From NCBI GenBank assembly GCA_905478775.1, contig CAJQKB010000025.1, positions 1 through 46,002 on the forward strand: a DNA stretch of 46,002 bases, in the 5' to 3' direction. Below, one piece after another: positions 1 to 46,002 of this stretch. A program made the position numbers and the translations under genes. The notes under the pieces were generated by a model that ran no database searches, was not told the DNA's origin, and saw only the letters and a list, made by a program, of their open reading frames with translations. This stretch comes from an uncultured Opitutales bacterium (GTDB lineage Bacteria > Verrucomicrobiota > Verrucomicrobiia > Opitutales > Seribacteraceae). How positions within the stretch are numbered: the stretch's first letter is position 1; the number at the start of each line of letters is the position of its first letter.

Positions 1-848
1 GGTGGTGGTGGAAGACTATCCAAATCAATACCATTATCAATATTTCCACCTTGCCCAGTATCACTGGAAATGGATGGGTTGCCCGACCCGCCAGAAGAAC
101 TCTCTGGATTACCTGAATTCGTTGAGGTGCGAGAGTTATAACCAGAACCGCCCGCACTAGAAGTGTTTGCTTGATTAGAAGGGAGATTAGAAATGGGCGA
201 ACTAGGATTTGCAGATATTGTCCTCCGTGGTACAAATCCAGGATAAGGAAGGCCTGGAAGCATCGCCCGGGAACTACTGCCTGAACCACCCCCCGATGAT
301 GGCCCTACCCGCGCACCGGGAAACCGATTACCGATAGGTTTATTAACTAAAAAAGAGGGAATGACAGGATTAGATCTTGGCTTAGGGGGCATCACTTTGG
401 GTATACTAGATTGGCTAACCTTAGGAATAGATTTAGGTAGCACTGGACTTCTATTACTTGAAGGCGGAAGGCTTGACCCAGATTTTGACTCGAGCAGTTT
501 CAGTTCAAAAGACTGTCCCTCATAGGAAATAGTGAGCGTTTCCGATTCTATATCAAATTCTTGAGCCAAAAAATCTTCGTAGGTTTTTTCATTAATGGTA
601 ATCCATTCGCCATGATTCACTTTTTTATTGAAGACAGAAAAGTAAACTTGGCCTTTAAGAATAAAATAACCTTTAAATTCAACCTCCTGGGCAAAGTTTG
701 GTCTGATAATTTTCTTGGGTTTAAACACTGGTTGCACTGGGGGAGGAGGTTTACGGTTTGAACCGGGTCTCAAAAATGGATTAGGCGCAACCGATCCATA
801 AATCAAGGAGCTGCACAAAAAGGCTATCCATATGGTTCTAATAATCAC
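1..848 (-). CDS. Secreted Pro/Ser/Gly-rich protein, 3' end cut by window edge
   Basis: An open frame runs leftward off the window edge. It begins with a signal-peptide-like stretch (IIRTIWIAFLCSSLIYGSVA) and a proline-rich segment. A compact beta-rich block of about 75 residues follows (FKGYFILKGQVYFSVF ... LTISYEGQSFEL), then a long low-complexity tail rich in Pro, Ser, Gly and Asn. I do not recognise the family; the block resembles small periplasmic beta domains of secretion or pilus proteins, but only loosely. The start is uncertain. GTG at 848 or TTG at 857 are in frame, while the best ribosome-binding site (AGGAG, 877-873) sits 7 nt before an out-of-frame ATG at 865 that stops after four codons. 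It lies downstream of crcB on the same strand, 39 nt or more away, and is probably co-transcribed with it. Confidence 0.6.
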   Translation of the reverse strand, partial: MIIRTIWIAFLCSSLIYGSVAPNPFLRPGSNRKPPPPVQPVFKPKKIIRPNFAQEVEFKGYFILKGQVYFSVFNKKVNHGEWITINEKTYEDFLAQEFDIESETLTISYEGQSFELKLLESKSGSSLPPSSNRSPVLPKSIPKVSQSSIPKVMPPKPRSNPVIPSFLVNKPIGNRFPGARVGPSSGGGSGSSSRAMLPGLPYPGFVPRRTISANPSSPISNLPSNQANTSSAGGSGYNSRTSTNSGNPESSSGGSGNPSISSDTGQGGNIDNGIDLDSLPPP

Positions 849-896
849 TCTTACCAATCTGCCATAAAGAATCTCCTGAAGCAAGGGACAAGAGCG

Positions 897-1268
897 TTAA
901 GAACTAGCCCAGGAGTAGAGACGGAATCCTAAGTAAATTGCCAACAGTGTACCCAAAAAATTTAATATTATATAAATAAAAGCGTTCCCCCATTGGGCAG
1001 ACTTTAAAAAATTGAGTGCATCAAGGCCAAAGGTTGAAAATGTGGTAAAGCCTCCACACAAACCAATAATCCAAAATGCACGAAACAGTTCGCTTTCACT
1101 GTTTTGCTCCCAGTGCTTGATACAAATGCCAATTAAAAAAGCCCCCAGTACGTTGACCAGTATGGTTGGCCATGGTAACCATGACCGACAGAAATAGGAA
1201 ATTAATCCACGAAGAACTGAACCAATGGATCCTCCGCTGGCCACAAGCAGGAAGAATTTCCAATCCAT
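897..1268 (-). CDS. crcB: Fluoride exporter CrcB/Fluc
   Basis: This 123-residue inner-membrane protein has four predicted helices and the CrcB hallmarks: an early GGSIGSVLRG stretch, NVLGAFLIG with the conserved Asn, and GGFTTFSTFG near residue 73. In the family these line the dual-topology fluoride channel, which works as a homodimer and lets F- leave the cytoplasm. The length is normal for a single-domain Fluc. The gene starts 33 nt after infC on the same strand, so it is probably read through from infC. I saw no fluoride riboswitch in front of it, which fits expression from the upstream gene. Function by family is secure. Confidence 0.93.
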   Translation of the reverse strand: MDWKFFLLVASGGSIGSVLRGLISYFCRSWLPWPTILVNVLGAFLIGICIKHWEQNSESELFRAFWIIGLCGGFTTFSTFGLDALNFLKSAQWGNAFIYIILNFLGTLLAIYLGFRLYSWASS

Positions 1269-1301
1269 TCTTTTGGAGGGGGTAAATTAGGAAGGAATAG
1301 A

Positions 1302-1967
1302 CTACTTTTCAGTATCCGAAGTCTCTTCTGACTCCTCTTCTTCAAAGTCTTCGCTGGAATCATCTTCTTCGTCCTCACCATCAATCTCATCAAGTGAGTT
1401 GTATTTCAGTACTCTTTGGTGCTGTGGAAGAGGTGACAAGCTCACAATAATAAATCTGCCGTTAAGCTTGGGGGTATCATCCGCCTTACCGACCCCCACT
1501 AAATCTTTTATCGCTTGTTTGACCAAGTTCATCCCAAGGTCTTTATGTTCCATTTCTCTACCACGAAACATCAAAGTAATTTTAAGCTTATTTCCTTGGT
1601 GAAGAAATTTTTCAGATCGACGAAGTTTTGTAATGTAGTCGTGTTCTTCAATCCTTGGTCTAAACTTGGCTTCCTTCACTCGCTTGGAAGTTTTTTCTTT
1701 ATTTCTCTTTTGCTTACTTAATTCGTACTTGTATTTACCAAATTCAAGGATTCGGCAAACTGGAGGCATCGCCTTTGAGGCAACTTCTACTAAATCAAGA
1801 TGGTGAGACTTGGCGATTTTAAGTGCCTCCTCTGGGGGCATGACGCCTAACATTCCACCATCAGGACCAATGACCCGAATCTCTCTTGCTCGAATCTTAT
1901 CATTCTTTCGAATGTAATCACGGTTTTGATACCGTTTTTTATTTTTTCCACTTGGTTTTTTAACCAT
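1302..1967 (-). CDS. infC: Translation initiation factor IF-3
   Basis: This is a 221-residue IF-3. The N-terminal domain (about residues 12-85) contains NDKIRAREIRVIGPDGG and the LDLVEVA stretch. The helical linker carries FGKYKYELSKQKR, and the C-terminal domain includes RPRIEEHDY and MFRGREMEHKDLG. IF-3 binds the 30S subunit, keeps it free of 50S and proofreads the initiator tRNA and start codon. After the normal end it carries about 25 extra residues that are almost all Glu, Asp and Ser (GEDEEDDSSEDFEEEE), lengthening it beyond the usual 170-180. The start is an ordinary ATG rather than the rare AUU of enterobacterial infC. The usual partners rpmI and rplT do not follow; crcB does. Confidence 0.96.
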   Translation of the reverse strand: MVKKPSGKNKKRYQNRDYIRKNDKIRAREIRVIGPDGGMLGVMPPEEALKIAKSHHLDLVEVASKAMPPVCRILEFGKYKYELSKQKRNKEKTSKRVKEAKFRPRIEEHDYITKLRRSEKFLHQGNKLKITLMFRGREMEHKDLGMNLVKQAIKDLVGVGKADDTPKLNGRFIIVSLSPLPQHQRVLKYNSLDEIDGEDEEDDSSEDFEEEESEETSDTEK

Positions 1968-2082
1968 GTGGGCTAGCTGCGATTAGAAATTGTCAAGAGT
2001 TACAAATTAATGATAATAGAATATAAAGTTTTAAATTGATAAGATTAACCCCTTTTAAGCAAGCCTATTCTTCATTTACTCA

Positions 2083-2454
2083 CTAAAGATTGAAGCTTTC
2101 ACCACAACTACAACTTGCTTTTGCATTAGGGTTAGAAAATTTAAACCCTCCGGCTACCATTTTATCGGAGTATTCTAAAGTTGTTCCCCTCAAGTATAAC
2201 GCTGTTTTGGAATCAACTAATAGTTGAACTCCCTCACTGAGCACATAAATATCTCCTTCTTTAGACTCCGCAATAAACTTCATTTTATAGGACAGTCCAT
2301 TACACCCTCCTCCTGTGATTCGAATGCGTAAATAGTCGCCCTTCCCTTCCCTTTCAATTAACTGAAAAATTTTTGTGGACGCGGAAGGAGATACTTTTAC
2401 AAGTTTTTCATTTCCTTCTCTCACCCCTGAAGGTAATTCCAAAGCAGATCGCAT
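2083..2454 (-). CDS. A-type iron-sulfur carrier (HesB/IscA/ErpA family)
   Basis: This 123-residue protein has the three conserved cysteines of A-type carriers: Cys51 in GGGCNGLSY, and Cys115 and Cys117 in the C-terminal CSCGESF. In the family these bind Fe or a [2Fe-2S]/[4Fe-4S] cluster that is passed to apo-enzymes in the cytoplasm. The N-terminus is some 15 residues longer than the shortest members. No isc or suf genes are adjacent, so whether it behaves as ErpA, IscA or SufA cannot be told here. It lies 48 nt downstream of lpxA on the same strand and is followed by a 115-nt gap before infC. Confidence 0.93.
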   Translation of the reverse strand: MRSALELPSGVREGNEKLVKVSPSASTKIFQLIEREGKGDYLRIRITGGGCNGLSYKMKFIAESKEGDIYVLSEGVQLLVDSKTALYLRGTTLEYSDKMVAGGFKFSNPNAKASCSCGESFNL

Positions 2455-2502
2455 AACTAATCTATAATAGGAGAAGAGATAAAGTACAACATGTTTAGAT
2501 TG

Positions 2503-3300
2503 CTATGCCTGGGATTTGCTTTTCACAAAGCCGCGCCCCTCCAGTAAAAAGAATTCAACAAACTCTTTTGCCAGAGTACTGGAAGAAATAATACTGTCCT
2601 CCAGGCAATTTTTGGCACTAAGTGATGGGTTTCCCCTTTTCAATAAAACCGATCGGTAAGCATGCTTTAAGGCTTTTGTATCTTCATTCGAAATCTGTCT
2701 TCTTTTCATACCAATTAAATTGAGGCCATAGGCTAAATTACGCCCAGAAATAGTAAGATGGGGAGGAACATCCTTAGAAATCTCTGCCAATCCGCCAATC
2801 ATTACTCCCTGCCCAATTCGCACAAATTGATGAACACCCGCACCACCGCCGATAAATGTATGATCACCAATGGATACATGACCTCCAATCAATGCTCCAT
2901 TTGCTAAGATTACCTCCTCACCAAGATTTCCATCATGTCCTATATGAGAATATCCCATTAAGTATGATTTTGACCCAATGTGAGTTACTCCGCCTGCATA
3001 GATCGAACGATGAATCGTAACTCCTTCTCCCACCCGAACATTATCTCCCACCTGAACGTGAGACTGGATTGAAGAATCAAAGCTTAGATGCTGGGGGTCG
3101 CCACCAATTACTGCAAAATGGCCAACCTTGATCTCTTTTCCTAAAATTGTCCACTTTTTGATAATGGCATGGGCTTCAATCTCACAATTACTTCCCATTT
3201 CTACTCCTTCCTCAATAATTGCATACGGGCCTACCGTGCAACCTTCGCCAAGCTTTGCAAGAGGATCCACAATGGAGGTTGGATGAATAGAATTTGTCAT
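2503..3300 (-). CDS. lpxA: Acyl-ACP--UDP-N-acetylglucosamine O-acyltransferase
   Basis: This enzyme adds the first 3-hydroxyacyl chain to UDP-GlcNAc at the start of lipid A synthesis. The 265-residue protein is the usual length. Residues 1-190 are left-handed beta-helix hexapeptide repeats (IHPTSIVDPLAKLGEG and onward), with the LpxA-specific GGDPQHL loop and the catalytic His122 in SHIGHDG, matching E. coli His125. The C-terminal helical domain begins at NLIGMKRR. It shows that the host makes lipopolysaccharide and has an outer membrane. It starts 6 nt after the preceding unknown gene, so the two are surely one transcript. Confidence 0.96.
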   Translation of the reverse strand: MTNSIHPTSIVDPLAKLGEGCTVGPYAIIEEGVEMGSNCEIEAHAIIKKWTILGKEIKVGHFAVIGGDPQHLSFDSSIQSHVQVGDNVRVGEGVTIHRSIYAGGVTHIGSKSYLMGYSHIGHDGNLGEEVILANGALIGGHVSIGDHTFIGGGAGVHQFVRIGQGVMIGGLAEISKDVPPHLTISGRNLAYGLNLIGMKRRQISNEDTKALKHAYRSVLLKRGNPSLSAKNCLEDSIISSSTLAKEFVEFFLLEGRGFVKSKSQA

Positions 3301-3306
3301 TAGTTA

Positions 3307-3909
3307 TTAAAACATTTCAAGCTGCGGTTCTTTAGTAAGTTCGTAGGCTTTTAATAATTTTAAGACCTGAAAAAATGGTTTTCCCGGATAACTCTTACCC
3401 GGTTCGGATTGTCTAAGTAAATTTTCAAGCATAGATCGTAATGTCAACACACCATCCACGCCAATTCCCTGAAGCATGGTAAGAACGTCACTTAATTTAG
3501 CTTCATTTCGAGGGAGTGCTGGAACAATCAAGAGACGAGAAAATGCCCCCATTCCACTTTCTGCAAGTTCAGGGCCTGGATTAAAAGCAGACTGAATCCT
3601 ATTTTCTTTTACCTCTTTTTTAAAAAACTTTACTAATAATCCATCATTATCAAGCATTCCATTTACAAATTCTGAATTCCCCCACCCAATTGAAGAAACT
3701 AACGCGGATCGAATTTTAATGAGGTCACCGGTGTATAAACGAAGGCCAAGAGAGGCAGAATTTTCTGAAACAGCAGGATTAAAAATAGCCAGAGTCATTA
3801 CAGATTCCGGTTTTTTTCGTACTGTAACGGACTCCACTCGACCTGCTTGGCGAACCAGAAAGCCATTACTTTCGAAGTAAGCTTCCATCAAGTCGTGTTC
3901 AATATCCAT
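3307..3909 (-). CDS. Conserved hypothetical protein between aroB and lpxA
   Basis: This 200-residue soluble protein has no signal peptide or membrane helix. I do not recognise a catalytic motif. The N-terminal half (MDIEHDLMEAYFESNGFLVRQ...) looks like a small nuclease-like alpha/beta fold in which residues such as the PAVSENSASLGLRLYTGDL stretch could sit, but this is only an impression. The C-terminal quarter (VLTMLQGIGVDGVLTLRSMLENLL) is helical. I chose ATG at 3909. A longer frame opens with TTG at 3948 but overlaps aroB by 25 nt. It lies 14 nt downstream of aroB and 6 nt upstream of lpxA, so it is part of the housekeeping operon. Role unknown. Confidence 0.75.
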   Translation of the reverse strand: MDIEHDLMEAYFESNGFLVRQAGRVESVTVRKKPESVMTLAIFNPAVSENSASLGLRLYTGDLIKIRSALVSSIGWGNSEFVNGMLDNDGLLVKFFKKEVKENRIQSAFNPGPELAESGMGAFSRLLIVPALPRNEAKLSDVLTMLQGIGVDGVLTLRSMLENLLRQSEPGKSYPGKPFFQVLKLLKAYELTKEPQLEMF

Positions 3910-3923
3910 TGAAATAAAAAAGG

Positions 3924-5030
3924 TTAAGTCGCCCCCACCGACTTCCAAACTTCAACTACATCAGCTTCAGATATATCGGAAGTAACAGATGAATCACCCA
4001 ATTTCTTAAGCATAACAAAACGAATTTTCCCTGCCGATACTTTTTTATCTGATTGCATAGCATTCATAAGCTCAGAAATTGCTAAACTTGAATTAAGCTG
4101 AATTGGTAATTGATAAGATTGAAGTAGAGATTCCAAAGATGACTCGTCCTGACTGGTACAATAATCTCTCCGTCTCGATAAACGAAGGGCACAGACTAAA
4201 CCAATGGAAACCGCTTCCCCGTGAAGATATTTCCCGTACCCCGACACTGCTTCGATTGCATGGGCAAAAGTATGGCCAAGGTTGAGCAGTGCACGTCCCC
4301 CCTGCGCACCATCCGTTTCACGTTCATCATCTTCAACAATTCTGGCTTTGTCCAAGCAACAGGATTCTATAATTCCTGGCAGTTCTTCTGATTCCGAGTG
4401 AAGGGGTGAGGAAAAGGAAAGAAGGCGAGTAAAAAGTTCCTTATTTCCAAGAAGTCCATATTTAATAACCTCCGCCATACCAGCAGAAAATTCTCGATTT
4501 GGTAACGACTTCAAACAGTCCAGGTCAATAAAAACAGCCTTGGGTTGATGAAATGCTCCAACTAAATTCTTACCCGCTTTTAAATTGATCCCCGTTTTCC
4601 CTCCGACTGAACTATCCACCATTGCCAGTAAGGTAGAAGGTACTTGATAAAAATCAATTCCTCTCAAATAAGAAGCGGCGGCGAACCCCGCAAGGTCTCC
4701 AGTTACTCCACCACCAAGCGCGAACAGGATTCCCGATCGATCGATCCCTTGATCGGCAAGAAAATTCCAAATATTGGACAAATGCTCGATTGACTTGGTC
4801 GTTTCTCCACTCGGTAAATTTAAATGAGGAACGGAATTAAGAAATTCGCTGGCAAATAAAGGTGCTTTTTTTATTAATCCACTATCCGTTATTGAAACCA
4901 CTTTTTTACCTTGGCCCAAGTATTTACTGGATGCCTGGTTAATCAAGGATCCTAAATCCCGACCAATATAAATCGGGTAGGACCGTTCACCAAGCCCTAC
5001 ATTTAAAGTCTTGAGTACATTTTCACTCAT
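3924..5030 (-). CDS. aroB: 3-dehydroquinate synthase
   Basis: AroB converts DAHP to 3-dehydroquinate, the second step of the shikimate pathway, using NAD+ and a divalent metal. At 368 residues it is full length. Diagnostic segments are ALGGGVTGDLAGFAAA with the NAD-binding glycines, QVPSTLLAMVDSSVGGKTG, the KNLVGAFHQP loop, and the metal ligands in AEVIKYG, LNLGHTFAHAIE and YLHGEAVSIG. It lies 31 nt downstream of ftsY and upstream of the unknown gene at 3307, all on the minus strand. Nothing unusual was noticed. Confidence 0.97.
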   Translation of the reverse strand: MSENVLKTLNVGLGERSYPIYIGRDLGSLINQASSKYLGQGKKVVSITDSGLIKKAPLFASEFLNSVPHLNLPSGETTKSIEHLSNIWNFLADQGIDRSGILFALGGGVTGDLAGFAAASYLRGIDFYQVPSTLLAMVDSSVGGKTGINLKAGKNLVGAFHQPKAVFIDLDCLKSLPNREFSAGMAEVIKYGLLGNKELFTRLLSFSSPLHSESEELPGIIESCCLDKARIVEDDERETDGAQGGRALLNLGHTFAHAIEAVSGYGKYLHGEAVSIGLVCALRLSRRRDYCTSQDESSLESLLQSYQLPIQLNSSLAISELMNAMQSDKKVSAGKIRFVMLKKLGDSSVTSDISEADVVEVWKSVGAT

Positions 5031-5061
5031 TATTGCTTTGTTATTCTAATCAAAGGAAAGA

Positions 5062-6000
5062 TTAATTGACGGATTCCATTTTTACATCAGGTAAGATGGA
5101 GTCTAAATACTGCTCTATTGAAAAGGGTTGCAAATCATCGGCAGACTCACCCAGTCCAACATAAAATATTGGAATTTTAAGCTCTCGGTAAATTGCCACT
5201 AATGCCCCCCCTTTTGAAGATCCATCTAGCTTAGTTACTACTAAACCAGTAATACCAAATTTTTCATTAAAGACACGGGCTTGTTCAATTCCATTTATTC
5301 CCGTTGATCCATCCACAACCAACCAAGAATGATGGGGTGCCTGCTCATTTCGTTTTCCAAGCACTCTCTTCATCTTGGCTAATTCATCCATTAAGCCTTC
5401 TTTCACATGAAGCCGGCCAGCGGTATCAATAATAACTAAGTCATACCCACGAGATTCGCCTGCAGAATAAGCATCAAATGCAACCGCGGCAGAGTCTGCA
5501 CCATGATGACCGGAAACAACCTCTAACTCCAAACGGTCTGCCCATGCCTTTAATTGCTCGGTCGCAGCAGCACGAAAAGTATCACAGGCTCCGAGAATTA
5601 CCTTCCTCCCTGCCGTCTTTAATTGATAACCCAATTTTGCGCAAGTGGTAGTTTTACCGGAACCATTGACTCCAATTAAACAAAGAACCTCAGGTTTGTT
5701 GACCGAGTTGCCTAAATTATCAACCCCCTCTGCCCCCTCCAAAGTGGTACGCAAAACCTTACGGGCAATCTCCCCGACTCCTTCTGCTCTGAGTTCTCTG
5801 TCAGTTCGATGAGCTTCTCGGATAGAGTCTAAAATCTCTTCTGTTGTCTCGACCCCAAAATCACTCCCATAAAATGCCTCTTCAATTTCAAGCAAGCTAT
5901 CTTCATCGACCCTTCCCTTCCCAGAAAGAGTATCAAAAGCACCATGTATAAGAGAAGCCCCTTTTTGAAATCCTTTTTTAAATTTTGAAAAAATTCCCAT
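5062..6000 (-). CDS. ftsY: Signal recognition particle receptor FtsY
   Basis: FtsY is the membrane-associated SRP receptor GTPase that docks ribosome-SRP complexes for co-translational insertion. The 312-residue protein contains only the NG domain, without the long acidic A domain of E. coli. The GTPase motifs are GVNGSGKTTTCAKLG (G1), DTFRAAATEQL, DTAGRL (G3) and TKLDGSSKGG (G4), followed by the closing GLGESADDLQPF. A short basic amphipathic N-terminus (MGIFSKFKKGFQKG) could serve as the lipid-binding helix. I chose ATG at 6000. A start at 6042 would add a non-conserved stretch and overlap the upstream gene. No clear ribosome-binding site precedes it. Confidence 0.96.
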   Translation of the reverse strand: MGIFSKFKKGFQKGASLIHGAFDTLSGKGRVDEDSLLEIEEAFYGSDFGVETTEEILDSIREAHRTDRELRAEGVGEIARKVLRTTLEGAEGVDNLGNSVNKPEVLCLIGVNGSGKTTTCAKLGYQLKTAGRKVILGACDTFRAAATEQLKAWADRLELEVVSGHHGADSAAVAFDAYSAGESRGYDLVIIDTAGRLHVKEGLMDELAKMKRVLGKRNEQAPHHSWLVVDGSTGINGIEQARVFNEKFGITGLVVTKLDGSSKGGALVAIYRELKIPIFYVGLGESADDLQPFSIEQYLDSILPDVKMESVN

Positions 6001-6011
6001 TCGTTTGTCTT

Positions 6012-6587
6012 TTATTTGGGCTGTATGAGCAGGGTGCAGCAAGAATACTCCACCATTTGATTAGTGCAACAGTCCTTCACTTCAAAAAGTTGAATTGTCA
6101 GTATGATTAAACGATCACTCAGATCCCATGTGTCAGTCAGATAACCTCCTTCGTCATTTAGGGGAACATCATTCAAATTGGGGAAATCTCGATGTTCTCT
6201 CTTTACTCCGTATGTTTTTATTACCATTTCCCTGAGGTTTTCCCATTGAGGCTGAACCACATCTTCATAAAATGAAAATTGCCAACCTTTCTGCCCTTCA
6301 ATCAAACAAAACTTGAGCTTATCTTTTTTTAATTTTGCCGCGAGTGAATATCGGAAATTATTCAATCGAAGTGTGCATTTAACCAATTCCTTATCCCGTT
6401 CCTCGTAAATTTGTAAAAAGCCTCCCTCTCGAAGCTTTTTCATAACAACTTCGCGAGAATCCTCTTTTTTTAAACTAAAATAAACAAAATCCGTATCCAA
6501 TTTTGCAAATTGAGGAAGGTCTTTAACGCCCCCAAGCAAAGGAATTAGTTCGAATAAAAAACAAAGTAAAAAAAAGCAAGCTTTCAT
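6012..6587 (-). CDS. Small secreted protein of unknown function
   Basis: A 191-residue protein with an N-terminal hydrophobic signal sequence (ACFFLLCFLFELIPLLGG), so it is likely exported. The mature part is charged and mixed alpha/beta (VKCTLRLNNFRYSLAAKLKKDKLKFCLIEG). A cysteine-rich end (KDCCTNQMVEYSCC) could form disulfides outside the cytoplasm. No family is recognised. It stops 11 nt before the chosen ftsY start and begins 36 nt after the toroid gene at 6624, placing it inside the same minus-strand run. It may be lineage-specific. Confidence 0.65.
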   Translation of the reverse strand: MKACFFLLCFLFELIPLLGGVKDLPQFAKLDTDFVYFSLKKEDSREVVMKKLREGGFLQIYEERDKELVKCTLRLNNFRYSLAAKLKKDKLKFCLIEGQKGWQFSFYEDVVQPQWENLREMVIKTYGVKREHRDFPNLNDVPLNDEGGYLTDTWDLSDRLIILTIQLFEVKDCCTNQMVEYSCCTLLIQPK

Positions 6588-6623
6588 CGTACAATGAGTG
6601 TAATAACAGAAGAAAGGGAATAA

Positions 6624-7772
6624 TTAGAGGCTGTAATAAACTCTTTCCAAAGCAAGTAATGCATAGGAGGAAACCAAAATTGGGTCTCTTTCCCACCATC
6701 TTCCATTTTCATTCAACCAGTATCCAGCAGGATTCTGTTTATTCAATAACTCTAAAGCCAATTCTTTTCGCCAATCTTTCTTTTTTCCTTCCTTATCTAA
6801 CACAGTCTCGACTCCGCTCAAAGAAAGAGCTTTCGCCATTGTATGGTAATAATAATATAAACCTTGCTGCCCCATCCCAGGGTTTTCTGTTATATCGTAA
6901 TTTTCCTCCAACCATTTCCGAACCGCTTGTAAGCGAGGATCAGAAGTGTCCATTTCGGCGTAAATAAAGCTAAGCAATCCCGCATAACTCATGCTGCCAT
7001 AAGAGCGTAATGCTACTGAACCATTCTCCCCCTCTCTTTCCCCTGCCATACTGCTTCCTGGGAAATAAACGAACCCCCCTTTATCTTCAGCATGTTCGCT
7101 CACCCATTTTTCTTTATTCGTAGCGGATAAGTTTTGACATTTACTCACAAAAGAAATCGCGGCATCCCAATCTAAGTCTAGATTCTCACCCTCTTTAGGT
7201 TGGAGTGATTTTTTGGCATAAAAAAGAGCTTCCATCGCCAGATGGGTATTGGAAAGATCGGAATGTGCCCAACGGGATCCGTACCCTACTCCTCCATCGA
7301 ATGTATTATCCTCCACCCCTTTTTGATCAAAATCTGATTGTTGATTGATAAGAAAACGCCTCGCGGTTTGAATAATTTTCTCATATTCGGGATTCTTAGA
7401 CTGTAATAATGCCATCATGCAAATGGAGGTATTGTAACAAGCCAAGCCCTTTCCGTATATTCCTCCATCGGATTGAACCTTTGAGAGTAAAAATGAAAAG
7501 CCTTTCATTTGATTGGCAGAATATTGGGCCACAACCAACTCATCTGGATGCCCCATAGTTGCACGAAGTGCGAGAGCAGTTAAAGCAGGGTAATCTGCTT
7601 CTCCCCAATGACCTGAACTCCCGTTTTGTTCCTGGTTAAGCCACTTCACTCCCTTTCCAATGGCCCGCTCAATCTCTAATTTTATCGAGGTAGATTGATC
7701 GGCAAGTAAAGGAGTAAACCCGCAGGCAAAGAAAAATAAACTTACTCGAAAAAAACCTTTTATTGTATTCAT
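6624..7772 (-). CDS. Secreted squalene-cyclase/prenyltransferase-repeat (alpha/alpha toroid) protein
   Basis: This 382-residue protein has a signal peptide (about residues 1-24) followed by one alpha/alpha-toroid domain made of repeats of the squalene-cyclase/prenyltransferase type: AIGKGVKWLNQEQ...GHWG, NTSICMMALLQ, GGVGYGSRWAHSDLSNTHLAMEALF, and a closing QNPAGYWLNENGRWW segment. The catalytic DxDD motif of squalene-hopene cyclase is absent; the aligned position reads AHSDLSN. It is therefore more likely a binding or scaffold domain than a terpene cyclase. Three other toroid proteins are encoded in this window; unlike the two at 8649 and 10239 this one has no membrane-anchor module. It sits between a YdjY-domain gene and a small secreted protein. 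Confidence 0.85.
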   Translation of the reverse strand: MNTIKGFFRVSLFFFACGFTPLLADQSTSIKLEIERAIGKGVKWLNQEQNGSSGHWGEADYPALTALALRATMGHPDELVVAQYSANQMKGFSFLLSKVQSDGGIYGKGLACYNTSICMMALLQSKNPEYEKIIQTARRFLINQQSDFDQKGVEDNTFDGGVGYGSRWAHSDLSNTHLAMEALFYAKKSLQPKEGENLDLDWDAAISFVSKCQNLSATNKEKWVSEHAEDKGGFVYFPGSSMAGEREGENGSVALRSYGSMSYAGLLSFIYAEMDTSDPRLQAVRKWLEENYDITENPGMGQQGLYYYYHTMAKALSLSGVETVLDKEGKKKDWRKELALELLNKQNPAGYWLNENGRWWERDPILVSSYALLALERVYYSL

Positions 7773-7802
7773 AATTTATCTTCTAAAAATAACTCAAAAC
7801 CT

Positions 7803-8513
7803 TTATTGAGGCAAGTGGAAGCGAATCAAAACAGGCAATTCCAAAGGAGGCATCTCTTGCTTATTTGCGATCCATACATCGTCATTCGAGCTATCGTAGT
7901 CACTGTTATTCATAACGGCACTTTCATCGGCGTAGATCGCAAGAATAGAACCCGAAGATTCCGCCAAAAAAGTTCCTTCTATCATTTTGGAACCGGTAAA
8001 AATAAATGATTTCTTTTCTATCGGTCCATTTCTATTCTGGTTAATCGATAATTTCTCTATTTCTTTTTCATAATTTGTTCCGTTTATTTCCCACGAAACT
8101 AAAATTTCAAAGCAATTCTCAGAATAATCGATGGATTTTGGATCATCACTCCATAAATTCTGAAAGAAGCCTTCGACGGGCTTGAACTTGAGAAGCAAGA
8201 GCGAGGTGTGAAAAATTTGCGGTCTTACTGAAGTACGAAAGAGGGATTCATGAATCTTTCCATCTTCATGAACCACCCCATACTCTACCAGCCCATTGAC
8301 TTGATTTGAAATTGCAGGAATTGAAACAGAATTGGATTTACGATCAATTATAATCCCGCCGAAATCATAAATTCCCTCTTTTACTTTTTTGATCGCCGGT
8401 AAATTACTGGCATTATCCTCCGCAATTAATGAATTCGAAGAAGCCACTGTAAAAAATAAAATAGTAATTAAAAAATTTCTACCAAAACTAAAGTTTGAAA
8501 AAAGTGTTACCAT
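7803..8513 (-). CDS. Secreted YdjY-domain protein
   Basis: A 236-residue exported protein: signal peptide about residues 1-31 (NFLITILFFTVASSNSLIAED), then a domain whose core VNGLVEYGVVHEDGKIHESLFRT matches the YdjY-type pattern (EY-hs-GKxHESLx-T), known in PVC and Planctomycetes secreted proteins but without an established biochemical role. I chose ATG at 8513. The longer frame from 8606 would put 31 non-conserved residues before the signal peptide. It is the first gene of the minus-strand run and is divergent from the toroid gene at 8649, with 135 nt between them that must carry both promoters. It ends 30 nt before the secreted toroid gene. Confidence 0.8.
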   Translation of the reverse strand: MVTLFSNFSFGRNFLITILFFTVASSNSLIAEDNASNLPAIKKVKEGIYDFGGIIIDRKSNSVSIPAISNQVNGLVEYGVVHEDGKIHESLFRTSVRPQIFHTSLLLLKFKPVEGFFQNLWSDDPKSIDYSENCFEILVSWEINGTNYEKEIEKLSINQNRNGPIEKKSFIFTGSKMIEGTFLAESSGSILAIYADESAVMNNSDYDSSNDDVWIANKQEMPPLELPVLIRFHLPQ

Positions 8514-8648
8514 CTTGCTAACAACATAATTTAAGTGTGCTCGGTTCAAAAGGAAAGAATTTAATAGAAATAAATATTCCTGCATACTTGACCTTATCCC
8601 ATTCATGTTTCATGTTGAAAATGCTCTTTTTTATATATTTTTACAATT

Positions 8649-10196
8649 ATGGACCAAGAAGAAGTTTACCCCGAAGAAAACCAAATCCCTCAAGAAGAGT
8701 ATCTCGAGGAACAACAAACTGTTTCGGTTGCACCTCCCCTTGAAGGAGCTTTTAGCAAGTACATGCGCGAGTATCGACTACTCAATAGCCTCCTCGTTTC
8801 TTTACTTATGCTGACCATTATAATGTCTTCCATTTGGGGGATGATGATGGGACTCGCACTCAGTGGGGAAGGGAATTCCGATTTTTCCGACGGAGGTACG
8901 GCTCCTGCCGCACAAAAACAGGAAAAACAAAAAGTGGTCAAACTGATGCAAAGACAGAAAAAAGCACAACCCACTACCCAGCAAACTTTTCGAACCACCG
9001 CCATTTCTGACATTACACTACCCGACTTTAATGAATTGGATGTGAAGGATTTAGCCCCAGTGGTTGAAGCCGCTGCCCCCACGATGTCCGCCGCAGGCAT
9101 GAATAACGATAAAATGACAAAAGCGATGGCGGGTATTGGATTGGCTTTGCCCAAAACGATGCAACAACGTTGTGACCCCAAGAAACGAATCGCCCGATTA
9201 AAATCGGGGGGCGGGAAAACAATGACGGAAACCGCAATCGTCAAAGGCCTCAACTGGCTTAAGGCAACACAGAGCGAAGATGGTTCTTGGGGAGCAAAAG
9301 ATAAAGATGAAGCAGGAAAGCCCATCAAGGCGGACGCTCATCACAAAAAAGCAATGACAGGAATGGCTCTTCTTTGTTACCTCGGTCATTGTGAGCTTCA
9401 AGATTCCCCCGACTTTGGCCCCACCGTACAAAAGGCGATAAAATATATTACCTCCATGCCTCCCGACGAACCCGTGGGAGCAGGAAACCGTGGTTCCTAT
9501 TCGCACCCTATTCGTACCTATGCTCTGTGCGAAGCTTACACGATGACCAAGATTAAAAAATTGGAAATTTATGCAAAACGGGCTGCCGAACTTGTAATTA
9601 AGGGACAAAATGAAAATGGTGGGTGGGCCTATGCATACGGAAAAGGCCCAGCGGCTCACACAGATTTATCTGTTGCGGGATGGAATATCCAAGCACTCAA
9701 AGCAGCGGCATACACCGGAATTGAAATCAGTGGATTAGATGAGGCGATGGATAAAGCGATTAAATATGTCAAAGAATGCCAGGACAAGGCGGGTAAGTTT
9801 GCTTATCAAAGAGGAAAGGGAGGAAAAGCCAGTCTTACCGGAACGGGAGTCCTTTCCCTGCAAATATGGAAAAATGCCAAGTCAGAAGAAGCCGAAAAAG
9901 GTCTTGAATGGATTGTACAGAATGAAGCGGTGATTACAGAATGGAGTAAGGTCGATGTGTATGGCTGGTATTACAACGCACAAGCCTGTTTCCAAGCAAC
10001 CGGCGTATCAGGAGGTTCCAAATTCTGGAAAGCGTGGAATAAGGATTTTCAAAAAACAGTTACTTCCAACCAAGCAGCAGACGGACATTGGCCCCATGGT
10101 AACCATTTTCATGGTGACTCGGATGTATACCGAACAACCATGGCTATTTTGATGCTTGAAGTTTACTATCGGTACATGCCCACGACGAAAGTTTAA
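8649..10196 (+). CDS. Membrane-anchored toroid protein, copy 1
   Basis: A 515-residue protein with three parts. Residues 1-44 are an acidic cytoplasmic tail ending in FSKYMREYRLLN. Residues 45-71 are a single transmembrane helix. Residues 72-190 are a linker with a basic Gln/Lys patch (KLMQRQKKAQPTTQQ) and an SDITLPDFNELD strand. Residues about 191-510 are a squalene-cyclase-type alpha/alpha toroid with QSEDGSWG, QNENGGWAY and QAADGHWPHG repeats. The topology is probably N-in with the toroid in the periplasm. The cyclase DxDD motif is missing (AAHTDLSVAGW instead), so binding rather than catalysis is likely. The tail-helix-linker plan recalls TonB-like and ExbD-associated anchors of PVC bacteria. 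A near copy follows 42 nt downstream. No Shine-Dalgarno precedes the ATG. Confidence 0.85.
   Translation: MDQEEVYPEENQIPQEEYLEEQQTVSVAPPLEGAFSKYMREYRLLNSLLVSLLMLTIIMSSIWGMMMGLALSGEGNSDFSDGGTAPAAQKQEKQKVVKLMQRQKKAQPTTQQTFRTTAISDITLPDFNELDVKDLAPVVEAAAPTMSAAGMNNDKMTKAMAGIGLALPKTMQQRCDPKKRIARLKSGGGKTMTETAIVKGLNWLKATQSEDGSWGAKDKDEAGKPIKADAHHKKAMTGMALLCYLGHCELQDSPDFGPTVQKAIKYITSMPPDEPVGAGNRGSYSHPIRTYALCEAYTMTKIKKLEIYAKRAAELVIKGQNENGGWAYAYGKGPAAHTDLSVAGWNIQALKAAAYTGIEISGLDEAMDKAIKYVKECQDKAGKFAYQRGKGGKASLTGTGVLSLQIWKNAKSEEAEKGLEWIVQNEAVITEWSKVDVYGWYYNAQACFQATGVSGGSKFWKAWNKDFQKTVTSNQAADGHWPHGNHFHGDSDVYRTTMAILMLEVYYRYMPTTKV
8903..9227 (+). repeat. Near-identical segment of the tandem toroid genes, left copy
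   Basis: Compared by eye with 10493-10817 (offset 1590), this stretch differs at four positions only: 9065, 9143, 9194 and 9209, all synonymous. Flanking parts of the two genes differ at many synonymous sites. It covers the linker between the membrane helix and the toroid domain. Confidence 0.85.
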
Positions 10197-10238
10197 ATTC
10201 TTATTGTAAACTAATTACGGTTTTGATTACTTGGTCAC

Positions 10239-11771
10239 ATGGACCAAGAAGAAGTTTACCCCGAAGAAAACCAAACTCCCCAAGAAGATTATTTAGAGGA
10301 TCATCAATCCGTTACGGTTGCACCTCCCCTCGAAGGTGCTTTTAGTAAGTACATGCGCGAGTATCGCTTACTCAATAGCCTCCTTGTTTCTTTGCTTATG
10401 CTGACCATTATAATGTCATCCATTTGGGGAATGATGATGGGACTCGCACTGAGCGGGGAAGGGAGTTCCGACTTTTCCGACGGAGGTACAGCACCTGCCG
10501 CACAAAAACAGGAAAAACAAAAAGTGGTCAAACTGATGCAAAGACAGAAAAAAGCACAACCCACTACCCAGCAAACTTTTCGAACCACCGCCATTTCTGA
10601 CATTACACTACCCGACTTTAATGAATTGGATGTGAAGGATTTAGCCCCAGTGGTCGAAGCCGCTGCCCCCACGATGTCCGCCGCAGGCATGAATAACGAT
10701 AAAATGACAAAAGCGATGGCGGGTATTGGATTAGCTTTGCCCAAAACGATGCAACAACGTTGTGACCCCAAGAAACGAATCGCTCGATTAAAATCGGGAG
10801 GCGGGAAAACAATGACCGAAGCGGCTATTGTGAAAGGTCTAAAATGGTTGCAAACAACTCAAGACCCCGAAGGGTCATGGGGAGGAAAAGATAAGGATGA
10901 GAAAGGAAACCCAAAACCTTCAGATAAAAATGCGATGACCGGAATGGCTTTATTATGCTACCTCGGACACTGCGAGTTGCAGGATTCTCCCGATTATGGG
11001 GAAACCGTTCAAAAAGCAATCAAGTTCATCACCTCCACCACCCCCGAACCCAAGATTGATCAAAGGGGGTCTTATTCTCATCCAATCCGCACTTATGCTC
11101 TGTGCGAAGCTTACACCATGACTAAGATCAAGAGACTCGAAGAGTTTGCGAAGAGAGCGACCATACATATTATCAATGGACAAAATGAAAATGGGGGTTG
11201 GGCTTACAGTTACGGAAAAGGCCCAGCGGCTCACACAGATTTATCTGTAGCGGGGTGGAATATCCAAGCTCTAAAAGCAGCTGCTTATACCGGAATTGAA
11301 ATTAGCGGATTAGATGAGGCAATGGATAAGGCAATCAAATATGTTAAGGAATGTCAGGATAAAACAGGTAGATTTGCCTATCAAAGAGGCAAAACAGGTA
11401 AATCGAGTCTCACCGGAACTGGTATCCTCTCGCTTCAAATTTGGAAAAATGCGAAGTCAGAAGAAGCCAAAAAAGGGCTTGAATGGATTGTCCAAAATGA
11501 AGCAATTAAAAAAGATTGGAGTAGCATTAATGTTTACGGTTGGTACTACCATGCACAGGCTTGCTTTCAGGCAACCGGAATATCAGGAGGTTCCAAATTT
11601 TGGAAAGCCTGGAACAAAGATTTTCAGAAAACCGTTTGCTCTAACCAAGCGGACGACGGTCATTGGAAACATGGAGCCCACTTTCATGGAGATACTGAGA
11701 TTTACCGTACAACCATGGCAATCCTAATGCTCGAAGTCTATTATCGCTACATGCCTACCACAAAGGTATAG
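10239..11771 (+). CDS. Membrane-anchored toroid protein, copy 2
   Basis: A 510-residue paralogue of the preceding gene with the same order: acidic cytoplasmic tail, membrane helix at about 45-71, basic Gln/Lys linker, then an alpha/alpha toroid with QDPEGSWG, QNENGGWAY and QADDGHWKHG repeats. The linker is almost identical to copy 1 at both protein and DNA level. The toroid domain has diverged, with a 4-residue-shorter loop after the first repeat and many substitutions, though the last 20 or so residues (YRTTMAILMLEVYYRYMPTTKV) match. The tail differs at several residues around position 16-25. The start follows 42 nt without a terminator, so both are probably one transcript. This looks like a duplication in which the two toroids specialised while the anchor is kept identical. 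Confidence 0.85.
   Translation: MDQEEVYPEENQTPQEDYLEDHQSVTVAPPLEGAFSKYMREYRLLNSLLVSLLMLTIIMSSIWGMMMGLALSGEGSSDFSDGGTAPAAQKQEKQKVVKLMQRQKKAQPTTQQTFRTTAISDITLPDFNELDVKDLAPVVEAAAPTMSAAGMNNDKMTKAMAGIGLALPKTMQQRCDPKKRIARLKSGGGKTMTEAAIVKGLKWLQTTQDPEGSWGGKDKDEKGNPKPSDKNAMTGMALLCYLGHCELQDSPDYGETVQKAIKFITSTTPEPKIDQRGSYSHPIRTYALCEAYTMTKIKRLEEFAKRATIHIINGQNENGGWAYSYGKGPAAHTDLSVAGWNIQALKAAAYTGIEISGLDEAMDKAIKYVKECQDKTGRFAYQRGKTGKSSLTGTGILSLQIWKNAKSEEAKKGLEWIVQNEAIKKDWSSINVYGWYYHAQACFQATGISGGSKFWKAWNKDFQKTVCSNQADDGHWKHGAHFHGDTEIYRTTMAILMLEVYYRYMPTTKV
10493..10817 (+). repeat. Near-identical segment of the tandem toroid genes, right copy
   Basis: Partner of 8903-9227; the two stretches align without gaps and show four synonymous differences by eye. 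Confidence 0.85.
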
Positions 11772-11811
11772 CGATTATTGAGTTAATCCTAACTAATTTC
11801 ACTCTCCCAAC

Positions 11812-11840
11812 TTGCATAGTAAGGAGTTGCTGTATATATA
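11812..11840 (+). promoter_or_regulatory. Candidate sigma70-type promoter of the azurin gene
   Basis: TTGCAT at 11812-11817 and TATATA at 11835-11840 are separated by 17 nt. The predicted transcription start lies at about 11847-11848, which is the azurin ATG itself, so the mRNA would be leaderless. An AAGGAG at 11821-11826 lies inside the spacer, too far from the ATG to be its ribosome-binding site. Confidence 0.5.
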
Positions 11841-11847
11841 AACTTTT

Positions 11848-12303
11848 ATGAAAAGATTGTTCCTATCAACTCTCCTATTCTTTCACGCCTTCGGTTTCGC
11901 ATTTGCCGAGAAAAAAGCGGAGAAGGAAATTACTATTTCAGGAAATGACACCATGCAATTTGATGTCAAAAATTTTAATGTTACCGCAGGGGAAAAAGTA
12001 AAAATTATTTTTAAAAATTCGGGTCAACTTCCGAAAATTGCGATGGGACACAACTTGGTACTCCTCAAAAAAGGTGTTTCCGCAATTGCTTTTGGTCAAA
12101 AAGCATTGGGTGCTGGTGCGAACGCAGTAAATCCCCTTCCCGATTCTCTCAAAGGTGATGTGATTGCCAGCACAAAATTATTAGGCCCCGGTGAACAAGA
12201 TGTTGTTTCTTTCACTGCTCCCAAAGAAAAAGGTGCATATGAGTATGTTTGTACTTTCCCCGGTCACTTCGCGATGATGCGGGGTACTATGACAGTCAAA
12301 TAA
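11848..12303 (+). CDS. Azurin-type blue copper protein
   Basis: A 151-residue periplasmic cupredoxin that carries electrons through a type 1 copper site. It has a signal peptide (residues 1-20, ending FAFA). The azurin ligands are all present: His68 in MGHNLVLL, then Cys135, His140 and Met144 in YVCTFPGHFAMMRG, with the same 5 and 9 residue spacing from the Cys as in Pseudomonas azurin. The gene stands alone between the toroid genes and the Nramp-like gene; no denitrification or cytochrome genes adjoin it, so the redox partner is unknown. Its promoter suggests a leaderless transcript. Confidence 0.93.
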   Translation: MKRLFLSTLLFFHAFGFAFAEKKAEKEITISGNDTMQFDVKNFNVTAGEKVKIIFKNSGQLPKIAMGHNLVLLKKGVSAIAFGQKALGAGANAVNPLPDSLKGDVIASTKLLGPGEQDVVSFTAPKEKGAYEYVCTFPGHFAMMRGTMTVK

Positions 12304-12348
12304 CCGATACTTTCAGTTTTTTTAAGTTATTTGCCCATTATTGACTTC

Positions 12349-12377
12349 TTGACAATTTAGTCCAAGAACGAGATACC
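12349..12377 (+). promoter_or_regulatory. Candidate promoter of the Nramp-like gene
   Basis: A perfect TTGACA (12349-12354) is followed after 17 nt by GATACC (12372-12377), a weak match to TATAAT, then 6 nt to the ATG at 12384. If used, the transcript would start at or next to the start codon. The weak -10 keeps confidence low. Confidence 0.35.
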
Positions 12378-12383
12378 AAGGGT

Positions 12384-14120
12384 ATGTCGATCGAACAAGA
12401 GAAAAAATTACTTAAAGATGCTGAAGCCAAAGGGCTTTACTCGTGCCTAGCAACATATACTAAACTTTCCGGGCCAGGATGGCTCCAAAGTGCAATAACA
12501 CTTGGAGGTGGATCACTTGCATCCAGTTTATTCTTGGGAGTTTTAGCTGGATACTCACTGCTATGGCTCCAGCCTATCGCGATTATATTGGGTATCATCA
12601 TGCTGTGTGCGATTAGTCATGTAACCCTTTCAACCGGACAAAGCCCATTTGTTTCGATTAATAACGAAATCAACCCTGTACTAGGTTGGGGGTGGGCAAT
12701 CGCAACCATCCTGGCAAATATTGTCTGGTGTTTACCGCAATTTTCATTGGGAACTGCAGCAGTGACGCAAAACCTCTTCCCTATTCTTGATAACACAGGA
12801 GGGAAAGTGCTCGTAGTTTTATCCATCCTCATCACGGCATGCATAATCATCTGGGCTTACGATCGAGGAAGCAAAGGAGTTAAACTATTTGATTTAATTC
12901 TTAAAATCATGGTTGCACTCGTGGTTCTTTCCTTTTTTGGAGTAGTAATCAGCATGGGTGTTGCAGGCGAATTACCTTGGAACGAAATTGCGGCGGGCTT
13001 TATTCCAAACTTCTCGCTTTTTTATGAACCTGCGGAAGTCTACTCTCCTTTTCTAGAAGGGACTGGCGAATTTCGTTCCTTTTGGGAAAATAAAATCATA
13101 AATTTACAAAAAGATGTGATGATTGCAGCAGCTGCAACTGCAGTAGGAATCAACATGACATTCTTTATGCCTTTTGTTCTTCTTAGCCGAAAATGGGGAA
13201 GAGAACATAGAGGCCTTGCTAAATTTGATTTATGGACTGCCCTTCTTATTCCCTATGTGGTAGCAACCTCCTGCGTTGTGATTGCAGCCGGCACACAGTT
13301 TAACGGAAAACCAGAGTCTGCCTACGAAGATTATGAAAACAGAGTACTGCGCTCTAATTTGGCCAAGGGATATAATGCATTTATTACCGAAAGGCTCGAA
13401 CTAGAATTAGGCGAAGAAAAATTTGCAAGCTTAGCTCCTGTTCAAAAAAAGGAACTGGGCTCAACCATCCCAGAATCCGACAAACAAATTGCTGCGATGC
13501 TCGTAAAACGGGATGCCCGTGACTTGGCTGAATCCCTGAAATCATTAACGGCAAATGATACCTTGTCCCAAATTATTTTTGGAATCGGAGTAGTCGGTAT
13601 GGCTCTGTCCACTATTATTATTCTAATGACAATCAATGGTCATGCGATCTGCGAAGTATTAGGAAAACCTCATAAGGGACCTGTATTTTTAGGAGGAGCA
13701 TACATTGCCGGGATCGGAGTACTAGGTCCCTTTGTTTGGAGCGACGCTGCTTTTTGGCTCGCGGTTCCGACATCAATCCTCGGATTTACTCTAATACCTG
13801 TAGCGTATCTCAGTTTCTTTTTGTTGATTAACAGTAAAAAGGTATTAGGGAGAGAAAGACCCAAAGGATTAGGGCGAGTTATATGGAATATAGGCTTGAT
13901 CCTGTCACTTGGTATTATGGGTACAGCCGCATTTTATGTTGCCTGGAATAAAAGTTGGGGGGATATACAATTTGGTCGAATTGCACTGATTGGCTTTGGT
14001 ATCCTCCTTCTAATTGGACACTTTGGGCTCCAAAATAAAAAACTTCTTAAAAAAACGGAAGCGATGGATCTCAAGTTTCAACAATTAAAAAAGAAATTAG
14101 ATTCTATTAAAACTAATTAG
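12384..14120 (+). CDS. Nramp-related (LeuT-fold) membrane transporter with altered metal site
   Basis: A 578-residue protein with about 11-12 membrane helices. The first helix aligns with Nramp helix 1: GPGWLQSAITLGGGSLASSL stands where metal-transporting Nramps have GPG...DPGN, so the metal-binding Asp and Asn appear as Gly and Ser. The helix 6 region (INMTFFMPFVLLSRKWGREHRGL) keeps the Met-Pro of the Nramp MPH motif but not the His. About 85 charged residues are inserted between later helices (around YEDYENRVLRSNLAKG...KSLTANDTL), larger than in typical Nramps. The fold assignment is fairly sure. The substrate is not; it could be a divergent divalent-metal carrier or something else. It follows the azurin gene by 80 nt and has its own possible promoter. 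Confidence 0.78.
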   Translation: MSIEQEKKLLKDAEAKGLYSCLATYTKLSGPGWLQSAITLGGGSLASSLFLGVLAGYSLLWLQPIAIILGIIMLCAISHVTLSTGQSPFVSINNEINPVLGWGWAIATILANIVWCLPQFSLGTAAVTQNLFPILDNTGGKVLVVLSILITACIIIWAYDRGSKGVKLFDLILKIMVALVVLSFFGVVISMGVAGELPWNEIAAGFIPNFSLFYEPAEVYSPFLEGTGEFRSFWENKIINLQKDVMIAAAATAVGINMTFFMPFVLLSRKWGREHRGLAKFDLWTALLIPYVVATSCVVIAAGTQFNGKPESAYEDYENRVLRSNLAKGYNAFITERLELELGEEKFASLAPVQKKELGSTIPESDKQIAAMLVKRDARDLAESLKSLTANDTLSQIIFGIGVVGMALSTIIILMTINGHAICEVLGKPHKGPVFLGGAYIAGIGVLGPFVWSDAAFWLAVPTSILGFTLIPVAYLSFFLLINSKKVLGRERPKGLGRVIWNIGLILSLGIMGTAAFYVAWNKSWGDIQFGRIALIGFGILLLIGHFGLQNKKLLKKTEAMDLKFQQLKKKLDSIKTN

Positions 14121-14137
14121 AATTAAAAAATTTACTC

Positions 14138-14488
14138 CTATCGAGAGGCAGGTTTTTGGGTTTCTAACGGTACCCATTTTCTCTGCTCACCGTTCGATCC
14201 AATTTTAGAGGCCAAAACCCAAGCTTCTCCAGTTGTGGTATCGAACTTGACCAGCCGTTTATATAAAAATGGTTTCGCATCTTCAGAATAATACTCAGCA
14301 CTTACAATCTGGTATTTTCCACTCTTACTTGAAAGAGAAGCAAAGCTGGGCGGAGGGGGAATATTCATTGGTAAGCTTGGCCTTATGGAAGGCGAAAGTG
14401 CAGGTGGAGAAGATTGCCCCGCTACATGAAAGTAAGTTCCGCACAATGCAATACAGGGCATAAGAATACATTTTAATAATTGTTTCAT
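14138..14488 (-). CDS. Small exported protein, unknown function
   Basis: A 116-residue protein from ATG at 14488: signal sequence (LLKCILMPCIALCGTYFHVAGQ), a proline-rich linker (SIRPSLPMNIPPPPS), then a small beta domain (YQIVSAEYY...KRLVKFDTTTGEAWVLA) whose FDTTTGEAW pattern resembles short secreted domains that report a value with its use in a table-like repeat; no function is known. An upstream ATG at 14521 adds eleven residues before the signal peptide and is less likely. It converges on the Nramp-like gene with 17 nt between stops and no visible terminator. Confidence 0.65.
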   Translation of the reverse strand: MKQLLKCILMPCIALCGTYFHVAGQSSPPALSPSIRPSLPMNIPPPPSFASLSSKSGKYQIVSAEYYSEDAKPFLYKRLVKFDTTTGEAWVLASKIGSNGEQRKWVPLETQKPASR

Positions 14489-14987
14489 TCCTAATCTATC
14501 TAGAATTAAAGTAACAAACATTCAACCTTAGTTGTAAAATTTTTAAGCTTAGATGGGCTGACTGAAGCCGTAGGATGAATCAAGCGGCAGGCAATGAACC
14601 AAAAAAAGCCGTCGACCTTGCCCAAGTCGACGGCCAATTTTATAATTGAGCGTATCGCCCAATTAATCCGTGCTTACGATTAACATGAATGAAAACCCTA
14701 GCTAGATCAAAAGGAAAAGTTATCTTTTTAGTTTTTTTAGTATTAAAACTACTTCAATGTCAGGTACATTAAGGTTTAATAGAATAGTACACTAATTAGG
14801 CTATATGGAGATAATACCAATTTAATAAAAGCGGAATAACTTAGCACTGCGGGGCAAAAACCACCTAAAGTAACCAAGTTATCTTCAATAGGAGTTAGAA
14901 TATGGAAAGAGAATATCGAAATTGGCTCACTTAGTAGCAGGTACCTTGATCAAGAGTGTAGTTTATCCGTATGTATTCTGTAGAAAT
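14489..14987. other. AT-rich gap of about 500 nt with a strong hairpin near its left part
   Basis: No coding frame with convincing codon pattern is visible on either strand. The only structure is the pair of hairpins at 14608-14634 and 14644-14664, described separately. The remainder (14665-14987) is AT-rich with short homopolymers and no recognised RNA. Confidence 0.5.
14601..14634 (-). terminator. Rho-independent terminator on the minus strand
   Basis: A perfect 9-bp stem (GCCGTCGAC / GTCGACGGC, 14608-14616 and 14626-14634) with a 9-nt loop is followed on the minus strand by seven U residues (14607-14601). A second hairpin lies just upstream on that strand (14664-14644, AATTG-G-GCG over CGC-T-CAATT, closed by one G-U pair). 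It could end transcription from the small gene at 14988-15200 or from an unannotated small RNA. Confidence 0.7.
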
Positions 14988-15200
14988 TTATTCTTCCTCT
15001 TCTTGAATAAAGACAACCGCTTGGTACCAAAGACCTTCTTCTTTGATTGGTCCCCCTAGGCATTGCCAACGAGCCGATGATCTGAAAATAAATCCTTCGG
15101 TATCTTTATATTCCTTTTGAATACTATCATTTACAACCTCACTTAATTCTTTTGCCGAAGATGCTTTAATTACTTTGTACTTCCTTTGAACTGTTATCAT
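14988..15200 (-). CDS. Small DUF1737-like protein
   Basis: A 70-residue cytoplasmic protein. The pattern YKVIKASSAKELSEVVNDSI ... FRSSARWQCLGGP ... YQAVVF matches the short DUF1737 domain (Y-V-E--S--EL---VN ... GW---GG ... Y-QA), found alone or in tandem in many bacteria with no known activity. It ends in four glutamates. The gene is isolated between two AT-rich gaps. A terminator hairpin lies 350 nt downstream on the same strand. Confidence 0.7.
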   Translation of the reverse strand: MITVQRKYKVIKASSAKELSEVVNDSIQKEYKDTEGFIFRSSARWQCLGGPIKEEGLWYQAVVFIQEEEE

Positions 15201-15682
15201 TTTATTGAGTTGTTTAATTTAGCCTCATTGACGAAAAAGTATTCATCATTGGTCTTACTCAAACATTTCTAAAAGTTGTCATTAGGATCAATCCTTTTTT
15301 TGAAAACAGGTTGGTTTTATATTGAATGCTTACATTCGAAAATTTTAAGGTATTTTGTCGTTCTGACTAGACTATCATTGCAAAGATCGAACACGGGCGG
15401 CCCAAATCAATATGAATTTTGTAGGTTACACGGCAAATTGAACGAGTTCATTCTCATATATTGATTCCCAATTACGATACATTTATCATTTTTAACAAAA
15501 GAAATTTATCTATGTAAAACTGACCATTCCTGTTGATCAATACCTATTGAATCGAATAGCTTTTAGATCATAGTTTTAATAATTTGAATCCAAATCATAC
15601 AAATCTACAAATAATCAAATATTGTCATTACTTTTGACCCAGAGAATTAATCTTCAATTAGGCACATGAAAAAAACAAATCT
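15201..15682. other. AT-rich gap upstream of the MoxR operon
   Basis: Nothing convincing is coded here. A 62-codon frame at 15276-15464 has no recognisable product. Only a region around 15390-15440 is less AT-rich than its surroundings. The operon promoter must lie in the right part; TTGTCA and TTGACC elements near 15623-15642 are candidates, but no good -10 box goes with them. Confidence 0.45.
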
Positions 15683-16720
15683 ATGGTAAGCAAAACTCCA
15701 CCCAATAAAAAAACTGAGGTACTTTCTGAAAATGATGTTCAATCAATCAGCGACCTAAAAGATACTTTCTCTGCAATCAAAAACGAGCTTGGTAAAGTCA
15801 TTATTGGGCAAGAAGATGCTATTGAACGGATCTTTCTTTGCATGCTTTCCAAAGGACATTCACTTCTTATGGGAGTGCCCGGTTTAGCCAAAACCCTTCT
15901 CGTCAATTCCATTGCCCAGGTAACTTCATTATCTTTTGGACGGATTCAATTTACTCCCGACCTTATGCCCTCAGATGTTACCGGCACCGAGATTCTACAA
16001 AATAAAAAAGAGGGAGAAGGAAGGGAATTTGCTTTCATCAAGGGTCCCATTTTTGCCAATGTAATCCTCGCGGACGAGATTAACAGAACGCCCCCCAAGA
16101 CTCAGTCTGCTTTACTGGAGGCAATGCAGGAGAAAAGAGTTACCGTTGCGGGAACCAATCATCAACTCCAAGAACCCTTCTTCGTTCTCGCCACCCAAAA
16201 CCCAATCGAACAAGAAGGAACATACCCACTTCCCGAAGCCCAATTGGACCGTTTCATGTTTCTTATTCAAATGGATTACCCGACTAGAAATGAAGAAATA
16301 GCAATCGCCAAGCACACCACTATTGGGTCCCTACCCAAGCTTAAGAAGATCATTTCTGGTAAGAAACTCAAGGAATTCCAGCAACTTGTTGAGCGCGTCC
16401 CCGTACCCGATCATGTCCACGAACTGGCAGTCGACTTGGTTCGCAGAACGAGACCCAACTCCGATGAATCTCCAGCCTGGTTAAAGAAGTTGGTTCAATG
16501 GGGTGCCGGACCACGAGCCGTTCAGTATCTAGTAAAGGGAGCAAAGGCACGGGCCGTCCTCGAGGGCAATTATATGACCTCCATGGAGGATGTCGAAAAA
16601 GTGGCCAACCCCGTTCTTTCTCACCGGATTCTTACTAATTTCCATGCCCGTTCCGAAGGTATGAACAGTACAGAAGTAGTGGCCCGATTAATCGAAGACG
16701 CAAGAAAAGAACAAAGATAA
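15683..16720 (+). CDS. MoxR-family AAA+ ATPase
   Basis: A 345-residue cytoplasmic AAA+ ATPase of the MoxR type, a chaperone-like family that typically acts on VWA partners. Walker A is GVPGLAKT (residues 64-71), Walker B ILADEINR (128-135) with the following TPPKTQSALLEAMQE, sensor 1 is ATQNP (160-164), and the arginine-finger region reads QLDRFMF. The C-terminal helical lid contains RTRPNSDESPAW and GPRAVQYL. It opens the operon and ends 3 nt before the DUF58 gene. A short frame (ATG at 15666, stop 15687-15689) overlaps the chosen ATG; one extra A in the run at 15669-15675 would join it in frame and give a slightly longer N-terminus. Confidence 0.94.
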   Translation: MVSKTPPNKKTEVLSENDVQSISDLKDTFSAIKNELGKVIIGQEDAIERIFLCMLSKGHSLLMGVPGLAKTLLVNSIAQVTSLSFGRIQFTPDLMPSDVTGTEILQNKKEGEGREFAFIKGPIFANVILADEINRTPPKTQSALLEAMQEKRVTVAGTNHQLQEPFFVLATQNPIEQEGTYPLPEAQLDRFMFLIQMDYPTRNEEIAIAKHTTIGSLPKLKKIISGKKLKEFQQLVERVPVPDHVHELAVDLVRRTRPNSDESPAWLKKLVQWGAGPRAVQYLVKGAKARAVLEGNYMTSMEDVEKVANPVLSHRILTNFHARSEGMNSTEVVARLIEDARKEQR

Positions 16721-16723
16721 AGG

Positions 16724-17632
16724 ATGGGAAGACGCAAAAAGAGCTACTCTCATTACGTCGATCAAGATTCTCTCTCCCGGATTTCCGGAGAACCACTACT
16801 TACGCCCTTCTCCATGGAGGGAAGTATATCCGGACACCATCGAAGTCCCCATAAAGGATCCAGCGTAGAATTTGCAGAGTATCGGGAGTACACCGAGGGA
16901 GAGGATCCAAAAAGGATGGACTGGCGGGTGTTTGCCAGGACCGATCGTTATTATCTCAAGGAGTACGAAGCCGAAACAAACCTGAGAGCTCACTTTGCTC
17001 TCGACTGCAGCGGTTCGATGAATTTCGGGGATAGCATAAGCAAATTTGAATTTTCAAAAAAACTGCTAAGCACACTCGCATACCTTTATGTCGGTCAGGG
17101 AGATGCGGTGGGACTACACACTATCCGAGACCGAAAAACCCAGGTTTTACCCGCCAAAAGAAACCCTTCTCAAATTCAGGAAATCCTGGAAATTATTGGT
17201 CCCCTCAAACCAAAAGGCGAAACTCGCCTGGCTGCTTCACTTCATGAGATTGCCGAGACCGTACGGATGCGTGCCACGATCTTCGTGGTTTCCGATATGC
17301 TTGATGAACCAGAAGAAATTATCGATGCTGTCCTCCATCTTCGAGACCGCAAGCACGAGGTAGTGCTCTTTCATGTATTCGATCCCCAGGAACTTAACTT
17401 TACCTTTGACCGACCAACCCGGTTTGTGGACATGGAGGGAGGAGGTTCCCTTATTACCGAACCGACTGTTATCCGGGAGGAATATCTCGCCCGTTTAAAC
17501 GCTCATGTCGATCAACTTGAAAAGGGTTGCCTGGAATCTCAGGCCCGCTATCACCAAGTTCACACGGACAGTCCAATGGTTACAGTAATTGATAATTTTT
17601 CGGCCCACCGTATTAGTGGCAAGACAGCATGA
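16724..17632 (+). CDS. DUF58 domain protein
   Basis: A 302-residue soluble protein of the DUF58 family, a VWA-like fold that nearly always accompanies MoxR. The signature GSSVEFAEYREYTEGEDPKRMDWRVFARTDRYYLKEYEAETN spans about residues 45-88 and is followed by the degenerate MIDAS segment LDCSGSMNF. Unlike Alphaproteobacterial long versions it has no membrane helix. It follows moxR by 3 nt and overlaps the BatA-type gene by 4 nt (ATGA), indicating translational coupling. It probably links the ATPase to the membrane VWA proteins. Confidence 0.92.
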   Translation: MGRRKKSYSHYVDQDSLSRISGEPLLTPFSMEGSISGHHRSPHKGSSVEFAEYREYTEGEDPKRMDWRVFARTDRYYLKEYEAETNLRAHFALDCSGSMNFGDSISKFEFSKKLLSTLAYLYVGQGDAVGLHTIRDRKTQVLPAKRNPSQIQEILEIIGPLKPKGETRLAASLHEIAETVRMRATIFVVSDMLDEPEEIIDAVLHLRDRKHEVVLFHVFDPQELNFTFDRPTRFVDMEGGGSLITEPTVIREEYLARLNAHVDQLEKGCLESQARYHQVHTDSPMVTVIDNFSAHRISGKTA

Positions 17633-19593
17633 CTTTCCTTCAACCAATTGCCCTCCTTGGGCTCTTATTGGCTTTCGCCCCGATAATCATTCATCTCCTG
17701 AATCTTCTCAGACACCGAACCGTGCCTTGGGCAGCCACCCGCTTCCTTTTCCAAGCCCGAAAGAGTTCTTCGCGTCTATCGAAACTGAAAAGATGGCTCA
17801 TCCTTCTTGTAAGAGTACTGGCCTTAGCAGCCCTCGCTTTCATGATCGCTCGACCTATGACGGGAGGTGACTCCCTTTTCTCCCTTTCCAATGGCAGCCC
17901 GGAAGTACTTGTCCTGGTTCTCGACAGATCCGCGAGTATGGAAACAACTACGGATAAGGATTCCCTGACCAAAAGACAGAAAGCACTCGAAGCCTTTCAA
18001 TCCTTCGCAAGACCATGGACAGAAAGCCGCCTTGTGGTTCTCGACTCCGCACTGGAGGAACCTTTTTTTATTGATCGTGCTGATTCCTTCAAAGACGAAG
18101 CCCTCCAGCGGTTTTTCGGACCGACCGATACAGCGGCTGATCTGCCCGGTACCCTCTCGAAGACCTTGGATTGGTTAAAGGAATCAGGAGTTGGAACAGC
18201 CGAGATTCTCGTAGTCTCCGACATGCAAAGCAGTAACTGGGAGCTTGAGCGGAATGCCGATATCATGAGAAAAATAAATCGGACACTTTCTGAAAAGAAG
18301 GATTTTTGGAAACTGACTTTTCTGAACATGGCAGACCCACCACCCTACAACTTCAGTGTGACAGTAGATCAAGTTAATCGAATGCCCAACAAGGTTGAAC
18401 CAGTCTTGAACTTGCGGAAAAAAGGACGAGGAAAAGAGGAAGTTCGATTGACTACCCGAATGAATGGTAAATCCGATCTACTGGAAGTTGAATTGGTATC
18501 CCAAAGCGTACTGTGGCGCCCTACCTTTGACCTTAAAAATGAACCGGAGGAAGGATGGATTTCAATCCTCAGTCCAGACGATTTTTGCCAATCTGACAAC
18601 ATCTGCTATCTCACCTATGGCTCTACCGAACCACCGCAGGTTGCGGTACGGGCTTCCAATCCAAGAACCAGCCTAATTCTTCGTTCGGCATCTCAAACCG
18701 AACAAGGTGAACTCCCTGATCCTCTCCCCTTAAGCGGTTTCGGAGAGAAGGACTTACTTTCCAGAAAGATTCTCATTCATCAAGGGGAAATCAATTCGAA
18801 GGTGGAGACAGTACTCGAGGAATTTGTCATTAAGGGAGGAAGCCTTGTTCTTTTTCCACCCGAGGTAACAAGTTCGGATGGTTCCAAATTACTTTCCTGG
18901 AATTCCCTGGAGGAAAAGTTGGAAGATGAAATTTTTCAAGTCAGCAACTGGAGGGAAGATTCTGGACTCCTTACCAATTCATCGGACGGCAACCGGCTAC
19001 CCCTCGACCGCCTTGCAATCAAAAGACGCAGAACTCCCCAACAAGGAGAGACCCTGGCCTACTATTCCGATGGCAAGCCTTTCCTCTCCTGTCTGACTCT
19101 CGGGAAAGGGATTGTCTATTTCTTTTCAACCCTTCCTCTAGATAGTTGGTCGAGTATGTCCGATGGCTATGTCCTCGTCCCTGCCCTACAGCGACTGATC
19201 GAGGAGTCCTCCTCCTCCAACTCCTTTATCCAATCGTGGTTCTGCGGAGAGAAGGAATCTAAAGAATCTATTTTATTTGAACCGATTGGAGATGCAAAAG
19301 ACAAGGTTCCCTATCTCCATGCGGGAATCTACAGGGTTAATGGAAGGCTCACTGCGATCAACCGTCCCAAGAGCGAAAATGACACCTTATTCCTGACAGT
19401 AGAACAAATCCTCGAGAAACTCCCGAATATTTCCCCCCGCCTGTTAGAAGACGAGTCTTCCTCCGCTTCAAATGACCGGTCGGAAGCCTGGTCCTTTTTT
19501 CTGACCCTTTGCCTCATCCTGCTTTTGGGGGAGGCATTGTTAGGTCAACCGGCATTGGCCCATGAAAACAAGGCCATTTCGATCAATGCTTGA
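17629..19593 (+). CDS. BatA-type membrane VWA protein
   Basis: A 654-residue inner-membrane protein. It begins with the BatA N-terminal domain (LQPIALLGLLLAFAPIIIHLLNL, helix at 3-27, with the RTVPWAATRFL that follows), a second helix at about 57-75, then a VWA domain whose MIDAS begins at Asp99 (DRSASM). The central part (about 230-560) is predicted extracytoplasmic and beta-rich. A C-terminal helix (WSFFLTLCLILLLGEALLG) closes it. BatA-like proteins in Bacteroidetes act with MoxR in stress tolerance or virulence; here the role is unknown. It overlaps DUF58 by 4 nt and the next gene by 8 nt. Confidence 0.88.
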   Translation: MTFLQPIALLGLLLAFAPIIIHLLNLLRHRTVPWAATRFLFQARKSSSRLSKLKRWLILLVRVLALAALAFMIARPMTGGDSLFSLSNGSPEVLVLVLDRSASMETTTDKDSLTKRQKALEAFQSFARPWTESRLVVLDSALEEPFFIDRADSFKDEALQRFFGPTDTAADLPGTLSKTLDWLKESGVGTAEILVVSDMQSSNWELERNADIMRKINRTLSEKKDFWKLTFLNMADPPPYNFSVTVDQVNRMPNKVEPVLNLRKKGRGKEEVRLTTRMNGKSDLLEVELVSQSVLWRPTFDLKNEPEEGWISILSPDDFCQSDNICYLTYGSTEPPQVAVRASNPRTSLILRSASQTEQGELPDPLPLSGFGEKDLLSRKILIHQGEINSKVETVLEEFVIKGGSLVLFPPEVTSSDGSKLLSWNSLEEKLEDEIFQVSNWREDSGLLTNSSDGNRLPLDRLAIKRRRTPQQGETLAYYSDGKPFLSCLTLGKGIVYFFSTLPLDSWSSMSDGYVLVPALQRLIEESSSSNSFIQSWFCGEKESKESILFEPIGDAKDKVPYLHAGIYRVNGRLTAINRPKSENDTLFLTVEQILEKLPNISPRLLEDESSSASNDRSEAWSFFLTLCLILLLGEALLGQPALAHENKAISINA

Positions 19594-21769
19594 ATTTTTG
19601 GACTGGCGACTTACTTGGGATTGGTTCGACCTTTTGCTCGTTCTATTTGTCTTGTCTCTCAGCATATTTCTGTCTTGGCGTACTTGGAATCGTTCTGGAA
19701 AAAAGAAAAGTATTCTGGCTCTTGAAATCTTTCGTTTCTCGATCGTGGCCCTGATCCTAATTACCCTGTTCAACCCTGAAAAAGTGAATAAACAGGATAA
19801 GCAGGACCCTCCTGAAATCATCTGCCTGCTCGATGTATCGGAAAGTATGAGTACCCTCGACACCATAGACTCAAACGGTTCCATCGGATCGCGGATTGAA
19901 TGGGCACGCAAAACCATTGATTCGAAATGGAGAAAAAGTCTCGAGCAGAACGCAACCGTAACCCTAACCCCATTTTCATCCGGAGAAGGTACCGGTGCTA
20001 CTGATCTCGCCCTCGCACTTGAAGAATCCTTAGAAGACGGTGATCACCTTAAGGCGATTCTTTTTCTTTCGGATGGAGACTCAAATACCGGGCCCTCCAT
20101 TCTTTCGTTGGCCGGAAAATGCCGGGCGGCTTCGGTTCCGGTATACAGTATACAAATCGGTGCTCCCAAACCGCTACCCGATCTTTCACTTGATGATGCA
20201 TTTGCCCCCTCCTTTGCCTTGCAGGATGAAAAAATTACCATTAATTATCGAGTCAGCAACACCTTCGAAAATCGACGTGAAACAATCCTCAGGCTGTTCG
20301 CAAACGACAAACTGGTAACTCAGAAACCCTTGCTAATCCGTGCTTCCGAAGACACCGCCGGGAGCATTTCGTGGATGCCTCCAAACGAAGGAAATTATGA
20401 GCTAAAAGTCTCAGTGCAAGAGGTTCAAGGTGAAAGCTTACCGGGAAATAACGAAAGGATACTTTCCACTCGGGTTGAAAACAAGATAATCAAAGCTCTT
20501 ATCGTAGATTCTTTCCCCCGTTGGGAATATCGTTTTTTACGCAACGCTCTGGACAGGGATCCAGGGATTGACATGAAATGCGTTCTTTTTCATCCCGGTA
20601 TTGCCCCGGGAGAAGGAAAGGGATATCTCCCCGGTTTCCCGAACACCAAAGATGAACTCGCTTCATTCGATGTCGTTTTTCTCGGCGATGTGGGACTGGG
20701 TGAAAACGAACTTAGCGAGGAACAATGTCAAAACCTGGACGAACTCATTCGTCTACAAGCTTCCGGATTGGTTTTCCTTCCTGGGCGCAGAGGAAGGCAA
20801 TTGACCCTCACTAATTCTCCGATATCCGATCTTTTGCCCATCGTGTACGACCCTCAAAAACCCACTGGTCTCGGAACCTCGAACCAATCGAAGTTGGAGC
20901 TGACGGCACGCGGCAAAGATCACTGGCTAACCAACCTCCGAGGAGCTGGAGAACCGGACCGGCAATTTTGGGATAAACTTCCCGGGTTTCATTGGTCTGC
21001 CATAGTAAGCAAAAGTAGACCAGGCTCCGAGGTGTTGGCCGTTCATTCCAATTTCCGTAACGACTGGGGACGTATGCCCACCCTGGCCATCCGCTATGCC
21101 GGAGCCGGAAAAACTCTCTTTCTCGGCAGTGACGGAGCGTGGCGATGGAGACGGGGAGTCGAAGACAAATACCACTACCGTTTCTGGAGCCAAGTCGTAC
21201 GTTGGATGGCCCACGGGAGATATTTGGCAGAAAAAGAAGGCATTCGTTTGATCCCCGATCCGGAGAGGCCAAAGTCCGGAGAAAATGTTTTTGTCCGCTG
21301 TATTGTCTTGGATAAAGCCGGTTTTCCTTTGGAGGATGGTGAGGTAGACGGTGTAATTATTCATCCGAGGGGACAAAGAGAAAGCCTTCGCTTCACAGCT
21401 GACGAAGAAGGACCGGGCGTATATCTCACCTCCTTCAAGGCCCGGGAACCAGGAGATCTTCGCATGGAGGTCAAGACTTTCCCTGCAGAAAGAGAGTTAG
21501 GCATGACCCTTAAAGTTGAAAGGCAAATGAAAGAGAAACTAGGTCAACCGGTAGTCTCACGCGACTTACTCCAGCTAGCCCGATTAACGGGAGGGAAATC
21601 TGTAAACTATCAAGAGTATGATGAGGTAACCCAAGCGCTTTCCTTTCTTCCCGCCCCCCAAGCCGTAATTCAAATCCATAGGCTTCGTACCGATACCGCG
21701 TGGGGACTTTTTCTCTTTGGATTACTAGTAATTTACTGGACGGGGCGCAAACTGGCAGGGATGATTTAA
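19586..21769 (+). CDS. Membrane VWA / glutamine-amidotransferase-like protein
   Basis: A 727-residue protein from ATG 19586 (ATG 19562 is an alternative, with 8 more residues). Two N-terminal membrane helices are followed by a VWA domain with a full-looking MIDAS start (LLDVSESMS). A beta-rich region comes next, then a segment beginning IIKALIVDSFPRWEYRFLRNAL that matches the class I glutamine-amidotransferase-like domain found in PVC VWA proteins. The aligned nucleophile region contains no clear Cys, so enzymatic amidotransfer is unlikely. A helix near the C-terminus (GLFLFGLLVIYWTG) returns it to the membrane. The start overlaps the BatA stop by 8 nt (ATGCTTGA), and the next gene begins 4 nt downstream. 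Confidence 0.83.
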   Translation: MLEFLDWRLTWDWFDLLLVLFVLSLSIFLSWRTWNRSGKKKSILALEIFRFSIVALILITLFNPEKVNKQDKQDPPEIICLLDVSESMSTLDTIDSNGSIGSRIEWARKTIDSKWRKSLEQNATVTLTPFSSGEGTGATDLALALEESLEDGDHLKAILFLSDGDSNTGPSILSLAGKCRAASVPVYSIQIGAPKPLPDLSLDDAFAPSFALQDEKITINYRVSNTFENRRETILRLFANDKLVTQKPLLIRASEDTAGSISWMPPNEGNYELKVSVQEVQGESLPGNNERILSTRVENKIIKALIVDSFPRWEYRFLRNALDRDPGIDMKCVLFHPGIAPGEGKGYLPGFPNTKDELASFDVVFLGDVGLGENELSEEQCQNLDELIRLQASGLVFLPGRRGRQLTLTNSPISDLLPIVYDPQKPTGLGTSNQSKLELTARGKDHWLTNLRGAGEPDRQFWDKLPGFHWSAIVSKSRPGSEVLAVHSNFRNDWGRMPTLAIRYAGAGKTLFLGSDGAWRWRRGVEDKYHYRFWSQVVRWMAHGRYLAEKEGIRLIPDPERPKSGENVFVRCIVLDKAGFPLEDGEVDGVIIHPRGQRESLRFTADEEGPGVYLTSFKAREPGDLRMEVKTFPAERELGMTLKVERQMKEKLGQPVVSRDLLQLARLTGGKSVNYQEYDEVTQALSFLPAPQAVIQIHRLRTDTAWGLFLFGLLVIYWTGRKLAGMI

Positions 21770-21773
21770 CAAG

Positions 21774-24700
21774 ATGAATGAATTGAACCGACAAAGTAGA
21801 GAATTACCTCAAGCAATGAGAAATGACTCCCTGCCCTCATCCCTGATTGAATCTCTTACCAACCTGAAAAAGCTCTCCCGTAAAATCTTTTCGATCAAGT
21901 TCGGATCTCTTTTACTGGTTTCTCTCTGCATATCCTGGTTGGGTCTTTTTATTTCAGACCGGTTATGGGATACCCCCATTGGCGTTCGATTACTAGTAAG
22001 TTGTTCGGGATGGCTTGGGGCGATTTTATTCGCCTGGATGATCCGTAGAAATGCCTTTTTGAAATCCACTTCCCCCCAATGGCTCGCCAGGCAAGTGAGA
22101 GCGAAGTTCGGTGGACCGGGCGATCGTTTTTTAGGGATCATTGAATTGGCGGAAAAAAGGAATACAGATTCCCCCCACTATTCCGAATCTCTTTATAAAG
22201 CCGCTCTTCAACGGGTCGAAAAAGAGATCTCGCACCTATCCCTTTCGGAAACCTTTGACCAACAGCCAGTTAGACGTGCCGGCGTTGCGGCAATACTTTG
22301 CCTGTTCGCCACACTCGCCTGCTTCTATACTTACCCCGGACTAGCCCTAAACGCCTCAATGCGATGGGCCTCTCCCTGGTCAAACCTCCAGCGTAAGACC
22401 CTCACTCGATTTTCCGAGGTTCCCTCAACTCTTTATATCACAAAAGGTGAAACAAGCACCCTTCGGCTTACCTTGGCCGATGATTCAGAAAAAAAACCCG
22501 ATGAAATTCAACTGAATGGTGCCAATGCTCTTACCCTCAAGGCCGACAGGAAGGATAATCTTTATAAATTCCTCATACCGGGCCAGCAAAAAACGAGGAG
22601 ATTAAAACTCAAGGCCGGTGACTACAGAGGTGAAATAACCTTGGTTCCTCTTGCACGGCCAAGCATAGTAGTCTCCCAGGCAACAGTTTCTTATCCTCAA
22701 TACCTCGCCCTCTCCGATTATAGAACCGATGCATTTACGAAATTAGTCTCCTTCCCCATTGGTTCCGATTTGATTATCAAAGGTCAAACGGACCGGGAAC
22801 TCTCGAATGTCACTGCTTCCTCCGACACCGGTCCGCTTGACTCGGAAAAAAGTAAGGATTCGTTCCTCATTCGATTGAACGATGTGGAGGAGGACCAATC
22901 GGTGGAAATTGGCTTCATTGATCAGTTTGGTCTCAAACCAAAACAAAATCACTTCATTGATTTACTTGCTCTGCCAGATGCTCCTCCAACCGTTAATATC
23001 AGTAAATTACCACCCGAATCTTCCATCCTCCTGTTCGAGACCAAGACCCTGGAGATCATGGCAAAGGACGACTTCGGGGTAGCCGAGAGTCGCCTAAAAA
23101 TGAAAGCCATCCGTGGGAATGACCTCCTCATCGAAAGCACACTTTATGTCCAAACTGAAAAAGAAAGTAACCTTACCGTAACCAACTTTAATTTCCCCTT
23201 CGATCCAAGACTCTTTACACTCCAAGACGGAGATATCGCAGAATTCAGTGCGCAAGTCCTCGACCGGATGCCAGGTCGGGAATTGAGCTCGTCCCGAACA
23301 GTAAGGTTTTTCATCGTAGGTCCCGAAAAGCATGCCCAACTCATTCGGGAAAATATGGAGGCAATTATTTCACGCACTTCCGAAATTGCTCGTGAACAGG
23401 AAAGCCTACTGATGGAAACAATCGAAATCGAAGAGTTGGTGGAAGACAGTAAAGAATCACTCGATCCGAAGACGGAGCAAAAACTTTCAAAATTAGCCGA
23501 CATGCAAAGAACGAATTCACGCAACCTAAGAAATAATGCGGAAGAAGGAATGAAGGTGCTAGAGGAGGCAGCAAGAAATCCGGTCTTTGATCAGGAAGCC
23601 CTGGAGGATTTTGGAGAAACTCTTGAAAAGATGAAAGGCGTCGCCTCCACTAAGATGAGTCCCGCCAGTTCAAAAATGAACCTGGCCCAAGTATCCAATC
23701 CCTCCTCGGCCTCGGAATCACTCGCCGAAGCCGAACAACTCGAACGCGAAGCGATTAGCGAACTTCAGGAAATACTGGCTGACAGTTCGGAACAACTCGA
23801 CAGGCTCGAAGCACTCAATTTTGCCCAACGCCTTCGAAAGGTGGAACAGACCGAAAAGAACTTGACCAAGGGAATACTCAAAATTCTACCCGCATCCATT
23901 GGAGCAAATATTGAACTACTAACACCAAAGGTTTCAAAAGAAAAAGACCGGATGGAAATGCTCCAATTCGACACCCATTTGGAAGCGGGAGAAATTCAAA
24001 AGGAAATTAGCCGGTTTCATGAAAGAACGGGCACGAAGGTTTACGGAGAAGTAAGCAAACTGATGGACAAAGAAAAGACAGAAAGTGGATTACTGATGGT
24101 TTCGCACAAAATTGAACGCAATGTAGCTTTCGAGGCTATGGACGCCCTCGAATTATGGGAAGAGAAATTCAAAGTGTGGGCAGACATGCTCGATGCACAA
24201 ATCTCTCCGTCGGGGAGCGGCTCGGGGCAAGGCCAAGGAGAGGGAATGGGAAAAGAAATCACAGAACAAATCCTCGCTCTTTTGAGAATCCGCGATGGTC
24301 AAGGAGATATTATTAAGAAGACTCAAGTCGTTGACAGCGGTAACTTTAAAGCAAAGCGTGAAAACTGGACAAATACCCTCAACGATCAACAGCTAGAACT
24401 CATGCTTGATCTGACCGATGTTCAAATCGAGCTCGCCAAGGAAAGTCTCAATCCCCTATTTGACGATACCCATACCGCGATGTCCGAATCGGCTATCGGG
24501 TTAAAAAAAGGCGAAGCAGGAGAAATAACACAAAAAGCCCAAACTCAATCCAAGGAGATCATAACCGACCTAATCAACCTAATTTTGGAGACGAACAACT
24601 CCCCACAATCGAGTACTCAGGGACTCAGCATAACGGCGATGCAGTTCCTAATGCAGCAACTAGGACAGGGAGGTGAAGGAAAAGCCCCGGTCATGACGGC

Positions 24701-24887
24701 CGGAAAATCAGGAGGAGGTTCGAACCAAGGAGGAACGAGTGACCGCGAACTTGGTGAAAACGCAGGTGAAGTCCTAAACTTACCTAAAGACTCCCGGAAA
24801 TCTAAGAAAAGCGGTGGGATGTCCCAATCCCCTCCCCCTGAGTTCAAAAAAATTATGGAAAATTATTTTAGGAGTATAGAAGAATGA
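21774..24887 (+). CDS. Large membrane coiled-coil protein (DUF4175-like) of the MoxR operon
   Basis: A 1037-residue protein with membrane helices at about 41-61, 71-90 and 169-189. A long extracytoplasmic part follows: an Ig-like beta-rich section (about 200-520), then long charged helices predicted to form coiled coils (about 520-800, repeated EQLEREAISEL, ELQEILADSSEQLDRLEAL). A Gly/Ser/Gln-rich stretch (SPSGSGSGQGQGEGMGKE) lies near 810, and a Gly-rich tail follows. The layout is that of the DUF4175-type proteins which accompany MoxR-VWA genes in PVC and other bacteria. No activity is known; a tether or scaffold across the periplasm is plausible. It overlaps the toroid gene by 4 nt. Confidence 0.82.
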   Translation: MNELNRQSRELPQAMRNDSLPSSLIESLTNLKKLSRKIFSIKFGSLLLVSLCISWLGLFISDRLWDTPIGVRLLVSCSGWLGAILFAWMIRRNAFLKSTSPQWLARQVRAKFGGPGDRFLGIIELAEKRNTDSPHYSESLYKAALQRVEKEISHLSLSETFDQQPVRRAGVAAILCLFATLACFYTYPGLALNASMRWASPWSNLQRKTLTRFSEVPSTLYITKGETSTLRLTLADDSEKKPDEIQLNGANALTLKADRKDNLYKFLIPGQQKTRRLKLKAGDYRGEITLVPLARPSIVVSQATVSYPQYLALSDYRTDAFTKLVSFPIGSDLIIKGQTDRELSNVTASSDTGPLDSEKSKDSFLIRLNDVEEDQSVEIGFIDQFGLKPKQNHFIDLLALPDAPPTVNISKLPPESSILLFETKTLEIMAKDDFGVAESRLKMKAIRGNDLLIESTLYVQTEKESNLTVTNFNFPFDPRLFTLQDGDIAEFSAQVLDRMPGRELSSSRTVRFFIVGPEKHAQLIRENMEAIISRTSEIAREQESLLMETIEIEELVEDSKESLDPKTEQKLSKLADMQRTNSRNLRNNAEEGMKVLEEAARNPVFDQEALEDFGETLEKMKGVASTKMSPASSKMNLAQVSNPSSASESLAEAEQLEREAISELQEILADSSEQLDRLEALNFAQRLRKVEQTEKNLTKGILKILPASIGANIELLTPKVSKEKDRMEMLQFDTHLEAGEIQKEISRFHERTGTKVYGEVSKLMDKEKTESGLLMVSHKIERNVAFEAMDALELWEEKFKVWADMLDAQISPSGSGSGQGQGEGMGKEITEQILALLRIRDGQGDIIKKTQVVDSGNFKAKRENWTNTLNDQQLELMLDLTDVQIELAKESLNPLFDDTHTAMSESAIGLKKGEAGEITQKAQTQSKEIITDLINLILETNNSPQSSTQGLSITAMQFLMQQLGQGGEGKAPVMTAGKSGGGSNQGGTSDRELGENAGEVLNLPKDSRKSKKSGGMSQSPPPEFKKIMENYFRSIEE

Positions 24888-25879
24888 AGAGAAAACTTTC
24901 GCTTTCACTACTCATTTATTCCTCGCTGTTCTGCCCACTGGTCGGACAGGACCTTTTCGAACAATCAAATGATTTACTCGTTCGAGAGATTGACGAAACA
25001 TACCGAAAAGGTCTTGAGTTTCTAGCCGAAAGCCAAGAAGAGAGAGGTTACTGGACGGACAGTTCCTATGGTTCCCAACCAGGAGTGGTAGGAATGGCGA
25101 TCCTCGCCTTTCTAGCCCGCGGTGATGATCCGGAGTTTGGACCCTACCGCATTCATGTCAAAAGAGCCATGGATGCCCTACTCAAAGATCAGAATCAGAA
25201 AACTGGTTACATAGGCAACTCCATGTATAATCACGGATTTGCCACTCTTGCATTGGCGGAAGCTTATGGGCTCACCAATGATCTCAGGCTTGGACCTGCT
25301 CTCGAAAAAGCGACCAAGTTAATCATTTCCTCTCAAAAATCTAACTCAAAAGGAGGCTGGAGATACAGTCCTGAAAGCCAGGATGCAGACACTACCGTTT
25401 CGGGTGCTCAGTTGGTAGCTTTATTTGCGGCCCGAAATGCAGGAATAAAAGTACCCGAAGAGTCCATTGATAAGGGGAAGGCCTTCCTGCTCTCCTGTCA
25501 GGATTCAAACGGTGGCTTTGGATACACGACTGCAAGTGGGGCCAATCTGCCCCGATCAGCCATTGGCTCACTCATTTTATCCTTGGCCAAGGACACCAAT
25601 ACGGATGCATACCGCAATTCGGTCGATTACCTCAAGAAAAATTCACCGTTCGGGGACCAGGGTCACAAATACTACAGCCTTTATTACACCTCACAAGCAA
25701 TGTTCAGGGCGAGCCCATCCATGTGGAACTCATGGAATTCTCAAAACTTCAAACTGCTTCAGTCCACACAAACAGAGAACGGTTCATGGAATGGGAATTA
25801 CGGAAAGACATTCGCCACTACCGCAGCACTTCTTTCCCTCGCCTTGAATTATCGCTATCTTCCCATTTACGAAAGATGA
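24884..25879 (+). CDS. Secreted toroid (squalene-cyclase-repeat) protein of the MoxR operon
   Basis: A 331-residue exported protein: signal peptide (about 1-22, ending LVGQ), then an alpha/alpha toroid with repeats SQEERGYW, DQNQKTGYI, KGGWRYSPESQDADTTVSGAQ, QDSNGGFGY and QTENGSWNGNYG. The DADTT stretch resembles but does not equal the DxDDT acid motif of squalene-hopene cyclase, so activity is doubtful. Its position, overlapping the coiled-coil gene and the next gene by 4 nt each (ATGA), makes it part of the membrane VWA machinery. It lacks the anchor of the copies at 8649 and 10239. Confidence 0.87.
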   Translation: MKRKLSLSLLIYSSLFCPLVGQDLFEQSNDLLVREIDETYRKGLEFLAESQEERGYWTDSSYGSQPGVVGMAILAFLARGDDPEFGPYRIHVKRAMDALLKDQNQKTGYIGNSMYNHGFATLALAEAYGLTNDLRLGPALEKATKLIISSQKSNSKGGWRYSPESQDADTTVSGAQLVALFAARNAGIKVPEESIDKGKAFLLSCQDSNGGFGYTTASGANLPRSAIGSLILSLAKDTNTDAYRNSVDYLKKNSPFGDQGHKYYSLYYTSQAMFRASPSMWNSWNSQNFKLLQSTQTENGSWNGNYGKTFATTAALLSLALNYRYLPIYER

Positions 25880-28800
25880 ACCTGCAGATCACTCCTTTTT
25901 TAATTTTTTGTTTTTGGATTGGAATCGTTCAATTATTTGCACTCGACCCAGTTACCTCGGACCACTTCCTTTTACCTACCGACTCCAATCAAACAGAACA
26001 AATAAAGATCAATCGAATTGGAGAAGAAAAAATTCGCCTCTCTGATGATTCCGAGCTCACTGGATATTTAATTAGACTCGATACCGAGCAAAATTTATTT
26101 TGGCAAAATAAATCGATTTCGGGAGAAATTAATTTTGATTATAAATCAGTTTCAAACATTTTTTTTAATCGGTCTAGTCCTCCTAAAAAAGTAATATCCA
26201 AAAAAGAAAAGGCACTACGGTTATACTTCAAAAACGGAGATAAGTTGAAATGTAATTTTATTGAATTAACCAAAAATCACCTGCTAGTAGAGACAGGGTT
26301 CTCCGATCCGATCAAGGCCCCAATTGATGCTATTCAAAAATTGGAATTTCTTCCCACTACCCATGAATCTCTTTTCGATCCTTCAATGGGAATGGAAAAA
26401 TGGAAGAAAAGTAATAGTAAATCATGGTCCTATGAAGATGGGGATTTTGTATCCATATTTTCAGGTAGTACCGGCAAGTCACTACCCAGAAAAGATGTCA
26501 TCGAAATCGAATTTGATGCGGAATGGGAACGGTCTTTTTATCTAGCCTTGAGAATTTTTTCCGATTCCGATGGGTCAAGTTATGGAAATGTTGGCTACCA
26601 TCTCTCTTTTTCAAATAACAGGATTAATCTACAGGCAAACAAGAGGATAAAAGGCCGAATAATCAGAGAAACGTTAGGCTCATTAATAGTCCAGGAAATG
26701 ATTAATCAAAAGAAAGTAAACATTTCATTACTGGCACACCGTGGAAAAAAAGAATTTATCATTTTCATCAATGGGAAACAGGTGGCCCATTGGAAGGATT
26801 CAACTGAAGATTTCCAACCCGATGGAGATGGGATTCTTTTTATCAATCAGGGTGGAAATTCATATATCCGGCTAAAGGAAGTAAATATTGCCGGTTGGAA
26901 TGGTTCCTTTTTCCCTTCAAAGGAAAAGGAGATGCCTGCTCCCGAAAATTCAAATTATATTATCTTCACGAACGGTGACTCCACGATTTTGAATTCAATT
27001 TCAGGAGAAGAAAATGCCTTTTCTCTCGGTACAAAAAGAGGGATATTCAGTCTTCCCTTGAGCCGTGTTCAAAGTGTTCATTTCAATAAGGAATCTCTCC
27101 TGCCCCAAGCCGAAAAATCGAAAGAGCAAATTTTGCTTACTCAATCTCTCGGTCAGATAAGTTGTAATATTTTATCCATTTCAAAGGAGACTTTACATGC
27201 TGTTCATCCAGATTTTGGAAAATTCAAGATTTCTCTGGATACTGTTCAACAAATGAAATGTAATCAACATTTACTTAGACTGCGTAACTACTTAGGTAAA
27301 ATTGATGAAGCCCAAAAAGCCCTCAATAAACAAAACCCGGAACTTGCCCTTTCCATTCTTGATTCCCAACCCAAAGACTTACGATCCTGGTATTGGTCAA
27401 GACTTTCGTTTCTCGCCAAATGCATGCAGTCCAAAGAAATCCTAAGTTTTTCCCCACATCCAGAGAAAGGGCTTTTTTCCGTATCCTTCGCAGGTAATGA
27501 AGATACGGTTCTTACTCTGTGTAAAGAAGGAGAATATGCCTTGTGGAGCGGGCATGCAAAGTTGGCTTCAGGTTCTTTCTCCGATCCCGCGAAATTCCCC
27601 AATGAAGTGGGTCGTTTTTCCAATGAGGCACAACGCGCCGTTACTCTCTCGAATCCCTACTGGATCGGGCAAACAGAAATCACTCAGGAACAATACGAAA
27701 TTGTCACATCTAAAAATCCAAGTCTCGACAAAAATAGTTCATTCCCCGTGGTATGTTCATGGTTCGACGCACAAAAATTTTGCAAAGAATTAAATAAACA
27801 ACAAAAACCGCCCACGGGGTATATTTGGAGATTGCCCACAGAGACCGAGTGGGAACATGCCTGCCGTGCCGGCAGCGATGGCCCCTACTGTGAAAGTATA
27901 GTAGGACCAATGAACCACGATGTGGAACTCAGTGAAAAACACCTTGATCAATACGGCTGGTTTGCCGGTAATTCCGGAAATAAGATTCATCCAGTTAAAC
28001 AAAAGCTTCCAAATTCACTTGGACTTTATGACATGCATGGAAATGTTTGGGAATGGTGTCTCGACTCAACACAGAGTGAAAAGGTAAATATGCTTGAACA
28101 ACGAGTTTCGGGGGAAATTAATCCTTTCTCTACCACCGGAAATTGGAAAACCTTACGCGGCGGTTGTTACGATGTAAAGGCTGACCGTTGTCGTTCAGCT
28201 TATCGGGGAGCGAATGCACCTTCAATTGTACAGGGTGACCGTGGATTCCGTATCGTTCTAGGTCCGATTCTTAATTACGAAGGAAATTCAACCAGAAATG
28301 AATTTTCCAATAAGACTATAGGCTTCGATCAATTCAAACTTACTCTTCTCCCTATTTTACCAAAAACTTTTTTGATGGGAAGTCCGGGTATGCTATCCTC
28401 ACCCAAGGCAATCACCCGGGCATTTGGAAATGAATTCATTACCGGTTCGAGTGATGGAGTAGTAGGAATTACCGATTTTTCAGGTCGACCGTTGGAGCAA
28501 ATTGCCGACCTCAATTCATCGATTACCAGTATTGATGCAACCACAGATAAGCAGTGGATCCTTGCGGGGTGTGCAAATGGAGAGGTGTACTTGTTTGATG
28601 GAAAATCACTGAAATTAAAACATAAGCTCACGCAGCATACCTTCGCGGTAACCAGTTCGGTATTTGCTCCGAACGGTCGGAGTTTTTCGACTTCTGGGTT
28701 GGATGGTAAATTGCATACTTACCGCCTGCCCAAAGCAGATAAAAAATGGTCGGTCTACGGAACCGATCACAATACCAGTTTCGATTTCCTCGAATACAAT

Positions 28801-29544
28801 TCTGATGGGTCGAGAATTCTGACATCCGGGTTGGGCGTGCTTCCCAAATTATTTAATGCTCATAACGGAAAGGAAATTAAGTTAAACCCATTTCCGTATA
28901 TTGGATGCGTGAAAAGCCGATTTTTTCCGAATGAGGAATCTTTTGTCTCTGTCACGCAATCGGGAATGTTGCTGTTTACCGAAACTAGCCGCGGACTGGT
29001 TTATCAGATTGTAAAATTAAACCTGAAAAACATTATTGATTTTTCATTCTCCCCCTATGGAAAAAGAATCATTTTCTCGACAAGTGAAGGAATTTGTTCA
29101 GTTAGAAAGACTCCCATCATTAATAATATTTGTATTCAGGACGAAACGAAAGGATTCAAACAATCTCCCGATTTCTTCTTTGCTTTAGCCGATAAAACTG
29201 AACCCTATTCAAAACAACTGCCAGACTTCCTCACAGATCTTGACGCTCCTGTTGAACCTGACTTTTCAAAAAAAGGATATCGACTTTCCCCCGATAAAAA
29301 GCTCGTACTGACAACACTTGATGGAGCCCTGCGATTGTGGTGTTTTGAAACGGGTCAGTGGATCTCTACTCTTGGAGATCAACTTATTTCTCCGTTTGTT
29401 GATTGCGCATTTTCACCCGACGGAAGCCTTATCGTAGCAAAGCTTAAAACGAATGAATTGCTCATTTATCCTACCACTATTCCTCCTGCTTTGAGTAGTC
29501 CTGAATATAAAGTATTTAACCAAGTCGAATCTTGGTTTGATTAA
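25876..29544 (+). CDS. Secreted fusion: SUMF1/FGE-like domain with WD40-type propeller
   Basis: A 1222-residue protein starting at ATG 25876, which overlaps the toroid stop by 4 nt. It has a signal peptide (residues 1-22), then a beta-rich LamG/DUF1080-like region (about 150-360). A SUMF1-like domain spans about 570-797: PYWIGQTEITQEQYE, GYIWRLPTETEWEHACRAGS, LYDMHGNVWEWC, GDRGFRIVLG. WD40-type propeller repeats follow (about 840-1210, for example FAVTSSVFAPNGRSFSTSGLDGKL). The active-site Cys pair of true formylglycine-generating enzyme is not seen; the equivalent loop reads GGCYDVKADRCRSAYR. The domain may therefore be structural. It closes the seven-gene operon. Confidence 0.85.
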   Translation: MNLQITPFLIFCFWIGIVQLFALDPVTSDHFLLPTDSNQTEQIKINRIGEEKIRLSDDSELTGYLIRLDTEQNLFWQNKSISGEINFDYKSVSNIFFNRSSPPKKVISKKEKALRLYFKNGDKLKCNFIELTKNHLLVETGFSDPIKAPIDAIQKLEFLPTTHESLFDPSMGMEKWKKSNSKSWSYEDGDFVSIFSGSTGKSLPRKDVIEIEFDAEWERSFYLALRIFSDSDGSSYGNVGYHLSFSNNRINLQANKRIKGRIIRETLGSLIVQEMINQKKVNISLLAHRGKKEFIIFINGKQVAHWKDSTEDFQPDGDGILFINQGGNSYIRLKEVNIAGWNGSFFPSKEKEMPAPENSNYIIFTNGDSTILNSISGEENAFSLGTKRGIFSLPLSRVQSVHFNKESLLPQAEKSKEQILLTQSLGQISCNILSISKETLHAVHPDFGKFKISLDTVQQMKCNQHLLRLRNYLGKIDEAQKALNKQNPELALSILDSQPKDLRSWYWSRLSFLAKCMQSKEILSFSPHPEKGLFSVSFAGNEDTVLTLCKEGEYALWSGHAKLASGSFSDPAKFPNEVGRFSNEAQRAVTLSNPYWIGQTEITQEQYEIVTSKNPSLDKNSSFPVVCSWFDAQKFCKELNKQQKPPTGYIWRLPTETEWEHACRAGSDGPYCESIVGPMNHDVELSEKHLDQYGWFAGNSGNKIHPVKQKLPNSLGLYDMHGNVWEWCLDSTQSEKVNMLEQRVSGEINPFSTTGNWKTLRGGCYDVKADRCRSAYRGANAPSIVQGDRGFRIVLGPILNYEGNSTRNEFSNKTIGFDQFKLTLLPILPKTFLMGSPGMLSSPKAITRAFGNEFITGSSDGVVGITDFSGRPLEQIADLNSSITSIDATTDKQWILAGCANGEVYLFDGKSLKLKHKLTQHTFAVTSSVFAPNGRSFSTSGLDGKLHTYRLPKADKKWSVYGTDHNTSFDFLEYNSDGSRILTSGLGVLPKLFNAHNGKEIKLNPFPYIGCVKSRFFPNEESFVSVTQSGMLLFTETSRGLVYQIVKLNLKNIIDFSFSPYGKRIIFSTSEGICSVRKTPIINNICIQDETKGFKQSPDFFFALADKTEPYSKQLPDFLTDLDAPVEPDFSKKGYRLSPDKKLVLTTLDGALRLWCFETGQWISTLGDQLISPFVDCAFSPDGSLIVAKLKTNELLIYPTTIPPALSSPEYKVFNQVESWFD

Positions 29545-29641
29545 CTTCATAAAATCGAAAATTTATTTTAAGGTTGTATCGAGATTTGCAAGTGATACCT
29601 ATTAATCATTGCCCAATCTTTGCTCAAATAATTTTACTACA

Positions 29642-30151
29642 GTGAAAACAAAAGTTTGCTTACAATTCGTATCTGTTTTTGGACTTCCTTTTATTTTTTT
29701 CTTGTTACTAGGTTGCTGGGGAAGTTCCCCCACTGCATTGCCTGATGCTCCCCCACCCTATCCGGACTCACCGTTTCCACAAGGAAGTCAAACTGGTACT
29801 TATTCCCCACCACCTTCGCCAGACCCGTACGGTAGAAACTACGAAAATAGAGAAAAAACAAGAGCTCGGGACTACTCAAAAAAGAATTCAGCCTCAAAGC
29901 AGTCTCGCCCCTATGACAATCTTTATAGCATTGAAGCGATTGGTACTATTTGGGTTTTAATACAAGATAAATTCGGTAATGAGTTACAATGGGTAAGCTT
30001 AATGGCAGGGGACAAAATCCCCATAAATCATAATGGTCCACTCACTATCACATGTTCATCAGGGGAGTCGCTTAAAATTACCGACCCTATGGGCAAACTC
30101 TTTAAACCAGCAGGTTTAAAAAAAGGGATTACAATAGTTCGCCTGCCTTAA
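29642..30151 (+). CDS. Lipoprotein with C-terminal RodZ-C-like domain
   Basis: A 169-residue lipoprotein starting at GTG 29642: basic start (MKTKVCLQF), hydrophobic helix, and lipobox LLGC with the acylated Cys. A Pro/Ser/Tyr-rich spacer follows (PPPYPDSPFPQGSQTGTYSPP), then a beta domain at the end (IGTIWVLIQDKFGNELQWVSLMAGDKIPI...GPLTITCSSGESL) resembling the C-terminal DUF4115 domain of RodZ. A TTG at 29609 would add 11 residues before the lipoprotein signal and is less likely. Function unknown; the similarity is by eye. Confidence 0.68.
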   Translation: MKTKVCLQFVSVFGLPFIFFLLLGCWGSSPTALPDAPPPYPDSPFPQGSQTGTYSPPPSPDPYGRNYENREKTRARDYSKKNSASKQSRPYDNLYSIEAIGTIWVLIQDKFGNELQWVSLMAGDKIPINHNGPLTITCSSGESLKITDPMGKLFKPAGLKKGITIVRLP

Positions 30152-30154
30152 TTA

Positions 30155-30195
30155 AAATTGATCGAACAAGAATTCAACTTGTTTGATTAATTTTT
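30155..30195. terminator. Bidirectional terminator between converging lipoprotein genes
   Basis: A hairpin with stem ATCGAACAAG / CTTGTTTGAT (30161-30170 and 30178-30187, one G-U pair, 7-nt loop) is flanked by A-rich sequence on the left and TTTTT on the right, so it works for both directions. Confidence 0.72.
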
Positions 30196-30201
30196 CGGAA
30201 A

Positions 30202-30642
30202 TCAAAATTTAAATATTTTCTTGGTGTTTTGTTCCTGTAAAAGCTCAGGAGGCAATTGCTCTAGTCTAATATTTACATAAGCACAAAGTCCTTTGAGAAA
30301 CTTAAAGGAAATTAAACTCCACCCATACACTTCGTCGGTTGTTTCATCAAATACTGGTCTTCGATAATCCCAAAGATAACCATTTCCTCCATCTAAGCTT
30401 TTACCGTCCGGTTCTCCCATTAGTTCCTGAATTTCAATTCTATTTCTCCCTAAGGATAAAGCCTCCAAATTACTTTTTCGATAGACAACCTTATACTCTG
30501 GCTTTTCCAATTGGACTGCTTGGGGTTCCGCAATGTTTTCTCTAGATTGATTACCCACCGAACGGTTGTATTCAACCTGCGTACAAGATCCAACGACAAG
30601 TAGACAAGTGAAAACAAAAAAAGGATAAATCAAAAATTTCAT
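30202..30642 (-). CDS. Lipoprotein with BamE/SmpA-like fold
   Basis: A 146-residue lipoprotein: signal helix and lipobox VVGSC (Cys20), then LEALSLGRNRIEIQELMGEPDGKSLDGGNGYLWDYR, a pattern common to BamE/SmpA-type lipoproteins (G-s--ev---lG-P-------YY). Members of that fold sit in the outer membrane; BamE itself supports beta-barrel assembly. Here the match is to the fold, not to BamE specifically. It converges on the RodZ-C-like lipoprotein gene. Confidence 0.7.
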   Translation of the reverse strand: MKFLIYPFFVFTCLLVVGSCTQVEYNRSVGNQSRENIAEPQAVQLEKPEYKVVYRKSNLEALSLGRNRIEIQELMGEPDGKSLDGGNGYLWDYRRPVFDETTDEVYGWSLISFKFLKGLCAYVNIRLEQLPPELLQEQNTKKIFKF

Positions 30643-30742
30643 TATCTACTGTAAATAAACAATATGATTAAGGGCAACATTGGAAAATTGCCAAAAAATT
30701 AAGATTTAGGAGGCTTTATAGTGATTAAAACCTAAATTAAAT

Positions 30743-30835
30743 TGGCGGAGAGAACGGGATTCGAACCCGTGGAGGGACTATTAGCCCCTCACCGGTTTAG
30801 CAAACCAGCGCATTCGACCACTCTGCCATCTCTCC
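30743..30835 (-). tRNA. tRNA-Ser (anticodon GCU)
   Basis: On the minus strand the sequence folds as a class II tRNA: acceptor GGAGAGA pairing with TCTCTCC, anticodon loop TTGCTAA with GCU (reads AGC/AGU), a long variable arm (GGGGCTAATAGTCCCTC region), and T-loop GGTTCGAATCC. CCA is encoded at the 3' end (30745-30743). It lies between the lipoprotein gene and the Sel1 gene. Confidence 0.95.
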
Positions 30836-30902
30836 TAATAATATTTTGATAAACTTTTATCAGTTGCAATGCAATGAGAATAAATTTTGTAGAATAAGAG
30901 GT

Positions 30903-32363
30903 TTACTTATGCGCATTCATAAGCTGTAAAGTTTTCAAGTTCTTTTTCGCAATTTCATCTCCACCTTGAGCAGCTCGGGAAAACCATTCAAGTGATTTTT
31001 GGGTATCTTTTTGAACTCCTTTGCCCCGTAAATACATAATGCCTAGGTAGCGAGCAGATTCTGGATTTCCACGATTAGCAGACTGAAGAAATAATGGATA
31101 GGCACGACTCGGATCAACACTTACACCGCGCCCAAAATAATACTTCTTCGCCATTTCCAAATCATCGTTAGGAATATTGGACGATCGTAATCTTGATGTA
31201 GGTTTCAGTTGAGTTGGAGAAGGTGAAAAAGAGGAATCTGGTAATTCTGGCGGCTTAGGCAAAACAGAAGGTTGATTATCAGATTTCACATTATCATAAA
31301 TCGAGGGCAATCGGTTAAGAGTCGGTTTAAATTCAGTAGTTGCAGTTTCAGCTGTGCTAATTATCGAAGGATCCGGAGGTAAAGGAGGCGGTTCATTATA
31401 GGAGGGATTAGTAGGTGAAGGAACCGAATTATCAGACTGCTGCATTAAAGATTGAGTATTTCCAGTCGTTTGGTTCGCCAAAAGTTGTTCGTATTCATAA
31501 ATTTTTTCCGAGGCATTTTCTCGATCTTGCAGAAGAGCCAAATTCGCATAGCGAAGTGCGAGATCAATCTTTGCAGGTCCAGTCAGACCGTAGGCATAAA
31601 AATGGGCCACAATTAATTGAGAAGTGGTATACCCACGGTCGGCGGCAGCTTGAAAGTGAACTAAGGCCATTTTGTAGTCCTCCTCAACCCCAATTCCTTT
31701 AAAATAGCACCTCCCTAAAAAGTGATGAGCTGCAGGAAGTTGCTTTTTGGCAACTTCTTCAAGAATCGAAACACCTCCAGGTAAGTCTTTTCCAATATTA
31801 ATATTTTGACCTCCAATTGCATTGGCATGAAGTTTAAGTAAAGCATGTTGCACCGAAGCGGGACCATAGCCTACTATTGATGCACTCGCATAGTGTTTCG
31901 CTGCAAATTGTAGGTCTGCACTTAGATTGGGTTCCACCTCTTCCGCTGTAAATATCTCCGCGAGTACATAAGATGCGATTGGGTCACCAGAATTTGCATT
32001 TTTTACCACCATACCATCCGGGTCTTTAAAGACATTATTATAGTAGCTATTCACTTTTTCTGCATTGGGTCCGAGAGGTGGAAACCGATGTAGATAACCG
32101 ATCGTGAAAAGACCGAGCCAATGATTAGTTTCTGTGGATAAATTTGCCCAATAGCTCGCTTTATCAAAAGAAATTTCTAAGCCTTTATCCCCGTGAATAT
32201 AACAAAGAGCCAAAAATGCCTGGGCATAGGAGTCTCCATCTTGAGCACTCGACTCTAAGTTTTTTAAGTCTGACTCCATCCATTTGCTTCCTTCATTTCC
32301 AGAAAGTAAAATGGGTCCAAACAATAGATGAATTAAAAGAAGAATTTTAGGAATGTAGTGCAT
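30903..32363 (-). CDS. Secreted Sel1/TPR-like repeat protein
   Basis: A 486-residue exported protein from ATG 32363 (the frame extends upstream to 32432, but the signal peptide ILLLIHLLFGPILLSGNEG fits the later start). Sel1 repeats of about 36 residues are visible near the middle (AAHHFLGRCYFKGIGVEEDYKMALVHFQAAADRG) and at the end (AKKYYFGRGVSVDPSRAYPLFLQSANRGN and SARYLGIMYLRGKGVQKDTQKSLEWFSRAAQGG). A Pro/Ser/Thr-rich linker of about 70 residues lies between them. Sel1 repeats mediate protein contacts, often in envelope complexes. No neighbour suggests a partner. Confidence 0.83.
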   Translation of the reverse strand: MHYIPKILLLIHLLFGPILLSGNEGSKWMESDLKNLESSAQDGDSYAQAFLALCYIHGDKGLEISFDKASYWANLSTETNHWLGLFTIGYLHRFPPLGPNAEKVNSYYNNVFKDPDGMVVKNANSGDPIASYVLAEIFTAEEVEPNLSADLQFAAKHYASASIVGYGPASVQHALLKLHANAIGGQNINIGKDLPGGVSILEEVAKKQLPAAHHFLGRCYFKGIGVEEDYKMALVHFQAAADRGYTTSQLIVAHFYAYGLTGPAKIDLALRYANLALLQDRENASEKIYEYEQLLANQTTGNTQSLMQQSDNSVPSPTNPSYNEPPPLPPDPSIISTAETATTEFKPTLNRLPSIYDNVKSDNQPSVLPKPPELPDSSFSPSPTQLKPTSRLRSSNIPNDDLEMAKKYYFGRGVSVDPSRAYPLFLQSANRGNPESARYLGIMYLRGKGVQKDTQKSLEWFSRAAQGGDEIAKKNLKTLQLMNAHK

Positions 32364-32497
32364 TGGATATTTTCGACATTTTCTACTTTTTACCTGTAAG
32401 TAGGCAAGCTTACTATTTTGAACGCTTTTCAAATTGCTTGCGAGGAAAGAGATAAATTGTTTAACCTTCTGAATCTGCTTTCAACTTTACTCTATCT

Positions 32498-32971
32498 ATG
32501 GACTTATCTGATCACTCCCCATCAACCCTGCGTAACCCAGGAAAAGAAACTATTAGGCAATTTGTTATTTATGCCGAAAATAAAGTCGGTTGGCTAAACG
32601 ACTTTCTTGGCATGTTAAAATCACAGGACATTCATGCCCTGGCGATTTCAGTACTGGACACTACTGATTCAGCCGTTATTCGCCTGGTAACGAATTACCC
32701 GAAGGAAACTGCACAACTTCTAAAATCTCGCTCCATCAGTTTTACCGAAAGGAATATTATAGCGGTTGAGATTCAGAATGAAGACTCCCTTCATTTAATA
32801 ACCCAGTCGCTACTTCACGCAGAAATTAATATCCATTATGTCTACCCCTTTCTTCACCAGCCTAATAATAAGCCGGTACTAGCCTTGGCCATGGAAGACG
32901 AAGATATAGGAGAAGAAGCATTGCAAAAGCACGGAATGCGGGTGCTCTCGCTTGATGATTTTACTCGTTAA
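32498..32971 (+). CDS. Tandem ACT-domain protein
   Basis: A 157-residue cytoplasmic protein with two ACT domains. The first (about 18-75) contains FVIYAENKVGWLNDFLGMLKSQDIHALAISVLDT. The second (about 85-150) begins IIAVEIQNEDSLHLITQSLLHAEINIHYVYP. ACT domains bind amino acids or similar ligands; stand-alone tandem forms are presumed regulators. It has no ribosome-binding site and lies upstream of the divergent Sel1 gene. It converges on the NamZ-like gene with 6 nt between stops. Confidence 0.85.
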   Translation: MDLSDHSPSTLRNPGKETIRQFVIYAENKVGWLNDFLGMLKSQDIHALAISVLDTTDSAVIRLVTNYPKETAQLLKSRSISFTERNIIAVEIQNEDSLHLITQSLLHAEINIHYVYPFLHQPNNKPVLALAMEDEDIGEEALQKHGMRVLSLDDFTR

Positions 32972-32977
32972 AGTTGC

Positions 32978-34249
32978 TTAATAGAGCAGATAAGGCTTAA
33001 CGGTAGTCTTAAATTGTGCGGAATAAGCATTCCACTCGGCGAGGAATAACTTAGTGTTCACTTGCCCCCCTTCTTTTTCCAAGGCATTCCACCAGGTCTG
33101 CGAGCCTACATGTTTATTAAATAGTGCGATTTCTGACTCGCTCGCTTGAGTAAATGGGCTAGGCGTCTGCCATAAGGCAGAAAGTTGCATCATGTAAAAG
33201 GGAAGTGCAGTGGGTTGCCAGGAGCTCCAATCGTTAATTATGATATAAACTCCTTCAATCGATTCGCCGTCTGCTTTTTTTATAGTTTTTACCTGAAAAG
33301 AAAGTCCAGGAATTTGAAATCGATCTAATTCCGATTTGAGAACAGACGCTTTTTTGCCTTCGTAAGTCAAAAAACGAAAAGGATGTTCCGTACCAATACC
33401 GTGTTTAAATTTTCCCATTTGTGCTCCAAGGCCAGTCATAGGGTAACCTGCCACGGAGTCTAAAGTTGGGATATTGGGTGAAGTAGGATGCCAGGAAAGA
33501 CCAGTTTGTGGCCAGGTCATTTGTCGAGTCCAACCAATCATTGGCACGATAACCAATTTTCCTTTTTTGCGATTCACCTCCTCGGTCTTCAGAACACCAG
33601 ACACTTTTTTGGACCACAAAGCCAATTCACCGATTGTCATCCCATGTACAAAGGGGATTTGAAATGCACCCACATAACTCATACAAACTTCATCCATAGA
33701 AGGTCCGGCAACCTTTTCCCCTCCCAGTGGGTTTGGTCTATCTAAGATCACTACCTCGACTCCTTCCTCAAAGCAGGCTTCCATAACATATCTCATGCAA
33801 CTGATATAGGTATAGCATCGAACCCCGACATCTTGCAGGTCAACGACTAAGCTATCAATTTCACTCAGCATTTTTTTCGTGGGTTTACGAAATTTTCCAT
33901 ACAGAGAAAAAACAGGCAATCCTGTCTTTTGATCTATTTTATCGTCTACTGGAACAGACGCTTTTTCGTCGCCATAAATACCATGTTCTGGCCCAAATAA
34001 AGCGACTAAGTTGACATCAGATGAGCGAACAAAAACATCCACAGTACTTTCGCCCCTCCCATTTTTTCCTGCCGGGTGAGTTAATAAACCAACTCGCTTT
34101 CCTTGAAGAACGGAAAATTTACTCTCTTCCAAGTAATCAATTCCCAATTGAATAGATGGTTCTCTGGCAAAGGATTCGATGCATACCAATAAAAATAGAA
34201 AAACTAATTTAAAAAGTGTAATGCCGGAGATCAGTGATTTTTTACTCAT
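32978..34249 (-). CDS. NamZ-like exo-beta-N-acetylmuramidase (DUF1343)
   Basis: A 423-residue exported protein with a signal peptide (about 1-28) and the DUF1343 signature: GKRVGLLTHPAG, LFGPEHGIYGD, SLVVDLQDVGVRCYTYISCM and ILDRPNPLGGEKVAGP. The founding member NamZ of Bacillus removes N-acetylmuramic acid from muropeptide ends, so this gene is probably a peptidoglycan-recycling enzyme in the periplasm. It is the last gene of the rodA-RNase G run, 24 nt after DUF2062, which fits cell-wall context. Confidence 0.9.
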   Translation of the reverse strand: MSKKSLISGITLFKLVFLFLLVCIESFAREPSIQLGIDYLEESKFSVLQGKRVGLLTHPAGKNGRGESTVDVFVRSSDVNLVALFGPEHGIYGDEKASVPVDDKIDQKTGLPVFSLYGKFRKPTKKMLSEIDSLVVDLQDVGVRCYTYISCMRYVMEACFEEGVEVVILDRPNPLGGEKVAGPSMDEVCMSYVGAFQIPFVHGMTIGELALWSKKVSGVLKTEEVNRKKGKLVIVPMIGWTRQMTWPQTGLSWHPTSPNIPTLDSVAGYPMTGLGAQMGKFKHGIGTEHPFRFLTYEGKKASVLKSELDRFQIPGLSFQVKTIKKADGESIEGVYIIINDWSSWQPTALPFYMMQLSALWQTPSPFTQASESEIALFNKHVGSQTWWNALEKEGGQVNTKLFLAEWNAYSAQFKTTVKPYLLY

Positions 34250-34273
34250 TTGAATAGGTTTGATAATTAATGA

Positions 34274-34858
34274 TTATTTAGTAATTTGCGGCTTCTTGTA
34301 AAGCTTTGCCAGCACATTGTAGGAAAAAATAGAAATAACCCCAAAGAAAACTCCGATCACTGCTCCACCTACAAACATTGGAGGAAAAGTATCGAGCAAT
34401 TCCCAAAGATCATTGAGTTTGAAATTCGACCAGTCGTACTCGGAGCTTAAAAGGGGATTTTTCTTACTTTTAAATCCAGCTAGCTCTAAAAGTATTCTTC
34501 CAATCTTATAATCAGCAAAGTAAATGGGCCCCATCGTGAAAGGATTTGAAATCCATTGTAAAGCCACAATAACGGGCAGATTAGCACGGGTAAATAGAGC
34601 GAGGAAAAATACAATCAGCATTTGAATACCCACTAGGGGAGAAAATGATATTACCATTCCCCAAAAGAGGGCTGGCTTGATTGCCTTTCCTTTAAATGAC
34701 CATAGGTAAGCTCTTTTATAAGCTGTTTCTGCGAACCATTTTAAAACAGGATAGTTATGAATATTGGATCGCCTGGGAAGTGGACGCATCCAACGCTTGA
34801 GTCGACGAATACGTTTAAATCGTAATTCTTGTGCTTCTTGAGATTCAGTAGAATTCAC
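34274..34858 (-). CDS. DUF2062 membrane protein
   Basis: A 194-residue protein with membrane helices in the middle and near the C-terminus, and the DUF2062 core FSPLVGIQMLIVFFLALFTRANLPVIVALQWISNPFT. DUF2062 occurs alone or fused to glycosyltransferases. Its role is unknown. It overlaps the glycerate kinase stop by 4 nt (ATGA) and precedes the NamZ-like gene by 24 nt. Confidence 0.88.
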   Translation of the reverse strand: MNSTESQEAQELRFKRIRRLKRWMRPLPRRSNIHNYPVLKWFAETAYKRAYLWSFKGKAIKPALFWGMVISFSPLVGIQMLIVFFLALFTRANLPVIVALQWISNPFTMGPIYFADYKIGRILLELAGFKSKKNPLLSSEYDWSNFKLNDLWELLDTFPPMFVGGAVIGVFFGVISIFSYNVLAKLYKKPQITK

Positions 34859-36033
34859 TGATGGAGGGATAAATAGTAGTTTAATTTTTGTTGAAATAAA
34901 TCGGATGCATTGAGTAAATTTTCTTCTAAAGTGAATTGATCATTCCCGAATGCCTCGATTTTTAAATTAGAAAATTCATTCATACATTTCTTCTTCGCGT
35001 CACTATCTACTGAACCTGCTAATAAAATTACATTTTTATTATACCTTGAAGCCATTCGAATGATTTCATAGGGCCCTTTTCCCATTAGTGATGTTTGATC
35101 AAATCTTCCTTCTCCAGTTAAAATTAAATCTGCATTTTGAATCGATTTTTCTAAATCAAACCACTTAGAAACAAAGGAAAATCCCGGCACAAACTTAGTA
35201 TCATATGCGACGCTTAAGCCATACCCAATTCCTCCTGCTGCACCTGTTCCTTCTTCCTCCCTAAAAACCAATGGCTTTTCAAAGGTTTCCGCCAACCGTG
35301 CAGACATTATATCCATATTGCTTTCCATTTCGTCTCTTCGACTTATAGATAGTCCTTTTTGGGGACCAAATTGAAAGGTGGCTCCCCCCTCTCCCAATAA
35401 TTGATTAGTCACATCGCAGGCAATACGAATGGATGGGAGTGTTACAAGTTTCTCAGGGCAAATAGTTTGTATTCTACCCCAACTTTCTGGGTTAGGGAAA
35501 AAAATAGGTTGATTTTCTTGGTCTAAAAACCGAACCCCTAAACTTCTCAGTGCACCCAAGCCCATATCATTTGTCGCACTTCCACCAATCCCTAAAATTA
35601 TTGCACTTACCTTTAAAGAGGCAACTTCAGCAAGTAACTGCCCTACCCCAACCGTTGAAGTTAACCATGGATTTCGCTTTTCTGGTGGTAAGTCAGATAA
35701 GCCAGCAATTGAAGACATTTCAATTACTGCATAGTTACCATGGTCCGGTAAATCTGCAAACTCGCGAAGATTGGGTTCCAATTTGTCAAATGGAACAATT
35801 CCAATTCTTACTTCTTTTTCCTCCCCAATTGAATCGGAAGCCAAAATTGAATGATAAGATCCCCTTTTTTGCTCGGTTAATAACTGAGCAAATCCTTCCC
35901 CGCCATCAGTTAATGGGGAACACTCAATTTCATGGCTAATAGGTTGTGTGGAAACTACTTTTTGAGCAAGTGCACAGATTTCCCGGGCAGACAGGGAATC
36001 CTTGCATTTATCAAAAGCCGCAAGGATACGCAT
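34855..36033 (-). CDS. Glycerate kinase (GlxK/GarK type)
   Basis: A 392-residue cytoplasmic kinase of the GlxK family that phosphorylates D-glycerate, usually to 2-phosphoglycerate, feeding lower glycolysis. Signatures are the start MRILAAFDKCKDSLSA, ECSPLTDGGEGFAQLL, IILGIGGSATNDMGLGALRSLG and LTGEGRFDQTSLMGKGP. The length is slightly above the usual 370-380. It begins 8 nt after RNase G and overlaps DUF2062 by 4 nt. No other glyoxylate or glycolate genes are near, so its presence in this run is probably incidental to function. Confidence 0.92.
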   Translation of the reverse strand: MRILAAFDKCKDSLSAREICALAQKVVSTQPISHEIECSPLTDGGEGFAQLLTEQKRGSYHSILASDSIGEEKEVRIGIVPFDKLEPNLREFADLPDHGNYAVIEMSSIAGLSDLPPEKRNPWLTSTVGVGQLLAEVASLKVSAIILGIGGSATNDMGLGALRSLGVRFLDQENQPIFFPNPESWGRIQTICPEKLVTLPSIRIACDVTNQLLGEGGATFQFGPQKGLSISRRDEMESNMDIMSARLAETFEKPLVFREEEGTGAAGGIGYGLSVAYDTKFVPGFSFVSKWFDLEKSIQNADLILTGEGRFDQTSLMGKGPYEIIRMASRYNKNVILLAGSVDSDAKKKCMNEFSNLKIEAFGNDQFTLEENLLNASDLFQQKLNYYLSLHQ

Positions 36034-36041
36034 GATATTAA

Positions 36042-37826
36042 CTACCGAATTTCATTATTGGTAGACTCATCAATCAATTTAAAGTTTTCTACATGATAAG
36101 TTTCTGCTGCCTCAAAAGTTAATTTCAATCCATAATTTCGCTCCATTCGATCAATCAATTTTGAATCAGGACCCCGAAAGCGTCGTAAAGTGCTAGGATG
36201 AAGGAAGATTTTTAAAATCGCTTCTTTTTCAATATTTTCTTCCCTTAATCGACGTACAACGCTGGTAATCTTTCTTTGAATTTCGATACTGACTGCCCGG
36301 GGAGATTTAACAATTCCACGACCGGAACAATAAGGGCACGATTCGTAAATTCCACTTGAATTACTTTCATCATGTCGCTGGCGGGTAATTTGCATAATTC
36401 CCAATTGAGAGATGGGGAGAATGTTATGCTTCGCCTTATCATCCGCCATAGAAGATTTCATTTTTTGGAAAACCTTTCTTTGGTCCCCCTTATTTTTCAT
36501 ATCAATGAAATCAATAATTACCAAACCACCCAAGTTTCGCAGTCTCATTTGACGACAAACCTCTGCTGCAGCTTCGATATTGGCCTGTAAGATGAAATTC
36601 TTTCCGTCTTTTCTATCTCCTTTATGACTACCGGTATTTACATCAATTGATACCAGTGCCTCCGTTTCTTCCATTACTATCTCACCACCGGAAGGGAGTA
36701 AAACTCGTCGCATAAATGTCTGCTCAACTTGACGCTCCACATTAAATCGTTCGAAAATGGGGATTTCTTCATCAAAATGAGTAACTTTTGATTTTGATTT
36801 GGGAGAAATTCGCTGAATCGTTTCGATAAGTCTTGTGTAATCCTCTTTTCGGTCAATTTGCACACGATCAATGTCATCTGTGAGAAAATCGCGTGCCGTT
36901 AACCCGATTAAATCAGGTTCTTGATATAAAAAGCACGGGCTATCCTGAGACTTCATCTTTGCTTCAATTTCATCCCACTGTTGAAGTAAAAGATGCAAGT
37001 CTCGGTCGAAAAATCGCTCCGGTTTATTCTGGCCGGCTGTTCGTATAATTACTCCCATTCCTTCTCGCAGAGAAAGATTGCTGATAATACGCTTCAAGCG
37101 ACTCCTCTCTGCTTTGTCATCAATTTTTCGCGATATCCCACATTGTCCGGCATAGGGCATCATAACTAAAAACCTACCTGCTAATGATAGATTGGTAGTG
37201 GTTCGTGGTCCCTTACTCCCAATCTGCCCTTTGGTAATTTGCACAATAATTTCTGAACCGACTGGAAAAACTTTGGGAATTTCCTGAATGGATTTTGCCT
37301 CTACCCGATTGTGTGGAGTCTTTCTCTTATTTTCTCGAACGATTTCAATTGAGGGGTCGTTATTGGCACCGGGAAGCATATCCCAATAATGTAAAAACGC
37401 ATTTTTTTCCTGGCCAATGTTGACAAAAGCGGCCTTCAGTCCAGGTTCTAAGTTTTGAACTTTTCCCTTAAAAATTGCTCCCACCATTCTCTCTTCGTCA
37501 AGGCGTTCCACATCAAAGGCCTGTAAAACACCATTCTCAATTAAGGCCACTCGCCTCTCAAGAGCCTCAGTATTGATAATTAATTCTTTATAATCCTGCT
37601 TTGTTTCTCTACGAAAAAAAGCGAGTATTCTCTCACGAATCGGGCGTTTTTTAGCTCGCTCTATCGCTTCTTCTCTTAACTTGCATTTATCAATAGAGAT
37701 AGGTGCAGGCTCCATGGGGGGCAAAGTCAGATCATTTTTGTCTGCCTCAAGCTTTTTTTTCTCTGCTTTCTTGTTGGATCTTCTTCGCTTTGAATAATTA
37801 GGTCTACGTTTGGTATTTCTGGCCAT
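36042..37826 (-). CDS. rng: Ribonuclease G/E family endoribonuclease
   Basis: A 594-residue Rne/Rng-type enzyme that cuts single-stranded AU-rich RNA and matures rRNA. A basic N-terminal extension (about 1-80, starting [22 protein letters not shown]) precedes the S1 domain ([25 protein letters not shown]). Next come the catalytic metal site ([12 protein letters not shown] and [10 protein letters not shown]), then the Zn-link CPYCSGRG. No long C-terminal scaffold is present, so RNase G is the better name. The basic extension is longer than in E. coli RNase G. It follows rodA by 69 nt. Confidence 0.93.
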
Positions 37827-37895
37827 TTTTATGATGGATAGAAAACCCGATCGTCCACAGAGTAAAATGTAAGAATGCTAAATTAAGCTTCTTAA

Positions 37896-39134
37896 TCATC
37901 TAAATTCCTTTCTGTGTCGATAAACACTCTGAACCAACCCAAGTAAGATAAAACAGGAAATCAAAAATGACCCCCCGTAACTAAGAAAAGGCAACGGTAA
38001 ACCAGTAATTGGAGTAATGCCAATTGTCATGCCAATGTTAATAAAAACATGGGTCATTAATAGGACAGAAACTCCTATTGCAAGCATTGCCCCAAAACGA
38101 TCGGACGCCTTGGAAGCTACCTTTAAACAACCAAAGATAAGAAGGAAGTATGCAGCAATTGCTGTCATTCCCCCTACAAATCCAGATTCTTCTGCTAGCA
38201 CCGCAAAAATAAAATCGTTGTGTGCGACGGCAGAGGGTAGATATCCTAACTTTGCTTGCATGCCATTACCCAAGCCTTTGCCAGATATTCCACCGGTGGC
38301 AACAGCAATGAGAGCTTGGATTCGATTCCAATTTGCTCCAATTCCATTTGGGTCCATGACTTCTGGTGCTAGAAAAGTGAGGATGCGTTTACGTTGATAG
38401 TCCTTGAGTGGTATGAGAGTTGTATCCTCATAAGCAACAATTGCTTCATTTGGATGCGGGTTCTCGGATTTATATTGATAATAACGAAAAACGTCATAAC
38501 CCAGCACACCAATTATCACTACAAACAGAAGAGCTGTAGCAACAAAAAACCGATAAGGTATGCGGGCGACGTACAAAATTGAAAATGCTATTGGTGGAAA
38601 AACTAATGTTGATCCTAAGTCAGGTTGCTTGAAAATCAAGAACATTGGACAGACAAAGCAAAATCCAAGTTTACAAATTCCCTTAAAAGAGTCTTTTAAA
38701 TTTCCGATTTCCGACCTCGCCATAATACTGGCACCAAGAATCAGGGTCACAATTTTTGCAAATTCGGATGGCTGTATTTTAAATAGTCCTAAATCTATCC
38801 ACCTCTGTGCCCCGTATTTTTGGGGCCATAAAAAGACAAGTACCAGAGAAATAACTCCCAATACATAGATAATATGAGCAAATCGCATCCAAAAATGATA
38901 ATCCACGACAGAGACAATTACATAAATTGAAAAACCAATAATAACCCAAATCACCTGCATTTGCCATTGATTACCTCCCGTGTAGGCCTGAGCAGATCGT
39001 ATAAAAAGAATGCTCATTGTACAGAGGATTATTAAACTAACCGGAGAGAACATTTCCCACTTGCTTTCAGTCTCTAAGAGATCATCTCTTTTATTGGTAC
39101 CGGAAGAAAATATTCCTCTTGTTTTCAAGTCCAT
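37896..39134 (-). CDS. rodA: Rod-shape determining peptidoglycan polymerase RodA
   Basis: A SEDS-family glycosyltransferase of 412 residues with about 10 membrane helices, which polymerises lipid II during elongation with a class B PBP. Family markers are LGLFKIQPSEFAKIVTLI and the large periplasmic loop with TFLAPEVMDPNGIGANWNRIQALIAVATGGISGKGLGNG. The following LPSAVAHNDFIFAVLAEESGFVGG and PFLSYGGSF complete it. The N-terminus has about 25 extra polar residues. mreBCD and PBP2 are not in the window. It begins 15 nt after a small gene at 39150. Confidence 0.92.
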   Translation of the reverse strand: MDLKTRGIFSSGTNKRDDLLETESKWEMFSPVSLIILCTMSILFIRSAQAYTGGNQWQMQVIWVIIGFSIYVIVSVVDYHFWMRFAHIIYVLGVISLVLVFLWPQKYGAQRWIDLGLFKIQPSEFAKIVTLILGASIMARSEIGNLKDSFKGICKLGFCFVCPMFLIFKQPDLGSTLVFPPIAFSILYVARIPYRFFVATALLFVVIIGVLGYDVFRYYQYKSENPHPNEAIVAYEDTTLIPLKDYQRKRILTFLAPEVMDPNGIGANWNRIQALIAVATGGISGKGLGNGMQAKLGYLPSAVAHNDFIFAVLAEESGFVGGMTAIAAYFLLIFGCLKVASKASDRFGAMLAIGVSVLLMTHVFINIGMTIGITPITGLPLPFLSYGGSFLISCFILLGLVQSVYRHRKEFR

Positions 39135-39149
39135 GGGTCGAGCTTAACG

Positions 39150-39455
39150 TTAGGGTTCTAAGGAAAGAAAATGAGCTGTTATTTCTTTCCATTCTTCCTC
39201 CAGGCTTTCATCTTGCTTAACCGGGCGTGTCGCCCGATTGTACCAATAGGCAGCATTACCTAAATCTCCCTCCAATCGATGGAGGTATGCATGTACCCAA
39301 TCACCCAGTATAGTACCTTCTTCTTGGGCAATGTCATGTGCTTTTGCCCAATCTCCCTTTTGGACCCACCACAATGCTTTCAAACAATCAGAATAATGAG
39401 ATTGAGGCTCAGAACAGGAGGAAATATTCCTTACAAATTCATCGAGCTTGATCAT
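39150..39455 (-). CDS. Small conserved protein upstream of rodA
   Basis: A 101-residue cytoplasmic protein rich in Trp and His: CLKALWWVQKGDWAKAHDIAQ, GDWVHAYLHRLEGDLGNAAYWYNRA. The helices resemble one TPR-like pair. Short proteins of this type are widespread in PVC and some proteobacteria with no assigned role. It heads the minus-strand run and ends 15 nt before rodA. Its start at 39455 gives a neat N-terminus (MIKLDEFV). Confidence 0.8.
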   Translation of the reverse strand: MIKLDEFVRNISSCSEPQSHYSDCLKALWWVQKGDWAKAHDIAQEEGTILGDWVHAYLHRLEGDLGNAAYWYNRATRPVKQDESLEEEWKEITAHFLSLEP

Positions 39456-39570
39456 TTAGGTTGTTCACTGATGTTAGTAATAGAAAATATTGAAAAGAAT
39501 TTCACTAGGGAAATTTTCAAATTATAAACTAATTTATCTAGAAACACCTCGAAGAAAAAGAATCAAGCTG

Positions 39571-40323
39571 TTACACCGCGCTCCCAAGCCGTCTCCATCG
39601 AGTACCGATTGAAACACTATATTGAAACTTTCTTCTATGTTCACGAATGACAAAAGGTAGTTCTACTTTTTTTTCCAATTCAAAATATGGCTTCAAGCAT
39701 TCCACCAGTTTTTGCTCCGAGTCACCAGAACCGATCCAATTTTCTCTCGGTGTATATTCATTCAACCAGGTAAATGGGGTGGCTAAAAGAAGTTGCCCGC
39801 CCGGCTTCACTAATTGTGGAAGTCGATTTAAAAAAAGCGAGGGATCCGGTAATCGACAGATCAAATTGGCTGCATGAACCAAATCAAACTCTTTTAGCTC
39901 GGAGGGTAACGAACAGGCATCTGCAACAAAAAATGAAATCTCCTTGCTCGGGTCATACTCTACTTTTGCGACTGCTTTTTGATAGCTGTCCCCTTCCTCT
40001 AAATACTCATAAGGGAGTTCCTTATTATCAATTAAAGATCGAGCTGCTGAAATAAAGGAATGGGACAGGTCACAGCCCGCCACTTCGTCACAAAAGCTCG
40101 CAATTTCAAATGTAGAACGACCCACGGAACAACCGACATCAAAGGCACGAGTAGTAGTCGAAGAGGGAAGTGAACTGTGGTCGATAAGTTCACGAACAGT
40201 ACGCACGGGAAACCGAAGACCATTCTGAGGGCCATCCGACCAAGGCATTAACTGATCATCCGATCCGTAGTGAAACAATAAGTATTCACCAAGCAGCTTA
40301 TTCGACTCGTAAGTGTTATCCAT
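39571..40323 (-). CDS. Stand-alone OvoA-type SAM methyltransferase
   Basis: A 250-residue Rossmann-fold methyltransferase. SAM motif I is AFDVGCSVGRS (near residue 62), motif II region GCDLS, and motif post-III LVKPGGQLLLATPFTW. The N-terminus NTYESNKLLGEYLLFHYG is the hallmark of the C-terminal methyltransferase domain of the ovothiol synthase OvoA, which methylates 4-mercaptohistidine to ovothiol. Here it is a separate protein; no OvoA sulfoxide synthase domain lies nearby. The family assignment is from memory of the motif. It begins 4 nt after xylulokinase and may be translated with it. Confidence 0.82.
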   Translation of the reverse strand: MDNTYESNKLLGEYLLFHYGSDDQLMPWSDGPQNGLRFPVRTVRELIDHSSLPSSTTTRAFDVGCSVGRSTFEIASFCDEVAGCDLSHSFISAARSLIDNKELPYEYLEEGDSYQKAVAKVEYDPSKEISFFVADACSLPSELKEFDLVHAANLICRLPDPSLFLNRLPQLVKPGGQLLLATPFTWLNEYTPRENWIGSGDSEQKLVECLKPYFELEKKVELPFVIREHRRKFQYSVSIGTRWRRLGSAV

Positions 40324-40327
40324 TTTT

Positions 40328-41854
40328 TTATGAGTTTAACGCATTCGACTCAGCAATCTTGGCAAACTGAGCCTTCAGGCTTGGGTATAAAGATTTATAA
40401 ATAGGATAATTTCGCTTGTAGGTTTCCAGGTTCGGACCAGGATCCACTGTTTCAATTTTTTGAATAAAAGAGCTACAAGCCTCTTGCACGGTGCCAAATC
40501 CACCTACTCCAACCGCGGCAAGTATTGCCGCACCATAAGCTGCACCTTCTAATGCATTCACCATTGCACAAGGAGTGGCAAAAATATCGGCAAGCATTTG
40601 TTTCCATAACGCTGAGCGCGAACCGCCCCCAGAAAGTATAATTTCATTTGGATTAACACCCAATTCTTGCATCATGGATAACGAATCATTTAAACCATAG
40701 GAGACTCCCTCCAAAACAGCCCGGGTATGATGTTTTTTTTGATGGCGTAAACTCATACCGATAAAGCAACCCCTTGCATACGGGTCTGGATGGGGTGTTC
40801 TTTCGCCCGATAAATAAGGAAGAAAAAATAAACCCTCTGAGCCCGCAATTACCTGCTGGGCTTCTTTAGTAAGAGTTTCATAAGCATTCGCACCGCCCTC
40901 CTTTTCTATTCTTTGCTCCTCCATTCCAAATTGATTCTTATACCACTGAAAAGAACCTGCTGCAGATAGCATCACTCCCATTACATGCCATTTCCCAGGA
41001 ACCGCGTGACAAAATGCATGTAATTTACCATTAGGCTCAACGCGGTATTCGTCGCTTTGGGCAAACACAACACCACTCGTTCCCAATGTGACAGAAACTT
41101 TGCCCTCTTCCACAATTCCTGAGCCAACAGCTTGAGCCGCACAATCTCCACCACCCGCCACTACAGGGGTTCCTTCAAGCAGACCAGTTAAGGTTGCTGC
41201 TTCCGCGGAAATTTTGGCGGAAACTTCAGTTGATTCAGTAACTTCCGGCATCCAAGAGATTGGCCATCCCATGCAATCAAACATTTCTTGTGACCAAGTT
41301 CTCTTTCCGACATCTAGTAGAGAGGTTCCTGAAGCATCCGAAACATCAGAAAAAAAGGAACCGGTTAATTTGTAACGAATAAAATCTTTTGGTAAAACTA
41401 CCTTATCGATCAAAGCAAAAAGGTCTGGTTCGTTTTTTTGGGTCCACAAGATCTTGGGAGCAGTAAAGCCAGGCAAAACGGGATTACCGGTAATACTAAG
41501 AATTTTCTTTTGCCCAACTCGTTCGGTAATTTCGTCACACTCCAAATGAGATCGTTGGTCATTCCACATGATACAGGGCCTTAAAACGGAACCTTCTTTG
41601 TTCATTGCTACCATACCATGCATTTGGCCGGTAAGTCCAATTCCAGCTATTTCACTAGACTGAACTTTTAAGAGTAGTTCTTTAATTGCTTGTTGCGTTG
41701 CTTCCCACCAATCCAGTGGATCGGCCTCGGCCCAAAGTGGTTTTGGGGTTTGAAAAGAGTATTCTGGCACAGAGGTTTTAATTACCCTTCCACCACTATC
41801 AATAAGCAATGCCTTAACCGAAGATGTTCCTATATCAATTCCTATATAATACAT
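40328..41854 (-). CDS. xylB: Xylulokinase
   Basis: A 508-residue FGGY-family sugar kinase that phosphorylates D-xylulose with ATP, feeding the pentose phosphate pathway. The first motif is MYYIGIDIGTSSVKALLID at the start, followed by GLTGQMHGMV, the catalytic region around GGDCAAQAVGSG, and the FGGY-C signature ILSGGGSRSALWKQMLADIF. I chose ATG at 41854 rather than TTG at 41866, since the ATG gives the conserved start. No xylA or transporter adjoins it. The pairing with the methyltransferase at 39571 is unexpected. Confidence 0.92.
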   Translation of the reverse strand: MYYIGIDIGTSSVKALLIDSGGRVIKTSVPEYSFQTPKPLWAEADPLDWWEATQQAIKELLLKVQSSEIAGIGLTGQMHGMVAMNKEGSVLRPCIMWNDQRSHLECDEITERVGQKKILSITGNPVLPGFTAPKILWTQKNEPDLFALIDKVVLPKDFIRYKLTGSFFSDVSDASGTSLLDVGKRTWSQEMFDCMGWPISWMPEVTESTEVSAKISAEAATLTGLLEGTPVVAGGGDCAAQAVGSGIVEEGKVSVTLGTSGVVFAQSDEYRVEPNGKLHAFCHAVPGKWHVMGVMLSAAGSFQWYKNQFGMEEQRIEKEGGANAYETLTKEAQQVIAGSEGLFFLPYLSGERTPHPDPYARGCFIGMSLRHQKKHHTRAVLEGVSYGLNDSLSMMQELGVNPNEIILSGGGSRSALWKQMLADIFATPCAMVNALEGAAYGAAILAAVGVGGFGTVQEACSSFIQKIETVDPGPNLETYKRNYPIYKSLYPSLKAQFAKIAESNALNS

Positions 41855-41981
41855 GTCACAACCCAATTAAATTACTACTGCTTTGGCAATGAGAATGGGC
41901 ATAAATCAATAAAATTGATAACCATTCATCACAGGATTCACCTTGACAGAATCGAAAAATTATTAATTTTTGGGGGAGTTG

Positions 41982-42011
41982 TTCATCAACACTTTAACCA
42001 AAAACTATAAT
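41982..42011 (+). promoter_or_regulatory. Candidate promoter of the 45-aa lipoprotein gene
   Basis: A perfect TATAAT lies at 42006-42011, with a weak -35 (TTCATC, 41982-41987) at an 18-nt spacing. Transcription would start near 42018, 17 nt before the ATG at 42035. Confidence 0.5.
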
Positions 42012-42034
42012 TCAAGCTTAAGAAAATAGCCGTC

Positions 42035-42172
42035 ATGAAAAACTTTCTAACTCTCGTAAGCATTCTTTCATTAGCACTCTTCGCATCGTGCGGAGGCGGA
42101 GCAACTGAAGGAGAAGATTCAAACGCAACTGATGCAAACCCAACTGATGCCGCTTCGCCAGCATCTGAGTAA
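42035..42172 (+). CDS. Tiny lipoprotein (45 residues)
   Basis: A small gene between xylB and the ThuA-like gene, reading the opposite way to both. The 45-residue product has a lipoprotein signal (MKNFLTLVSILSLALFASC, lipobox LFASC with Cys19), then a 26-residue Gly/Asp/Ala-rich tail (GGGATEGEDSNATDAN and on). It resembles other tiny lipoproteins used as envelope spacers or as stress-induced products, but function is unknown. It has its own TATAAT promoter and is closed by a strong terminator at 42191-42224, which argues that it is a real gene rather than noise. Confidence 0.75.
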   Translation: MKNFLTLVSILSLALFASCGGGATEGEDSNATDANPTDAASPASE

Positions 42173-42190
42173 ATTTTATACAAGAAATTG

Positions 42191-42224
42191 AAAAAAAGAT
42201 CACCTTTTGAGTGGTCTTTTTTTT
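42191..42224. terminator. Bidirectional terminator
   Basis: The 13-bp stem AAAAAAAGATCAC / GTGGTCTTTTTTT (one T-G pair) has a 7-nt loop. The A run on one side and T run on the other make it an efficient terminator for both the tiny lipoprotein (plus) and the ThuA-like gene (minus). Confidence 0.85.
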
Positions 42225-42237
42225 GGCTTCCTGAGAA

Positions 42238-43107
42238 TTACTGAGAAGAAACCTTTTTTTCAGTGGGGAAGTCAAAAGGAAGCTCGGATGTCACCTGTCC
42301 GGTCGCTGCCCACTCGGTCCCTCTTCGCAACACTTCTTGAAAGCCAATGCATTTCATGGAATAATCTGCATGCCCCATAGGTGTATGGAAGACTCGACCT
42401 TTTCCATAAGAAATTGTCATAATCATGGGTTCATGCTTTTTACTCTTCTCACTGTAAGCAGTGGCTAAGATCTTTACTTTTTCAGCCGGTCCACGCAGGG
42501 AATCATAAAGTTCATCTTTACTGTGTAACCACTTTTTTGGCATCCCTTTAGTAATTGAATGTTTAAAATCGCGAACCTGTACTATAAATTCACTCTGAGG
42601 ACCATGACTTCCCCCACGACCCGGTCTTGGATCTCTGACCAATTTTCCAAAATCATTAAAAAACAGATACGGTCCTGATTTCTCATTGCGCCCACCCCAA
42701 CCTCCAAGTCCAATCATTTGATTGTATTCTTTCCATTGACCAAATGCATTATTGGCGGCATGAACCACCACAAAAGATCCGCCCTCTTGTACATAATTTA
42801 TTAAATTTTCCTGCACTTCCTTTGGCCACATTTCCCCGTTGTAATTACTAAGGGTGACATCATAGGAACTAAAATTGGGATTCCACTCTTCCCAATCTAA
42901 GGGAGTTGAATTCTTGGCTGGAGAAGTTGATACAGAGACTAAAAAGTTACCTGAGCTTTCTAATGCGTCAACTAATACAGGAGTTGTTGCTTTCCAATTA
43001 TGATTATTCTGTCCGTCTAAGAGTAAAACTTTTATCTTGGAATACGCAGAACTGTAAAAAAGAAGCGTTAATAGTAAAAGGTAAACGGTTTTCAAATAAT
43101 TCATCAT
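42238..43107 (-). CDS. Secreted ThuA-domain protein
   Basis: A 289-residue exported protein: signal peptide (YLLLLTLLFYSSAYS), then a ThuA-like flavodoxin/amidotransferase-type fold. Typical pieces are VLLLDGQNNHNWKATTPVLVDALESSG, YDVTLSNYNGEMWP, GGSFVVVHAANNAFGQW, EYNQMIGLGGWGGR, and DELYDSLRGP near the C-terminus. ThuA proteins are linked with trehalose or other sugar use and are abundant in PVC bacteria that degrade polysaccharides. The activity is not settled. It starts 3 nt after the VWA gene stop and is probably translated with it. Confidence 0.88.
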   Translation of the reverse strand: MMNYLKTVYLLLLTLLFYSSAYSKIKVLLLDGQNNHNWKATTPVLVDALESSGNFLVSVSTSPAKNSTPLDWEEWNPNFSSYDVTLSNYNGEMWPKEVQENLINYVQEGGSFVVVHAANNAFGQWKEYNQMIGLGGWGGRNEKSGPYLFFNDFGKLVRDPRPGRGGSHGPQSEFIVQVRDFKHSITKGMPKKWLHSKDELYDSLRGPAEKVKILATAYSEKSKKHEPMIMTISYGKGRVFHTPMGHADYSMKCIGFQEVLRRGTEWAATGQVTSELPFDFPTEKKVSSQ

Positions 43108-43110
43108 AAT

Positions 43111-44184
43111 TCAGTTGTTTTGACCTTTGTCATCAATTTCTTTTTCCATCAATCTAATTTCATCCATATCGACAAATTTACTTTTACCTCCCGTCATTGC
43201 TGCAATTTCCTCAAGGGGTAATTTGGCACCAGCAGGAGCACCGTATCCTATCGTATAAATTTTAGTACGTCCCTTTTTCTTTTTTATAATATCAACTCCT
43301 TGAAATTCCTTTTTCGAGGAACCATCTGTCATGAAATAAATAACATCCGGCTTGGGGTTCATGTAAAAAGCCCATTCGAAAGAATTATCCCATACAGTCC
43401 CAAGGGTAAGCGGCGTATCATGAACTGCCTTGATTAGTTTCTTTTTAACAGAAGGAGTAACGGGTGACCACTTGGGTCGAACTGGATTATATCCATCATT
43501 AGCTTTCCATCCGGAACCGTTAGATCCACTCCAATTTTTATGCAATGCATTGGCATCTTCTCCTGCTACCCAAGTAGGTCCGGAAAAAAAGATAACCGAC
43601 ACGGAACCCACAGCAGGCAGTTTTTCAATTGCTTTACTTAACTCGCTTCTCATCACTTTGTCTCGCCCCCTCATCGAAGCGGAATAATCAATAATGAAGA
43701 GAATCTTATTTGCTTTAGACTTCACTCCCATAAAATTAGATGCAAAGGCTTTGTTAAGAACGGACATATCCACATTCACACTCACATCGCCCATGTTTCC
43801 CATTGGGCTCATGGCAATTGCAGGATTAAGGGATTGTGTTTCAATATCAACAATCGGAGCAGCAATTTCTGAAATGGCCTTAGCTTGAAAAGTAAACTTC
43901 TGTGATGGCTTTGCCTGCTTTTGCCTCTGCATTAATCTAACTTTTTGCTCCTGCTTCTTGGGTGCCGTGGTGGGTTGTCCGGCATCCGAAAAATCTGATC
44001 CCGCATCGTCACTAAGAGGAAGACCCATCATCATGTTCCAAAAAATAGAAAATGTGCAGACCATAAAAAAGAGAGCGAGAAGCAAACTGTTAAGTAATCG
44101 GTAATCCCGTAAATACTTAGAGAAGGCACTTTCCAAAGGGACTGTTTCCTGGCGTAGTGTTTCCGTTATCTCTAAGTCGGTCAT
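43111..44184 (-). CDS. Membrane-anchored VWA protein sharing the toroid anchor module
   Basis: A 357-residue protein. Residues 1-35 are a cytoplasmic tail; FSKYLRDYRLLNSL leads into a membrane helix (about 33-55). A linker follows (SDFSDAG, KKQEQKVRLMQRQKQAKPSQKFTF, AISEIAAP). A VWA domain (about 160-350) begins LFIIDYSASM with MIDAS Asp166, Ser168 and Ser170, and continues with IYFMTDGSS. The tail, helix and linker match those of the toroid proteins at 8649 and 10239 closely. VWA domains bind ligands or partners through a metal ion. It is followed 3 nt later by the ThuA-like gene. Confidence 0.87.
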   Translation of the reverse strand: MTDLEITETLRQETVPLESAFSKYLRDYRLLNSLLLALFFMVCTFSIFWNMMMGLPLSDDAGSDFSDAGQPTTAPKKQEQKVRLMQRQKQAKPSQKFTFQAKAISEIAAPIVDIETQSLNPAIAMSPMGNMGDVSVNVDMSVLNKAFASNFMGVKSKANKILFIIDYSASMRGRDKVMRSELSKAIEKLPAVGSVSVIFFSGPTWVAGEDANALHKNWSGSNGSGWKANDGYNPVRPKWSPVTPSVKKKLIKAVHDTPLTLGTVWDNSFEWAFYMNPKPDVIYFMTDGSSKKEFQGVDIIKKKKGRTKIYTIGYGAPAGAKLPLEEIAAMTGGKSKFVDMDEIRLMEKEIDDKGQNN

Positions 44185-44406
44185 GGGGCGAATGCGATTG
44201 AAGCTCTCATCGTAATTAATATTAGTAGAACTTATCTAACACAATTACAGCCTTATACTTAAGGCAAGGCATTTATTTCACATAAATGCTAATCTGAAAA
44301 TTGGGCACGTAAAGTTAATCAAAATAAAGACTAGAGGATTCGGCATAGAATAGTAAGGTTCATCTACTAATATTCTGCTAATAGTTCCTATTTCTGGACA
44401 AAGAAA

Positions 44407-45822
44407 TTACAGAATTTCTTTAATCAAATGACCGAAGACTTCAGTTAGTCTCATATCCCTGCCACCAAAGCGAAAAGTGCTTTCAGTGTGCTCGACACCC
44501 AGTAAATGAAGCATGGTGGCGTGCAGATCATGAATTTCATAACGATTTTCCACTGCCTTGTATCCAAACTCATCAGTCGCTCCAACAGTTATTCCAGGCT
44601 TTATTCCACCGCCTGCAAACCAGGTTGTGAATCCAAAGGGGTTATGATCTCGCCCATTTGATCCTTGGGCAAATGGGGTACGACCAAACTCCCCCGTCCA
44701 TACAACCAGGGTGTCATCCAACATACCTAATTTCCTAAGGTCGCGAATGAGTGCGGCAATCGGTTGGTCAACGGATTTACAATTCTTACCGTGACCATCC
44801 ACTAACCCACCGTGCTGGTCCCATCGGTCTCCGTTCCCCCCTGGACAGGTCAGTTCAATGAACCGCACGCCCCGTTGAACCAACCGACGAGCCAATAGGC
44901 ATTGCATCCCAAAGGTCCGGGTATTCTTAAAATCCGAATCCATACCGTATGAGTTCTTGACCACATCAGATTCACCGGTCAAATCCATCAACTCCGGAAC
45001 TGATGTCTGCATTTGATAGGCAGTCTCGTAATTCTGAATCGCGGCTTCCACTTGCGGGTCAAAACCCATCTCCTGCAAGGAAGAGCTATCCAAATCTGAC
45101 AGCAGAGATAGTTTATTTCTCTGTAATTCAGCCGATTTCTCCTTCGGTTTGATATTAGCAACTGGTTCATTTTGAGGAAGAAAAACTGATCCTTGATAAC
45201 TGGCCGGTAAAAAACCGGAACCAAAACAATCCAATCCTCCAGGAGGAATTAAGCCTCCATTTAAAACCACGAACCCGGGTAAGTTTTGATTCTCTGTTCC
45301 CAAGCCGTATCCAAACCATGCCCCCATACTGGGACGCCCTTGAAACCCGCTTCCGGTATGCAGAAAATAGTTGGCAGAAGTATGTTCGGAAAAATTGGAT
45401 GTCATTGATTTCACCATCGAAATCTCATCGATCACATCGTCCTGTGCAATATGTGGAAAAAGATCGGATACCCAGTGTCCACTCTGCCCTCTTTGCTTAA
45501 ATTCCCACGGGCTCTTTAATATTTTACCGATATTATCAAATTGGGTGGGTGCTAATTTTCCAATTACTTCGCGAGGGTCCTTCCCGTTATATTTTTCCAA
45601 GGCTGGCTTGTAATCAAAAGTATCCACATGGGAGGGGCCACCGTCCATGTAGAGAAAAATCACATTTTTAGCCCGTGGTGTAAAATGTGGCTTCTTGGGC
45701 GCCAAGGGGGAAGCCAGTGAATCATTGGACAGAGCGGAAAAAGCGAGTCCGCCAAATCCCATGGCACAGGATTGAAGCATGGACCTACGGGACAATGGAG
45801 TATTAAATTGGTTACAATGCAT
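44407..45822 (-). CDS. DUF1501 protein (Tat-exported sulfatase-like)
   Basis: A 471-residue DUF1501 protein. The N-terminus carries a twin-arginine-type motif (SRRSMLQSC) and the family hallmarks follow: AKNVIFLYMDGGPSHVDTFDYKP, FEL or similar, LARRLVQRGVRFIELTCPGG, DQHGGLVDGHGKNC and VWTGEFGRTPFAQGSNGRDHNPFGF. The fold is alkaline-phosphatase-like. DUF1501 genes in PVC bacteria almost always sit with DUF1549/DUF1553 cytochrome-like genes, as here, and are tied to polysaccharide breakdown clusters, but no reaction is proven. It begins 11 nt after the DUF1553 stop. Confidence 0.93.
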   Translation of the reverse strand: MHCNQFNTPLSRRSMLQSCAMGFGGLAFSALSNDSLASPLAPKKPHFTPRAKNVIFLYMDGGPSHVDTFDYKPALEKYNGKDPREVIGKLAPTQFDNIGKILKSPWEFKQRGQSGHWVSDLFPHIAQDDVIDEISMVKSMTSNFSEHTSANYFLHTGSGFQGRPSMGAWFGYGLGTENQNLPGFVVLNGGLIPPGGLDCFGSGFLPASYQGSVFLPQNEPVANIKPKEKSAELQRNKLSLLSDLDSSSLQEMGFDPQVEAAIQNYETAYQMQTSVPELMDLTGESDVVKNSYGMDSDFKNTRTFGMQCLLARRLVQRGVRFIELTCPGGNGDRWDQHGGLVDGHGKNCKSVDQPIAALIRDLRKLGMLDDTLVVWTGEFGRTPFAQGSNGRDHNPFGFTTWFAGGGIKPGITVGATDEFGYKAVENRYEIHDLHATMLHLLGVEHTESTFRFGGRDMRLTEVFGHLIKEIL

Positions 45823-45833
45823 GGCTTGGAAGT

Positions 45834-46002
45834 TTAGTTGAGAAAAAGGAATCCTTTTGAATTAATCAGGACATGGGCTAAATCGGCCCAAACATGCTCG
45901 GTAAGGCCCCCATGTGCTTTCGTTTGAGTCTCTAAAAATGCGAGAAGTTTTCCTTGAGCTTTTTGGCTTGGAGGTTTCCCCGTTATCATCTCAAAAAGAC
46001 TA
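45834..46002 (-). CDS. DUF1553-family protein, C-terminal fragment
   Basis: An open frame enters from the right window edge and stops at 45836-45834. The visible end, about 55 residues, contains KLLAFLETQTKAHGGLTEHV and WADLAHVLINSKGFLFLN, the typical closing motif of DUF1553 (DUF1549/PSD1) proteins. It lies directly upstream of the DUF1501 gene, the standard pairing in Planctomycetes and Verrucomicrobia. Confidence 0.85.
   Translation of the reverse strand, partial: SLFEMITGKPPSQKAQGKLLAFLETQTKAHGGLTEHVWADLAHVLINSKGFLFLN

Follow-up and report, generated by a model that had tools for sequence, protein, structure and literature searches.

A common membrane anchor beneath toroid and VWA heads in a marine Opitutales family suggests orphan transducers of an ExbB/ExbD-type motor

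Why should proteins that differ in their periplasmic domains, and whose genes lie far apart, begin with one and the same membrane anchor? The question is raised by a 46,002-nucleotide stretch of DNA (contig G000:C25, here called the window) from a genome most closely related, among named ones, to marine Opitutales/Opitutia genomes of the Verrucomicrobiota. This stretch carries a tandem pair of toroid genes and, on the opposite strand 31 kb off, the gene for a VWA protein. In what follows f1 is the GTDB family of the window, and the other f, g and G codes denote the families, genera and genomes sampled. The relevant features are these:

8649–10196, + strand: anchored toroid protein 1, 515 aa (ORF; Pfam SQHop_cyclase_C 2.4e-9, Prenyltrans 4e-8; AF2 alpha-toroid at residues ~190–508)
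8781–8861, + strand: toroid 1, transmembrane helix of the common anchor, residues 45–71 (hydropathy; AF2 helix 34–71)
8862–9098, + strand: toroid 1, shared linker, residues 72–150, KVVKLMQRQKKA...TFRTTAISDITLPD (alignment; pLDDT < 50 over 68–188)
9204–10172, + strand: toroid 1, alpha/alpha-toroid head, residues 186–508 (Pfam, AF2 model)
10239–11771, + strand: anchored toroid protein 2, 510 aa, tandem paralogue (ORF, Pfam)
10371–10451, + strand: toroid 2, transmembrane helix of the common anchor (hydropathy)
10452–10688, + strand: toroid 2, shared linker (alignment)
43111–44184, − strand: anchored VWA protein, 357 aa, with complete MIDAS (ORF, Pfam; AF2/Foldseek VWA fold)
44017–44094, − strand: VWA protein, transmembrane helix of the common anchor, residues 31–56 (alignment, hydropathy)
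43789–44016, − strand: VWA protein, shared linker, VRLMQRQKQAKP...TFQAKAISEI (alignment; covaries with ExbD1 of the G000:C57 operon, see below)
43135–43713, − strand: VWA head, residues 158–350 (Pfam, AF2/Foldseek)

Each of the three proteins has a single N-terminal transmembrane helix (hydropathy, AF2 helix) followed by a linker that is predicted to be disordered, with pLDDT < 50 at toroid residues 68–188 and VWA residues 56–157. The linker segments VKLMQRQKKA/AISDI are conserved, and AF2 gives a low-confidence helix at toroid residues 88–105 and VWA residues 80–88. The toroid domain matches PF13243/PF00432 in Pfam (E 2e-9 and 4e-8), and its AF2 model is similar to squalene-hopene cyclases and to GH76-type (alpha/alpha) barrels. 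The VWA domain matches PF13768 (E 1e-6) and carries a MIDAS made up of DYSAS at 166, the T within a DTPLTLGT stretch and TDG at 286; its fold matches include BatB (3ibs). Pfam shows toroid or VWA heads only, with no TonB/TolA C-terminal domain in the window proteins, NCBIfam gives just weak sub-threshold matches for the toroid and VWA proteins, and the VWA profile, run against the sequences of solved structures, yielded irrelevant chains only. Two candidate identities could be ruled out: the toroids as terpene-cyclase enzymes, because the DxDD motif is absent from both, and the anchor as a trans-pore helix, because the alignment of f1 members has no ExbD-like Asp in the anchor helix.

A sequence-only reading of the window had claimed that the tail, helix and linker of the toroid proteins recur in the VWA protein, and all three ORFs and every motif it quoted are indeed present where it placed them. 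Homology spans the first ~150 residues, that is, the N-terminal helix and basic linker. Over the module (EGAFSKY ... AISDI) the two toroids are 99% identical, while toroid and VWA are 48% identical over 119 columns, with a local score of 272; 500 shuffles gave scores averaging 38, none above 70. Searched against the whole genome, a module profile finds the three places in the window only (E 2e-72, 3e-72 and 1e-62), with no fourth copy up to E = 1. Shuffles and profile search together rule out chance or composition as the source of the likeness, the outcome that would have refuted the earlier claim. The toroid and VWA copies of the module have diverged at the DNA level and therefore do not stem from a recent duplication. 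The tandem toroid genes are 99–100% identical over bases ~270–540 and ~70% identical beyond, and their 5' halves look like the product of gene conversion.

Examined among 92 relatives, the module is confined to f1 (37 genomes), no other sampled family having it. Full-length f1 module proteins carry 33 toroid heads, 27 VWA heads and three of a third kind with a sub-threshold DUF2135 signature (E 0.015–0.024), the gene for which lies near an alpha-2-macroglobulin gene in one genome. Toroid and VWA heads hence account for 60 of 63, bearing out the expected excess over other domains, and the restriction of the module to these three kinds of head is a lineage-specific rule. Toroid loci in f1 retain a divergent pair of neighbours, one gene for a protein with a YdjY domain and one for a secreted toroid protein; DUF1501 and, often, ThuA are retained at VWA loci. 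In most relatives the toroid and VWA genes are on separate contigs, and where they have a contig in common they lie 34–46 kb apart; several g2 genomes have toroids and lack the VWA protein. Direct linkage to a motor was looked for in the loci around the f1 module genes and rejected, as neither ExbB nor ExbD is found there, and no f1 member has a His in the anchor helix in the alignment.

Motor genes do accompany relatives of these proteins outside f1. VWA homologues in other families (35–42% identity) have an N-terminal TonB-type helix, mostly with SxxxH, and then an acidic/proline-rich linker. Their gene order in families f2, f8, f10, f20 and f22 is TPR, a ~380 aa protein, ExbB, ExbD, ExbD, (VOC) and TMH-VWA. 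The VWA transducer follows ExbB-ExbD-ExbD in all 11 operons sampled from these five families, and a transducer is present in 11 of 12 operons from other families of the order, the exception being one f16 operon. The 11 motor-adjacent VWA transducers all have the helix His, nine of them within SxxxH; one such transducer (L373) has no match in NCBIfam. An orthologous operon, identified by having its upstream genes and the VOC gene in common with these, occurs without a transducer gene in f1 (0/10) and f18 (0/3), the VOC gene beside ExbD being kept. Judged by this synteny, the f1 motor operon is one that has lost its transducer gene. In the window's genome it lies on another contig (G000:C57, locus L279) in the order TPR-TPR-412 aa-ExbB-ExbD-ExbD-VOC:

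7602–8447 of G000:C57: ExbB
7162–7572 of G000:C57: ExbD
6702–7157 of G000:C57: ExbD
6292–6678 of G000:C57: VOC

The motor genes of this operon have TolQ/TolR-like scores in NCBIfam. The first ExbD (ExbD1) is detected in 40 of 42 f1 genomes, the two without a match being 60–70% complete; among the 40, four copies are only 47–49% identical, and the matches in G036 and G038, which are incomplete bins, are weak or partial.

By profile comparison, the anchors of f1 and of the motor-adjacent transducers are homologous. An f1 anchor profile matches the latter at E 1.5e-8 to 9e-5 when run on the ORFs of those loci and at E 2e-6 to 7e-5 genome-wide in other families, and hhalign aligns f1 anchors with relatives' anchors over 87 columns (probability 97%, E 4e-11). 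Of 289 genomes sampled from the phylum, 127 contain relatives of the toroid domain (E <= 1e-25), mostly in ORFs of 490–550 aa. Among 20 toroid loci examined, 13, from ten families, have a contiguous ExbB-ExbD-ExbD-toroid arrangement, and 14 have a helix with SxxxH or AxxxH. We also observed in f1 relatives another type of toroid, fused to PD40 propellers, which also lies behind ExbB-ExbD.

With VWA-domain distance held constant, distances in ExbD1 of the unlinked C57 operon and in the VWA linker have a partial r of 0.81 (0/5000 permutations), or 0.85 within genus, whereas the same test on the four genes beside the VWA gene gives 0.01, 0.20, 0.22 and −0.02. The signal comes mainly from two events. 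One is in the group of G002, G007, G010 and G022, which differ from their sister G003 by 56–59% in ExbD and 35–45% in the linker as against 8–13% in the VWA domain; the other is in G014, whose VWA linker is 39% changed as compared with 8% in G004. The toroid linker covaries only weakly with ExbD1 (partial r 0.49, p 0.04); it is just 6% changed in G002, where the motor ExbD has diverged. For docking of the VWA linker we take these correlations to be moderate evidence; for the toroid linker the evidence is weak.

A further line of evidence is that anchors follow the lineage and not the head. In f18 the toroid and VWA proteins have a common anchor (score 250) that differs from that of f1; toroid and VWA anchors score 266 within f1, as against 70 for toroid-toroid and 69 for VWA-VWA comparisons between f1 and f18. 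The anchor tree places the f18 toroid with the f18 VWA (support 97/98) and the f1 anchors of all heads together, with weaker support (94/77), and a single clade of all toroid anchors is rejected (AU p = 7e-7). By these comparisons, anchors group by lineage and not by domain. Including f18, there are four further cases of a single genome sharing an anchor between different heads: in f44 the toroid and VWA anchors are 87% identical within genome G392, as against 59% between the toroids of two f44 genomes; in genus g110 of f29 they are 55% identical within one genome; and in genus g101 (which may be Akkermansia, a guess of ours only) three toroids and a PA14 protein have a common anchor (33%). 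Between lineages anchor identity is 20–33%. Three clades within f1 show derived residues of the same kind in the same columns of the toroid and the VWA anchor (6, 4 and 4 matching columns; permutation p <= 5e-4), an example being WGMMMGLALS (toroid) and WNMMMGLPLS (VWA) in the window's clade as compared with WNIVVYVAA and WNIVVWVAP elsewhere. Toroid and VWA helix distances also correlate when VWA-domain distance is removed (partial r 0.90), as do linker distances (0.66).

We propose, with a probability of roughly 0.7, that the window proteins are orphan inner-membrane transducers of the TonB/TolA type that have one motor in common. What can be read directly from the sequences is the common anchor, the restricted set of heads, the orthology of the operon, the lineage-wise co-evolution of anchors and the covariation of linker with ExbD; physical docking, force transmission and ligands are inferred. 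The two toroids and the VWA protein would have one motor-docking module, helix plus linker, with the difference between them confined to the periplasmic head. The motor would be of the TolQ/TolR (ExbB-ExbD-ExbD') type, driven by protons and encoded at G000:C57; by analogy with TonB and TolA its ExbB rim would take the helix, and the periplasmic domains of ExbD the linker. Proton flow would then pull or move the linker, and the head would exert force on a cell-wall or outer-membrane partner. With its complete MIDAS, the VWA head could grip a protein ligand by way of a metal ion; for the toroid, binding or clamping is a guess. In f1 and f18 the transducer gene is presumed to have left the motor operon and lost the TonB-type His, after which its anchor would have come under several heads (VWA, toroid, DUF2135-like). 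It is through the His of SxxxH that TonB and TolA bind their motors. As this His is missing in f1, f18 and g101, docking without it is the weakest step of the proposal. The sequence-only reading had inferred a shared partner, perhaps an ExbB/ExbD-type motor. Recognition of the module by one partner, possibly such a motor, is supported by comparison, though by no experiment: motor-adjacent relatives, homologous anchors and linker-ExbD covariation speak for it, but there is no ExbB or ExbD nearby in the window's genome. Since that genome also holds several further ExbB/ExbD loci, the motor partner remains an inference. The wider proposal is that one ExbB-ExbD-ExbD' motor serves transducers with a common, lineage-specific docking module and swappable VWA, alpha-toroid, PA14 or DUF2135-like heads, and that the toroid class is a previously unrecognised type of transducer; we hold this at a little better than even odds.

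The absence of the His in f1, f18 and g101, together with the lack of linkage between f1 module genes and motor genes, could also mean that the module, derived from a TonB-like ancestor, is now just a membrane anchor and spacer (or a sorting tag), motor coupling having been lost with the His. It would then merely display periplasmic domains, and a non-motor partner may conserve it. We consider this unlikely, while not dismissing it. A mere tether gives helix and linker no need to match across heads, lineage by lineage, and would not covary with the ExbD of an unlinked operon (the presumed motor being on another contig, without a transducer gene of its own); moreover, the anchor common to toroid and VWA in f44 retains the His, so a shared anchor does not preclude docking to a motor.

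Gene conversion or repeated domain swapping, without selection by a common partner, might also make anchors alike, and the tandem toroids clearly do convert their 5' halves. The adjacent changed columns in the window's clade (MMMGL.L) could be a single tract; in the other two clades, however, the matching changes are scattered over the module. Synonymous codons are no more alike between toroid and VWA within a genome (0.389) than between clades or genomes (0.382), which argues against recent conversion between them, and conversion offers no explanation of the covariation with ExbD. As to swapping, the toroid domains of f1 and f18 are sisters with support of only 86/75, so that one old fusion with concerted anchors and two separate fusions are both possible; repeated swaps onto one anchor would, though, themselves suggest that the anchor is important. 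We think it improbable that such processes alone account for the data. There is hardly any case for assigning the proteins to the MoxR/Bat-type cluster (MoxR-DUF58-VWA-VWA-1037 aa-toroid) that lies between the toroid and VWA genes at 15683–25879, with the anchor recruiting cluster products. The cluster does share the window and has VWA and toroid proteins of its own, but these lack the module, relatives of the anchored proteins in other families adjoin ExbB/ExbD, and in relatives the toroid and VWA genes are mostly on separate contigs.

The preferred reading, of orphan transducers on a common motor, has a partial precedent. Williams-Jones et al. 2025 (Mol Biol Evol, PMC12204202) described vWA force transducers of TolA/TonB topology, with one N-terminal transmembrane helix, a long disordered linker containing a 'motor box' (a predicted beta strand) and a VWA head; 'many' members have an SHLS-type motif with a motor-binding His in the helix, and in PVC bacteria TPR, tolQ-like and two tolR-like genes are often syntenic with them. 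In helix, disordered linker and head the window VWA protein is the same; at the place of the motor-box strand the AF2 model shows a low-confidence helix. Relatives of the order outside f1 and f18 have the same operon plan; by homology the window VWA protein is a descendant of this class. It lacks the SHLS His and is unlinked to a motor, and as it fails these two class features we do not count it as a member in the strict sense. Its anchor is also borne by toroid (and DUF2135-like) heads, and the two window toroid proteins have no VWA C-terminal domain. A second vWA family in the same paper has a trans-pore helix with a conserved Asp and tolQ without tolR, whereas the f1 helix has no Asp and the presumed motor has two ExbD genes. 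The words 'toroid' and 'squalene' are absent from the text of PMC12204202, which makes no mention of toroid, PA14 or DUF2135-like heads or of anchor sharing between heads. Nor did we find any report of toroid transducers or shared-anchor sets in the literature searched, which did not cover most subscription journals. The earlier statement that no named system of this sort is known must accordingly be limited to the toroid half and to anchor sharing, because the class from which the VWA half derives was named in 2025.

Several TonB paralogues working on a shared ExbBD is a known arrangement. The systems TonB-ExbB-ExbD and TolA-TolQ-TolR have the same motor type, and relatives of the window proteins have the TonB-like SxxxH helix; where those systems have the TonB/TolA C-terminal domain, the heads here are VWA, toroid, PA14 or DUF2135-like, and the window proteins lack the helix His. 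The toroid head has the fold and repeat family of the squalene-hopene cyclase/prenyltransferase alpha-alpha toroids, but differs from squalene-hopene cyclases in having no DxDD, a single toroid and an inner-membrane tether. With BatA/BatB (Bat/MoxR-associated VWA) the window VWA protein has in common a membrane-anchored VWA domain with MIDAS, although anchor and gene context differ.

A toroid-headed class would add to the few kinds of envelope force transducer (TonB, TolA, vWA) and give a handle on a possible role of many proteins annotated 'prenyltransferase/squalene oxidase repeat'. The rule of one docking module under several heads is simple and directly testable, and the loss of the TonB His with co-evolution retained would be a natural experiment on how transducers dock to proton motors. 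In these marine bacteria, one motor may work several interchangeable envelope tools.

A YdjY-domain protein (NF040466 match, 8e-31) accompanies the anchored toroids at 31 of 33 loci, and a secreted toroid protein is present at 29 of them. Both are possible partners of the toroid head.

Window 6624-8606 (-): genes of the YdjY-domain protein and the secreted toroid protein, both oriented divergently to the anchored toroid genes

Because bases ~270-540 of the tandem anchored toroid genes (window 8649-11771) share 99-100% identity, as against only ~70% further on, their anchor part looks, from sequence alone, like the product of gene conversion. In several relatives contigs end inside the module, and a repeat of this kind is probably the cause there too.

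Shared anchors also carry other heads. At L458-L462 (g101 genomes) one anchor is common to a PA14-domain protein, a candidate sugar-binding head, and three tandem toroid proteins. At another locus, L082, an alpha-2-macroglobulin gene lies two genes away from an anchored DUF2135-like protein.

L082 6928-7713 (-): DUF2135-like protein carrying the shared anchor
L082 9470-14833 (+): bacterial alpha-2-macroglobulin, 1787 aa

Between the two anchored loci of the window lies a Bat-like cluster with a toroid protein of its own.

Window 15683-25879 (+): MoxR and DUF58, followed by a pair of VWA membrane proteins, a protein of 1037 aa and a secreted toroid protein

Beside the motor, a VOC (glyoxalase-fold) gene adjoins the second ExbD across several families (L279 6292-6678, L365, L371, L373 and others); it is retained whether a transducer is present or absent, and its role is unexplained. 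Paired PD40 propeller-toroid proteins of 800-1050 aa, immediately 3' of ExbB-ExbD in f1 relatives and another family, f18 (L318, L319, L323, L325), are another toroid-motor combination. The window's own genome holds possibly a second motor-toroid system, whose toroid protein is 45% identical to the window toroid.

L320 (G000:C90) 3906-11920, one cluster: MotA/ExbB-like gene, two small membrane proteins, Ig/TSP3 protein, toroid protein
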